Source: Candidatus Stahliibacteriota bacterium
Lineage (GTDB): Bacteria; Hydrothermota; UBA3072
DNA: 40,567 nucleotides
Assembly (NCBI GenBank): GCA_030668705.1
Contig: DAOVFB010000004.1
Coordinates: 1-40,567, forward strand
Reading direction: 5' to 3'
Shown piece by piece: positions 1 through 40,567 of this stretch. The notes under the pieces are model-generated. The model saw nothing but the letters and a program-made list of their open reading frames with translations. It made no database searches and was not told the DNA's origin. The position numbers and the translations under genes were made by a program. Each line of letters starts with the position of its first letter. Positions within the stretch are counted from its first letter, which is position 1.

Positions 1-110
1 GAGTTGCTTTCGCTCTCTGGAAGAAAAGAGAAAAATACAATGAAGATAAACATATGGCTGCTGTACAAAGACATCAAATTAGAAATAAATTGGCAAGAAA
101 ATCAGCATGA
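1..110 (+). CDS. C-terminal end of an unidentified protein (partial)
   Basis: A reading frame open from the left edge (third base) ends in TGA at 108-110 and gives 35 residues, rich in Lys/Arg and ending RNKLARKSA. The composition looks like the basic tail of a real protein, and the other two forward frames either stop sooner or look less protein-like. No domain can be recognised in so short a piece. The start lies outside the window. Only the frame and the stop are supported. Confidence 0.45.
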   Translation, partial: VAFALWKKREKYNEDKHMAAVQRHQIRNKLARKSA

Positions 111-261
111 ATACTTAGGGGGTTGACATAGTAATTCTAAAGGATGGACTCTGGACTAGTATTCACATATCCCTTATCACTTACCACTTATCACATACCA
201 CGATAGTCCTAACCGAATAACCGACCAACTTATATACTTATAGCTATTTTGCTGATAGTCT

Positions 262-281
262 GGAGTAGCAGAGCTTGTTCT
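262..281 (+). repeat. REP-like element, degenerate copy
   Basis: It starts with GGAGTAG followed by CAGAGC-TT-GTTCT. Compared with the perfect copy at 347-369, one stem base has changed and the closing bases are lost. It belongs to the same class as the elements flanking the transposase gene near 39.7-40.4 kb. Confidence 0.6.
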
Positions 282-346
282 TATGGGAGAGATCTTTCGG
301 TCTCGATTTCTTTTGTGGGAAAGCCCTTCCGGGCTTGATTTATTCT

Positions 347-369
347 GGAGTAGCAGAGCTTGCTCTGCG
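347..369 (+). repeat. REP-like element GGAGTAG + hairpin
   Basis: The tag GGAGTAG (347-353) is followed directly by a perfect stem: GCAGAGC, loop TT, GCTCTGC. The same 24-base unit (with a leading T) recurs inside the doublets at 39745-39768 and 40383-40406. A GTAG tetranucleotide next to a short hairpin is the known signature of REP elements mobilised by RAYT transposases. Confidence 0.8.
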
Positions 370-406
370 ATTTATTATATCCTCTAAATGGGAAATGGCG
401 TATAAC

Positions 407-505
407 GGTTCGCGGGTATGCGAAGCCCGTAAGGGTTTGGGTGAGCGTAAGCGAACCGCATACCCGCTGATAAGTGACCCCGATAGGGGCAAGGTGCGAA
501 GCACC
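407..505. repeat. Cluster of nested and interlocking hairpins
   Basis: Perfect complements are GGTTCGC (407-413) with GCGAACC (451-457), and GCGGGTATGC (412-421) with GCATACCCGC (458-467). Their order is A-B-A'-B', so they interlock (pseudoknot order) or are alternative folds. Small hairpins follow with tight loops: CCC-GTAA-GGG (426-435), CCCC-GATA-GGGG (478-489) and GGTGC-GAA-GCACC (493-505). It could be a structured RNA, a single-strand DNA structure, or stacked REP-like insertions; the sequence alone does not decide. Confidence 0.5.
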
Positions 506-511
506 GCAGAG

Positions 512-526
512 TTCCGCCCCCTCGCT
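512..526 (+). repeat. Left arm of 15-bp inverted repeat flanking the HXXEE gene
   Basis: TTCCGCCCCCTCGCT is the exact reverse complement of 994-1008. The two arms enclose 467 bases that contain little besides the single small membrane-protein gene. Confidence 0.75.
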
Positions 527-549
527 CAACACATCTCCAGTTAATCAAT

Positions 550-954
550 TTACTCATTTGGCATACCTTTCCAGAGGAAATATATCATCGGCAAACTCAT
601 GATCAAGAGTCCAATTCCAGTATATCCACCAGCAAATCCATCAAAATATCTCCCGGTTATAATTGTTGCAATATTATGTCCAATTCCCTGTAATCCCATA
701 AAGCCAACATACACGATACTAAGTTTATATGCCCATCGTTTATTATTCAAAACAAAATAGAATAAAACTGCTGGAATACAAAAAAGTATCCAATTGATTA
801 TTAAATACAATCCAAGACCAATTTTGTTCAGTATCCAAAACCGTCCCCAAACCTCTTCAAATACATGAGCCACATGTCCAACCAGCATCAAAAGATATAA
901 AGGAATAACTTTGTTTTTCTTAAGGATATTTACTTTCGCAGATGACATATTCAT
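550..954 (-). CDS. HXXEE-family small membrane protein
   Basis: A 134-residue protein with about four hydrophobic membrane segments. It carries the sequence HVFEE near residues 30-34 in the first membrane segment, which is the H-x-x-E-E signature of the HXXEE family (membrane proteins of unknown chemistry; conserved His and Glu suggest metal binding). A second conserved-looking GHN lies near residue 95. I chose the start at 954 because GGAGG lies 7-8 bases upstream; an in-frame ATG at 1014 has no ribosome site and would add residues from the flanking repeat. The gene stands alone between perfect 15-bp inverted repeats in a repeat-rich region with no neighbours on its strand, which suggests it arrived as a cassette. 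The function is unknown. Confidence 0.75.
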   Translation of the reverse strand: MNMSSAKVNILKKNKVIPLYLLMLVGHVAHVFEEVWGRFWILNKIGLGLYLIINWILFCIPAVLFYFVLNNKRWAYKLSIVYVGFMGLQGIGHNIATIITGRYFDGFAGGYTGIGLLIMSLPMIYFLWKGMPNE

Positions 955-993
955 TTTAATTCCTCCTTTTTTAATAAATGTTTCCTTTCTCAA

Positions 994-1008
994 AGCGAGG
1001 GGGCGGAA
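994..1008 (-). repeat. Right arm of 15-bp inverted repeat flanking the HXXEE gene
   Basis: AGCGAGGGGGCGGAA is a perfect inverted copy of 512-526. It sits 40 bases upstream of the gene's start codon, so any promoter of this gene lies in or beyond the repeat. On the minus strand the sequence just outside it includes GTTAAGT (1013-1019), which fits the integron R' consensus GTTRRRY, but no partner box or integrase is visible. Confidence 0.75.
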
Positions 1009-1078
1009 TTTCACTTAACTCGTTTATATCAGACAGTGTCGGATATCATTCTATATCGGGAGTATATGCGACTATGTC

Positions 1079-1120
1079 GGATATACATCCCGCTCATCAA
1101 CTGTGGGGCGGGATATATCC
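1079..1120. repeat. Long imperfect hairpin
   Basis: GGATATACATCCCGC (1079-1093) pairs with GCGGGATATATCC (1108-1120) with a two-base bulge, leaving a 14-base loop. It could be a terminator-like or REP-like remnant. There is no T-run on either side. Confidence 0.55.
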
Positions 1121-1303
1121 CTATCATAGAATAAATTTGTTCTTTCATAAATCCCACTTATCCACTTTCATATTGTCTAATGGACTTTTTATCTTTCTTA
1201 AATCCGTTCCAGGCTGACTGCTGGATATTTTGATTTTACTACCTTTCATTTCACTTATGATAGTATAATTAAATACAGGAAAAGTCAAGAAGACAAGCAC
1301 CGT

Positions 1304-1330
1304 CCCCCTTTTCCCCCTTTTCCCCCTTTT
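1304..1330. repeat. Tandem repeat, 3 x CCCCCTTTT
   Basis: Three exact head-to-tail copies of a 9-base unit. The minus strand therefore has three G5 tracts separated by A4. That is one tract short of a classical intramolecular G-quadruplex. It is probably prone to slippage. Confidence 0.85.
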
Positions 1331-1377
1331 GACTACTTGAGTTCGTGGAGTTTGTAGCGTTGGTTGCGTTCAAGATC

Positions 1378-1399
1378 GAGGCCAGGAGGCCTCTCCCAC
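1378..1399 (-). repeat. REP-like hairpin with GTGGGA tag (copy 1 of 4)
   Basis: Read on the minus strand: GTGGGA, then the perfect hairpin GAGGCC-TCCT-GGCCTC. The layout (GTRGG tag, then a GC-rich stem) matches the known REP elements of Pseudomonas and Xanthomonas. Confidence 0.65.
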
Positions 1400-1409
1400 A
1401 AGAAACAAA

Positions 1410-1484
1410 GGGCAGGTGCTCACCCCGTGTAATAAAAATGTATCCCCAGAGTTTCCTATCACATGGGGTAAGACCTGCCCCTAC
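1410..1484 (-). repeat. REP-like long hairpin with GTAG tag (copy 2 of 4)
   Basis: Read on the minus strand: GTAG, then GGGCAGGT paired with ACCTGCCC 56 bases away. An inner stem pairs 1421-1430 with 1461-1470 (ACCCC/GGGGT core). It is longer than its neighbours and may be a composite of two elements. Confidence 0.55.
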
Positions 1485-1489
1485 AAAAC

Positions 1490-1514
1490 GGGCGACTCAC
1501 CGAGTCCCCCCTAC
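1490..1514 (-). repeat. REP-like hairpin with GTAG tag (copy 3 of 4)
   Basis: Read on the minus strand: GTAG, then GGGGGGACTC-GGT-GAGTCGCCC. The inner GACTC/GAGTC stem is perfect. Only 5 bases separate it from copy 2. Confidence 0.6.
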
Positions 1515-1550
1515 ATCTATTTCAAACCGTGTAGAAACCGTGACTAAGAA

Positions 1551-1574
1551 TCGCGACAGGGATGTCGCTCCTAC
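1551..1574 (-). repeat. REP-like hairpin with GTAG tag (copy 4 of 4)
   Basis: Read on the minus strand: GTAGGA, then the perfect hairpin GCGACA-TCCC-TGTCGC followed by GA. This is very close in form to the well-known GTAGGAGCG-type REP of gammaproteobacteria. All four copies in this array point the same way. Confidence 0.7.
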
Positions 1575-1607
1575 ATTTTGCATTTTTCACTTTGCATTTT
1601 GCATTGA

Positions 1608-1620
1608 TGACCTTCGGTCA
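1608..1620 (-). repeat. Hairpin containing the mnmA stop codon
   Basis: TGACC-GAA-GGTCA on the minus strand: the stop TGA of mnmA forms the 5' arm. There is no T-run after it, so it is not a standard terminator. The TTTGCATT repeats and REP array that follow may have been inserted right behind the gene. Confidence 0.4.
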
Positions 1621-2634
1621 TTCTATCCATCCACTCCCAATAACGGCAATACCTTCATAAATAACTGCAAGTTGTCCTGGAGTTATTTGAAACTCGGGTT
1701 TTAGAAAATCGAGTCTAAATCTATCTCCCCCTAGCTTTATTCTCGCTTTAAAGGGAGTCTGTGTAGAATATGTCTGGACAGAATAGACCTTATTATTTTC
1801 TGGAGGAACCAGCCATATCGGGTCACTCGCTAAAAGAGACTTACTCAGGCATTCTTCCCTTATGCCAACCACGAGCAGGTTTTCCTCCGGGATTATACTC
1901 TTTACATATAGAGGAACACTCAGGAGAGTCGTAAGTCCCCTTCTCTGTCCCACTGTATAGTACGCAATTCCCTTGTGAGCCCCGATCCTTTTCCCGTATA
2001 CATCCTCAATTGGGCCCGGTTCGCCTGCTTCGGGATAACGTTTTTTAACCAATTCCGCATAATCTCTATTTACAAAGCAGATATCTGCTGAGGAATGCCA
2101 CTCCATCTCTTTGAAAAATTCCCTGGATTTCAGCATAACATCCGTCTTACCCATCTTCTCCAAAGGTAGCTTTGTCCGCTTTAGTATTTCTTTATCCACC
2201 CTTGAGAGGAAATATGCCTGATCATTACTGCCTTTTCCCCTCATAAGGGGATATTCCTCATCGGAGGTTTTGGCATAATGTCCGGTCGCAATAAAGTCGC
2301 AGCCGAATTCTTTCCTCGCATCTTCCAATAAAGGGAATTTTATTCTTCTATTGCAAACGATACATGGAGATGGTGTACGCCCCATTTTATATTCACCCAC
2401 AAAATAATCCACTATAGTTTCCTTAAATGTTTCTCTCATCTCCCTTTCGATTAATTCTATCCCCAGTTTCTCACAAACTGACCTTACCCGCTCTATCTGG
2501 AACTCTTCCGACCCAACCTCAGTAAATACACCTGTCACTCCAATGAGTGTATAATTTTGCTCTTTTAGAAGAAGGGCGGAAACCGCACTATCTATCCCTC
2601 CACTTAAACCAATAACTACTCGCTTTTTTAACAT
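1618..2634 (-). CDS. mnmA: tRNA-specific 2-thiouridylase MnmA
   Basis: MnmA puts sulfur on U34 of tRNA-Lys, -Glu and -Gln in the cytoplasm, using ATP and a persulfide relay. The 338 residues show the N-type ATP pyrophosphatase P-loop SGGIDS (residues 11-16), the catalytic cysteine region SPCIVCNRRIKF (C91/C94), the family motif ATGHYAK (116-122), the second redox cysteine in DICFV (C186) and the tRNA-contact motif YTVGQRRGL. The length is a little below E. coli MnmA (368). A good promoter, TTGACA-N16-TATATT, ends 6 bases before the ATG, and no Shine-Dalgarno sequence is present, so a leaderless mRNA is predicted. This promoter overlaps the stop codon of the hydrolase gene upstream. Confidence 0.95.
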   Translation of the reverse strand: MLKKRVVIGLSGGIDSAVSALLLKEQNYTLIGVTGVFTEVGSEEFQIERVRSVCEKLGIELIEREMRETFKETIVDYFVGEYKMGRTPSPCIVCNRRIKFPLLEDARKEFGCDFIATGHYAKTSDEEYPLMRGKGSNDQAYFLSRVDKEILKRTKLPLEKMGKTDVMLKSREFFKEMEWHSSADICFVNRDYAELVKKRYPEAGEPGPIEDVYGKRIGAHKGIAYYTVGQRRGLTTLLSVPLYVKSIIPEENLLVVGIREECLSKSLLASDPIWLVPPENNKVYSVQTYSTQTPFKARIKLGGDRFRLDFLKPEFQITPGQLAVIYEGIAVIGSGWIE

Positions 2635-2640
2635 AGAGAA

Positions 2641-2668
2641 AATATAAATAAGTCTTTTGTTATGTCAA
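2641..2668 (-). promoter_or_regulatory. mnmA promoter, predicted leaderless
   Basis: TTGACA (2668-2663), 16-bp spacer, TATATT (2646-2641), then TTCTCT and the ATG at 2634. The expected +1, about 7 bases past the -10, is the A of the start codon. The TGA inside TTGACA is also the stop codon of the upstream gene. Confidence 0.75.
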
Positions 2669-3612
2669 CACAATGTGTTAAATTCAGGCTTCTCTCCAGG
2701 CAAAAGATTCCTTTTGAAAAAATCCCTCGTGTAAAACAGCAGGAACACGTAGAAAGGATACATAAGCAGATGTCCTGCGGGAAGAAGAATAAGGGGAGGA
2801 TTTCCAAGGGCTCTACTTAGCTCAAAAACTGATTGCAAAGGAATTATAGGGTCACAAATTCCGTTAACCATTACCACTTTTCTTGGATAATTAAGATGGG
2901 AATATGTAAGTGGGTCTATTATAAACCAGGGAAAGTCGGGCCTTCTCCACCCATCTTTTCTAAAATCCCGAAGAAACTCATTAAATTTTTTCAAGGTATC
3001 AATATAATCAGTATCTGTCACACCCCTCCCCTTTAAAAGCCTCTTTATTGCTATCCCAACAAATCCCTCCCATAAAACTCTGTTTATATTACCACCCGAT
3101 GAAATGGCAATCCCAGCAGAGAATCTATCATCTATTCCCATGAGAATATGCATAATTACCGCTCCAAGGCTTATCCCGAACAGTCCTATTTCTTTACCAG
3201 GACAAAAATCGCCAAGTGCTCTTATTTCCTTTATTGTCTGCAGGAAAGCGCTCCCGGAAAGGGGCAGATTTGTGGAAAGGAAGAGTTCTCCATTTTTATA
3301 ACCATCTGGTGTCCTTTTCATATGGTAGGGGAGTATATAAACGAATGAGTCAAAACCTGCTTTTGCAAGGGAGGTTGCAATGCCTTTTTCACAGAAGGCT
3401 CGGGAGCGAAGACCGGGTAATATTACTACTGATTTTCCCCTTCTGTTAAGTTTGGGCCTATATTGAAGAGCATAGGCAGTATTATTTTCTTCATAAAGTG
3501 TCTTTAAGGCTGATGGCCAGGAGAGTTCTATAACGTCGTATTCCCTTCCCCTCCTCAGGTACCTTTTATTCAGTCTATCGATTTTTTTATATCTAAAGAT
3601 TTTTCTGTACAT
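2665..3612 (-). CDS. Alpha/beta hydrolase family protein
   Basis: A 315-residue protein with the alpha/beta-hydrolase nucleophile elbow GISLG (Ser148), an oxyanion-type strand-turn VVILPGLRSRAF (62-73), a likely acid in GICDPIIP and a likely catalytic His in PAGHLLMYPF near the C-terminus. It has no signal peptide. The C-terminal tail includes a short hydrophobic stretch (YVFLLFYTRDFF), so membrane contact is possible. The substrate is unknown; a lipid or ester hydrolase is the most likely guess. The gene overlaps the end of the next upstream hydrolase by 20 bases. The ribosome site is weak, so coupled translation is likely. Confidence 0.75.
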   Translation of the reverse strand: MYRKIFRYKKIDRLNKRYLRRGREYDVIELSWPSALKTLYEENNTAYALQYRPKLNRRGKSVVILPGLRSRAFCEKGIATSLAKAGFDSFVYILPYHMKRTPDGYKNGELFLSTNLPLSGSAFLQTIKEIRALGDFCPGKEIGLFGISLGAVIMHILMGIDDRFSAGIAISSGGNINRVLWEGFVGIAIKRLLKGRGVTDTDYIDTLKKFNEFLRDFRKDGWRRPDFPWFIIDPLTYSHLNYPRKVVMVNGICDPIIPLQSVFELSRALGNPPLILLPAGHLLMYPFYVFLLFYTRDFFKRNLLPGEKPEFNTLC

Positions 3613-4315
3613 CTGTACAGAAATCTTTTATTATCGGGATAATTTCAGGATTAGAAAGGATACCGTGTCCTCCTTTGTCTATCCAGTATACATCACTACA
3701 GTTTTTAAGCCACTTTATAAAAAAACTGGCATTTTTAGGTGATGCAATATCCTCATGCTTGGAAAAGATCAGAAGGGTAGGTATCGATAGTCCCTTCACA
3801 TAATCAGGGGATTCCTTAACAAGGTCAATTAAGTCAACAACTGTAGTAATATTAAAGTTATGAAAAACCAATTTATCTGAGTCCTTTTTGCTACTCTCTG
3901 GTAATAGGAATTGTATCTTTGGTTTAATGGATAACAAAAGTTCCAGACTCCTGGATAGTTGGTAAATTGGAGCCATCGCAATAATGCCTTTAACTGGATA
4001 TTCATTGGCAAGATGAAATGCTAAATTCGCTCCAAGGGAATTTCCACCAACAAAGACATCACCCACCTTTTTTCTAAAATTCAGGAATTCCTCGGTGGCC
4101 CCTTTTAGTAACTCGCCCGGGGTTAATTGAAGCACATCTCTCCAGCAGGTCTTGTATTCTCTGGGACAAAGTCCATGTCTTGGGAGATTCGGGGTTTCTA
4201 CATAATACCCTGCTTCCTCAAGGGCTTCTTTTAGAGGTAATAGTTCTTCTCTACTTTTGGTTACTCCGTGCATTAAGAAAATACCTGTCTTTTTATTCTT
4301 CTTTTGTTGACTCAT
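3593..4315 (-). CDS. Alpha/beta hydrolase (carboxylesterase/monoacylglycerol lipase-like)
   Basis: A 240-residue cytoplasmic protein with oxyanion motif LMHG (14-17), nucleophile elbow GNSLG (Ser93), an acid in KHEDIASP and a catalytic His in GGHGIL near the C-terminus. This layout matches small carboxylesterases such as Est30 and bacterial monoacylglycerol lipases. The start is supported by an AGGGGG site 8-9 bases upstream. It is the first gene of a pair with the 315-residue hydrolase; two different hydrolases in tandem suggest sequential breakdown of a lipid or ester. The physiological substrate cannot be read from the sequence. Confidence 0.85.
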   Translation of the reverse strand: MSQQKKNKKTGIFLMHGVTKSREELLPLKEALEEAGYYVETPNLPRHGLCPREYKTCWRDVLQLTPGELLKGATEEFLNFRKKVGDVFVGGNSLGANLAFHLANEYPVKGIIAMAPIYQLSRSLELLLSIKPKIQFLLPESSKKDSDKLVFHNFNITTVVDLIDLVKESPDYVKGLSIPTLLIFSKHEDIASPKNASFFIKWLKNCSDVYWIDKGGHGILSNPEIIPIIKDFCTDVQKNL

Positions 4316-4343
4316 TGAATTAACCCCCTTTCTCCGGCTTTCT

Positions 4344-4371
4344 AATATACCTCTTATCTTATATTAGTCAA
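4344..4371 (-). promoter_or_regulatory. Promoter of the hydrolase pair
   Basis: TTGACT (4371-4366), 16-bp spacer, TATATT (4349-4344). The transcript would have a leader of about 20 bases containing the AGGGGG ribosome site. It has the same spacing as the leaderless promoters of this window but is followed by a normal leader. Confidence 0.65.
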
Positions 4372-4484
4372 GATTTCCCCGTTTATAATTACTATTTATA
4401 AATGTCCTACTCCATTATTATTTGTAAATATCGCATCAGGTGGTAATATTTCATAAAAATGGTAATTAGCATTAGATAAGAGAG

Positions 4485-4570
4485 GACTTGCCAGTAAAAA
4501 AAGCGCCTCGGAGGGCGAGCGGCAATTTCAACGCCGGTGAAATTGACCGCGTCTTTTTGTGTGGCAAGTC
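4485..4570. repeat. 86-nt nested three-stem structure between operons
   Basis: The outer arms GACTTGCCA (4485-4493) and TGGCAAGTC (4562-4570) are perfect inverted copies, extended by matching A-rich/T-rich runs and GCG. Inside are two hairpins: CGCC/GGCG (4504-4517), and a long GC-AT stem, 4519-4530 with 4538-4550, one bulged base, 7-base loop. It sits in the gap between the RND operon end and the hydrolase promoter. It may be a bidirectional terminator, a small RNA or a short palindromic mobile element. Confidence 0.65.
4496..4517 (-). terminator. Terminator of the RND operon
   Basis: On the minus strand the hairpin CGCC-CTCCGA-GGCG is followed by C and seven T (4502-4496). It lies about 100 bases past the stop codon of the last barrel gene, at the place where the seven-gene operon should end. 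Confidence 0.6.
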
Positions 4571-4613
4571 TGAACGGTTAACCAAGAGAAAGAAATGGGT
4601 AGGGGGAGAAGGA

Positions 4614-5240
4614 CTACCTCCTGAACTCTCCCATAACAATACCAGCTTTTATATATATTTGGCTGAGGTCCAGTTCCGGCCCACCATAGACCTGCCCACC
4701 CTCGACAAATTCCCAGTCAGGTTTCTCGAATCCATGAATGTATCCTCCTGTTAGACGGACCCCTACATAATCAGTGAGAGGAACAAGAATACCTGCACTA
4801 CCGGAGATCGATAAACAAGAACCAGTAAGATAAGCAGTCCCTCCAGGATTATCGAGTATTCCACTGAATGTAACACTATCAGATTGACTGGTAATAGTGA
4901 TATTGGCATGGGAATATCCGCCTCCAATCTTAAGACAGGCCATTAAATAAGGAGGGCCGAAAAAATATCCCACTTCATACATCCTTGCACGAAAAGAAAG
5001 ATCAAGGGAAAGTCCTCTATCCTCCTGGTGTTGATCTCCACTTATATTAGCAACACCAATTAGAACATTGTTCTGAATCATAGAAGCCGACCAGCTCCAT
5101 CCCCAACTTCCCTTCTCGAATTCATGGGATAAAGCGTTCGCCCTGAATTCATCATTTAGCGTCCCAATATCATTATGTATTGAATAATCCAGATCCGCTC
5201 CGATTATTCCTGTGGTAATGGCAAATAGTAATATCAACAT
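4614..5240 (-). CDS. Outer-membrane beta-barrel-like protein
   Basis: A 208-residue protein with an N-terminal signal peptide (MLILLFAITTGIIGA, cleavage near residue 15), then alternating polar/hydrophobic strands, many Gly and aromatic residues and no cytoplasmic-type motifs, as expected for a small outer-membrane barrel of 8-10 strands. No family is recognised. The start codon directly follows the stop of the preceding gene (TAAATG) with AGGAGG 8 bases upstream. It is the last gene of the RND export operon, so it probably serves that system or shares its control. The C-terminal residue is Arg, not the usual aromatic, so I am less sure that it is a barrel than for its neighbour. Confidence 0.55.
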   Translation of the reverse strand: MLILLFAITTGIIGADLDYSIHNDIGTLNDEFRANALSHEFEKGSWGWSWSASMIQNNVLIGVANISGDQHQEDRGLSLDLSFRARMYEVGYFFGPPYLMACLKIGGGYSHANITITSQSDSVTFSGILDNPGGTAYLTGSCLSISGSAGILVPLTDYVGVRLTGGYIHGFEKPDWEFVEGGQVYGGPELDLSQIYIKAGIVMGEFRR

Positions 5241-5834
5241 TTAAAACCTCCTTGCTATCCTTATATTTACACCTACTGCATATTCGTTATCATCTCCAGT
5301 CCCAAATCCATCCTTCCAATCATTATCCACTGAGAAGATGAAATCAGATACAACATCGACTGAAAGCACAAAACCAGAGAACGGAGTGGACACTCCGATA
5401 CCCCCACCAAGAGAGAGACTGTATCTATCAAATTCATTTCCATTTAGACTCCTCATCACCTCTCCATTGCTTTTGAATCTCCAGCGCATCAATCCAAGCC
5501 TGGCAGAAATATATGGCTTAATCTGTGTGGGAAAAGGATACCAATCGAGTGAAAGATTCCCCTCTACAAATTCAAATTCTTCACCAAGTACCCGTGAAAC
5601 AGCAATAAATGCCGTGGTATCACCCTGTTCCACCTCTATATATGCCAGAGACCGCGTCGATGCATCTGCTCTTCCTCCTTTTATACTGATATCATAGACA
5701 AGGTCGGGAATTATCTCTATATTAAAAAATACCTCTGCCGTAGGACCAAAGGATGGACTCACGATATCGTCTCCCCTTACTTCAAACACGCCTCCCCCTA
5801 TTCCTATTGCAAAAGAGAATAGTAAATATATCAT
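5241..5834 (-). CDS. Outer-membrane beta-barrel protein
   Basis: A 197-residue protein with signal peptide MIYLLFSFAIGIGGG, then about eight amphipathic beta-strands (for example GGGIGVSTPFSGFVLSVDVV) and a C-terminal Phe (IRIARRF), the classical signal for BAM-dependent outer-membrane insertion. The overall size and pattern resemble OmpW/OmpX-like barrels. Its ATG overlaps the stop of the PII-like gene (ATGA), so it is translationally coupled to the export operon. The role is not known; a link to the exporter's substrate or to envelope stress is plausible but inferred. Confidence 0.65.
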   Translation of the reverse strand: MIYLLFSFAIGIGGGVFEVRGDDIVSPSFGPTAEVFFNIEIIPDLVYDISIKGGRADASTRSLAYIEVEQGDTTAFIAVSRVLGEEFEFVEGNLSLDWYPFPTQIKPYISARLGLMRWRFKSNGEVMRSLNGNEFDRYSLSLGGGIGVSTPFSGFVLSVDVVSDFIFSVDNDWKDGFGTGDDNEYAVGVNIRIARRF

Positions 5835-6133
5835 CCTATACCCCTATATCTTTCTTCGATTTCTCCAACTGTAGCCAGAAATCCCTCTTCCCCCCAATCT
5901 TTTTTCACCTCCAGGAGCCTCTCTCTAAAGTTCTTATATCTATCATCCTCCAAACAGAAGCAATAAAACAGGAAATAGCCTGGCCAGAGGTGACTATCCA
6001 TATTTGGTTCTCTGCCTTTCAATCTCCCAAGAACCCTTGGAATCATTATATATTCATCAATACTTTCCTCTTTTAGCACCTCTTCGAATTGATCCTGTAG
6101 TCCCATATAGATTATAATCTCTACCTTTTTCAT
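5831..6133 (-). CDS. PG0541-like small transporter-associated protein
   Basis: A 100-residue cytoplasmic protein starting MKKVEIIIYMGLQDQFEEVL. The beta-alpha-beta pattern and the position directly behind an RND permease fit the PG0541 family of transporter-associated proteins, which have a ferredoxin-like fold reminiscent of PII regulators. The start overlaps the RND stop (ATGA). In Bacteroidetes these proteins are found with RND efflux genes; their function is not established, and sensing or regulating the pump is an inference. A PII-type T-loop is not obvious. There are two Cys near residue 60 (FYCFCLEDD), which could bind a metal. Confidence 0.6.
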   Translation of the reverse strand: MKKVEIIIYMGLQDQFEEVLKEESIDEYIMIPRVLGRLKGREPNMDSHLWPGYFLFYCFCLEDDRYKNFRERLLEVKKDWGEEGFLATVGEIEERYRGIG

Positions 6134-9100
6134 TTTACCATTCTCCTTTTTATCTTACCTTCAACTATTGCATAGAGCGTTGGAATCAGGAGTAGTGTAA
6201 TAGAAGATGCAACAACCATCCCCCCAACAGTAGAAATGCCCAAAGATTTCCATAAACTTGAGCCACTACCTCTTGAAAGAGCAAGCGGTAAGAGTCCAAA
6301 TACAGTAGTCCCTGTAGTCATGAGTATCGGCCGAAGCCTCCTCGATGCACCAGTTTTTATTGCATCATAAAGCTCCATACCTCTTTCTCTGAGTATGTTA
6401 ATATAGTCAATCATAACAATTGCATTATTCACAACAATTCCCATTAGCAGTGCAATTCCTACCATTCCCATAAGAGTCATGGATTGGAATGAAACAAAAT
6501 AGCCAAGTGATACACCAACAAAGGCAAAGGGTATTGAGAACATTATAATAAATGGGTCAAGGAAAGACTCAAACTGCGCTGCCATCACTAGAAAAACCAA
6601 TAATATTCCCAATGCAATTGCGATCATCAAACTTCTTTGTGATTCTCTCTGTTCTTCAAGTTGACCGCTAAATTCAATTTTGATATCACTTGGTAAGGCC
6701 ACTGAATTTACTACCTTCCTTACATCTCTTCCAATATCCCCTAGGGCTCTACCAAATGTCGATATATTAAGACTTACCATTCTTTCATTATTTTTCCTTT
6801 CTATGGCTATTGGACCTCTCCTTTCTTCGGGTCTTATAAAGTTTGAGATATAAACCAAGTCACCGTCTGGATTTGTTATCTGAAAGTTTTCAATAGTATT
6901 CATTGAATTTCTTGAATCATCATCAAGTCTTACCTTTATTGGGTATTCTATCCCTCCTATACTATATTTACCAACCTCTGTTCCATAGAATGCTGTCCGG
7001 AGTTGACTCCCAACCCAGTAAGGTGAAAGCCCATACGAATACATTGCTTCATCATTAGGAGTCAGCCATAACTCCCTTCCACCTTTTTTCCTGGAGACTT
7101 CAATAGATTTGATACCTGAAACACCTTTTAACTTTTCCTTAAAGAATCTTGCAAGAGAATCGGTCTTCTCTATATCGTCTCCAAGGATCTGAACCTCAAT
7201 ATCAGAGCCACCAAATCCCGCTTCTCCAAGACCTCCCGATACACTAAATTCTACTCTCTCTATTCCAGGTATTTCCCTTGCCTTCTCCTCTAATACGGCT
7301 GTAATTTCAGCAGTTGTTCTCTTCCTCTCTCCAATATCTATATAGATAGTTGATAGATTGGGTCCTGAACTGCCACCAAATATATCACCTGAAGCACCAA
7401 CAGATGTTGTTATAGTATTGACTCCAGGAACCTCCTGTTTGATTAAATCTTCTACTTTCTTCGCTATCTCATTTGTTCTCTTTGGTCTCATTCCTGTGGG
7501 AAGTTCTATTACTGCTTCAATTTGTCCCGTATCAGATTTTGGATAGAAGTCCATCGGAACAAATCTGAAAAGAAATAAACCAAAAAAGAATATGCCAACG
7601 AATATCCCAATGAGTTTTCCTTTGTTTTCAAGAGCCCACTTGAGCATTCCAGAATAGCCTTTTCCGAGCTTTTTGAAAAACCTATCGGAAAAATTCTCAC
7701 CCTTATCTATTTTGAGGAAGCGAGAAGTCAGCATTGGGGAAAGTGTAACAGCAGTAATAAGTGATATTATAAGCATTAAAGGTATCGTAATAGCTAATTC
7801 TTTGAACATAACAGACACAAGTCCCCTTGTTATTAAGAGGGGTAGAAATATTGCAACAGTTGTTATAGTAGACGCTAAAATTGCCTGTCCAACTTCCTGG
7901 GCTCCAAAAATTGAAGCCTCCTTCCTGCTCTCTCCAGATTCTCTATGTCTGAATATGTTCTCAAGAACAACAACCGCATTATCAACTACCATACCTACAG
8001 CAATTGCTATAGCGGAGAGCGATACAATATTTAGGGTTCCCCCTGAAAGATATAAGTATATAAAAGAGATTATAAGAGAAGTAGGTATAACTGTTGCAAT
8101 TATAAAACTTGCTCTTACATTGCCAAGGAATAAGAAAGTAATTATAAGTACCAGAAGAATAGCCATAGAAATCGTTCTTATCAGGTTATCGATGGAGCTT
8201 TCAACAAAGTCAGATAAATCAATCACTATATTAATATCGATTCCTGGATATTTTTTCTCTAATATCTTGATTCTTTCCTTCACTTTATCTGCAACTTCAA
8301 CAGTATTTGCGCCTGATTGTCTTAGCACGCCAAGAATGACAGCCTCTTTTTCATTTGTTCTGAAATATCCCTCAATATCTTCCGTCCCCATCTCAATAGA
8401 AGCAATATCTTTTAAATGAATTGGCTTCCCATCTCTCATTCCCAGGACAACCTTTCTTATATCATCGATTTTTTTAAACTTGGCAGGAAGTCTAAGAGAG
8501 TAGCGTGTGTTACCCCTTTCTATATCACCGAGTGGGAAATCAAGATTAGAAGACTTTAAAATCTGGACAACCTGATTTAGTGAAATACCCAGTTGCTGTA
8601 ATTTTGTTGCTGAAACATTAATATTTATCTGCCTTTCTTCACCCCCTCCCCAAATAGGAACAGAACCAACTCCTTCAATCCTGTTTAAGTTCTTACTTAT
8701 TTTTTCCTTTACGATTTGTCTGATGTCAATTCCAGGATTTTCTGTTGCAGCAGTTATAATCAAAATCGGAGCCATTGAGGAGGATATTTTAAATAAGATT
8801 GGATCCTCAATATCTTTCGGGAGTTCAGCAAAACTCAATGCATCCCGAACATCGTTGGATGCAATATCCAGGTCAACCCCATATTCAAATTCAAGGTACA
8901 CGACCGAGAAATTTTCACTGGAGTTAGACGTTACCTTCTTTAAACCGGTAACAGTACCCAGTGCGCCTTCTACTTCTTTGGTTACCTCTTCTTCAACATC
9001 TAAAGCTGAAGCTCCGGGATAAGTGGTAAAAACAACAAGAAATGGTAAATCTATGTCTGGATATAAAGCAATCGGAAGATTTACCCATCCAATAATTCCA

Positions 9101-9165
9101 AAGATGATTAAAATCAAGAAGGCTACAGTAGTTAAGACCGGCCTTTTTACTGCGCCTTCTATCAT
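6130..9165 (-). CDS. RND multidrug/lipophile efflux permease (HAE1 family)
   Basis: A 1011-residue inner-membrane proton antiporter with the full RND plan: TM1 at residues 10-30, a large periplasmic loop, TM2-6 (about 330-480), TM7 (about 515), a second periplasmic loop and TM8-12 (about 840-1000). Family landmarks include NLPIALYPDIDLP after TM1, PGASALDVEEEVTKEVE in the porter domain and the TM4 proton-relay segment GMVVDNAVVVLEN. AcrB has two Asp there (D407, D408); here the second is Asn, as in many non-proteobacterial HAE1 pumps. It overlaps the adaptor gene by 4 bases and has a strong AGGAGG site. The substrate is unknown; the operon context suggests toxic amphiphiles sensed by the TetR protein. 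Confidence 0.93.
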   Translation of the reverse strand: MIEGAVKRPVLTTVAFLILIIFGIIGWVNLPIALYPDIDLPFLVVFTTYPGASALDVEEEVTKEVEGALGTVTGLKKVTSNSSENFSVVYLEFEYGVDLDIASNDVRDALSFAELPKDIEDPILFKISSSMAPILIITAATENPGIDIRQIVKEKISKNLNRIEGVGSVPIWGGGEERQININVSATKLQQLGISLNQVVQILKSSNLDFPLGDIERGNTRYSLRLPAKFKKIDDIRKVVLGMRDGKPIHLKDIASIEMGTEDIEGYFRTNEKEAVILGVLRQSGANTVEVADKVKERIKILEKKYPGIDINIVIDLSDFVESSIDNLIRTISMAILLVLIITFLFLGNVRASFIIATVIPTSLIISFIYLYLSGGTLNIVSLSAIAIAVGMVVDNAVVVLENIFRHRESGESRKEASIFGAQEVGQAILASTITTVAIFLPLLITRGLVSVMFKELAITIPLMLIISLITAVTLSPMLTSRFLKIDKGENFSDRFFKKLGKGYSGMLKWALENKGKLIGIFVGIFFFGLFLFRFVPMDFYPKSDTGQIEAVIELPTGMRPKRTNEIAKKVEDLIKQEVPGVNTITTSVGASGDIFGGSSGPNLSTIYIDIGERKRTTAEITAVLEEKAREIPGIERVEFSVSGGLGEAGFGGSDIEVQILGDDIEKTDSLARFFKEKLKGVSGIKSIEVSRKKGGRELWLTPNDEAMYSYGLSPYWVGSQLRTAFYGTEVGKYSIGGIEYPIKVRLDDDSRNSMNTIENFQITNPDGDLVYISNFIRPEERRGPIAIERKNNERMVSLNISTFGRALGDIGRDVRKVVNSVALPSDIKIEFSGQLEEQRESQRSLMIAIALGILLVFLVMAAQFESFLDPFIIMFSIPFAFVGVSLGYFVSFQSMTLMGMVGIALLMGIVVNNAIVMIDYINILRERGMELYDAIKTGASRRLRPILMTTGTTVFGLLPLALSRGSGSSLWKSLGISTVGGMVVASSITLLLIPTLYAIVEGKIKRRMVK

Positions 9166-10037
9166 CTTACCTCCTTTATGTCAATTCTTGCAGAATCTTT
9201 GACAATATATTGACCAACAATGATAATAGTATCAGTTAGGGCTACTCCTTCCCTTATACTCACAAGTGAATCTATTTCCAATCCAGTCACAACAGGAGCC
9301 TCAACAGAAAGACCACCCCTTGCTATATAAACATACTTACCTGCCGTTCCAATTATTGCATCAGGGGAAATGGTAACTACATTAGATTCTCTTGCTACTT
9401 CCACCCAAACCCTGGCAAACATACCAGGTATTATTTCGTTATCCGGATTCTGGATGATACCTTGTACTCGTTGGGTTCTACTCTTCGGATTATAGAATGC
9501 AGATGCTTTTATTATCTCTCCGGTAAACTTCTTATTAAGGGATAGGATGTCTACTTTAATTGGGGTTCCTTTTTTAAGATGAAACTTCTCCGGAACATCA
9601 AACTCTACCTTTACCCTATCTACCCTTGCAACCTGGGCTATAGGAACCTGTTGGGTTATAGGTTCTCCACGATCCAGAGGAGAAAGAGAAATAACACCAG
9701 ATATGGGGCTTTCCACTGATATTGGTTTCCTTTCTACTCCGGGTATTTCCAGTTCTATATACGCAATAATCTCTCCTTCTCTTACCCTCTGTCCATCCTC
9801 CACAGTGAAACGTAGAAACCTACCCATGAGGTCTGGATAAATAGCGGCCTGGTCAATACCTTTTATCTTCGAAGAAAAGCTCATCACCTTAATAACATTA
9901 CCCATCTTAGGGATTGTCACAACTACAGGAACCGCGCTTTCCTCTTTTCTTACTTCTCTTTTACTTCTGTTCACCCTGATGGCAGTTGGTATACCTAGAA
10001 GCAATATTACAAATAATATGAGGGACCACTTCTTCAT
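9162..10037 (-). CDS. RND periplasmic adaptor (membrane fusion protein)
   Basis: A 291-residue adaptor that links the inner-membrane pump to TolC. An N-terminal signal/anchor (about residues 4-20, WSLILFVILLLGIPTAI) precedes a biotinyl/lipoyl-like half motif GRFLRFTVEDGQRVREGEIIAYIE and its partner SPISGVISLSPLDRGEPI, then a beta-barrel domain with NPDNEIIPGMFARVWVEV, typical of the HlyD/MFP family. It is short (AcrA has 397 residues): the coiled-coil hairpin between the lipoyl halves is practically absent, so contact with TolC must differ from AcrA. It lies 8 bases after tolC and overlaps the pump gene. Confidence 0.88.
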   Translation of the reverse strand: MKKWSLILFVILLLGIPTAIRVNRSKREVRKEESAVPVVVTIPKMGNVIKVMSFSSKIKGIDQAAIYPDLMGRFLRFTVEDGQRVREGEIIAYIELEIPGVERKPISVESPISGVISLSPLDRGEPITQQVPIAQVARVDRVKVEFDVPEKFHLKKGTPIKVDILSLNKKFTGEIIKASAFYNPKSRTQRVQGIIQNPDNEIIPGMFARVWVEVARESNVVTISPDAIIGTAGKYVYIARGGLSVEAPVVTGLEIDSLVSIREGVALTDTIIIVGQYIVKDSARIDIKEVR

Positions 10038-10045
10038 ACTTCCTC

Positions 10046-11329
10046 CTATTCTTCCATTGTTGCTATCTTGATTTTAGAAAAACTCACAGTTAAATTGTAA
10101 AGAGCGAAAAGATTGGAGAACTCTGCATTCCTATATCCCAATTCTATATCCTTATATTCAAGCGAACTTATATATCCTCTTTCATACTGTTTCTTTGCCA
10201 TATCATAGGATTCCTTTGCTCTTTCTAATTCCTTGTTTGCGAGACCCAGCTTCTCTTTATTCAAACGGTAATCCAGAAGAAGACCCTTAACCTCCATTCT
10301 TATTCCTTGTTTTATTATCTCTTCCCTTATCATTGTCTGCTGGGCTGTAAGTATATATTGCTCCATCTTCCTCTGTCTTCCAAAGCCCTCAAACAGTGGG
10401 AAAGAAAGTGCAATTGTTGCGTTGAGATTATTATCCCATTCATTTTTCATATTGCTGGGCTTATCATACGAAAAGTTTCCCTGGAAAACTATTGTAGGCA
10501 AATAGTTTAGGTATTGCATCTTATTATTGAGATTTGCGACCCTATTCATTTCCTCTATCATTTTTACCTCAGGTCTATTTGCGAGAGCTTTAGAAATGAG
10601 CGAGTCCAGAATAAAGGTATCTGGTTTAACTTCTTTTTCACCCTCAATGTTCATCAGGGTATCTACAGGGAAACCAATAAGGATATTTAGAGCAAAGCGA
10701 GCTTTCTCCAATCCATTCTGCGCATTCAAATAATCTGTCTTTCTTTTATTGAGTTCCGTTTCGGCCGAAAGGAGTGCCAACCTGGTAACTCTCCCCTCTT
10801 CATACTGGATAGACGCAGTCCGCAAGTGATCTTCCACTCTTTCTACTGCCTCCTTTGCAATTTCCACTCCCTCATCCGCACTCACTACGCCATAAAAGAC
10901 TGTTACAATATCATTCAGTAGATTAATCCTATCGGTCTCTTCTTGAAACTGCTGAAGTTCGAGCCCTTTCTTTGCAATCTCTTTGACAATGAATCGCCTA
11001 CCAAAGGTAAATATGGGGAATGTGAGCGAAAGTGTATTCATGTAGTTGTTGGGATAACCTAGGGAGATGGATTGTATCCCCTCTGGTGTTTCCATTTCAA
11101 ATTCAGGCACCCCCAGCAGTCTTGTGTAACTCGATTGAAAACTAAGAAAAGGGTAGAACGAAGCCCAGGACTCCTTCATCTTTGCTTCGGCCTTTTTAAC
11201 TTCAAGATGGGATATCTTGAGGCTTCTATTCCCTGTAAGTGCGATTTTCTTTGCCTCTTCGAATGTCAAACCATAAGAGAGGATAGAAAACAGGAAAATC
11301 GAAAAAAGTAAGAAGTACTTCGGTCTCAT
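10046..11329 (-). CDS. TolC-family outer-membrane efflux protein
   Basis: A 427-residue protein with a signal peptide (MRPKYFLLFSIFLFSILSYG) and the internal two-fold TolC repeat: each half begins with a tunnel helix (LTFEEAKKIALTGNRSLKI; SKALANRPEVKMIEEM) followed by beta-strands (SLTFPIFTFGRRF; ATIALSFPLFEGFGRQRK). The paired SFP-(I/L)-F strands with FGR are the usual barrel strands. The start codon shares one base with the tetR stop (TAATG), with GGAGG 7-8 bases upstream. It forms the outer-membrane channel of the tripartite exporter encoded downstream. Confidence 0.92.
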   Translation of the reverse strand: MRPKYFLLFSIFLFSILSYGLTFEEAKKIALTGNRSLKISHLEVKKAEAKMKESWASFYPFLSFQSSYTRLLGVPEFEMETPEGIQSISLGYPNNYMNTLSLTFPIFTFGRRFIVKEIAKKGLELQQFQEETDRINLLNDIVTVFYGVVSADEGVEIAKEAVERVEDHLRTASIQYEEGRVTRLALLSAETELNKRKTDYLNAQNGLEKARFALNILIGFPVDTLMNIEGEKEVKPDTFILDSLISKALANRPEVKMIEEMNRVANLNNKMQYLNYLPTIVFQGNFSYDKPSNMKNEWDNNLNATIALSFPLFEGFGRQRKMEQYILTAQQTMIREEIIKQGIRMEVKGLLLDYRLNKEKLGLANKELERAKESYDMAKKQYERGYISSLEYKDIELGYRNAEFSNLFALYNLTVSFSKIKIATMEE

Positions 11330-11907
11330 TAAATCGCCTCCTTTTTTATTCCATTCAAGATAACAGAGAGAGCAGTATCCTTGATTGTGTCTGATTCAGA
11401 TTTGGCTATTGCAATGGATATAGCCACAAGTATCTGGTAGAGATCACTCTGATTTACATCTGAACTTTTTATGTGTTTAGAGAAAAAATCTATTACTTCA
11501 TCTTCCAGTTCTTGAATGCGCGAGAAAATTTCTTTGTGTATTTTATATACAACATCAGATGGTAAGTCACCCAAAAGACCTCGAGGTATCTCTCCAAAAC
11601 GCCTGAAATATTTATCCTTTCTTATAGAATCCTCATAATATTCAAATATGCACGATAATGTTCTGGTAAGGTCCCTACCAGAGGCGAGTATCCCCCTAAT
11701 ATCGTCTATAATATCGTCAACCCCTTCAACAAGAACCCTAACGAATAGGTCAGCCTTTGACTTAAAATAAAGATATATAGTTCCCTTTGCTACACCACAT
11801 AATTTTGCCACATCATCTACCTTAACTTCATAATAACCCTTTTTTGCAAAGAGTTCTCTCGCCGCTTCCATTATCTGATTTTCCCTACTAACTGACTGGT
11901 CAGTCAT
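11329..11907 (-). CDS. TetR/AcrR-family transcriptional repressor
   Basis: A 192-residue regulator with the TetR N-terminal DNA-binding domain: helix 1 QIMEAARELFAKKGY (11-25), then the helix-turn-helix VDDVAKLCGVAKGTIYLYFKSKADLF (30-55), the most conserved part of the family. The C-terminal helical domain, which senses the ligand, is variable as usual. It is the first gene of the exporter operon, so it should repress itself and all six genes behind it. The first coding bases form a perfect-arm palindrome that is the likely operator. No ribosome site precedes the ATG; a consensus promoter ends 8 bases before it, so translation is predicted to be leaderless. Confidence 0.93.
   Translation of the reverse strand: MTDQSVSRENQIMEAARELFAKKGYYEVKVDDVAKLCGVAKGTIYLYFKSKADLFVRVLVEGVDDIIDDIRGILASGRDLTRTLSCIFEYYEDSIRKDKYFRRFGEIPRGLLGDLPSDVVYKIHKEIFSRIQELEDEVIDFFSKHIKSSDVNQSDLYQILVAISIAIAKSESDTIKDTALSVILNGIKKEAI
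11891..11904 (-). promoter_or_regulatory. TetR operator overlapping the start of tetR
   Basis: ACTGAC-CA-GTCAGT on the minus strand, directly after the ATG (codons 2-6). TGAC/GTCA half-sites are typical of AcrR/QacR-like operators. If the mRNA starts at the ATG, this site covers about +4 to +17, ideal for blocking RNA polymerase. Confidence 0.7.
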
Positions 11908-11915
11908 AACGGGGT

Positions 11916-11943
11916 ATTATATATTCCATTTTTTATTTGTCAA
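11916..11943 (-). promoter_or_regulatory. Promoter of the tetR-RND operon, predicted leaderless
   Basis: Perfect consensus: TTGACA (11943-11938), 16-bp spacer, TATAAT (11921-11916), then 8 bases to ATG. The expected start of transcription falls at or within one base of the start codon. Confidence 0.85.
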
Positions 11944-12030
11944 CCCCCATCCCCTTATCATACAAACCGCGATACCCCCTTTTATAGATGCATAGTTTGT
12001 CCTGCATCTATCTTTTTCGCGAAACTGATA

Positions 12031-12059
12031 GAGGCAATTCATGAATTGCCTCTACTCCT
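12031..12059 (-). repeat. REP-like element with a 24-bp perfect palindrome
   Basis: On the minus strand the tag GGAGTAG (12059-12053) leads into AGGCAATTCA and its exact complement. The tag equals that of the elements at 347 and near 39.7 kb, but the stem is entirely different in sequence, so the tag, not the stem, is conserved. Confidence 0.7.
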
Positions 12060-12132
12060 TCATCGCGCTTACCACTCAGAAATCTTTGCAAAAAACAGTT
12101 ATTCATTGCTCTTAAAAACCAAATTTTTGCAC

Positions 12133-12160
12133 TTGACTTTACAATCCCAATAGATATATA
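12133..12160 (+). promoter_or_regulatory. Promoter of the hydrogenase-Hdr operon with inverted repeats
   Basis: TTGACT (12133-12138), 16-bp spacer, TATATA (12155-12160; alternatively TATATT at 12157-12162). The arms TTTTGCAC (12125-12132) and GTGCAAAA (12163-12170) bracket it exactly. Just downstream lie GCAAA-A-TTTGC (12165-12175) and TTTGCAAA (12184-12191). These repeated half-sites are a candidate operator. The leader is about 70 bases long. Confidence 0.6.
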
Positions 12161-12240
12161 TTGTGCAAAATTTGCGAACCTGATTTGCAAAGAGAATTTT
12201 TCTATTATGATATTAGGCAAATAAAGAGAAAGGAGCGAAC

Positions 12241-13212
12241 ATGGGTAAAAAATTGAATATAGCCCTTTACTGGGGTGCTTCTTGTGGGGGGTGTGAAATC
12301 GCGGTTCTGGATACCAATGAAAAAATCCTCAAACTCGCTGAGGTTGCTGATATCGTCTTCTGGCCAGTTGCCATGGATACCAAGTACAAAGATGTGGAAA
12401 AAATGGAAAACGGGAGCATCGATATCACACTCTATAACGGTGCTATAAGGTCAGAGGAAAACAGGGAAATGGCAGAACTACTCCGTCGAAAATCAAAACT
12501 TCTCATAGCTTTTGGTTCCTGTGCGGTTGATGGATGTATCCCAGGCCTCGGTAACTTATATAAAAGAGAAGAGGTGCTCGAAAACGCATTCAAAAAAACA
12601 GTGACAACCGATAATCCCAAAGGCATAATTCCTGAGGTGATTCACGGCAAGAGAAAACTTACTCTACCAGAATTAGAACCAAGGGTGAGCACATTACAAC
12701 AGGTTGTTCCCGTGGATGCCTTTATCCCTGGATGCCCTCCCCCAACCGAACTGATAGCAAAGTTTATTGATATTGTAGCGAGTGGAGAGGAAATACCGAA
12801 AGGAGCGAATCTTGCACCGGATATATCGGTCTGCGACGACTGCGACAGAAACCCAAAGGAAGAAAAGATATTACCAGATATCATTCGACCACACAGATTG
12901 GAAAAAGACAATGGAGAGTGTTTCTTGTTGCAGGGAGTTCTATGTATGGGGCCGGTTACAAGGAGTGGATGCAAAACGAGATGTATAAATGCAAACTTCC
13001 CCTGCACCGGATGCATGGGACCAACTTCTAAGGTAACTGACCAGGGAGCGCGTTTTATCTCTGCTATAGGTTCTATAATTGGTGGAAAAGAACTTGATAC
13101 AGACCAGGAAAAGATGAAAGAAATTATTGATAAGATTGATGACCCAATTGGGACATTCTATATGTATACCCTCGCCAGCTCAATCATGGGAGGTAAGAAG
13201 TGGAAAGATTGA
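12241..13212 (+). CDS. mvhG: [NiFe] hydrogenase small subunit, MvhG-like
   Basis: The electron-transfer subunit of a cytoplasmic group 3 [NiFe] hydrogenase. The 323 residues show the proximal-cluster ligands C15 and C18 (ASCGGCE), C94 (FGSCAVDGC) and C165 (PGCPPP). A C-terminal cysteine-rich part (C198, C201, C227, C235, C244, C248, C255, C258) can bind two more clusters, as in F420-non-reducing hydrogenases. There is no Tat signal, so the enzyme is cytoplasmic. AAGGAG lies 6 bases before the ATG. It is the first gene of the eight-gene operon and overlaps the large-subunit gene by 13 bases. The close coupling to hdrABC supports MvhG over the NAD-linked types. Confidence 0.9.
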   Translation: MGKKLNIALYWGASCGGCEIAVLDTNEKILKLAEVADIVFWPVAMDTKYKDVEKMENGSIDITLYNGAIRSEENREMAELLRRKSKLLIAFGSCAVDGCIPGLGNLYKREEVLENAFKKTVTTDNPKGIIPEVIHGKRKLTLPELEPRVSTLQQVVPVDAFIPGCPPPTELIAKFIDIVASGEEIPKGANLAPDISVCDDCDRNPKEEKILPDIIRPHRLEKDNGECFLLQGVLCMGPVTRSGCKTRCINANFPCTGCMGPTSKVTDQGARFISAIGSIIGGKELDTDQEKMKEIIDKIDDPIGTFYMYTLASSIMGGKKWKD

Positions 13213-14684
13213 CAATAGATCCAATTACTCGACTTGAAGGACATGGTAAGATAGAGATATTTCTTGATGATAAGGGTGAAGTAGAGGAAGCGTACCTCCA
13301 GGTTCCAGAGCTCAGGGGTTTCGAAACCTTTTGCAGGGGAAGGCGGGCAGAATTAATGCCACAGCTTACGTCTCGAATATGCGGGGTTTGTCCAGTAGCA
13401 CACCATATGGCATCAACAAAGGCACTGGATATGGCATTCAAAACAGAACCCCCACCCCTTGCCCATAAACTTCGCGAACTTCTGTACATGGGTTACATCA
13501 TCTATGACCATATACTACATTTTTATTTCCTTGCCGCACCGGATTTTATAGTAGGTCCAACTTCTCCAAAGGAGAAGCGAAATATCCTGGGAATACTGGA
13601 GAAGATTGGAGTAGATACGGTAAAAATGGTAATAAAACACAGGGCATATGGGCAAAAGATCACGGAGATCCTCGGTGGCAAAGCAACTCATCCGGTCTCT
13701 GGTCTGCCAGGTGGAGTCACCAAAGGACTCAATGAAGAGGAGAGAAAAGAGATAGAGGATATGGCAAAATCGTGTCTTGGTTTTGCCCAGGAGACAATAA
13801 AGATATTCAAGGACACTGTACTCTCGAACAAGGACTATAAAAAACTTATCACTTCAAAAGACCTTGCTCTATCTACCTATAACATGGGCCTCGTTGATGA
13901 GGATAATAAACTCAATTTCTACAGGGGCAGGGTCAGAGTTACCGCACCTGATGGCTCTGAATTTTTAAAGTTTGACCAACAAGACTACAGAGATTTAATT
14001 GCTGAAAGGGTCCTTCCCTGGAGTTACGTCAAGGTCCCCTATCTTAAAAAAGTGGGGTGGAATGACTTAACCGATGGTTTTAACTCGGGACTCTATAGGG
14101 TGGGACCACTTGGCAGACTAAATGCAGCAGATGGATTAAACACACCCCTTGCCCAGAAGGAATTCGAAAAGATGATAGAATTCTTCGGGGGTAAACCAAT
14201 AAACAATACTCTTGCCTATCACTGGGCAAGGGTTATTGAGATACTCAACGCCTCTGAACGGGCAGTTGAACTGGCAACAAATGATGATATCACAGGGGAA
14301 GATCTGAAAAACCCTATAGCTGCTGAAACCCCTGGGAGAGGAGTTGGAATTGTAGAAGCCGCCAGAGGAACCCTTATTCACGATTACACGGTGGATGAGA
14401 ATGATCTAATCAAAGATCTAAACCTGATTGTTGCAACGACCAACAACAACGGAGTAATAAATATGGCCATCCGTCAGGCGGCATCTAAATTTATCCATAA
14501 AGGGAAGTATGACGAGGGTATATTTAATATGGTAGAGATGTTCTTCAGAGCTTTCGACCCCTGCATGGCATGCGCATCTCACCAGTTGGGAAAAGTTCCC
14601 CTTGAAATTTCTATAAAAGATAAAGACGGAAATATCATAGATACCATCACAAACTTCAAAAAAGGAGAGCAATGTGGCATTTGA
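13200..14684 (+). CDS. mvhA: [NiFe] hydrogenase large subunit, MvhA-like (group 3)
   Basis: The catalytic H2-activating subunit. The Ni-Fe site ligands are all present: the N-terminal L1 motif RICGVCPVAHH (C61, C64) and the C-terminal L2 motif DPCMACASH (C455, C458). After His461 a tail of 33 residues follows (QLGKVPLEISI...), of the type seen in group 3 enzymes. Whether it is cleaved depends on a maturation protease that is not encoded in this window, nor are the hyp genes. The 494-residue length is normal. The gene overlaps both neighbours (13 bases with mvhG, 11 with hdrC). Confidence 0.93.
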   Translation: MERLTIDPITRLEGHGKIEIFLDDKGEVEEAYLQVPELRGFETFCRGRRAELMPQLTSRICGVCPVAHHMASTKALDMAFKTEPPPLAHKLRELLYMGYIIYDHILHFYFLAAPDFIVGPTSPKEKRNILGILEKIGVDTVKMVIKHRAYGQKITEILGGKATHPVSGLPGGVTKGLNEEERKEIEDMAKSCLGFAQETIKIFKDTVLSNKDYKKLITSKDLALSTYNMGLVDEDNKLNFYRGRVRVTAPDGSEFLKFDQQDYRDLIAERVLPWSYVKVPYLKKVGWNDLTDGFNSGLYRVGPLGRLNAADGLNTPLAQKEFEKMIEFFGGKPINNTLAYHWARVIEILNASERAVELATNDDITGEDLKNPIAAETPGRGVGIVEAARGTLIHDYTVDENDLIKDLNLIVATTNNNGVINMAIRQAASKFIHKGKYDEGIFNMVEMFFRAFDPCMACASHQLGKVPLEISIKDKDGNIIDTITNFKKGEQCGI

Positions 14685-15078
14685 GCTATCAAAGGAATCA
14701 GTCCAATCCGACTTTATTAAAAAGATTGAGGAATTATCCGGCGAAGAGATAAGTGCCTGTTACCATTGCGGAAAGTGTTCTGCTGGGTGTCCTTCTGCCA
14801 TGGCAATGGACCTACTGCCCAATCAAATAATACGCGCCATTCAACTCGGTGATATCGAGACCTTAAAGACCTCCAACACCCCCTGGATATGTGCCTCTTG
14901 CGTTACATGCTATGTTAGATGCCCGCGGGGAATAGATCTCTGCAGCATAATGGAAGCCGTTAGACAGATGACATTGAGAACCAATAAAGACCACATAGAT
15001 ATAAAAAAATATACCGGTGAGTTGGCAAGCCTACCACCTATAGCTGTGGTTAGTGCCCTAAGGAAAATGTCATCATGA
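14674..15078 (+). CDS. hdrC: Heterodisulfide reductase subunit C-like iron-sulfur protein
   Basis: A 134-residue protein with two CxxCxxCxxxCP [4Fe-4S] motifs: C29, C32, C35, C39 and C73, C76, C79, C83. This is the HdrC pattern, which wires HdrA to HdrB. The spacing between the motifs and the segment LLPNQIIRAIQLGDIE between them are typical of HdrC. It overlaps the hydrogenase gene before it (11 bases) and hdrB after it (ATGA, 4 bases), so stoichiometric synthesis with both is expected. Confidence 0.92.
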   Translation: MAFELSKESVQSDFIKKIEELSGEEISACYHCGKCSAGCPSAMAMDLLPNQIIRAIQLGDIETLKTSNTPWICASCVTCYVRCPRGIDLCSIMEAVRQMTLRTNKDHIDIKKYTGELASLPPIAVVSALRKMSS

Positions 15079-15953
15079 AGGAAATTATATACTATCCAGG
15101 ATGTACTCTTAAGAATACTGCTAAGAACTTCGAGGATTCAGCTATTGCCTGTTCCGAAGCACTGGATTTTAAACTGCATGAGCTAAAAGACTGGTACTGC
15201 TGTGGAACCGTTTATTCCCTGACGAGTGATGACCTTATGCACCATATTGCAACCGTTCGGAATCTCCTCCGCGTTCAGGAAGAGGGTCAAGAGAGATTCA
15301 CCACCCTGTGTTCGATGTGTTACAACACATTAAAGCGGTCGAGTAAGAGAATAAATGAGAATGAAAATGACAGAGAAACGCTTAATTCCTTCATGGATGA
15401 AGAGGAAAATAACTATGAAGGGAAGGTAGATATAATTCACTACCTTCAAATACTTCGTGATGAGATAGGTTTTGATATAATAAAAGAAAAGGTTAAAAGA
15501 CCCCTCAAAAACTTAAAACTCGCCCCTTATTATGGCTGCCTTCTCCTCCGCCCAAATGAGGTAGCAATAGATGACCCGGATTCGCCCTCTATTCTTGAAG
15601 ACCTTATAACGGCAATGGGGGCAGAGGCGGTTTACTTCCCATTCAAAAACGAATGTTGTGGGGCTTATGAGACTGTGGCAGAGGTTGATTTGGTGGTCGA
15701 AAGAGCACACAATATCATAGGAAACGCCAAAAGAAACGGGGCGGATGCTATTCTTGTCTCGTGCCCACTTTGCGCTTTCAATCTGGACAATAGACAAAAA
15801 GAGGTATTAGAAAAATATCCCGACTTTGAAGGTATTCCGGTTCTCTACTTCACCCAGGCCCTGGCTCTTGCCTTAGGACTTGACCCAGATGTATGCCGTT
15901 TTGATCTTAACTATCAACCGGTAGAAGATTTAGTAAGGGGGATTGAACAATGA
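15075..15953 (+). CDS. hdrB: Heterodisulfide reductase subunit B-like (two CCG domains)
   Basis: The subunit that in methanogens splits CoM-S-S-CoB at two noncubane [4Fe-4S] clusters. Both cysteine-rich CCG motifs are complete: C10, C42-C43, C79, C82, and C154, C193-C194, C229, C232. The active-site machinery is therefore intact, and the protein should reduce a disulfide or a similar high-potential acceptor. The natural acceptor in a bacterium without coenzyme M/B is unknown. At 292 residues the length is normal. It overlaps hdrC and hdrA by 4 bases each. Confidence 0.92.
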   Translation: MKEIIYYPGCTLKNTAKNFEDSAIACSEALDFKLHELKDWYCCGTVYSLTSDDLMHHIATVRNLLRVQEEGQERFTTLCSMCYNTLKRSSKRINENENDRETLNSFMDEEENNYEGKVDIIHYLQILRDEIGFDIIKEKVKRPLKNLKLAPYYGCLLLRPNEVAIDDPDSPSILEDLITAMGAEAVYFPFKNECCGAYETVAEVDLVVERAHNIIGNAKRNGADAILVSCPLCAFNLDNRQKEVLEKYPDFEGIPVLYFTQALALALGLDPDVCRFDLNYQPVEDLVRGIEQ

Positions 15954-17914
15954 AGAGAATGGGATTATTTATCTGCCATTGCGGCACTAATATAGCCGAC
16001 ACCGTAGATGTTGAAAAACTCGCAAAGAAGTTCGAATCCTATCCCGGAATTGTATTCAGCACCAACTATAAGTATATGTGTTCCCATCCAGGTCAAGCCC
16101 TCATAGCAGATGCAATCAAAGAACACGACCTCGATGGAGTAATAGTTGCTGCTTGTTCCCCAATACTTCATGAAACAACCTTCAGAAAACTCGCACGGCA
16201 ATCGGGTATCAATCCGTATCAATGTGAGATAGCCAATATAAGGGAACAGTGTTCCTGGGTTCATAAAGACAAGGAAAAGGCAACCGCAAAAGCCGAGAAA
16301 ATTATAAAGTCCATCATTGAAAAAACCCGATTAAACGAAGATCTAAAACCGATCGAAGTAGATGTAACAAGAAAGGCCCTTGTGATAGGGGGAGGTGTAG
16401 CCGGGATACAGGCTGCACTTGATATAGCAGATGCAGGTTACCCCGTTCTTCTTGTTGAGAAGGAGCCTTCTATCGGCGGACACATGGCGCAGCTCTCGGA
16501 AACTTTTCCCACCCTTGACTGTTCTCAATGTATCCTCACACCAAAGATGGTAGAAGCCGCAACACATCCCAACATAGAATTACTTGCATATTCCGAAGTC
16601 AAATCAGTGGATGGATATGTCGGCAATTTCACCGTAACCATAGAAGAGAAAGCAACAGGAATAGACTGGGATATATGCACGGGATGCGGACAATGTTCGG
16701 AAATATGTCCGATTTCTGTTCCTTCAGAATTCGAAAAGGGATTGGGAAACAGACCCGCTATATATACCCCGTTCCCCCAGGCCGTTCCCAATAAACCAAT
16801 AATCGATTCAGAAAATTGTCTGGAGATGAAGACCGGGGCATGTGGACTTTGCGTTAGAGAATGTGAAGCTGAGGCTATCAATTTCAATATGGAACCTACA
16901 TATAGGGAAGAAGAAGTAGGTGCAATCGTCGTAGCTACAGGATATGAACTCTATCCTATAATGAATCTTGGTGAGTACGGTGGAGGAGAGATAGAAGATG
17001 TAATAGATGGACTTGCCTTTGAACGTCTTCTATCTTCCTCGGGACCAACAAATGGAAAAATAAGAAGACCAAGCGACGGAAAACTGGTAAAGGATATAGT
17101 GTTCATCCAGTGTGCTGGTTCTCGTGACCCGGAAAAGCACAAGCCCTATTGTTCCAGGATATGTTGTATGTATTCAACGAAACAGGCAATGTTATATAAG
17201 CATAGTGTCCATGATGGACAACCTTACATATTCTATATAGACATACGGTCCGGAGGGAAGGGATACGAGGAATTCGTGGAAAGGGCTCAGCGAGAAGATA
17301 AGGTTATATACATCCGTGGAAAGGTATCAAAACTATATAGAGAAAATGGTAAGGTCAAAATAGCAGGGGTCGATACTATAGCAAATAAACCAATAGAATT
17401 AGAAGCAGATCTTGTAGTCCTTGCTATGGCAATGATTCCAACCACTGGTACCGAAAAACTTGCCAATGTTTTGAAGTTGCAAACAGACGCAAACGGATTC
17501 CTCCAGGAAACCCACCCAAAGTTGCGACCCCTTGAAAGCACCACGGCAGGGTTTTATTTAGCCGGTTGCAGCCAGTCACCAAAGGACATACCGGATACCG
17601 TAAGTCAGGCATCTGGTGCTGCTGCGAAAGTTGTGGGTCTCTTCTCCGGAGAGTATCTCCAGTTAGAACCCACCATAGCCACCGTTGATGAGGAACTCTG
17701 CAGCGGATGTGGAATATGTATCTCCGTTTGTCCCTACAGTGCGCGAGAAATGGATATAGGGAAGGGTATTGCAAAAGTAAATGAAGCGCTTTGTGTGGGA
17801 TGTGGAGCGTGTGTCGTTGCATGTCCATCAGGGGCTACGGATCAGAAGAATCTTACCGACGAACAGATATCGTCTATGGCAAAGGCAATCCTAAAAGGAG
17901 AGAAGGAAAGTTAA
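15950..17914 (+). CDS. hdrA: Heterodisulfide reductase subunit A-like bifurcating flavoprotein
   Basis: HdrA carries the FAD at which electrons from H2 are split between ferredoxin (low potential) and HdrB (high potential). Features in order: an N-terminal cysteine-containing domain (1-130), the FAD-binding GGGVAGIQAALDIADAG (147-163), the HdrA-typical LDCSQCILTPKM (189-200), an inserted [4Fe-4S] motif CTGCGQCSEICP (243-254), a further cysteine group C290-C305, and two C-terminal ferredoxin motifs (C584-C594 and C615-C625). The length of 654 matches methanogen HdrA. All cysteines that I expect are present; no selenocysteine codon is needed. Confidence 0.94.
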   Translation: MKRMGLFICHCGTNIADTVDVEKLAKKFESYPGIVFSTNYKYMCSHPGQALIADAIKEHDLDGVIVAACSPILHETTFRKLARQSGINPYQCEIANIREQCSWVHKDKEKATAKAEKIIKSIIEKTRLNEDLKPIEVDVTRKALVIGGGVAGIQAALDIADAGYPVLLVEKEPSIGGHMAQLSETFPTLDCSQCILTPKMVEAATHPNIELLAYSEVKSVDGYVGNFTVTIEEKATGIDWDICTGCGQCSEICPISVPSEFEKGLGNRPAIYTPFPQAVPNKPIIDSENCLEMKTGACGLCVRECEAEAINFNMEPTYREEEVGAIVVATGYELYPIMNLGEYGGGEIEDVIDGLAFERLLSSSGPTNGKIRRPSDGKLVKDIVFIQCAGSRDPEKHKPYCSRICCMYSTKQAMLYKHSVHDGQPYIFYIDIRSGGKGYEEFVERAQREDKVIYIRGKVSKLYRENGKVKIAGVDTIANKPIELEADLVVLAMAMIPTTGTEKLANVLKLQTDANGFLQETHPKLRPLESTTAGFYLAGCSQSPKDIPDTVSQASGAAAKVVGLFSGEYLQLEPTIATVDEELCSGCGICISVCPYSAREMDIGKGIAKVNEALCVGCGACVVACPSGATDQKNLTDEQISSMAKAILKGEKES

Positions 17915-18364
17915 ATGAGTGATTTCGAACCAAATATTGTATGTTATGTATGCAAGTGGTGTACCTATGCGGGAGCAGACCTTGCAGGAACATCCAGATT
18001 AAAGCATAAACCAAACACTACGAATATTCGTCTTATGTGCTCATCTCGACTTAATATGGAACAAATACTAATGAGCTTTAGAGAGGGCGCAGATGGTGTA
18101 TTTGTTGGGGGATGTCATCCGGGTGATTGTCATTATATAAATGGTAACTATAAAACCCAAAATAGAATTATAATAATGAAACGCGTCCTAAAAGAACTCG
18201 GGATAGAACCAGAGCGACTGCGGCTGGAATGGGTTTCTGCGAATGAAGGGAGAAGATATATAGAAGTCATTGATGATTTCATTGAAGAAATAAGGACTTT
18301 AGGTCCCATCAAACTTCCTTCAAAGGAGAATTTAATTGAAAAGGAGGTTCCCATAAATGGATGA
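17915..18364 (+). CDS. mvhD: MvhD-like hydrogenase iron-sulfur subunit
   Basis: A 149-residue adaptor with a [2Fe-2S] cluster that passes electrons from the hydrogenase to HdrA. Conserved family residues: C10, C13, C16 (CYVCKWC), C42 (RLMCSSR), C67 and C72 (GGCHPGDCHY). The family segment ADLAGTSRLKH is well kept. The start codon directly follows the hdrA stop (TAAATG). Its position immediately after hdrA, and the absence of fused domains, fit the Mvh type rather than the FlxA type. Confidence 0.92.
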   Translation: MSDFEPNIVCYVCKWCTYAGADLAGTSRLKHKPNTTNIRLMCSSRLNMEQILMSFREGADGVFVGGCHPGDCHYINGNYKTQNRIIIMKRVLKELGIEPERLRLEWVSANEGRRYIEVIDDFIEEIRTLGPIKLPSKENLIEKEVPING

Positions 18365-19034
18365 AGAGATGGTAAGAATTTATATAATGGGAAAGGAATA
18401 CAAAGTTCCCGGTAATTTAACCATTTTGACTGCTCTGGAGTATGCTGGTTATCAGATCATAAGAGGAGCGGGGTGCAGGGAAGGGTTCTGTGGTGCCTGT
18501 GCAACGGTATACCGTATGAAGGATGATTATAAACTGAAGGCAGATCTTGCCTGTCAGACCAAGGTAGAAGACGGCATGTACCTTGCACAACTTCCCTTTG
18601 TTCCTGCGCAAAAGTCAATATACGATATCAATAAACTGAAGCCTGAAGTAGGAACATTCCAGGAGCTATACCCCGAGAATTTTAAGTGTGTGAGTTGTAA
18701 CACATGCACAAAAGCCTGTCCTCAGGATATAGAGGTTATGGACTATGTTCAGGCGATAGTCCGCGGGGATATCAAAAAAGCAGCGAATATCTCCTTTGAT
18801 TGTATAATGTGTGGTCTCTGTGCTCTCCGTTGTCCTGCAGAAATTGTACAATACAATGTTGGTATACTTGCGCGCAGGCTTTACGGGAAATACTTAGCCC
18901 CGAGGGCAAAACATACAAGAAAACGAATAGAAGAACTGGAAAAGGGCATGTGGGAAGATGAGGTAAATAAACTAATGAAGCTATCAAAGAAAGCATTGAA
19001 AGAGAAATACAAAAGCAGGGACAAGGAGGCTTAG
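18357..19034 (+). CDS. Fumarate reductase/TfrB-like iron-sulfur subunit
   Basis: A 225-residue protein with an N-terminal [2Fe-2S] ferredoxin domain (C40, C45, C48, C66; spacing CX4CX2CX17C) and a dicluster domain with two full CxxCxxCxxxCP motifs (C111-C121 and C149-C159). Ordinary SdhB/FrdB proteins bind one [3Fe-4S] cluster; here both C-terminal motifs keep four Cys. Methanogen TfrB also carries HdrB-like CCG domains at its C-terminus; this protein does not, but hdrB is present in the same operon. The last 45 residues are highly charged. It overlaps mvhD by 8 bases and has AAGGAGG 9 bases before the ATG. Partner of the flavoprotein encoded next. Confidence 0.85.
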   Translation: MDEEMVRIYIMGKEYKVPGNLTILTALEYAGYQIIRGAGCREGFCGACATVYRMKDDYKLKADLACQTKVEDGMYLAQLPFVPAQKSIYDINKLKPEVGTFQELYPENFKCVSCNTCTKACPQDIEVMDYVQAIVRGDIKKAANISFDCIMCGLCALRCPAEIVQYNVGILARRLYGKYLAPRAKHTRKRIEELEKGMWEDEVNKLMKLSKKALKEKYKSRDKEA

Positions 19035-19035
19035 G

Positions 19036-20697
19036 ATGGCAATGAAGGGTGGATATACCGATAAAATGTGGGATTCGATAAAGAAGGTGGAAGCTACACG
19101 TAAAAGCAGATTAGGAAAGCAGCAGCCTTCAATGAGCTTAGAAGAGGGAGAAAAACTACTCAAAAAATATCATCCCGATTATAAAAAAGGTAATACAAGA
19201 GAGATTAAGATTGGCCCATCAAAAGGAGACCCTGTTGTTCAGGAAGTTGCAAATCTGCTTGAAGCTTATCCTCGTATTGATCCAGAAAAAATTGACCTTT
19301 CCAGAGTAGATTATAAAACGGATGTGCTGGTAATCGGTGGGGGGGGTGCAGGCACATCTGCAGCACTACTCGCTTGCGAGAATGGCGCCCATGTAACCAT
19401 CGCAACGAAGTTGAGACTGGGCGATGCCAATACTATGATGGCGCAGGGCGGTATCCAGGCTGCTGATAAGGAAAATGATTCTCCTGCAATTCATTATCTT
19501 GATGTTATCGGTGGCGGGCATTTTGGCAATAAACCGGAATTAGTGAAAGCTCTGGTAATGGATGCACCCAGAATTATAGGATGGCTTGAGGACCTGGGTA
19601 TGATGTTTGATAAAGAAGAAGATGGGACAATGATTACCAGACACGGGGGAGGAACATCAAGAAAGAGGATGCATTCTGCAAGGGATTATACAGGTGGAGA
19701 GATAATGAAAACCCTAAAAGATGAGGCACTGAATAACCCCAAAGGAATAGAAATCATAGAGTTCTCTCCTGCTGTTGAGTTATTGCTGGATAAGGATGGC
19801 AAAACCTGTGGTGCAATACTCTTTAATCTTGAGACTGAAGAATACCTTACCGTGCAATCAAAGGCTGTAATCATTACTACAGGTGGCTTCGGAAGACTCC
19901 ATATACAGAAGTTCCCCACAACCAATCACTATGGAGCAACAGCTGATGGTCTTGTATTGGGATATAGAGCAGGCGCGAAATTGGCATTCATGGACACAGT
20001 CCAGTATCACCCCACAGGGGCCGCTTACCCGGAGCAAATTGTTGGACAACTGGTAACAGAAAAGATACGGAGTGCCGGAGCAGAACCAGTAAATGTCCAC
20101 GGTGAACAATTCGTATATCCATTGGAACCACGGGATATCGAAGCTGCAGCACTGATTCGAGAAGTTGAAAGGGGGAATGGCATGGAAACCCCTACAGGGA
20201 TGAAAGGTATCTGGTTGGATGCTCCTTTAATTGAGATGAAGGAGGGAAAAGGGTCCATAGAGAAAAATTTCCCCGCAATGTTCAGACAGAATATGAGATT
20301 CGACATCAATATGGCAAAAACCCCCATTTTGATATACCCCACTCTGCATTATCAAAACGGCGGACTGGAAATATCTTCTGACTGTTCCACATCTGTTCCA
20401 GGTCTATATGTAGCAGGGGAAACGAGTGGCGGAGTACATGGGAGAAACAGGCTTATGGGGAATTCACTACTCGATGTACTTGTATTCGGGCAAAGGGCCG
20501 GGAAGGCAGCCAGTAAATACGTGAAGGGAGTTTCACCCGGGAAACCAACACTAAAGCATGTAAGAAAATATATAAAAGATTTAGAAAAAACAGACATTCC
20601 AAAGGACCGCATTGCTCCTATGGTTCTACCGGATTATACCCGTGGGGAGACAAAGAAGAGACAACTTACCAGCCATTACCTGGGTACACTCAGGTAA
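19036..20697 (+). CDS. Fumarate reductase/TfrA-like FAD flavoprotein subunit
   Basis: A 553-residue flavoprotein of the succinate dehydrogenase/fumarate reductase/L-aspartate oxidase superfamily. The FAD site is VLVIGGGGAGTSAALLA (97-113), with a covalent-FAD-type region (GGIQAAD, 138-144). The dicarboxylate-site residues are present by hand alignment with FrdA: H325 in HPTG, R345, H438 (PTLHYQNGG) and R472 (GRNRLMGNS). Two oddities: about 95 residues precede the FAD domain, where relatives have 5-20, and the C-terminal helical domain is missing. AGGAGG lies 7 bases before the ATG. Fumarate reduction fits best. Aspartate oxidase is less likely because no nadA/nadC is nearby and an iron-sulfur partner is encoded next to it. 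Confidence 0.85.
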   Translation: MAMKGGYTDKMWDSIKKVEATRKSRLGKQQPSMSLEEGEKLLKKYHPDYKKGNTREIKIGPSKGDPVVQEVANLLEAYPRIDPEKIDLSRVDYKTDVLVIGGGGAGTSAALLACENGAHVTIATKLRLGDANTMMAQGGIQAADKENDSPAIHYLDVIGGGHFGNKPELVKALVMDAPRIIGWLEDLGMMFDKEEDGTMITRHGGGTSRKRMHSARDYTGGEIMKTLKDEALNNPKGIEIIEFSPAVELLLDKDGKTCGAILFNLETEEYLTVQSKAVIITTGGFGRLHIQKFPTTNHYGATADGLVLGYRAGAKLAFMDTVQYHPTGAAYPEQIVGQLVTEKIRSAGAEPVNVHGEQFVYPLEPRDIEAAALIREVERGNGMETPTGMKGIWLDAPLIEMKEGKGSIEKNFPAMFRQNMRFDINMAKTPILIYPTLHYQNGGLEISSDCSTSVPGLYVAGETSGGVHGRNRLMGNSLLDVLVFGQRAGKAASKYVKGVSPGKPTLKHVRKYIKDLEKTDIPKDRIAPMVLPDYTRGETKKRQLTSHYLGTLR

Positions 20698-20712
20698 ATT
20701 TAAGTTCACCGC

Positions 20713-20741
20713 TTGACAGAGCGAATGAGTTTGAATATAAA
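20713..20741 (+). promoter_or_regulatory. Promoter of the ferredoxin gene
   Basis: TTGACA (20713-20718), 17-bp spacer, TATAAA (20736-20741), 16 bases after the flavoprotein stop codon. The leader (about 50 bases) contains the hairpin CCCAG-CAGAC-CTGGG (20747-20761) and an AAGGAGG ribosome site. No terminator separates it from the operon, so read-through transcripts are also likely. Confidence 0.7.
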
Positions 20742-20798
20742 GATAGCCCAGCAGACCTGGGTTAGGCTTAGTAAGCTAAATCAAAAAAGGAGGTCTTG

Positions 20799-21074
20799 AT
20801 GCCAATTGTAATTTACGATTACAGCAAATGCACAGGTGTAGCCGAATGCGCCGAGAGTTGCCCTGTTGATATTCTTGAGGGAAGTGCCAATGGAAGATGG
20901 TGTAAGCCGGTTGACGATGAAGTTGAAAACAATGAAGTTCTACAGAAATATTATGATGAGGTGGACCAGAACGACAGTTCGGATCTCATTCTAAGGTTTG
21001 AAATGCCCTCCTGCATTGAATGTAGAACCTGTGAGGCAGTCTGTCCAGAAAGTGCTATTGAAATAGAATCGTAG
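20799..21074 (+). CDS. Two-cluster ferredoxin with one ligand missing
   Basis: A 91-residue ferredoxin. The C-terminal motif is complete (C72, C75, C78, C82). In the N-terminal motif C11, C17 and C21 are present, but the second cysteine is replaced by Val14, so the first site should hold a [3Fe-4S] cluster as in 7Fe-type ferredoxins. A 50-residue acidic insertion separates the motifs. I start at ATG 20799, 5 bases behind AGGAGG; the TTG at 20796 would be too close. It follows the Hdr-hydrogenase operon and is a natural candidate for the low-potential electron acceptor or a partner of the reductase pair. Confidence 0.85.
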   Translation: MPIVIYDYSKCTGVAECAESCPVDILEGSANGRWCKPVDDEVENNEVLQKYYDEVDQNDSSDLILRFEMPSCIECRTCEAVCPESAIEIES

Positions 21075-21389
21075 ATTGAAGCACAAACCTTGCTATCGTA
21101 GGATATATTTTTATTTTTTATTCCTACATTATATCTATACGAAGATATGTTTATTTTTATAAATCTTACGCACCTCCTTTTGCGATCAGAATCCTATAGT
21201 CGCAAGGCCAGCATACCCACTAAACTCATTTCTCCCCTATGTGGGGCGAAAAGATTACAAAGGAAAAAACCAACTATGTATTTAGTGAATGTATAGATAT
21301 GAGCTTTACAAACGATACTAAAAAATTCAAAACGGGATGCTCGCTGGCATCTCCCTTGACAAAATACCCTCACAGGATAAGATTCTAAT
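21075..21389. other. Hairpin-rich gap between ferredoxin and lipoprotein genes
   Basis: No gene seen. Several inverted repeats occur: GTAGGA/TCCTAC (21098-21103 with 21122-21127), ATATCT-ATACGA-AGATAT followed by a T-rich run (21131-21158, a weak terminator for the ferredoxin), TGCGA/TCGCA (21181-21204), CCCC-TATGT-GGGG (21234-21246), and GGGATGC/GCATCTCCC just upstream of the next promoter (21334-21355). Confidence 0.5.
21356..21383 (+). promoter_or_regulatory. Promoter of the LpoA-like gene, predicted leaderless
   Basis: TTGACA (21356-21361), 16-bp spacer, TAAGAT (21378-21383), 6 bases, ATG at 21390. Expected +1 is the A of ATG. The nearest AGGA is 12 bases upstream of the ATG, too far for normal use and inside the -10 region. 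Confidence 0.65.
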
Positions 21390-22874
21390 ATGAAAAAGAT
21401 ATCAGTCGCCTTCCTCTTATTTATTGTCTTTGGATGTGTAAAGATTGGGGGCCTAAAACCTTCAGAGGAAAATATTGAGATTACCTATGACAGGGCAATG
21501 GTGTTTTACACAGAGCAGGAATACAAGAAAGCAGGTGACTTATTCCTTTATATAGTTAATAATACTGAAAAAGGAGATTTTAAGGCAAAATCATTGTTTT
21601 ACCTCGGAGAAATCTATAAGTCACTTGAAAAATTTGGGGCATCATTGAAAGCCTATGCTATGGCGAATTATTACGGGATTGATTGTTCCGAGAACATAAA
21701 AGAAACAGCTCCCAATGCGGACGTAGAATCACTGGAAAAATCGGTTTACTATGCCCCCACGGAGATAAAACCCTACCTTCTGTATATTGCAGCAAGAAAG
21801 TATCTTACTTACGGGAAAGGGAAGGAAAGTTCTGCTCTGTTTTCAAGAATCATAGGGGAATATCCAAATACTATCTACGCAAGAAAGGCAAAATATATGG
21901 AGGAAGCTAAAGGAAAAATCAAGGTCGGGGTCCTACTACCACTCTCTGGTCCCTATTCTGAAATTGGAGAATCGGTAAAGAGGGGCATAGAGATTGGTTC
22001 GAAGGATAAGTTCTTACCCATCTATTCCGATACAAAAGGAAGTCCACTTCTCAGTTATAAGGAGACGCGAGAATTTATCAAAAGAGAAAAGGTCTCGGGA
22101 ATTATAGGGCCCGTACTCTCTCTCAACAGTTTTGCCGTAGCGTGCCTGAGTGATTATCTCAGGATACCTCAGGTTTCTCCTACAGCAACCCCAGAAGTGA
22201 TAGATTCAGTTGGAGATATGACTTATATCATAAATAGGTCTCTCTCGATGCAGGCACGAGCTATGGCAGATTATGCAATCCGTAAACTCGGACTCAACTC
22301 CTTCTCGATTCTTTATCCTGCGGTTGAATACGGGGAGGCCCTGCAGAAATACTTCGAGAAAGATGTGGAGAGGTTAGGTGGAACAATAATTACCTCGGTT
22401 GCATACAGGGAAGGTGACCCTGATTTTAAGGATGAGTTGCGATTATTAAAGGAAGGCGCTCCCGAGGCACTATACATCCCTGCATTGACCAGTGATATTA
22501 CACTCCTTGCGCCCCAGCTTAAATATTTTAAGATCAAAGCACAGATACTGGGGGCGGATGGTTGGAAATCAGAAGAGTTATTTCAGCAGACTGATGCGTC
22601 TTACCTAAATGGTGTTGTTCTTACAGGACATCCATACAATCCAACAGAGGATCTAAGAGAAAGGTTTTACTTTGTCTATCAGGGAAAGCCGGACAGATAC
22701 ACCTGTCTTGGATACGATGCTGCAAATTTAATGGGATGTTTGCTGAATAATTCTAAAGGAGATTTTCTGAAATCGAATATTACATTCACAGCCGGTGCAC
22801 TCGAAGGAGAAAAATCGTATTCTCAGGTCCCATTCTACATAATAAACAACGGGGAATTCAAAATCATAGAATAA
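21390..22874 (+). CDS. LpoA/ABC-substrate-binding-like lipoprotein with TPR region
   Basis: A 494-residue exported lipoprotein: signal MKKISVAFLLFIVFG with Cys16 as lipidation site (VFGC lipobox). Residues 28-170 form helical TPR-like repeats (AMVFYTEQEYKKAGDLFLYIV; AKSLFYLGEIYKSLEKFGASLKAY). From about residue 177 a type 1 periplasmic-binding fold starts with KVGVLLPLSGPYSEIGESVKRGIEIG and runs to the end. The TPR-plus-binding-fold combination is that of LpoA, the outer-membrane activator of penicillin-binding protein 1A; the binding domain alone resembles branched-chain amino-acid receptors, but no ABC transporter genes are nearby. Peptidoglycan synthase activation is the preferred inference. 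Confidence 0.8.
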   Translation: MKKISVAFLLFIVFGCVKIGGLKPSEENIEITYDRAMVFYTEQEYKKAGDLFLYIVNNTEKGDFKAKSLFYLGEIYKSLEKFGASLKAYAMANYYGIDCSENIKETAPNADVESLEKSVYYAPTEIKPYLLYIAARKYLTYGKGKESSALFSRIIGEYPNTIYARKAKYMEEAKGKIKVGVLLPLSGPYSEIGESVKRGIEIGSKDKFLPIYSDTKGSPLLSYKETREFIKREKVSGIIGPVLSLNSFAVACLSDYLRIPQVSPTATPEVIDSVGDMTYIINRSLSMQARAMADYAIRKLGLNSFSILYPAVEYGEALQKYFEKDVERLGGTIITSVAYREGDPDFKDELRLLKEGAPEALYIPALTSDITLLAPQLKYFKIKAQILGADGWKSEELFQQTDASYLNGVVLTGHPYNPTEDLRERFYFVYQGKPDRYTCLGYDAANLMGCLLNNSKGDFLKSNITFTAGALEGEKSYSQVPFYIINNGEFKIIE

Positions 22875-22883
22875 GGAGGTGAA

Positions 22884-23102
22884 TTGGAAAAGAAAAAACA
22901 CACCCTATACCTGACACAGACTAACTGGATCATCTTTGCATCAGGGATACTCTCTATCGTAGTCGGTTATTTATTCCTTGCCCGGGAGTCTTTAACACTC
23001 TCGCCTATGCTCCTCGTCTTAGGGTATGCAGTGCTAATTCCTATTTCCCTGGTATTTAGGGGATTCAAAAAAAAAGAAAGCAAGGAGAAAAGTAACAAAT
23101 AG
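22884..23102 (+). CDS. Small two-helix membrane protein (DUF3098-like)
   Basis: A 72-residue protein with a short polar N-terminus, two membrane helices (about 15-33 and 40-58) and a strongly basic lysine-rich tail. The pattern NWIIFASGILSIVVGYLFL...L.LGY resembles DUF3098 small membrane proteins. It starts with TTG at 22884, chosen because AAGGAGGTG lies 4 bases upstream and no ATG is in frame nearby. It is 9 bases behind the LpoA-like gene and probably co-transcribed. The function is unknown; the pairing suggests an envelope role. Confidence 0.7.
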   Translation: MEKKKHTLYLTQTNWIIFASGILSIVVGYLFLARESLTLSPMLLVLGYAVLIPISLVFRGFKKKESKEKSNK

Positions 23103-23134
23103 GTACTCCTTGAAATTATTAACTATCTCTTAAT

Positions 23135-23806
23135 CTAAGGCAGATAATCCTCATTTATATTAAATAATGCTTTATATAAATTTGCCTTTGCATGTGGATA
23201 TGACTCGATAAATTCCCTGATTTCATCCCGTTTACTCGTGCCCTCGTATGGACATTTTGAAGGGAAAACAGGTAAGTTCTCTTCCTTTATAAAATGCTCA
23301 ATCCAATCTTCCCACAGAAAGTAAAGCGGTCTTATGATCTTTAGTTTCCCCCCGAAAATCGGCTGACTTGGAATAGAGGTTGCAACTTCCCCATGAAATA
23401 GCAGATTCATCATGAAGGTCACAATAATGTCATCCTTGTGGTGTCCAAATGCAATCGTCTTGCAGCCATTTTTATGTGCAATCCGAAACAGATATTCTCT
23501 CCTCCTTCTCGAACATATAAAACAGGGATGTTCATCGCTCTTCGGGATTTCTTCGGTGATATTTAGTTTATGAATATAGAAATTTACCCCTTTGCTTTCA
23601 AGGTAACCTTTAATAGCATCAATATCTCCACCAAATCCTGGATCTATATGAATTACAAAGAGGTCATCTACAATCGGATTATCCAGAAAAAAATTAAGAA
23701 GAAGCATTGAGTCCTTGCCTCCCGAGAAGGCAATGGCAAGTCGACTATTATCATCCAACATATCATACTGCCGTATTGCCGCAAATATCTTTTTATATAC
23801 CCACAT
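23135..23806 (-). CDS. ttcA: TtcA-like tRNA thiolation ATPase
   Basis: A 223-residue PP-loop ATPase of the TtcA/TtuA group, which transfers sulfur to tRNA bases (TtcA: s2C32) using ATP and a [4Fe-4S] cluster. Visible: PP-loop SGGKDS (28-33), the CxxC pair C95/C98 (PCFICSRRRR), the GHHKDD motif (121-126) and the third cluster cysteine C185 (SKCPYEG). E. coli TtcA is longer (311); the C-terminal part is short here. The ribosome site is weak. It lies 41 bases after the MEMO fusion gene on the same strand, behind two tRNA-Ser genes. Both of these have U, not C, at position 32, so they are not s2C32 substrates. Confidence 0.8.
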   Translation of the reverse strand: MWVYKKIFAAIRQYDMLDDNSRLAIAFSGGKDSMLLLNFFLDNPIVDDLFVIHIDPGFGGDIDAIKGYLESKGVNFYIHKLNITEEIPKSDEHPCFICSRRRREYLFRIAHKNGCKTIAFGHHKDDIIVTFMMNLLFHGEVATSIPSQPIFGGKLKIIRPLYFLWEDWIEHFIKEENLPVFPSKCPYEGTSKRDEIREFIESYPHAKANLYKALFNINEDYLP

Positions 23807-23847
23807 CGCTGACTGGTTTCTAAAACAGCTTAAATAGAGGCATTAAC

Positions 23848-25359
23848 TTACTCACCGAATACGAGTGCCTGAAATTTCCAGAGTTCTGCGTCTTTCCAGG
23901 CATCACGCGGAAGACCAGCCTTATAGCAGGTGTGCTCCAGAAAGGTTTCTCTATCCCATCCTTGCTCCACAGGGACCTGGGGAAGTAATAATCCACTCAT
24001 AAAACCCTTTCGTATCATAAGACCATCCCGTCCAACCTCTATCTTTTCTGTATCCTCCACTTTTTGGAAAGGGGTGAGCACAGATATCTCTATTTCTATC
24101 TCGTCAATTTCTGATGGTTCCAACGGAGGAAAACGAGGGTCTCTTGTAGCAGCGGATATAGACATATCCCGTACAGCAAGATAGAGTGGTTCCTCTGCCC
24201 TAATGAACCCTATGCAACCCCGCAGGCGCCCATTCTCCTTAAGGGTTACGAATACCCCCAACTTTTCCTTTAACTTCTCTGACTTGGTGTTGAATTCCGG
24301 AATAACTCCGTCCTTCACGTATCCACTTATTGTTTCCCTTGCAATAGTCAGAAGCTCTTTCTCCTCTGCTTCTGTTAGTTCATAAACACCTGATACTTCT
24401 TCCCTTTCCACTTTCTTCTCTTCTTCCCATTCCTCTCTTTCGGCACCGTTATCCTTCCCCTTCACTATTGCCCATGCACCATATCCCACTACATAACCAC
24501 CCTCTTGCCCTGTTACATCTCTGGAATTCGTTCGATGGAGCAACATTGCTTTATTACCTCCAAGTTTCTCACAAGTCTGCATCATCACAACAATAGCTGA
24601 CATTCCACAGGCCGCGCACTCCCCGGAGCTTCTCTTCACTCTATCATACTTAACCATTGCTCTATAATCCATATCTTTAATATATTTGTCCACATTATTT
24701 GTGACTTCTTTTGCTTCCTCATACTTATAACCATGATATAAATCCGAAGAAGCAATTATTACCCAATTTTTCCTTTCTTTTAGTTCCTGGGATAAAGCGT
24801 TTATGAGGATACTACAAACCTTTAAATCATCTGAATTAAAAACAATTGGGACAATCTTGAAGCCCTTCAGGGTTTCCTGCAGAAAAGGCAACTGAACTTC
24901 CAATGAATGTTCTCTTAAATGTCCTTCAGGATAATAATCAATAAGATTGCTGTAACCTTCCAGTCGAGATGCAAGTTCTTCGTCAATCATCACCTCGCCA
25001 AGAGGTGTCTTCCAGGCTCCTTTATCGTATACAGAAAAACCACTTATATAAGCATGATGAGAAGGGCCAAGCAATATCACAAGGTCAATATCCTTCCCTT
25101 CTAAGGTTTTGTAGGCATAAGCTTGCGTCCCACCAGAAAAGGGATAACCTGCATGCGGTGAGATTAACCCTAAAACTTCTCCGTCAATATCAACAGTTGC
25201 GTTATCCATATATTGCCTTACCGTGGAACGCAAGACCTCTGGATTTCCAGGATAGAAACTTCCAGCTACAACTGGTTCTCTAATCATTTTTGCCCCCTCT
25301 TTGCAATTGATAGAAAAAACAACAATAATTATTGATATAATGACTTTAAATCGCTTCAT
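23848..25359 (-). CDS. MEMO-AMMECR1 fusion with signal-like N-terminus (AmmeMemoRadiSam B+A)
   Basis: A 503-residue fusion. Residues 25-300 are a MEMO domain (IREPVVAGSFYPGNP, SPHAGYPFSGG, GPSHH, ECAACGMSA), related in fold to LigB-type dioxygenases. Residues 330-500 are an AMMECR1 domain (RLRGCIGFI, RDPRFPPL). A charged linker (EREEWEEEKKVEREE) joins them. The two families co-occur with a radical SAM gene in the AmmeMemoRadiSam system of unknown chemistry; none is seen here. The first 24 residues (MKRFK, then a hydrophobic run, SINC) look like a lipoprotein signal. Both this ATG (GGAG 7 bases upstream) and an internal one at 25287 (GAGGGGG 6 bases upstream, the usual MEMO start) have ribosome sites, so two forms are possible. 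Confidence 0.87.
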   Translation of the reverse strand: MKRFKVIISIIIVVFSINCKEGAKMIREPVVAGSFYPGNPEVLRSTVRQYMDNATVDIDGEVLGLISPHAGYPFSGGTQAYAYKTLEGKDIDLVILLGPSHHAYISGFSVYDKGAWKTPLGEVMIDEELASRLEGYSNLIDYYPEGHLREHSLEVQLPFLQETLKGFKIVPIVFNSDDLKVCSILINALSQELKERKNWVIIASSDLYHGYKYEEAKEVTNNVDKYIKDMDYRAMVKYDRVKRSSGECAACGMSAIVVMMQTCEKLGGNKAMLLHRTNSRDVTGQEGGYVVGYGAWAIVKGKDNGAEREEWEEEKKVEREEVSGVYELTEAEEKELLTIARETISGYVKDGVIPEFNTKSEKLKEKLGVFVTLKENGRLRGCIGFIRAEEPLYLAVRDMSISAATRDPRFPPLEPSEIDEIEIEISVLTPFQKVEDTEKIEVGRDGLMIRKGFMSGLLLPQVPVEQGWDRETFLEHTCYKAGLPRDAWKDAELWKFQALVFGE

Positions 25360-25377
25360 ATAAACTCCAGTAAAATA

Positions 25378-25467
25378 CGGAGAGACAGGGATTCGAACCC
25401 TGGGAGGAGCTCTTGACCCCTCAACCGATTAGCAATCGGTTGCCTTCGACCGCTCGGCCATCTCTCC
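25378..25467 (-). tRNA. tRNA-Ser (anticodon GCT)
   Basis: Acceptor stem GGAGAGA (25467-25461) pairs with TCTCTCC (25385-25379), discriminator G at 25378. The anticodon stem-loop ACCGA-TTGCTAA-TCGGT gives anticodon GCT (codons AGC/AGU). The long variable arm and the T arm CAGGG-TTCGAAT-CCCTG confirm a class II serine tRNA. No CCA is encoded. The gene ends 18 bases before the ATG of the MEMO fusion. Confidence 0.95.
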
Positions 25468-25469
25468 CA

Positions 25470-25552
25470 CGGAGGGTGAGGGATTCGAACCCCCAAGGGC
25501 TCATCGCCCGGCGGATTTCAAATCCGCTGCCTTACCGTTAGACTAACCCTCC
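25470..25552 (-). tRNA. tRNA-Ser (anticodon TGA)
   Basis: Acceptor GGAGGGT (25552-25546) pairs with ACCCTCC (25477-25471), discriminator G at 25470. The anticodon stem-loop GCGGA-TTTGAAA-TCCGC gives TGA (codon UCA). The variable arm GGGC-GATGA-GCCC and a T arm with GGTTCGAAT are present. No CCA encoded. Only two bases separate it from the tRNA-Ser(GCT) gene. Confidence 0.95.
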
Positions 25553-25562
25553 AACATTTAAG

Positions 25563-25590
25563 ATGTTACTATGCTCCTCCTAAAAGTCAA
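25563..25590 (-). promoter_or_regulatory. Promoter of the tRNA-Ser pair
   Basis: TTGACT (25590-25585), 16-bp spacer, TAACAT (25568-25563), about 10 bases before the mature 5' end of tRNA-Ser(UGA). No other promoter is evident before the MEMO gene, so tRNAs and mRNA are probably one primary transcript. Confidence 0.6.
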
Positions 25591-25729
25591 GCCCGCTCTT
25601 TAGGTAATAGGTATTTGGTATTAGCTCTTAGGTTCTATTCGCCCATTATATCAAATAAACACTAACACCCAACCCCTAAGACCTAAAACCTTAATATATG
25701 TCCTCAATTATTTCGCTTATTCTCCACCC

Positions 25730-25758
25730 TTGACATTTTGCCTTAATTTGAATAGGTT
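25730..25758 (+). promoter_or_regulatory. Promoter of the xseB-deoC operon, predicted leaderless
   Basis: TTGACA (25730-25735), 17-bp spacer, TAGGTT (25753-25758, a weak -10), 6 bases, ATG at 25765. There is no Shine-Dalgarno sequence in GTTTTC before the ATG. Expected +1 is the A of the start codon. Confidence 0.55.
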
Positions 25759-25764
25759 GTTTTC

Positions 25765-26004
25765 ATGGAGTTTGAAAAATCGCTCACGCGCCTTGAGAAA
25801 ATAGTAGACAAGCTCGAAAAAGGAGAGGTACCCCTGGAGGAATCTCTATCCCTCTTTGAGGAAGGAATGAATCTACTTGCCGGGTTAAAGGAATACCTTT
25901 CCGCGGCAGAAACTAAAATACAGAAATTAATCAAGGATAGCGAGGGAAAGATAGGAACAGATGCATATACAGAATTATCTGGCGGAGTGGAAGGGAAAGA
26001 TTGA
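25765..26004 (+). CDS. xseB: Exodeoxyribonuclease VII small subunit
   Basis: The small, helical subunit of exonuclease VII (single-strand DNA exonuclease). The 79 residues keep the family core: FEKSLTRLEKIVDKLEKGEVPLEESLSLFEEGMNL, followed by the second helix LSAAETKIQKL. The length is normal (E. coli 80). The large subunit xseA is not in the window. It is the first gene of a nine-gene operon; xseB-ispA-dxs is also a common order in proteobacteria. The reading frame runs 44 bases into ispA. Confidence 0.93.
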   Translation: MEFEKSLTRLEKIVDKLEKGEVPLEESLSLFEEGMNLLAGLKEYLSAAETKIQKLIKDSEGKIGTDAYTELSGGVEGKD

Positions 26005-26836
26005 CGAAAAATTGGTGGACTGTCTTCCACCAGAGAACACCTATCCGTCAACTCTGAGTAAGGCTATGCGTTATACGGTCCTTGCAGGCGGCAAAAGGAT
26101 TCGATCCATCCTTTTAATTACAACCTACCGTCTTTGCGGAGGAGAAGAAATAGAAAAGGTCCTTCCGATGGCCTGTGCCCTTGAATTCATCCATTCGTAC
26201 TCTCTAATTCATGACGACCTCCCTGCAATTGATGATGATGGTTATAGAAGAGGAATCCTCAGTTCGCATAAAAAGTTCGGAGAAGATATTGCCATACTCG
26301 CCGGAGATGCCCTCTTCTCTCACGCTTTCCGCACTATAGCTGAATCCAGCATAATTCCAGAGAAAAAGGAAAAAATCCTTAAGGTATTGACTTATGCAAT
26401 CGGGAATCAGGGCATTATTGGAGGGCAGGTGAAGGATGTAGAGTCGGATGTAGAGATGAAAAGTCCAAAGCTCCTTAGATATATTCACTCGCATAAAACT
26501 GCTTATTTTTTCTCTGTATCCTGCGAAATGGGAGGTATCCTTGCCGGAGCGAACAAAGAGAAACTCCTCTCCCTCCGAAGAGGAGGGTTATTCATGGGAA
26601 TGGCTTTCCAGATAATAGATGACATCCTTGATGTAGAGGGCGATAGGGAGAAAGTTGGAAAAGAAGTAAACACTGATGAGAATAAATTAACGTATCCTTC
26701 AATGTTTGGTTTAGAATTTTCCAAAAAAATAGCCCGAAGATATAGCGAGCTCTCGATGAAACACCTTAAATTAATCGACGAAAAAGAAGAAACACTGAAG
26801 AATATGATTCTCCTACTCCTTGAAAGGGTAAAGTAA
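25961..26836 (+). CDS. ispA: Polyprenyl diphosphate synthase (farnesyl/geranylgeranyl type)
   Basis: Head-to-tail prenyl condensation of IPP with DMAPP/GPP to make FPP or GGPP. The 291 residues show GGKRIR (43-48), the first Asp-rich motif DDLPAIDD (85-92) with the two-residue insertion typical of bacterial FPP synthases, and the second motif IIDDILDVEGD. The start at 25961, inside xseB, is chosen because AGGA lies 4-5 bases upstream and because it gives the normal N-terminus; later in-frame starts would remove helix 1. The context with dxs and lipid A genes points to precursor supply for undecaprenyl phosphate. Confidence 0.92.
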   Translation: MHIQNYLAEWKGKIDEKLVDCLPPENTYPSTLSKAMRYTVLAGGKRIRSILLITTYRLCGGEEIEKVLPMACALEFIHSYSLIHDDLPAIDDDGYRRGILSSHKKFGEDIAILAGDALFSHAFRTIAESSIIPEKKEKILKVLTYAIGNQGIIGGQVKDVESDVEMKSPKLLRYIHSHKTAYFFSVSCEMGGILAGANKEKLLSLRRGGLFMGMAFQIIDDILDVEGDREKVGKEVNTDENKLTYPSMFGLEFSKKIARRYSELSMKHLKLIDEKEETLKNMILLLLERVK

Positions 26837-26837
26837 A

Positions 26838-27278
26838 ATGGAAGGGAAAATATGGAATCTCCTGCTACTTCCTTATCTCAGTGGGTTGGCCACTCAGGTT
26901 ATAAAATTCCTAAATTATTTTATAGCAAGTAGAGAAATAAGTTTCCGGAAATTGAAAGAACTAGGGGGTATGCCAAGTGCACATTCTGCATCATCTATTA
27001 CATTAACCACACTTATAGGTATATATTACGGGATGAATTCTCCATTATTCATCATATCACTCTTTATTTCTGCTATAGTAATGGTGGAAGCTGTGGGAGT
27101 GAGGAGAATAGCAGGCAGTAATGCATTGGTTTTAAACCAAATACTGGATAAACTCCCCGATAGAGAAGCAATTAATTCTGAAATGCTTGATGTTCCTGTA
27201 GGACATACCCCTCTTGAGGTTATAATGGGCTCAATGTTCGGTTTCACTTTTGCTTTCGCTTTTGCAGGGGGAATATGA
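26838..27278 (+). CDS. Divergent PAP2-family (DUF212) membrane phosphatase-like protein
   Basis: A 146-residue integral membrane protein. The family hallmarks of divergent PAP2 proteins are all present: GGMPSAHSAS (43-52, phosphatase-like motif), EAVGVRRIAGSNALVLNQIL and VGHTPLEVIMGSMFG (the last His motif). The relatives act, or are presumed to act, on lipid phosphates. Located exactly between the prenyl synthase and dxs, it may dephosphorylate a prenyl phosphate (an inference). It starts one base after the ispA stop and overlaps dxs by 4 bases. Confidence 0.88.
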   Translation: MEGKIWNLLLLPYLSGLATQVIKFLNYFIASREISFRKLKELGGMPSAHSASSITLTTLIGIYYGMNSPLFIISLFISAIVMVEAVGVRRIAGSNALVLNQILDKLPDREAINSEMLDVPVGHTPLEVIMGSMFGFTFAFAFAGGI

Positions 27279-29137
27279 TGCTGGAGAAAATAAAATTCCC
27301 AAAAGACCTAAAAGAACTTAAACTCGAAGATTTACACAGCCTGGCTTTTGAAATGAGGGAAAGGATAATCGATGTAGTTTCAAAAAATGGTGGCCACATT
27401 GCGCCCAGCTTAGGCACGATAGAACTTACGATTGCGCTTCTTAAGGTTTTCAGTCCCCCCAGGGATAAGATTATCTGGGATGTATCGCACCAGTCATATG
27501 GTTATAAACTTTTAACGGGAAGAAATGAAGGCTTTGATACGCTCCGTCAATTTGGGGGAATAAGTGGATTTCTCTCCAGGGACGAATCTATATATGACGC
27601 CTTTGGCGCTGGTCATGCGAGCACATCACTTTCGGCAGCTCTTGGATTTGCGGCGGCTCGTGATAGGAAAGGCAGTGATTATGAAGTGGTTGCTGTTATA
27701 GGCGACGGAGCCCTCACCGGTGGTATGGCAATGGAGGGACTAAACCAGATAGGTTATCATAATAACAAATTGCTGGTAATCCTTAATGATAACCGAATGT
27801 CAATCGCAGAGAATGTAGGAGGGATGCGAGAATACCTTACCCGTCTCCAATCAGGGGATATCTATAACAAAGTTATGGAAGATGCATGGGATCTCTTAGA
27901 AAAACTCCCTGAGGCGCTCGGGAAGAAGACAAAAAGAGCCGCAAAGAAATTAAGTGAGGGGCTTAAGAATCTAATCGTCCCAAATATTCTTTTTGAAGAA
28001 CTGGGGCTCTCCTACTTTGGTCCAATAGATGGACATGACATACGAGAACTGATAATACTTCTATCGAACTTGAAGAAACTAAAAGGGGCAAAACTCCTTC
28101 ACATCATAACAGAAAAAGGCAGAGGATATCAGCCAGCCGAGGACGAGCCAACTCTGTTTCATGGCCTTGGGCCCTTTGATAGAGAAACTGGAGAACCACT
28201 CAAAAAAGAAGGCTTGAAAAGCTACTCCACTATCTTTGGTGAGGCCATAGTCGAAGAAGCAAGGAAGAATGAGAATATCATAGCAATTACGGCTGCCATG
28301 ACAAAAGGTACGGGTCTCGTGGCTTTCAAGGAAGAATTCCCGGATCGCTTCTTTGATGTCGGGATAGCCGAACAGCACGCCGTAACATTCGCAGGAGGTC
28401 TTGCGTCAGCGGGTATGTGTCCTGTTTGTGCCATCTATTCCACATTCTTGCAGAGGGCTTTTGATCAGATAATACATGACATAGCCCTCCAGAGATTGCC
28501 TGTCATATTCTGCCTTGACAGGGGTGGGCTCGTTGGCGACGATGGGCCAACCCACCATGGAGTGTTCGACCATAGTTACCTCAGGATGATACCAAATATG
28601 GTCATAATGGTCCCTCGGGATGAGGTTGAGTTAAAGCGTATGTTTAAAACAGCAGTCGAATATCAGGAGGGACCTGTCGCGATAAGATACCCGAGAGGGG
28701 CTGTCGAAGGGATACCGTTTCCGGATAAGATTGCCCCTATTACAATAGGTAAAGGGGAAGTTCTACGTAAAGCGGGTGAACCACTTATACTCGCCGTGGG
28801 TCCGATAATCTATGAGATTCTTGAGATAGTAAAAGATTTTGATGATATTGACCCAACTGTAGTAGATGTAAGATTCGTTAAACCACTTGATGACGAACTT
28901 ATACTGAAACTCGCGAGCACTAGAAATAAGATAATAACAGTAGAGGATAATGTGATTAGCGGTGGGTTTGGAAGCGCTGTTCTGGAACTATTGAGCAATA
29001 AGGGGTTAAAAAAGGATGTTCTGCGAATAGGTATACCTGATCGATTTATAAGACATGGCAATAAAGAGGAACTTCTGGAAACAATTGATATGGGAAAAGA
29101 TGACCTCAAGGAGAGAATAAAAGAGTTTATGAAATGA
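27275..29137 (+). CDS. dxs: 1-deoxy-D-xylulose-5-phosphate synthase
   Basis: A ThDP-dependent enzyme making DXP from pyruvate and glyceraldehyde 3-phosphate, the first step of the MEP isoprenoid route. The 620 residues contain WDVSHQSYGYKLLTGR, the ThDP motif GDGALTGGMAMEGLN...NDNRMSI, YFGPIDGHD, FFDVGIAEQHAVTFAGG (with the catalytic Glu), DRGGLVGDDGPTHHG and IRYPRG. Normal length. It is preceded by ATGATG, where the first ATG overlaps the stop of the PAP2-like gene. Confidence 0.96.
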   Translation: MMLEKIKFPKDLKELKLEDLHSLAFEMRERIIDVVSKNGGHIAPSLGTIELTIALLKVFSPPRDKIIWDVSHQSYGYKLLTGRNEGFDTLRQFGGISGFLSRDESIYDAFGAGHASTSLSAALGFAAARDRKGSDYEVVAVIGDGALTGGMAMEGLNQIGYHNNKLLVILNDNRMSIAENVGGMREYLTRLQSGDIYNKVMEDAWDLLEKLPEALGKKTKRAAKKLSEGLKNLIVPNILFEELGLSYFGPIDGHDIRELIILLSNLKKLKGAKLLHIITEKGRGYQPAEDEPTLFHGLGPFDRETGEPLKKEGLKSYSTIFGEAIVEEARKNENIIAITAAMTKGTGLVAFKEEFPDRFFDVGIAEQHAVTFAGGLASAGMCPVCAIYSTFLQRAFDQIIHDIALQRLPVIFCLDRGGLVGDDGPTHHGVFDHSYLRMIPNMVIMVPRDEVELKRMFKTAVEYQEGPVAIRYPRGAVEGIPFPDKIAPITIGKGEVLRKAGEPLILAVGPIIYEILEIVKDFDDIDPTVVDVRFVKPLDDELILKLASTRNKIITVEDNVISGGFGSAVLELLSNKGLKKDVLRIGIPDRFIRHGNKEELLETIDMGKDDLKERIKEFMK

Positions 29138-29940
29138 AAGAGAGAACATTAAAAGAAACCATTAAAATCTCAGGAATAGGGGTTCACACCGGTAGGTCTT
29201 CCTCTGTTTACCTTCATCCGGAAGAAAACGGAGGAATAAGATTTATAAAAGAAGGAACTATTATACCTGCTATCATTGACTCAGTGGTGGAAACAGATCG
29301 CGGGATTGTTCTATCATGTGAAGGTAGGAAAATCTACACAGTAGAACATCTGCTCTCTGCGCTTTTCGGTTGCGGAATCGACCATCTCGCAATAGAAATA
29401 AAAGGTGACGAAGTACCCGCACTGGACGGAAGCGCATACCCTTTCATATCTGCATTTGAGGAGGTTGGATTTTCAAGCCTTCCGAATGAAAAAGAGAAAA
29501 AATACCTCGAAGAGAGTTATGGAGTAGAAGGTAGGGGTTGTTTTGCCTTTGCACAGCCACAGGATACACTTACAATCCAGTACATCATATCATATAATCA
29601 TCCCCTACTTTCATATCAGGAATATCGATATAATGGAAAGTCCAGTTTCATAAAAGAAATAGCAAGAGCAAGAACCTACGGGTTACTTTCGTGGAAGGAA
29701 CAGCTCCAATCAAGGGGATACGCTCTTGCAGCCTCAGAAGGTAATACATTGGTCTATGATGGAAAGGGTGTCATGAATACTCCCCGTTTTCCTGACGAAG
29801 CAGTGAGGCATAAAGTATTAGACTTCCTCGGTGATTTATATCTTGTCAGGCCCGTTTCTATTGGTTCGTATATTATTGCTCGTGGTGGCCACCATTTACA
29901 TATTGAATTGTTAAAACAGATAAAAGGGAGTGAATATTGA
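29134..29940 (+). CDS. lpxC: UDP-3-O-acyl-N-acetylglucosamine deacetylase
   Basis: The zinc enzyme of the first committed step of lipid A synthesis. The 268 residues include the zinc His in VEHLLSALFGCGIDHL, the LDGSA motif (LDGSAYPFI), ARARTYG, a second zinc motif RHKVLDFLGDLYL (His and Asp), and the catalytic His near the end (GGHHLHIELL). Slightly shorter than E. coli LpxC (305). It shows directly that the organism makes lipopolysaccharide or a related lipid. Overlaps dxs by 4 bases and fabZ by 4. Confidence 0.95.
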   Translation: MKERTLKETIKISGIGVHTGRSSSVYLHPEENGGIRFIKEGTIIPAIIDSVVETDRGIVLSCEGRKIYTVEHLLSALFGCGIDHLAIEIKGDEVPALDGSAYPFISAFEEVGFSSLPNEKEKKYLEESYGVEGRGCFAFAQPQDTLTIQYIISYNHPLLSYQEYRYNGKSSFIKEIARARTYGLLSWKEQLQSRGYALAASEGNTLVYDGKGVMNTPRFPDEAVRHKVLDFLGDLYLVRPVSIGSYIIARGGHHLHIELLKQIKGSEY

Positions 29941-30377
29941 AGTTTGATATAGAAAAAATTATAGATATAATGCCACACCGTTATCCATTCCTGCTTCTCG
30001 ATCGTGTGGAACAGATAGGGGATGACGCGGTTATCGGGATAAAGAATGTCACCTATAATGAACCATTCTTTCAGGGACATTTCCCGGGTGATCCAATAAT
30101 GCCCGGGGTCCTTATTATAGAATCAATGGTTCAGGCAGGAGGATTTCTCCTGCTCAACAAGATGGATAATCCAAAGAAGAAGTTGGTCTACTTCACATCC
30201 ATAAAAAGAGCAAAATTCCGCCATCCAGTGAAACCCGGTGATGTATTGCGCCATGAGGTCAAACTGGTTACCTTTCGTTCTAACTTTTGCAAACTAAAAG
30301 GTAAATCTTTTGTAAATGATACGTTGGTAGCCGAAGGTGAATTCACTGCTGCAGTAGCAGACAGAAAGGGCTCCTAA
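29937..30377 (+). CDS. fabZ: 3-hydroxyacyl-ACP dehydratase FabZ
   Basis: Dehydrates 3-hydroxyacyl-ACP in fatty acid synthesis and thus competes with LpxA for its substrate. The 146 residues have IMPHRYPFLLLDRV, the catalytic His in QGHFPGDPIMPGVL and the Glu in ESMVQAGG. The start is TTG at 29937, overlapping the lpxC stop (TTGA), with AGGGAG 6 bases upstream; the protein begins MKFDIEKI, normal for the family. No ATG is available near that position. Confidence 0.95.
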   Translation: MKFDIEKIIDIMPHRYPFLLLDRVEQIGDDAVIGIKNVTYNEPFFQGHFPGDPIMPGVLIIESMVQAGGFLLLNKMDNPKKKLVYFTSIKRAKFRHPVKPGDVLRHEVKLVTFRSNFCKLKGKSFVNDTLVAEGEFTAAVADRKGS

Positions 30378-30378
30378 G

Positions 30379-31140
30379 TTGAAACACATACACCCTGATG
30401 CAAAATTGGATAAGGATGTGCGTATAGCTCCGGGTTGTGTAATAGAAAGGGATGTAGAAATTGGAAGCGGGACCACAATTGATACAGGTGTAATCGTAAA
30501 GAGTAGAGTAAAAATAGGAAGGGATAATGAGATCCATCCCTATGCAGTCATTGGCGATACCCCCCAGGACAAGAATTACAAAGGCAATAGGGGTAGGGTC
30601 GTTATTGGCGACTCCAATATAATAAGGGAATTTACAACTATACATGTGGCTGTAGGTGTAGAAAAGCAAACCGTAATTGGAAACGAAAATTACATAATGG
30701 CGTACTGTCATATAGCACATAATTGCCGAGTGGGGAATCATGTCCTTATGGTTAATGGGGCAACACTCGGCGGATATGTCGAAGTGGAAGACTATACCTA
30801 TATATCAGCTTTCGTCCCGGTTCATCCGTGGGTAAAAATAGGAGCTTATTCTATAATAGGAGGGGGACTCAGAATAACAAAGGACCTGATACCTTTTGCA
30901 CTTGCGGCAGGTTCTCCTCTTCGAATCATATCTCCTAATTTCATTGGACTTAGAAGGAACGGGTTCGAAGGTGACAGGATTGAGAATATAAAACAGGCTT
31001 ACCGCATACTCTTCCGTTCAAAGTTGAACACCGGCCAGGCATTGAAGAAACTCAAGGCAGAATTCGGTGGGGATGAAGACATCGAGAGGATAATCGCATT
31101 TATAAATAACTCCCGAAGAGGAATCGTGAAAGGTGGTTAA
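30379..31140 (+). CDS. lpxA: UDP-N-acetylglucosamine acyltransferase
   Basis: Attaches the 3-hydroxyacyl chain to UDP-GlcNAc, the first reaction of lipid A synthesis. The 253 residues form a left-handed beta-helix of hexapeptide repeats (for example VRIAPGCVIERDVEIGSGTT), then HIAHNC with the catalytic His region, VHPW (VHQF in E. coli) and an alpha-helical C-terminal domain. The start is TTG at 30379, one base after the fabZ stop, with AAAGGG 8 bases upstream. The order lpxC-fabZ-lpxA is widespread; lpxD is not in the window. Confidence 0.94.
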   Translation: MKHIHPDAKLDKDVRIAPGCVIERDVEIGSGTTIDTGVIVKSRVKIGRDNEIHPYAVIGDTPQDKNYKGNRGRVVIGDSNIIREFTTIHVAVGVEKQTVIGNENYIMAYCHIAHNCRVGNHVLMVNGATLGGYVEVEDYTYISAFVPVHPWVKIGAYSIIGGGLRITKDLIPFALAAGSPLRIISPNFIGLRRNGFEGDRIENIKQAYRILFRSKLNTGQALKKLKAEFGGDEDIERIIAFINNSRRGIVKGG

Positions 31141-31914
31141 ATGATAGACGATATAAAAATATCAAACGCTATACTTAGAAGGGGTTTAAAAGAACTCCAG
31201 GAAGCTACTGATTCTGAGGTGGTTATTGTTGGGGCAGGACCTTCAGGGCTCTCTGCTTCCTATTATCTCGCAAAGGATAATATCAATGTGACAATCTTCG
31301 AAAGAGCACTAAAACCCGGTGGTGGAATGCCTGGTGGCGGAATAGGATTACCTGTAATCGTTGTTCAGAAGGAAGGTCTGGAAATCCTGGGAGAGTTCGG
31401 GATATCACACCAATCTTCAGAAGAAAAAGGTTATTACACAGCTGATTCCTTAGAAAGCACAGCAAAGTTAGTGGCAAAAGCCATAGATAAAGGTGTAAGG
31501 ATTATTAATCTAATGACAGTAGAGGATGTTATGGTTAGAGATGACCAAGTATGTGGAGTTGTCATTAACCGAACACCAATCAAAATGGCAGAGTTACTCA
31601 TCGACCCATTAAGTATTCGAGCCCGATTCGTCGTTGATGCAACCGGCCATGACACCGAAGTAGTCAAAACACTCCTGAAGAGAAAGAATTTAAAACTGAA
31701 TACACCATCCGGTGGGATCGAAGGTGAGGGTCCGATGTGGGCAGAAGAGGGAGAAAAAAACATTCTTTCAGATACGAGGGAAGTATTTCCAAATCTCTAC
31801 GTTGCGGGTATGGCTGCCACTGCTGTCTTCGGCTCGCCAAGAATGGGCCCTATATTCGGAGGAATGCTCCTTTCCGGAAAGAAAGTTGCGAAACTGATAA
31901 AGGAACGATTATGA
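31141..31914 (+). CDS. Thi4-family thiazole synthase-like protein, variant active site
   Basis: A 257-residue FAD-fold protein of the Thi4 family (ADP-thiazole synthase; archaeal members also annotated ribose-1,5-bisphosphate isomerase). Rossmann motif VVIVGAGPSGLSAS (27-40), the family loop GGGMPGGGIGLPVIVVQ (60-76; relatives mostly have MWGGG), DATGHDTEVV and the C-terminal GSPRMGPIFGGMLLSG. The residue before IDP at 154-156 is Leu153, where yeast Thi4 has the sulfur-donor Cys205 and methanogen enzymes have His. It therefore cannot be a suicide enzyme and may not be a typical sulfide-dependent one. The ATG follows directly after the lpxA stop; deoC overlaps its end. Confidence 0.82.
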   Translation: MIDDIKISNAILRRGLKELQEATDSEVVIVGAGPSGLSASYYLAKDNINVTIFERALKPGGGMPGGGIGLPVIVVQKEGLEILGEFGISHQSSEEKGYYTADSLESTAKLVAKAIDKGVRIINLMTVEDVMVRDDQVCGVVINRTPIKMAELLIDPLSIRARFVVDATGHDTEVVKTLLKRKNLKLNTPSGGIEGEGPMWAEEGEKNILSDTREVFPNLYVAGMAATAVFGSPRMGPIFGGMLLSGKKVAKLIKERL

Positions 31915-32549
31915 AGTCTCTCAACTCATTCCTCGATCATACGCTCCTTTCCCCTACCGCAACACAAGGAGAGATAGAAAAAGTTTGCAGGGAAGCAATA
32001 GAATATCAGTTCAGAGGTGTTTGCGTGAATCCGATATGGGTTCCTTTTGTCTACAGTTTAATAAAAAAAACAGAGATAAAAACGGTTTCTGTATGTGATT
32101 TTCCTCTTGGTTCTTCCTTTACAGAAATAAGAAAAGAAGCAGCAAGAATGGCAATAGTGGAAGGAGCTTCGGAAGTTGATATAGTTATGAATCTGGGACT
32201 GTTAAAAAACGAAAGGGATGCTGAAATTCTACTTGACTTAAAGGAAATAGTAGGAGCCGTTCATCCCTATGGTAAACTCAAGGTTATAATAGAAGCTCCA
32301 CTCTTAGACTCCGATGAGATAAAAAGGGCTTCACATTTAGTTATGGATGCAGGCGCAGATTTCATAAAAACCGGTACAGGAACAAAAGGACCGGTTACTA
32401 CCCATCAGGTGGAACTGATAAGAAAAGCGGTAAATCTTCCGATCAAAGCGGCTGGAGGGATAAGGGATAAAGAAAGTGCTATATCACTCATAAATGCAGG
32501 GGCTGAAGTTTTGGGCAGTTCACATAGCATCCAGATTGTATCTAACTAA
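31911..32549 (+). CDS. deoC: Deoxyribose-phosphate aldolase
   Basis: Cleaves 2-deoxyribose 5-phosphate to glyceraldehyde 3-phosphate and acetaldehyde through a Schiff-base lysine. The 212 residues show DHTLLSPTAT, ASEVDIVMNLG (catalytic Asp), the Schiff-base Lys in DFIKTGTGT and the second Lys in IKAAGGIRD. I start at ATG 31911, which overlaps the previous stop (ATGA) and has AAGGAA 7 bases upstream. A longer upstream frame exists but is only the other frame of the Thi4 gene. Last gene of the operon. One product, glyceraldehyde 3-phosphate, is a substrate of Dxs. Confidence 0.95.
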   Translation: MKSLNSFLDHTLLSPTATQGEIEKVCREAIEYQFRGVCVNPIWVPFVYSLIKKTEIKTVSVCDFPLGSSFTEIRKEAARMAIVEGASEVDIVMNLGLLKNERDAEILLDLKEIVGAVHPYGKLKVIIEAPLLDSDEIKRASHLVMDAGADFIKTGTGTKGPVTTHQVELIRKAVNLPIKAAGGIRDKESAISLINAGAEVLGSSHSIQIVSN

Positions 32550-32678
32550 TATTTACTTATACTAAAAAGAACCAGAAAACAATACAGGATGAACCTTTCC
32601 TACGTTTTTAAAAACAAGGGGGAAAGTGCACTTAGGTAGTTATACTATGTAATTTTCACTTCATTCTGGGATGGGGTG

Positions 32679-33647
32679 TCAGATTATTTTGGTTTTGGAC
32701 AACTTTCGCAGTGTCAGACCCATCTTCTGAAGACAAAGGAATCCAATAAGAACTACAGGGAGGAAAGATATGAGATGAATTAATATGGCATAACTCAAAG
32801 CGATATCCTTTGGGATACCAAAAATCGATAATCCAAGAATTACAAAATAGTGAAAGGTTCCTACAAATCCAGGCGCTGATGGTATACAAATGCCAAGAGA
32901 TGTTATTATCATCACTATAAATGCTGTATATAAAGGAAGTTCTATCCCTAAGACTTGAAAAACCGTATAGTATATAAATGCTACATATGACCAGAAACAT
33001 ATAGATAAAATAATCACCAGGGCCAACCGTTTCCAGCTGTTGATGATCTTAAGCCCTTCAATAAAAGATATAACTATTGTTCGAAGTTTTTGATTTAACC
33101 TACCCGGAAGAAAATTAAAGAGTTTCATTATGAGATTTGGTTTCAATGCCATAAAAAAAAGAAACCCTGCGGCAAACAATCCTATTAAAAATACTAACGC
33201 TGAGATTTTTTTTACAATAGGAGGAAGGGGTATAACTATAAGAAAACCAGAGAATAGAAACAGGAGTACGAAGACATCTAACATCCTCTCAACAACTATG
33301 GTTGCGAGAGCAGCACTTTTTGATATTTTCTCGTTATATCCGATAACAAGGGCTCTCACAATCTCCCCAAGCCTTAAAGGTAGGATACCGTTTGCCATAA
33401 ACCCGATAGTTAAAGCAGAAAACGCATTCCCAAAACTTATGTCTTTTATAGGAAAAAGCAGGATTTTCCACCGGAGAGTTCGAATGAGAAAACCTGCACC
33501 ACCCAGGAAAAAAGCAATTGCAAAGAATAAGTAATTGCCATTGCTAAGAGCCTGGCCCACTTCTCCAAAATTAACCTTTCTGAAGGCAAGCCATAAAAAC
33601 AAAAAACTCAGTAGGATTCCTACTAATGCTTGAGTTCTTTTTCGCAT
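32679..33647 (-). CDS. Flippase-like / LPG-synthase transmembrane domain protein
   Basis: A 322-residue membrane protein with eight or so helices. It matches the lysylphosphatidylglycerol synthase TM (UPF0104) family: FGNAFSALTIGFMANGILPLRLGEIVRALVIG (73-104) is the conserved TM2-3 region, with the PxRxGE signature, and PSAPGFVGTFHYFVILGL (about 255-272) the conserved later loop. Members without the synthase domain are thought to move lipids or glycolipids across the inner membrane. It is last in the minus-strand glycan cluster. The ribosome site is weak; a TATAGT directly abuts the ATG. Confidence 0.85.
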   Translation of the reverse strand: MRKRTQALVGILLSFLFLWLAFRKVNFGEVGQALSNGNYLFFAIAFFLGGAGFLIRTLRWKILLFPIKDISFGNAFSALTIGFMANGILPLRLGEIVRALVIGYNEKISKSAALATIVVERMLDVFVLLFLFSGFLIVIPLPPIVKKISALVFLIGLFAAGFLFFMALKPNLIMKLFNFLPGRLNQKLRTIVISFIEGLKIINSWKRLALVIILSICFWSYVAFIYYTVFQVLGIELPLYTAFIVMIITSLGICIPSAPGFVGTFHYFVILGLSIFGIPKDIALSYAILIHLISFLPVVLIGFLCLQKMGLTLRKLSKTKII

Positions 33648-33685
33648 ACTATAAAAAAGATTCCGTGTGTTCTTTTCCTTCTGTT

Positions 33686-35908
33686 CTAAGTTTTAGAGAC
33701 GTAGAATTTCCTCACTATTCCTGTTCCAAGTATCCACCCTAGGCCAAGGATTGACAGAAGAATACCCACTTGAAAACCTCTGGGTCTGAAAGCGAATTCT
33801 ACCACGTGTCTCCCTTCCCGTAGGGGTACTGCTCGAAATACGTAATTAGCTCTCAATATTGAACCTCTTATACCGTCAATATACACGTTCCACCCGGGGT
33901 AGTAGTGTTCAGAAAGGATTAAATATCCATCTCCTCCCATTCCTACATTCAGTTTTATAGACTCTGTTCCATAATAGGAAATACTCACGCTGTCTCCTCT
34001 TTCTGGCATGGTATTGAAGATGGGGTATCCTCTATCACTCTTCTCTAAGATAACTTCCTGGCGTCCTTCAAAATCCCGGGATTTCATATATGGTATTATG
34101 CGGGAATCGGGTAACTGTTTTGCCCTATGAACAATCCACACTCTCGGGAGGTATGTGTCCCGTTCCCTGGGATATACGGTTCTTCTCCCAGATATTACCG
34201 TATCAATTAATTCATATTTAACATTATACAAATCTAAGTATCTATCCTCCTGGTCTTTAAATTCCTTTGAAAATTTCACAAAGCGTTCTAATTTATTCGC
34301 CACGTGCCCTTCCAGCGCTTCAATTCCGTGCATAAGGGACATAGAATTAGCATAGAAATAGCCAAATCTCGGGCAATCAACTCTAAACTTTTCGTTCCCA
34401 CTCTTGTATTCCAAAAATTGGATCAGGTTATTAGACTTATAATAATTATCCGGATTTAACTGTTTACCGCTAAAGTATCCACCAATAGTATAGAGGTCAA
34501 TAAAAAGTACTGCAATCGCTGTTATTTGAAACCAAGTGGGTGAGATCTTCTTCCTGCTGAAGAGTAATAGAGGGATAAAAGAAAGAACTAAAAAGAGACT
34601 AAACAATCTAAAATTATTGAAGATTGTCTTATACTTGTATGCAGTAAGACCTCCGGTAAACTGATAATTTGACCTCCAGACTTCCATAATTATAAAGAAT
34701 ATTACACCGGCAATTATGCCATAAAGGCTAATTTTCTTCAGCGCCTGCATCTTATCATCCTTTATTTTATGCGTCAAATTATCAAGGGAAAAGGAACCAA
34801 TAACTGAAGCAGCAAATACAAAAAATGGCATGAATCTTGTATGCATCTGTAATCCGGGAAGAAAAATGGAAATCAATTTCTGCAGGGGATTATTCCCACC
34901 GAACATAAATAGTAGGGAAAAAACTAAAAGGTAGAAAAAGAACCTAATTTTTTTCTCCTTAATAATATAGGCGGACAAGGCAAGTAGTATGAGAGATACA
35001 ATTCCAATGTAGGAACTGTATTCCACAAACATCCAGAAACCTTTATATCCGCCCCAGTAATCGAGATTACTCATTCCCTTCCCAAAAAGATATGGAAAGA
35101 AAAGCGCACCAAATGTTTTAAAGGGGGCATACCCTGACATACTTTGAGAGATTCTCGAGCTAAGGCGGACATACTCTACCTCCGGTAGCAAACGAGGAGA
35201 TGCAATAAAAAATCCAATTATCAGGATTACAAAAGATAGCAAAATAATCGAACGCCTACCTTCCCCTGTGACTAAGTTGTATAATAGAAAAGCGATTATA
35301 ACAAATATAAGATAAAAATAGAATTGCGGGTGGGCACCTAAAAGGCATATTCCCAATACAAGCCCCGATAAAGAAGCGTAGAATATACTCCTACTTTTGA
35401 AAGTCTTAATCAGAGTATAAAAAATCAGCGGTATCCAAATTAACCCGTAAAGTTCACCCGTATGCTGAGTCCGCACAATAGTTGGAAGGCTAAAGCAAAA
35501 TAAAACAGCTCCGAATAGAGAACTCAATTTAGAGAGACCAAATTCTTTCGACAGGAAGTACATCGAGATACCTCCAATCCATATTTGAATAATAATGGAG
35601 AGTTCCATAGGATAGGAAGATAAATGCCCATTTTTAACAAAGAGAGCCAGAGCGGCCGTGAAAGGATAGAAAAAATGTGAAGGATTTGATCCCGCAAATG
35701 GATAACCTCCATAGATAAAAGGAATCCAAAGAGGAAGTTTCCCACTCCGGAGTGTTTCTGCCATATAGGCACTTCGGGGGTAATTACCCAGAATGAAATC
35801 AAACCAGAAAAACGTCTGTTTGGTAATAATCTTCCAGAAAAAAATCACGAGGAGAAAAGCTAAAACAGAAAAGATTATGAGAAAATTATAACCTTTCTTC
35901 TTCATCAT
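33686..35908 (-). CDS. YfhO-family membrane protein
   Basis: A 740-residue protein with a cytoplasmic N-terminus, about 12 membrane helices (to residue 500) and a periplasmic C-terminal domain (about 520-710) before a last helix. The early segment SGKLPLWIPFIYGGYPFAGSNPSHFFYPF is the YfhO/GT-C-like signature, and VLSEHYYPGWNVYIDG with VPLREGRHVVEFAFRP the typical C-terminal part. The family contains lipid-linked sugar transferases (Bacillus YfhO glycosylates lipoteichoic acid). The start codon shares a base with the stop of the preceding gene (TAATG). Likely role: addition of sugar residues to an envelope polymer outside the inner membrane. Confidence 0.87.
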   Translation of the reverse strand: MMKKKGYNFLIIFSVLAFLLVIFFWKIITKQTFFWFDFILGNYPRSAYMAETLRSGKLPLWIPFIYGGYPFAGSNPSHFFYPFTAALALFVKNGHLSSYPMELSIIIQIWIGGISMYFLSKEFGLSKLSSLFGAVLFCFSLPTIVRTQHTGELYGLIWIPLIFYTLIKTFKSRSIFYASLSGLVLGICLLGAHPQFYFYLIFVIIAFLLYNLVTGEGRRSIILLSFVILIIGFFIASPRLLPEVEYVRLSSRISQSMSGYAPFKTFGALFFPYLFGKGMSNLDYWGGYKGFWMFVEYSSYIGIVSLILLALSAYIIKEKKIRFFFYLLVFSLLFMFGGNNPLQKLISIFLPGLQMHTRFMPFFVFAASVIGSFSLDNLTHKIKDDKMQALKKISLYGIIAGVIFFIIMEVWRSNYQFTGGLTAYKYKTIFNNFRLFSLFLVLSFIPLLLFSRKKISPTWFQITAIAVLFIDLYTIGGYFSGKQLNPDNYYKSNNLIQFLEYKSGNEKFRVDCPRFGYFYANSMSLMHGIEALEGHVANKLERFVKFSKEFKDQEDRYLDLYNVKYELIDTVISGRRTVYPRERDTYLPRVWIVHRAKQLPDSRIIPYMKSRDFEGRQEVILEKSDRGYPIFNTMPERGDSVSISYYGTESIKLNVGMGGDGYLILSEHYYPGWNVYIDGIRGSILRANYVFRAVPLREGRHVVEFAFRPRGFQVGILLSILGLGWILGTGIVRKFYVSKT

Positions 35909-37593
35909 TACATGTATCCTAATCCTTTCAAGCGTTTTTGCAACTCTATATTCTCTTCCTCGCTATATTTATGTACATCCTTTTCCTTAGAAATTGGTTC
36001 CTGGTATTCTATTTCATAGTCTATGTTCAAAACTTCCTTTAATACCCTTCCGTCTATATCGGAAGGAATAGCTATTCCTTCCATATAGAGTACGGTTGGA
36101 GCTATATCTAAAATGTCTGCGGATATCCGCTTCCCCCCTTTTATATCCGGGCCCTTCATCATTATTAAGCCTTCCTGTCTATGGTCGCCCGATTGAAGTC
36201 CGGGAATCTCAAATACCTCACCTTTTCCCGTCCCCATTTTAAAAGAAATCTCTTTTCCCATTACTACCAAATCCGGGGCCTCTTTTGTATGTTTACCTTT
36301 ATATATCTCTTTTTTCTCGTAAATCTTTGCAAATAGAGGTTTCCCCGTCAAAGGGCTCCTTACCCCATATAAGGCATCCTTAAGCTCTCTAACTATTTTC
36401 TCATACTCGTCTCCTTCTTCTATTATCCCCTTTGATTCACGTCCTTTAAGATTAATAAATATTTTGTTGTTTCCGAATGCGTATGCTTTCGTGTTCTTCC
36501 AATCTATATCAAGAAATGACCGCGACCTCATATAAGGATGTTCAAGCTTTATATTTTTAGGGGTAAGTTTTCTAATCCAACTCTTTTCACCCAGTATTGC
36601 TCCTTTAATAAAAGGAAGTTCGAGTATACCTAATTTAGCTATAAATCTCAACAAATGTTTACTACCTTTTAGAATATAGTTAGACAAGACTTTTATCCTG
36701 CCTGGCTTTTCAACGCTTAGAAAACCACTTTCTCTTAAGAAATTGTTAATATGGAAATAACCATATGCAGGTCCAAAACCATGATCTGACATTATAATAA
36801 TATTTGTTTCTTCATCCAGCTTCCCCTCCAGTTCACCTATTATTCCATCTAACTTTTGATAAAAATCCTTTATAACATTTCTATATTTTTGTGCTTGACT
36901 TTCGTCGTACTTAGGATGATTCTCATCCATGTGATGCCAAAAGTAATGCTGAAGGCGATCCAATGGGGTAAACACAGTAACAAAAACATCCCATCTTTTA
37001 TTTCGAAGAAGATAATCTGATATTCGGGAAGTATTTTCAATGCAAAGTGAATTTGCGTCCAGGAATCCTTCTTCCCGTCTTCGCATTAATTCCGGAGCCG
37101 TCATTTCTACAAATTCAGTGGGTTCGTAATTGGGAATAAATCTATATATTTCATCCCGAAGTTCCTCTGGATAGGTGTAATCTGTGGCATCAGGAGGGGT
37201 AAGAAAGCCAGATACCATAAATCCATTTAACTCTGTCGGTGGATATGTGAGTGGAACATTTATAATTCCTACCTTTAAGCCAACATCGCTAATAATATCC
37301 CAAAAGGAAAGAGAATCCTGATAGGTCAAATTTACAATTGCCGGGTATGAGGAAACGTCAAACTGGCCTAAACCAACCTGGAAATCGAATATCCCAATTT
37401 TCCCTGGATTTTTCCCGGTCATAAAACAATTCCAGGCAGGACATGAAAATGGAGGAATAGTAGAATTCAAACTCCCAAAGACCCCATTCTCTTTTATTTT
37501 TTTTAAATTAGGAAGGTCGTCCATCCACCTCTCTATAAGGTCGGGAGAAGCTCCATCCAATCCGATTATCAGAATCTTATTCCTCTTCCCTAT
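35908..37593 (-). CDS. Alkaline phosphatase-superfamily phosphodiesterase-like protein with apparent ATA start
   Basis: A member of the type I phosphodiesterase/nucleotide pyrophosphatase group: GLDGASPD (first metal Asp), PPFSCPAWNCFMTGKNPGK (nucleophile region; relatives read S-x-PAW), IIMSDHGFGPAYGYFHIN (metal Asp-His) and GDHRQEGLIMMKGPDI (third metal His). The start is a puzzle. AAGGAG (37604-37599) is followed after 5 bases by ATA at 37593, giving the expected N-terminus (M)GKRNKILIIGLDG, 561 residues. The first standard start, TTG at 37560, would delete the first beta-strand and has no ribosome site. No signal peptide. Neighbours are a GT2 and YfhO, so a phospho-glycan or nucleotide-sugar substrate is plausible. 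Confidence 0.83.
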   Translation of the reverse strand: MGKRNKILIIGLDGASPDLIERWMDDLPNLKKIKENGVFGSLNSTIPPFSCPAWNCFMTGKNPGKIGIFDFQVGLGQFDVSSYPAIVNLTYQDSLSFWDIISDVGLKVGIINVPLTYPPTELNGFMVSGFLTPPDATDYTYPEELRDEIYRFIPNYEPTEFVEMTAPELMRRREEGFLDANSLCIENTSRISDYLLRNKRWDVFVTVFTPLDRLQHYFWHHMDENHPKYDESQAQKYRNVIKDFYQKLDGIIGELEGKLDEETNIIIMSDHGFGPAYGYFHINNFLRESGFLSVEKPGRIKVLSNYILKGSKHLLRFIAKLGILELPFIKGAILGEKSWIRKLTPKNIKLEHPYMRSRSFLDIDWKNTKAYAFGNNKIFINLKGRESKGIIEEGDEYEKIVRELKDALYGVRSPLTGKPLFAKIYEKKEIYKGKHTKEAPDLVVMGKEISFKMGTGKGEVFEIPGLQSGDHRQEGLIMMKGPDIKGGKRISADILDIAPTVLYMEGIAIPSDIDGRVLKEVLNIDYEIEYQEPISKEKDVHKYSEEENIELQKRLKGLGYM

Positions 37594-37603
37594 TTTTTCT
37601 CCT

Positions 37604-38554
37604 TCACATCTCTTCTTTAATGTCGTATCCGAGTTTTTTGTCTATAACATATAAGGGTCTTCTCTTTATTTCACCATAGGTTCTTCCTATATACTCGCCT
37701 ATAATTCCAAGCGTCAATAATTGTACACCTCCTAAGAACAGTACAACTACGATTATGGATGTCCACCCGGGGATAGCACGGTTGAGGGCAAATCTTGCAA
37801 TAATTGCCCAGATTGCATACAAAAAAGAAAAGATAGAAACAATGAAACCCATATAACTTGCAAGTTGTAGTGGGGCAATAGAAAAAGAAACAATACCATT
37901 CAAAGCAAGTCTTAATGATTTCCAGAAAGAATATTTTGGCTTTCCTTTGAATCGTGCATCCCTTACAAACTGGACACCTGTTTGCTTAAATCCAATCCAA
38001 CTACTAAGTCCCCTTACAAAGCGGTAATGCTCTTTAAGTTTTTTAAGTTCTTCTACCACCTTTCTGCTCAAGAGTCTGAAATCACCTACATCAGAGGGAA
38101 TGTCAATTTTCGTTATTTTTTTCAATACCCTATAAAACAACCAGGCGAAACCTCTTTTAAGAAAATTCTCACCCTCGCGTCTCTCCCGTACCGCATAAAC
38201 GACCTCATAGCCAGCCTTCCATTTATCCACCAACTTTGGTATAACCTCTGGAGGATCCTGGAGATCCGCATCCATCGTAATCACAGCATCACCAATAGCA
38301 TTATCTATACCTGAAGTAATCGCAATTTGATGGCCAAAATTTCTTGAGAACTTAATTGCCCTAACAGAATTGTCTTTTTTATGAAGTTCCCTTATTATCT
38401 CCCACGACGAATCAGAACTTCCGTCATCAACAAATACGATCTCGTAGTCCACTTCCAGTCCTTTCAAAACTTCGCTTAATCGCTCGTATAAGACAGGAAT
38501 ATTATCTTCTTCGTTATAAACAGGAATTACGATTGATAATATATTATTTCTCAT
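37604..38554 (-). CDS. GT2 polyprenyl-phosphate glycosyltransferase (DPMS/GtrB-like)
   Basis: A 316-residue membrane-anchored glycosyltransferase that would load a sugar on polyprenyl phosphate on the cytoplasmic side. GT-A fold motifs: IVIPVYNEEDNI (8-19), FVDDGSSD, FSRNFGHQIAITSGID, the metal site DADLQDPPE, and the acceptor-side region DFRLLSRKVVEEL. Two C-terminal membrane helices (about 230-250 and 262-285) precede GEYIGRTYGEIKRRPLYV, the standard ending of GtrB/ArnC/DPMS relatives. It is the first gene of the glycan cluster with its own promoter and a leader of about 95 bases. There is no good ribosome site. Confidence 0.92.
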   Translation of the reverse strand: MRNNILSIVIPVYNEEDNIPVLYERLSEVLKGLEVDYEIVFVDDGSSDSSWEIIRELHKKDNSVRAIKFSRNFGHQIAITSGIDNAIGDAVITMDADLQDPPEVIPKLVDKWKAGYEVVYAVRERREGENFLKRGFAWLFYRVLKKITKIDIPSDVGDFRLLSRKVVEELKKLKEHYRFVRGLSSWIGFKQTGVQFVRDARFKGKPKYSFWKSLRLALNGIVSFSIAPLQLASYMGFIVSIFSFLYAIWAIIARFALNRAIPGWTSIIVVVLFLGGVQLLTLGIIGEYIGRTYGEIKRRPLYVIDKKLGYDIKEEM

Positions 38555-38869
38555 TATTTCTTATTATTAAACTTGCCCCCTATAAAATATATGAATCCAT
38601 CCTTTTTGAATCATATGTGGGTTTAATATTTACATTCCCTCTTGTTTATAAATTTTATTATAAAACCCTTATTATTTTTGTCAAGTGACCACTCTTCTTA
38701 GTCGTTGTCATTTTATTATACTGAAAATAGTTAACAGGTAACCTTAAAATCTACTTTTCTTTTCTTTCCCTCTTTTTTATAAGGGGGATTAAGTTGGAAT
38801 ACCATTTCAGCAATTGGTTATTAGATGAAAATTGCCTTCGAAGAAAAAGTTACTACTAATTAAAATTAC
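38555..38869. other. Intergenic region with the glycan-cluster promoter
   Basis: Apart from the promoter at 38657-38684 and an AT-rich leader for the GT2 gene, I see no gene. A 15-codon frame at 38567-38614 in the leader has no ribosome site. The part from 38690 to 38869, behind the lipoate gene, contains ACTTAAGT-like short palindromes but no convincing terminator. Confidence 0.6.
38657..38684 (-). promoter_or_regulatory. Promoter of the envelope-glycan cluster
   Basis: Perfect consensus TTGACA (38684-38679), 16-bp spacer, TATAAT (38662-38657). In contrast to the leaderless genes, the ATG is about 100 bases downstream. Confidence 0.8.
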
Positions 38870-39625
38870 TTAAGTATCAAGGGGAATAGAACCATCCAGA
38901 TTCCACTCTTTAGAAGAATATTTACAGAGTAATTCATCTTTTAAGGGATCCTCCTTAAATTTTTCAAAATGGATAGAGAAGGCTTCTTCGAAACCTCTAA
39001 TAATGCTTTCCTTCATTTCCTTTAAAGAAATATCCCTGCCGCAAGCTTGTTTAACGGTTGCCATCTCAGGAATCTTTGGGAATATTGACCCGGGGTCACA
39101 TAGCATAATCGTTCCTTCCTGAAGAACTATTCCTTTGTTTCTGAATTGAGCGCTCCCGATAATTTTCTTTCCTCTCCAGGTTAATTCAGCAAGGGAGGTT
39201 GCAGAAAAGCACAAAGGAACCTTCTTCCTTCCAGAGGTCTTTTCTCTTCCACGCTGGATGGAAGTCGGAATACCCAAAATTTCAAATGCTTTCTTAAAAC
39301 CAAGAGCAATCCTCTTATACGACTCAATGATATTGCCCCCAATAATTGGATTATCTCTCTGGAACACAAGGGAATAGGTGCAATCATTACAGTGGATCAC
39401 CGCCCTTCCACCGGTACGTCTCCTGACCCACTGGACACCTTTTTCTTCTAAATTCAAAAGCCATTGCTCTACCTTCTGGTGGTATCCAATAGATACGGAC
39501 GCTGGCTTAAAATTAAAGAAGTGAAGCAGCACAGTTTCATTATTCTCTATAGCCCCCATAAGGGACTCATCATAAGCCATATTGAAATAAGGATCCTTAA
39601 ATCCCGTATCAATCAAATACCACAT
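38870..39625 (-). CDS. Lipoate-protein ligase / octanoyltransferase family (LplA/LipM-like)
   Basis: A 251-residue enzyme of the biotin/lipoate ligase fold. Motifs: RRRTGGRAVIH (about 68-78, the RRxTGGxxVxH signature), GKKIIGSAQFR with the lysine that binds the lipoyl or octanoyl group, and LCFSATSLAEL, whose Cys corresponds to the catalytic cysteine of LipM octanoyltransferases. This favours acyl transfer over ATP-dependent ligation, but the family is hard to divide by eye. The C-terminal accessory domain of full LplA is absent. The start has only a weak GGTGA site. REP-like elements begin 32 bases upstream, so its promoter may have been displaced. Confidence 0.82.
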   Translation of the reverse strand: MWYLIDTGFKDPYFNMAYDESLMGAIENNETVLLHFFNFKPASVSIGYHQKVEQWLLNLEEKGVQWVRRRTGGRAVIHCNDCTYSLVFQRDNPIIGGNIIESYKRIALGFKKAFEILGIPTSIQRGREKTSGRKKVPLCFSATSLAELTWRGKKIIGSAQFRNKGIVLQEGTIMLCDPGSIFPKIPEMATVKQACGRDISLKEMKESIIRGFEEAFSIHFEKFKEDPLKDELLCKYSSKEWNLDGSIPLDT

Positions 39626-39657
39626 TGGTTTTCACCGCATTAAACTTTTCCTTTTCT

Positions 39658-39680
39658 GGAGTAGCAGACCTTGGTCTGCG
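39658..39680 (+). repeat. REP-like element GGAGTAG + GCAGACC/GGTCTGC
   Basis: The tag GGAGTAG is followed by GCAGACC, loop TT, GGTCTGC. Compared with the 347-369 element, paired changes on both stem sides (GAGC to GACC, GCTC to GGTC) keep the pairing perfect. Confidence 0.8.
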
Positions 39681-39688
39681 CCCTGCCT

Positions 39689-39710
39689 GGAGTAGCAGAC
39701 TCACACTGCG
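39689..39710 (+). repeat. REP-like element, short stem copy
   Basis: GGAGTAG followed by GCAG-ACTCACA-CTGC. The inner stem has decayed while the tag and outer stem remain. It lies 8 bases after the previous element. Confidence 0.65.
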
Positions 39711-39713
39711 TAC

Positions 39714-39770
39714 CTTTTCGCGAAACAAGTTTCGCTACTCCATTTGGAGTAGCAGAGCTTGCTCTGCGTT
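39714..39770. repeat. 57-bp REP doublet, copy downstream of the RAYT gene
   Basis: Two REP-like elements head to head: a minus-strand one (GGAGTAGC with stem GAAAC-TT-GTTTC, 39741-39719) and a plus-strand one (GGAGTAG with stem CAGAGC-TT-GCTCTG, 39746-39768). They join at CTACTCCA-TT-TGGAGTAG, itself a palindrome. This inverted pair is the REPIN/BIME arrangement. It is identical over 57 bases to 40352-40408. Confidence 0.85.
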
Positions 39771-39777
39771 GGTTTCG

Positions 39778-40314
39778 TTAAAAATTATCTTCTTCTCGTG
39801 TAAAATCAGTAATCGGATATTTCCCAAAACAATCATATATCCATTCCTCTCCTCTCTTCTTTACCCAATCACCAAAACTTGAAAATTTAAAGGTTTTTAA
39901 ATTTCTAATACCACCTATATAGCCGTGCTTTATTGGGTTCTGATGGATATAATTAAAATGCTTCCAGTAATCCTGTTCATTTTTTACACAGTAATCCCAA
40001 TATTGATACCAGACTTGTCGACCTGGCTTTTTATCAATTTTATTTACCTCAATAGCACTCTTGCCGTGGATAGCCGCAATTACCCGAGGTAAAAACTTTC
40101 CTGAAGTAGTTTTAAAAATCAGGTGGTAATGGTTATCTAAGATTACCCAGGCCTTAAGAGAATATTTATAGTGGCGTAAAACTGTAAAAATCAATTCTTT
40201 TAGTATATTTTTTTTGAATTTATTATTTAGGTAAGCTTTCTTGTGAAAAGTCCCCGCGGTTAGAAAGTAATATTGCTGGTCCAGGTAGATATGTGTTGGA
40301 CGATGCTTTTCCAT
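39778..40314 (-). CDS. REP-associated tyrosine transposase (RAYT, Y1/IS200-like)
   Basis: A 178-residue single-strand HUH transposase. The metal-binding His-x-His is in VILDNHYHLIFK (about 57-68), and the catalytic tyrosine is in FNYIHQNPIKHGY (about 120-132), the RAYT form of the Y1 motif. These domesticated relatives of IS200/IS605 transposases recognise GTAG-tagged hairpins and are thought to spread them. Exactly such hairpins flank the gene as identical direct copies. No TnpB gene and no IS ends are present. The promoter TTGACA-N16-TAAAAT ends 6 bases before the ATG, without a ribosome site, so leaderless translation is predicted. Confidence 0.88.
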   Translation of the reverse strand: MEKHRPTHIYLDQQYYFLTAGTFHKKAYLNNKFKKNILKELIFTVLRHYKYSLKAWVILDNHYHLIFKTTSGKFLPRVIAAIHGKSAIEVNKIDKKPGRQVWYQYWDYCVKNEQDYWKHFNYIHQNPIKHGYIGGIRNLKTFKFSSFGDWVKKRGEEWIYDCFGKYPITDFTREEDNF

Positions 40315-40320
40315 AAAGCT

Positions 40321-40348
40321 ATTTTAGTTAAAGTAATCAGGTTGTCAA
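40321..40348 (-). promoter_or_regulatory. RAYT promoter, predicted leaderless
   Basis: TTGACA (40348-40343), 16-bp spacer, TAAAAT (40326-40321), then AGCTTT and ATG at 40314. The REP doublet at 40352-40408 ends just 3 bases upstream of the -35 box, so folding or binding of the doublet could affect expression. Confidence 0.75.
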
Positions 40349-40351
40349 TAT

Positions 40352-40408
40352 CTTTTCGCGAAACAAGTTTCGCTACTCCATTTGGAGTAGCAGAGCTTGC
40401 TCTGCGTT
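40352..40408. repeat. 57-bp REP doublet, copy upstream of the RAYT gene
   Basis: Base-for-base identical to 39714-39770, in the same orientation, so the RAYT gene lies between direct copies 581 bases apart. Identity over unselected sequence implies recent duplication or ongoing conversion. Confidence 0.85.
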
Positions 40409-40419
40409 CTTTTTCTTTC

Positions 40420-40567
40420 TCAGATGGGTTTAACGATATGGAACCAGTTTCCAAAGAGGAAAATCATCCTCCCAATCAGGAGGGAAACTCTTGCCATTAC
40501 GGTATATCCAAAGGAAGACCCAAAAGCAATCATAATAAAGATTATTCCAACTCTCGAGAATTTACTC
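40420..40567 (-). CDS. C-terminal end of a membrane protein (partial)
   Basis: A frame open from the right edge ends in TGA at 40422-40420 and gives 48 residues: a membrane helix (RVGIIFIMIAFGSSFGYTVM), then a second hydrophobic, aromatic segment (IFLFGNWFHIV) and the end KPI. This is clearly a real membrane-protein tail. I do not recognise the family. The REP doublet begins 12 bases after its stop codon, which is a typical REP location. Confidence 0.65.
   Translation of the reverse strand, partial: SKFSRVGIIFIMIAFGSSFGYTVMARVSLLIGRMIFLFGNWFHIVKPI

Follow-up and report, generated by a model that had tools for sequence, protein, structure and literature searches.

A putative H2-dependent, electron-bifurcating fumarate reductase encoded by a hydrogenase-Hdr operon in a WOR-3 bacterium

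Genes for an Mvh-Hdr complex have been described from bacteria that presumably lack coenzymes M and B, including WOR-3 (PMC12542636) and Sumerlaeota (PMC8092238), where CoB-CoM chemistry was assigned by analogy; the searched passages of these two papers make no mention of an adjoining fumarate-reductase pair. Which compound, then, takes up the high-potential electrons in such organisms? In the MvhADG-HdrABC complex of methanogens (structure 5odc) this acceptor is CoM-S-S-CoB, whereas in the window analysed here, a stretch of 40,567 nucleotides from a Candidatus Stahliibacteriota (WOR-3) genome, a fumarate-reductase-like pair is joined to the operon. We propose, with a probability of roughly 0.57, that this operon encodes a soluble, quinone-free, H2-dependent and electron-bifurcating fumarate reductase, in which HdrBC relays electrons to the TfrBA-like pair. 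The ORF list contains eight adjoining genes, all on the + strand, followed by a ferredoxin-like gene:

12241..13212, +, mvhG, [NiFe] hydrogenase small subunit (Oxidored_q6; top NCBIfam model VhuG, 184 bits)
13200..14684, +, mvhA, [NiFe] hydrogenase large subunit (VhuA, 413 bits)
14674..15078, +, hdrC, two [4Fe-4S] clusters (Fer4 dicluster models; HdrC and QmoC models, 65 bits)
15075..15953, +, hdrB, two CCG domains, proposed electron relay to the TfrB-like protein (TIGR03288, 188 bits)
15950..17914, +, hdrA, FAD and multiple [4Fe-4S] clusters, proposed bifurcation site (5odc_A, 694 bits, residues 3-640)
17915..18364, +, mvhD, electron carrier between hydrogenase and HdrA (FlpD, 166 bits; 5odc_D, 170 bits)
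18357..19034, +, TfrB-like Fe-S subunit with three clusters, one [2Fe-2S] and two [4Fe-4S] (family models, conserved cysteines)
19036..20697, +, TfrA/FrdA-like flavoprotein (fumarate-site residues; top fold match 1kf6)
20799..21074, +, ferredoxin-like protein, perhaps the last gene, perhaps an independent unit (GGAGG 5 bases before ATG 20799)

The ORFs bear out the direct, overlapping succession from mvhG to the flavoprotein gene that had been noticed in a sequence-only reading of this DNA: the gaps between the eight genes are, in order, -13, -11, -4, -4, 0, -8 and +1 bp. These are translational-coupling distances across all eight genes, which we count in favour of a bifurcation of electrons from H2 between ferredoxin and fumarate. 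The start of the operon at position 12133, as given in that reading, had to be abandoned, since this position is merely a promoter-like match (TTGACT-18-TATATT) and the first gene begins at 12241; such matches are equally frequent in the region (21) and in shuffled sequences (20.1). The ferredoxin ORF that had been seen after the pair does exist, with a likely start at ATG 20799, but a stretch of about 100 bp separates it from the flavoprotein gene. Genome G125 has it at 77% and in genome G128 it was not found; its membership of the operon is therefore doubtful.

The hydrogenase and Hdr subunits are all recognizable. Both nickel-binding motifs of MvhA (RICGVC and DPCMAC) can be read directly in the sequence, and the protein matches 7t2r_D and 5odc_F over nearly its full length. 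Like MvhA, the MvhD, HdrA and HdrB proteins each match a chain of the methanogen complex, with a homology that covers almost the whole of each protein, and the metal-binding cysteines of MvhA, MvhD and HdrB are kept; all ten cluster cysteines of HdrB align with those of 8rvu_b. HdrA is full length with its clusters and is a relative of the bifurcating HdrA (5odc_A), which supports the H2:ferredoxin/fumarate reading; it is also the sole full-length HdrA found in its genome.

All 12 Fe-S cysteines are present in the TfrB-like protein and are kept across 54 homologues. Its single-chain structure model has a pLDDT of 90, and in a fold search with this model no solved chain was matched as a whole, which says little but was counted against the proposed reading. 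Family models found no CCG domain in its 225 residues and placed this domain in the separate hdrB only, which agrees with what had been seen from the letters alone. In TfrAB of Methanothermobacter, whose flavoprotein belongs to the same superfamily, the three parts of TfrB correspond to the TfrB-like protein, HdrC and HdrB of the window, as the methanogen TfrB model aligns with these three proteins in series; this composite match is a further argument for the proposed reading. In contrast to methanogen TfrB, the window protein is without the CCG (thiol) domain, and both proteins of the pair stay far below the curated Tfr cut-offs (328 of 718 bits for the TfrA-like and 44 of 385 bits for the TfrB-like protein). 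No TfrB-HdrB fusion was present among 132 extracted homologues; the long ORFs among them (358 and 504 residues) look like upstream read-through.

In the TfrA-like protein, which has an N-terminal extension of about 90 residues, the dicarboxylate-site residues H325, E342, R345, R366, H438 and R472 align with those of E. coli FrdA and are invariant in 50 homologues, which points to fumarate as the substrate. Conversion of another unsaturated acid or acyl compound seems improbable to us; the family is diverse, with one clade located next to EtfA and acyl-CoA dehydrogenase, and the protein scores below every curated FRD, SDH and NadB cut-off among those listed, but all dicarboxylate-site residues are kept and linkage to fumarase is frequent. 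Identity with NadB was rejected, as a His replaces the Glu of the TREGG motif, the NadB score is 283 of 453 bits, and a separate true NadB is encoded on C144.

The position of the His that links FAD covalently in FrdA is occupied by Asn132. A membrane-bound quinol:fumarate reductase was rejected on account of this missing His and of the genome, in which a search for anchors of the Sdh_cyt type gave no match. Enzymes that hold FAD non-covalently generally reduce fumarate and are poor at oxidizing succinate. This argues against the same complex working in reverse in vivo, with succinate and reduced ferredoxin yielding H2 by confurcation, as in syntrophic succinate or propionate oxidation. We regard such a direction as quite unlikely: it is calculated to be thermodynamically possible at about 0.01-2.5 Pa H2, depending on the succinate/fumarate ratio and the ferredoxin potential, and the surrounding enzymes (fumarase, SucCD) are reversible, but the calculated standard free energy is on the side of reduction by 70-85 kJ/mol.

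In the proposed direction of fumarate reduction, MvhAG would oxidize H2 and pass the electrons via MvhD to the FAD of HdrA. There they would be split, one electron going to ferredoxin in a low-potential branch and one to HdrC and HdrB in a high-potential branch. From HdrBC the latter may travel through the [2Fe-2S] and two [4Fe-4S] clusters of the TfrB-like protein to the FAD of the TfrA-like protein, where fumarate would be reduced to succinate. The predicted net reaction is 2 H2 + Fd(ox) + fumarate -> Fd(red) + succinate. HdrB would chiefly pass electrons on rather than act as a disulfide site, and HdrBC together with the TfrB-like protein would be the counterpart of the single-chain TfrB of methanogens.

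Homologues of the tfrBA pair are widespread: a single scan gave at least 589 matches, spread over many bacterial and archaeal phyla. Of the loci, 122 could be classified; hdr/mvh genes are neighbours in 87 of these (mvhA/G in 16), fumarase alone in 16 and Etf/acyl-CoA dehydrogenase genes in 7, while 12 have none of these. A permanent linkage to hdr/mvh is thereby ruled out, as 35 of the 122 loci lack such genes over a distance of 7 kb, among them a paralogous clade located next to EtfA and acyl-CoA dehydrogenase; the pair can therefore have other partners, which weighs against the proposed reading. Nor does the opposite hold, that the pair occurs mostly without hdr/mvh, an outcome that would have spoken against the sequence-only reading. 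In WOR-3, HdrB is present in 87 of the 90 genomes that carry the pair versus 13 of the 57 that do not, and one clade of the HdrB tree holds 15 of 15 linked versus 4 of 20 unlinked HdrBs, both comparisons being uncorrected for shared ancestry; for the Fisher test on the tree counts, L034 (the linked HdrB of G128) and L060 were assigned to the linked group by hand. The HdrBs adjoining tfrBA thus largely form one clade. This linkage, co-occurrence and clade all favour the H2:ferredoxin/fumarate reading. Gene context gives partial support to the earlier suggestion that electrons from H2 are divided between ferredoxin and fumarate; this support is limited by the hydrogenase genes themselves being close to the pair in just 16 of the 122 loci and by the linkage of only 23 of 47 classifiable WOR-3 pairs to hdr/mvh. 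Fumarase genes border tfrBA in many loci, again suggesting fumarate as substrate and adding to the case for the proposed reading. A single array (L126) contains fumarase beta, mvhGA, hdrCBA, mvhD, tfrB, tfrA and a malic-enzyme-like ORF, and the cultured relative Desulfofundulus thermobenzoicus has hdrC-hdrB-tfrB-tfrA in a row.

With about half of the WOR-3 pairs located away from hdr, for instance beside fumarase with mvh-hdr elsewhere, the window may alternatively encode two enzymes that are merely co-transcribed, Mvh-Hdr reducing ferredoxin and a small disulfide, and TfrBA being fed by reduced ferredoxin or another carrier, its donor perhaps being the ferredoxin encoded at 20799. The CCG cysteines of HdrB are indeed complete, as expected of a disulfide reductase. 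We consider this arrangement unlikely in view of the operon overlaps, the dedicated HdrB clade, the composite TfrB model and the failure to find DsrC; moreover, ferredoxin spent on fumarate would presumably be a waste of low-potential electrons. DsrC was rejected as electron acceptor, since none was found in the 93% complete host MAG. The thiol/disulfide intermediate that had been offered earlier is therefore not needed and is disfavoured, as the pair is also without a CCG site of its own.

The host genome fits the proposed H2-dependent fumarate reduction. The TfrA-like protein is the only fumarate-reductase candidate found, there being no other FRD/SDH flavoprotein except NadB, and fumarase, malic enzyme, SucCD and a 2-oxoacid oxidoreductase are encoded; together with the lack of a detectable SDH anchor or DsrC, these observations were taken as support. 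The genome also has RnfC and an Mrp/NuoD-like membrane complex. ORFs that read as LpxC/FabZ/LpxA-like (29134-31140) and TolC/RND-like may point to the outer membrane named in the sequence-only reading.

The closest known system is driven by NADH. A 'succinate operon' combining Flx-Hdr with fumarate reductase has been described in Pseudoclostridium thermosuccinogenes (2019 preprint by Koendjbiharie and van Kranenburg, as cited in PMC7282089), and flxABCD-hdrABC-korABCD-tfrAB clusters occur in Thioflavicoccus and tubeworm symbionts (PMC6315080). HdrABC and a two-gene fumarate reductase are shared with the window, where HdrABC-MvhD borders TfrBA, and bifurcation to ferredoxin and fumarate was already proposed there. 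A Flx-type Clostridium locus (L114) also carries homologues of the window pair beside fumarase. The input differs, being NADH via FlxABCD in those systems and H2 via MvhAG here; the window operon has no genes for the NADH-dehydrogenase module FlxABC, with mvhGA in their place, and clostridial Flx-type HdrBs sit in another clade than the window-type HdrB. The parts are thus known, and the H2-driven variant appears new, as no description of it was found in the literature searched.

These findings suggest that in bacteria without the methanogen coenzymes the 'missing' acceptor of Mvh-Hdr is fumarate. If so, H2-driven fumarate respiration would be carried out by soluble proteins alone, with energy banked as reduced ferredoxin. 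Tentatively, and with rather less confidence, MvhADG-HdrABC-TfrBA could be seen as a modular complex for quinone-free fumarate respiration in several phyla of bacteria and archaea, with fumarate as the high-potential acceptor where CoM/CoB are lacking, a dedicated HdrB lineage that relays electrons instead of reducing disulfides, and swappable H2 (Mvh), NADH (Flx) or other inputs. The core question can be tested in a cultured relative such as D. thermobenzoicus (locus L109). If true, the proposal would give a new reading of WOR-3, Cloacimonadota, Neomarinimicrobiota, Sumerlaeota and Thermoplasmata genomes, in which Mvh-Hdr has been annotated by analogy with methanogens.

Eight genes on the + strand (12241–20697), separated by -13 to +1 bp as read from the ORFs of the window, encode, according to Pfam and NCBIfam models and in this order, MvhG, MvhA, HdrC, HdrB, HdrA, MvhD, a ferredoxin-like Fe-S subunit and an FRD/SDH-type flavoprotein. 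This confirms the sequence-only observation that hydrogenase-Hdr genes run into a fumarate-reductase-like pair (tfrBA). Most operon proteins score under the curated equivalog cut-offs, which is to be expected of a lineage so distant from methanogens. Compared with solved structures, HdrA residues 3–640 match HdrA of the methanogen Hdr-Mvh complex 5odc (694 bits), MvhA and MvhD also match chains of 5odc, and all ten CCG cysteines of HdrB are aligned with 8rvu_b. About 100 bp further downstream is a ferredoxin gene, most likely starting at ATG 20799 (preceded by GGAGG); its membership of the operon is doubtful, as it is kept in one compared genome (G125) but was not found in another (G128). Other features of the window are:

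23848–25359, - strand: Memo and AMMECR1 fused in a single protein, behind an apparent lipoprotein signal
31141–31914, + strand: Thi4-family protein, directly after LpxC/FabZ/LpxA-like genes
39778–40314, - strand: candidate REP-associated/IS200-type transposase, read by eye; its product had no Pfam match at 1e-8

On another contig of the same genome (C110; L190, 243–4629), a large NuoF/HydB-like protein is immediately preceded by an HdrA-like N-terminal half of 299 residues; this may be another flavin-based bifurcating enzyme.

Cysteines for one [2Fe-2S] and two [4Fe-4S] clusters are present in the Fe-S subunit, 11 of the 12 being invariant among 54 homologues and C45 nearly so; a domain model search found no CCG domain in it. 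The curated methanogen TfrB model aligns head to tail with this subunit (19–108), HdrC (120–222) and HdrB (263–470), and the simplest reading of this alignment is that HdrBC and the Fe-S subunit would together do the job of the single-chain TfrB. In the flavoprotein, H325, E342, R345, R366, H438 and R472 are kept in 50 of 50 homologues and align with the substrate and catalytic residues of E. coli FrdA. FrdA binds FAD covalently through a histidine, whereas the window flavoprotein family has Asn132 at that place. The structure model (pLDDT 88.7) has FrdA (1kf6) as best match; an N-terminal extension, about 90 residues long and with invariant positions, precedes the matches to solved relatives, which start near residue 90. 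Identity with NadB was ruled out: the TREGG motif has His in place of Glu, the score is 283 where 453 is the NadB cut-off, and NadB itself is encoded on C144.

The window is contig C75 of a 1.89-Mb genome (93% complete) of the phylum WOR-3. No Sdh_cyt anchor or DsrC was found in this genome, and the only FRD/SDH flavoproteins found were that of the pair and NadB. The genome encodes fumarase alpha/beta with malic enzyme, SucCD with a 2-oxoacid:ferredoxin oxidoreductase alpha subunit, and RnfC; the pair would fill the step between fumarate and succinate. For 2 H2 + Fd + fumarate, a standard free energy of about -70 to -85 kJ/mol was calculated, and the reverse reaction would require H2 at roughly 0.01–2.5 Pa; fumarate reduction is therefore likelier than succinate oxidation, in agreement with the absent covalent FAD link.

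HdrB occurs in 87 of 90 WOR-3 genomes with the pair versus 13 of 57 without it (Fisher p 4e-22, ancestry ignored). In the HdrB tree, a clade of 48 rows (SH-aLRT 100) includes 35 of 40 pair-adjacent HdrBs, both bacterial and archaeal; most clostridial Flx-type HdrBs are in another clade. Among WOR-3 HdrBs, 15 of 15 linked to the pair but only 4 of 20 sampled unlinked ones fall inside this clade, a comparison that is fair only within WOR-3, since unlinked HdrBs were sampled there alone.

At least 589 stretches of the pair family were confirmed in one scan of species genomes, the best 80 of which represent bacteria and archaea of many phyla. The orthologue is present in 90 of 147 WOR-3 genomes, and the Fe-S gene precedes the flavoprotein gene in 133 of 133 cases. 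The view that the pair always travels with hdr/mvh was rejected: linked loci number 23 of 47 in WOR-3 and 64 of 75 elsewhere, the latter picked by flavoprotein similarity and not by neighbours. By their neighbours, the 122 classifiable loci comprise 71 with hdr or mvhD, 16 with mvhA/G, 16 with fumarase as the only such neighbour, 7 with EtfA or acyl-CoA dehydrogenase, and 12 with no gene of these kinds; curated models served to check the identities of fumarase, 2-oxoacid oxidoreductase, Etf and acyl-CoA dehydrogenase. The mvhA/G label requires at least 10 changes on the tree, which implies repeated gain or loss of the hydrogenase module. The eight-gene order of the window recurs in G128, and three Neomarinimicrobiota-type loci (L105, L124, L126) have it interrupted by small ORFs; in L126, fumarase beta lies upstream of the array and a malic-enzyme-like ORF downstream.

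Several further arrangements were observed. On contig C5 of G128 (L033, L034), two Hdr-Tfr systems of different lineages stand back to back, hdrA-mvhD-hdrC-hdrB-tfrB-tfrA adjoining the window-type mvhGA-hdrCBA-mvhD-tfrBA. The former order, followed by tandem korAB-type genes, recurs in L074, L078, L080, L083 and relatives, where 2-oxoglutarate synthesis may draw on both reduced ferredoxin and succinate. In many loci, among them L035 (11021–12163), L095, L102, L107, L111 and L117, mvhD and tfrB are separated by a protein of about 370 residues with 4Fe-4S matches only and a sub-threshold FrhB_FdhB_C match; it could bring electrons into Hdr-Tfr as an input module so far unrecognised. A paralogous tfrBA clade beside EtfA and/or acyl-CoA dehydrogenase (L041 8212–10494, L048, L051, L055, L064 in WOR-3; L135, L136 in Dehalococcoidia) coexists with a fumarase-linked copy in several WOR-3 genomes; it may represent a variant linked to Etf whose partner or substrate is a different one.

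For the NADH version, the core idea is already in the literature, from two groups. One proposed bifurcation to fumarate with NADH (Flx) input for Thioflavicoccus and tubeworm symbionts, where flxABCD-hdrABC is interspersed with korABCD and tfrAB (PMC6315080; followed up in PMC11636981). The same was proposed for the succinate operon of Pseudoclostridium thermosuccinogenes in a 2019 preprint, as cited in PMC7282089. Homologues of the window pair occur in a Clostridium locus of this Flx-type layout (L114). Papers on WOR-3 and Sumerlaeota report Mvh-Hdr, with the fumarate-reductase pair not mentioned in the passages searched, and no description of the H2-driven form was found in the open-access papers searched. 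The earlier interpretation, that H2 oxidation by Mvh-Hdr-TfrBA is split between ferredoxin and fumarate, is plausible and now better supported, with complex, substrate and direction all putative; HdrB co-occurrence, the HdrB clade and the composite TfrB speak for a real link between the pair and Hdr. The class is wider than that interpretation supposed, and hydrogenase is one of several inputs.
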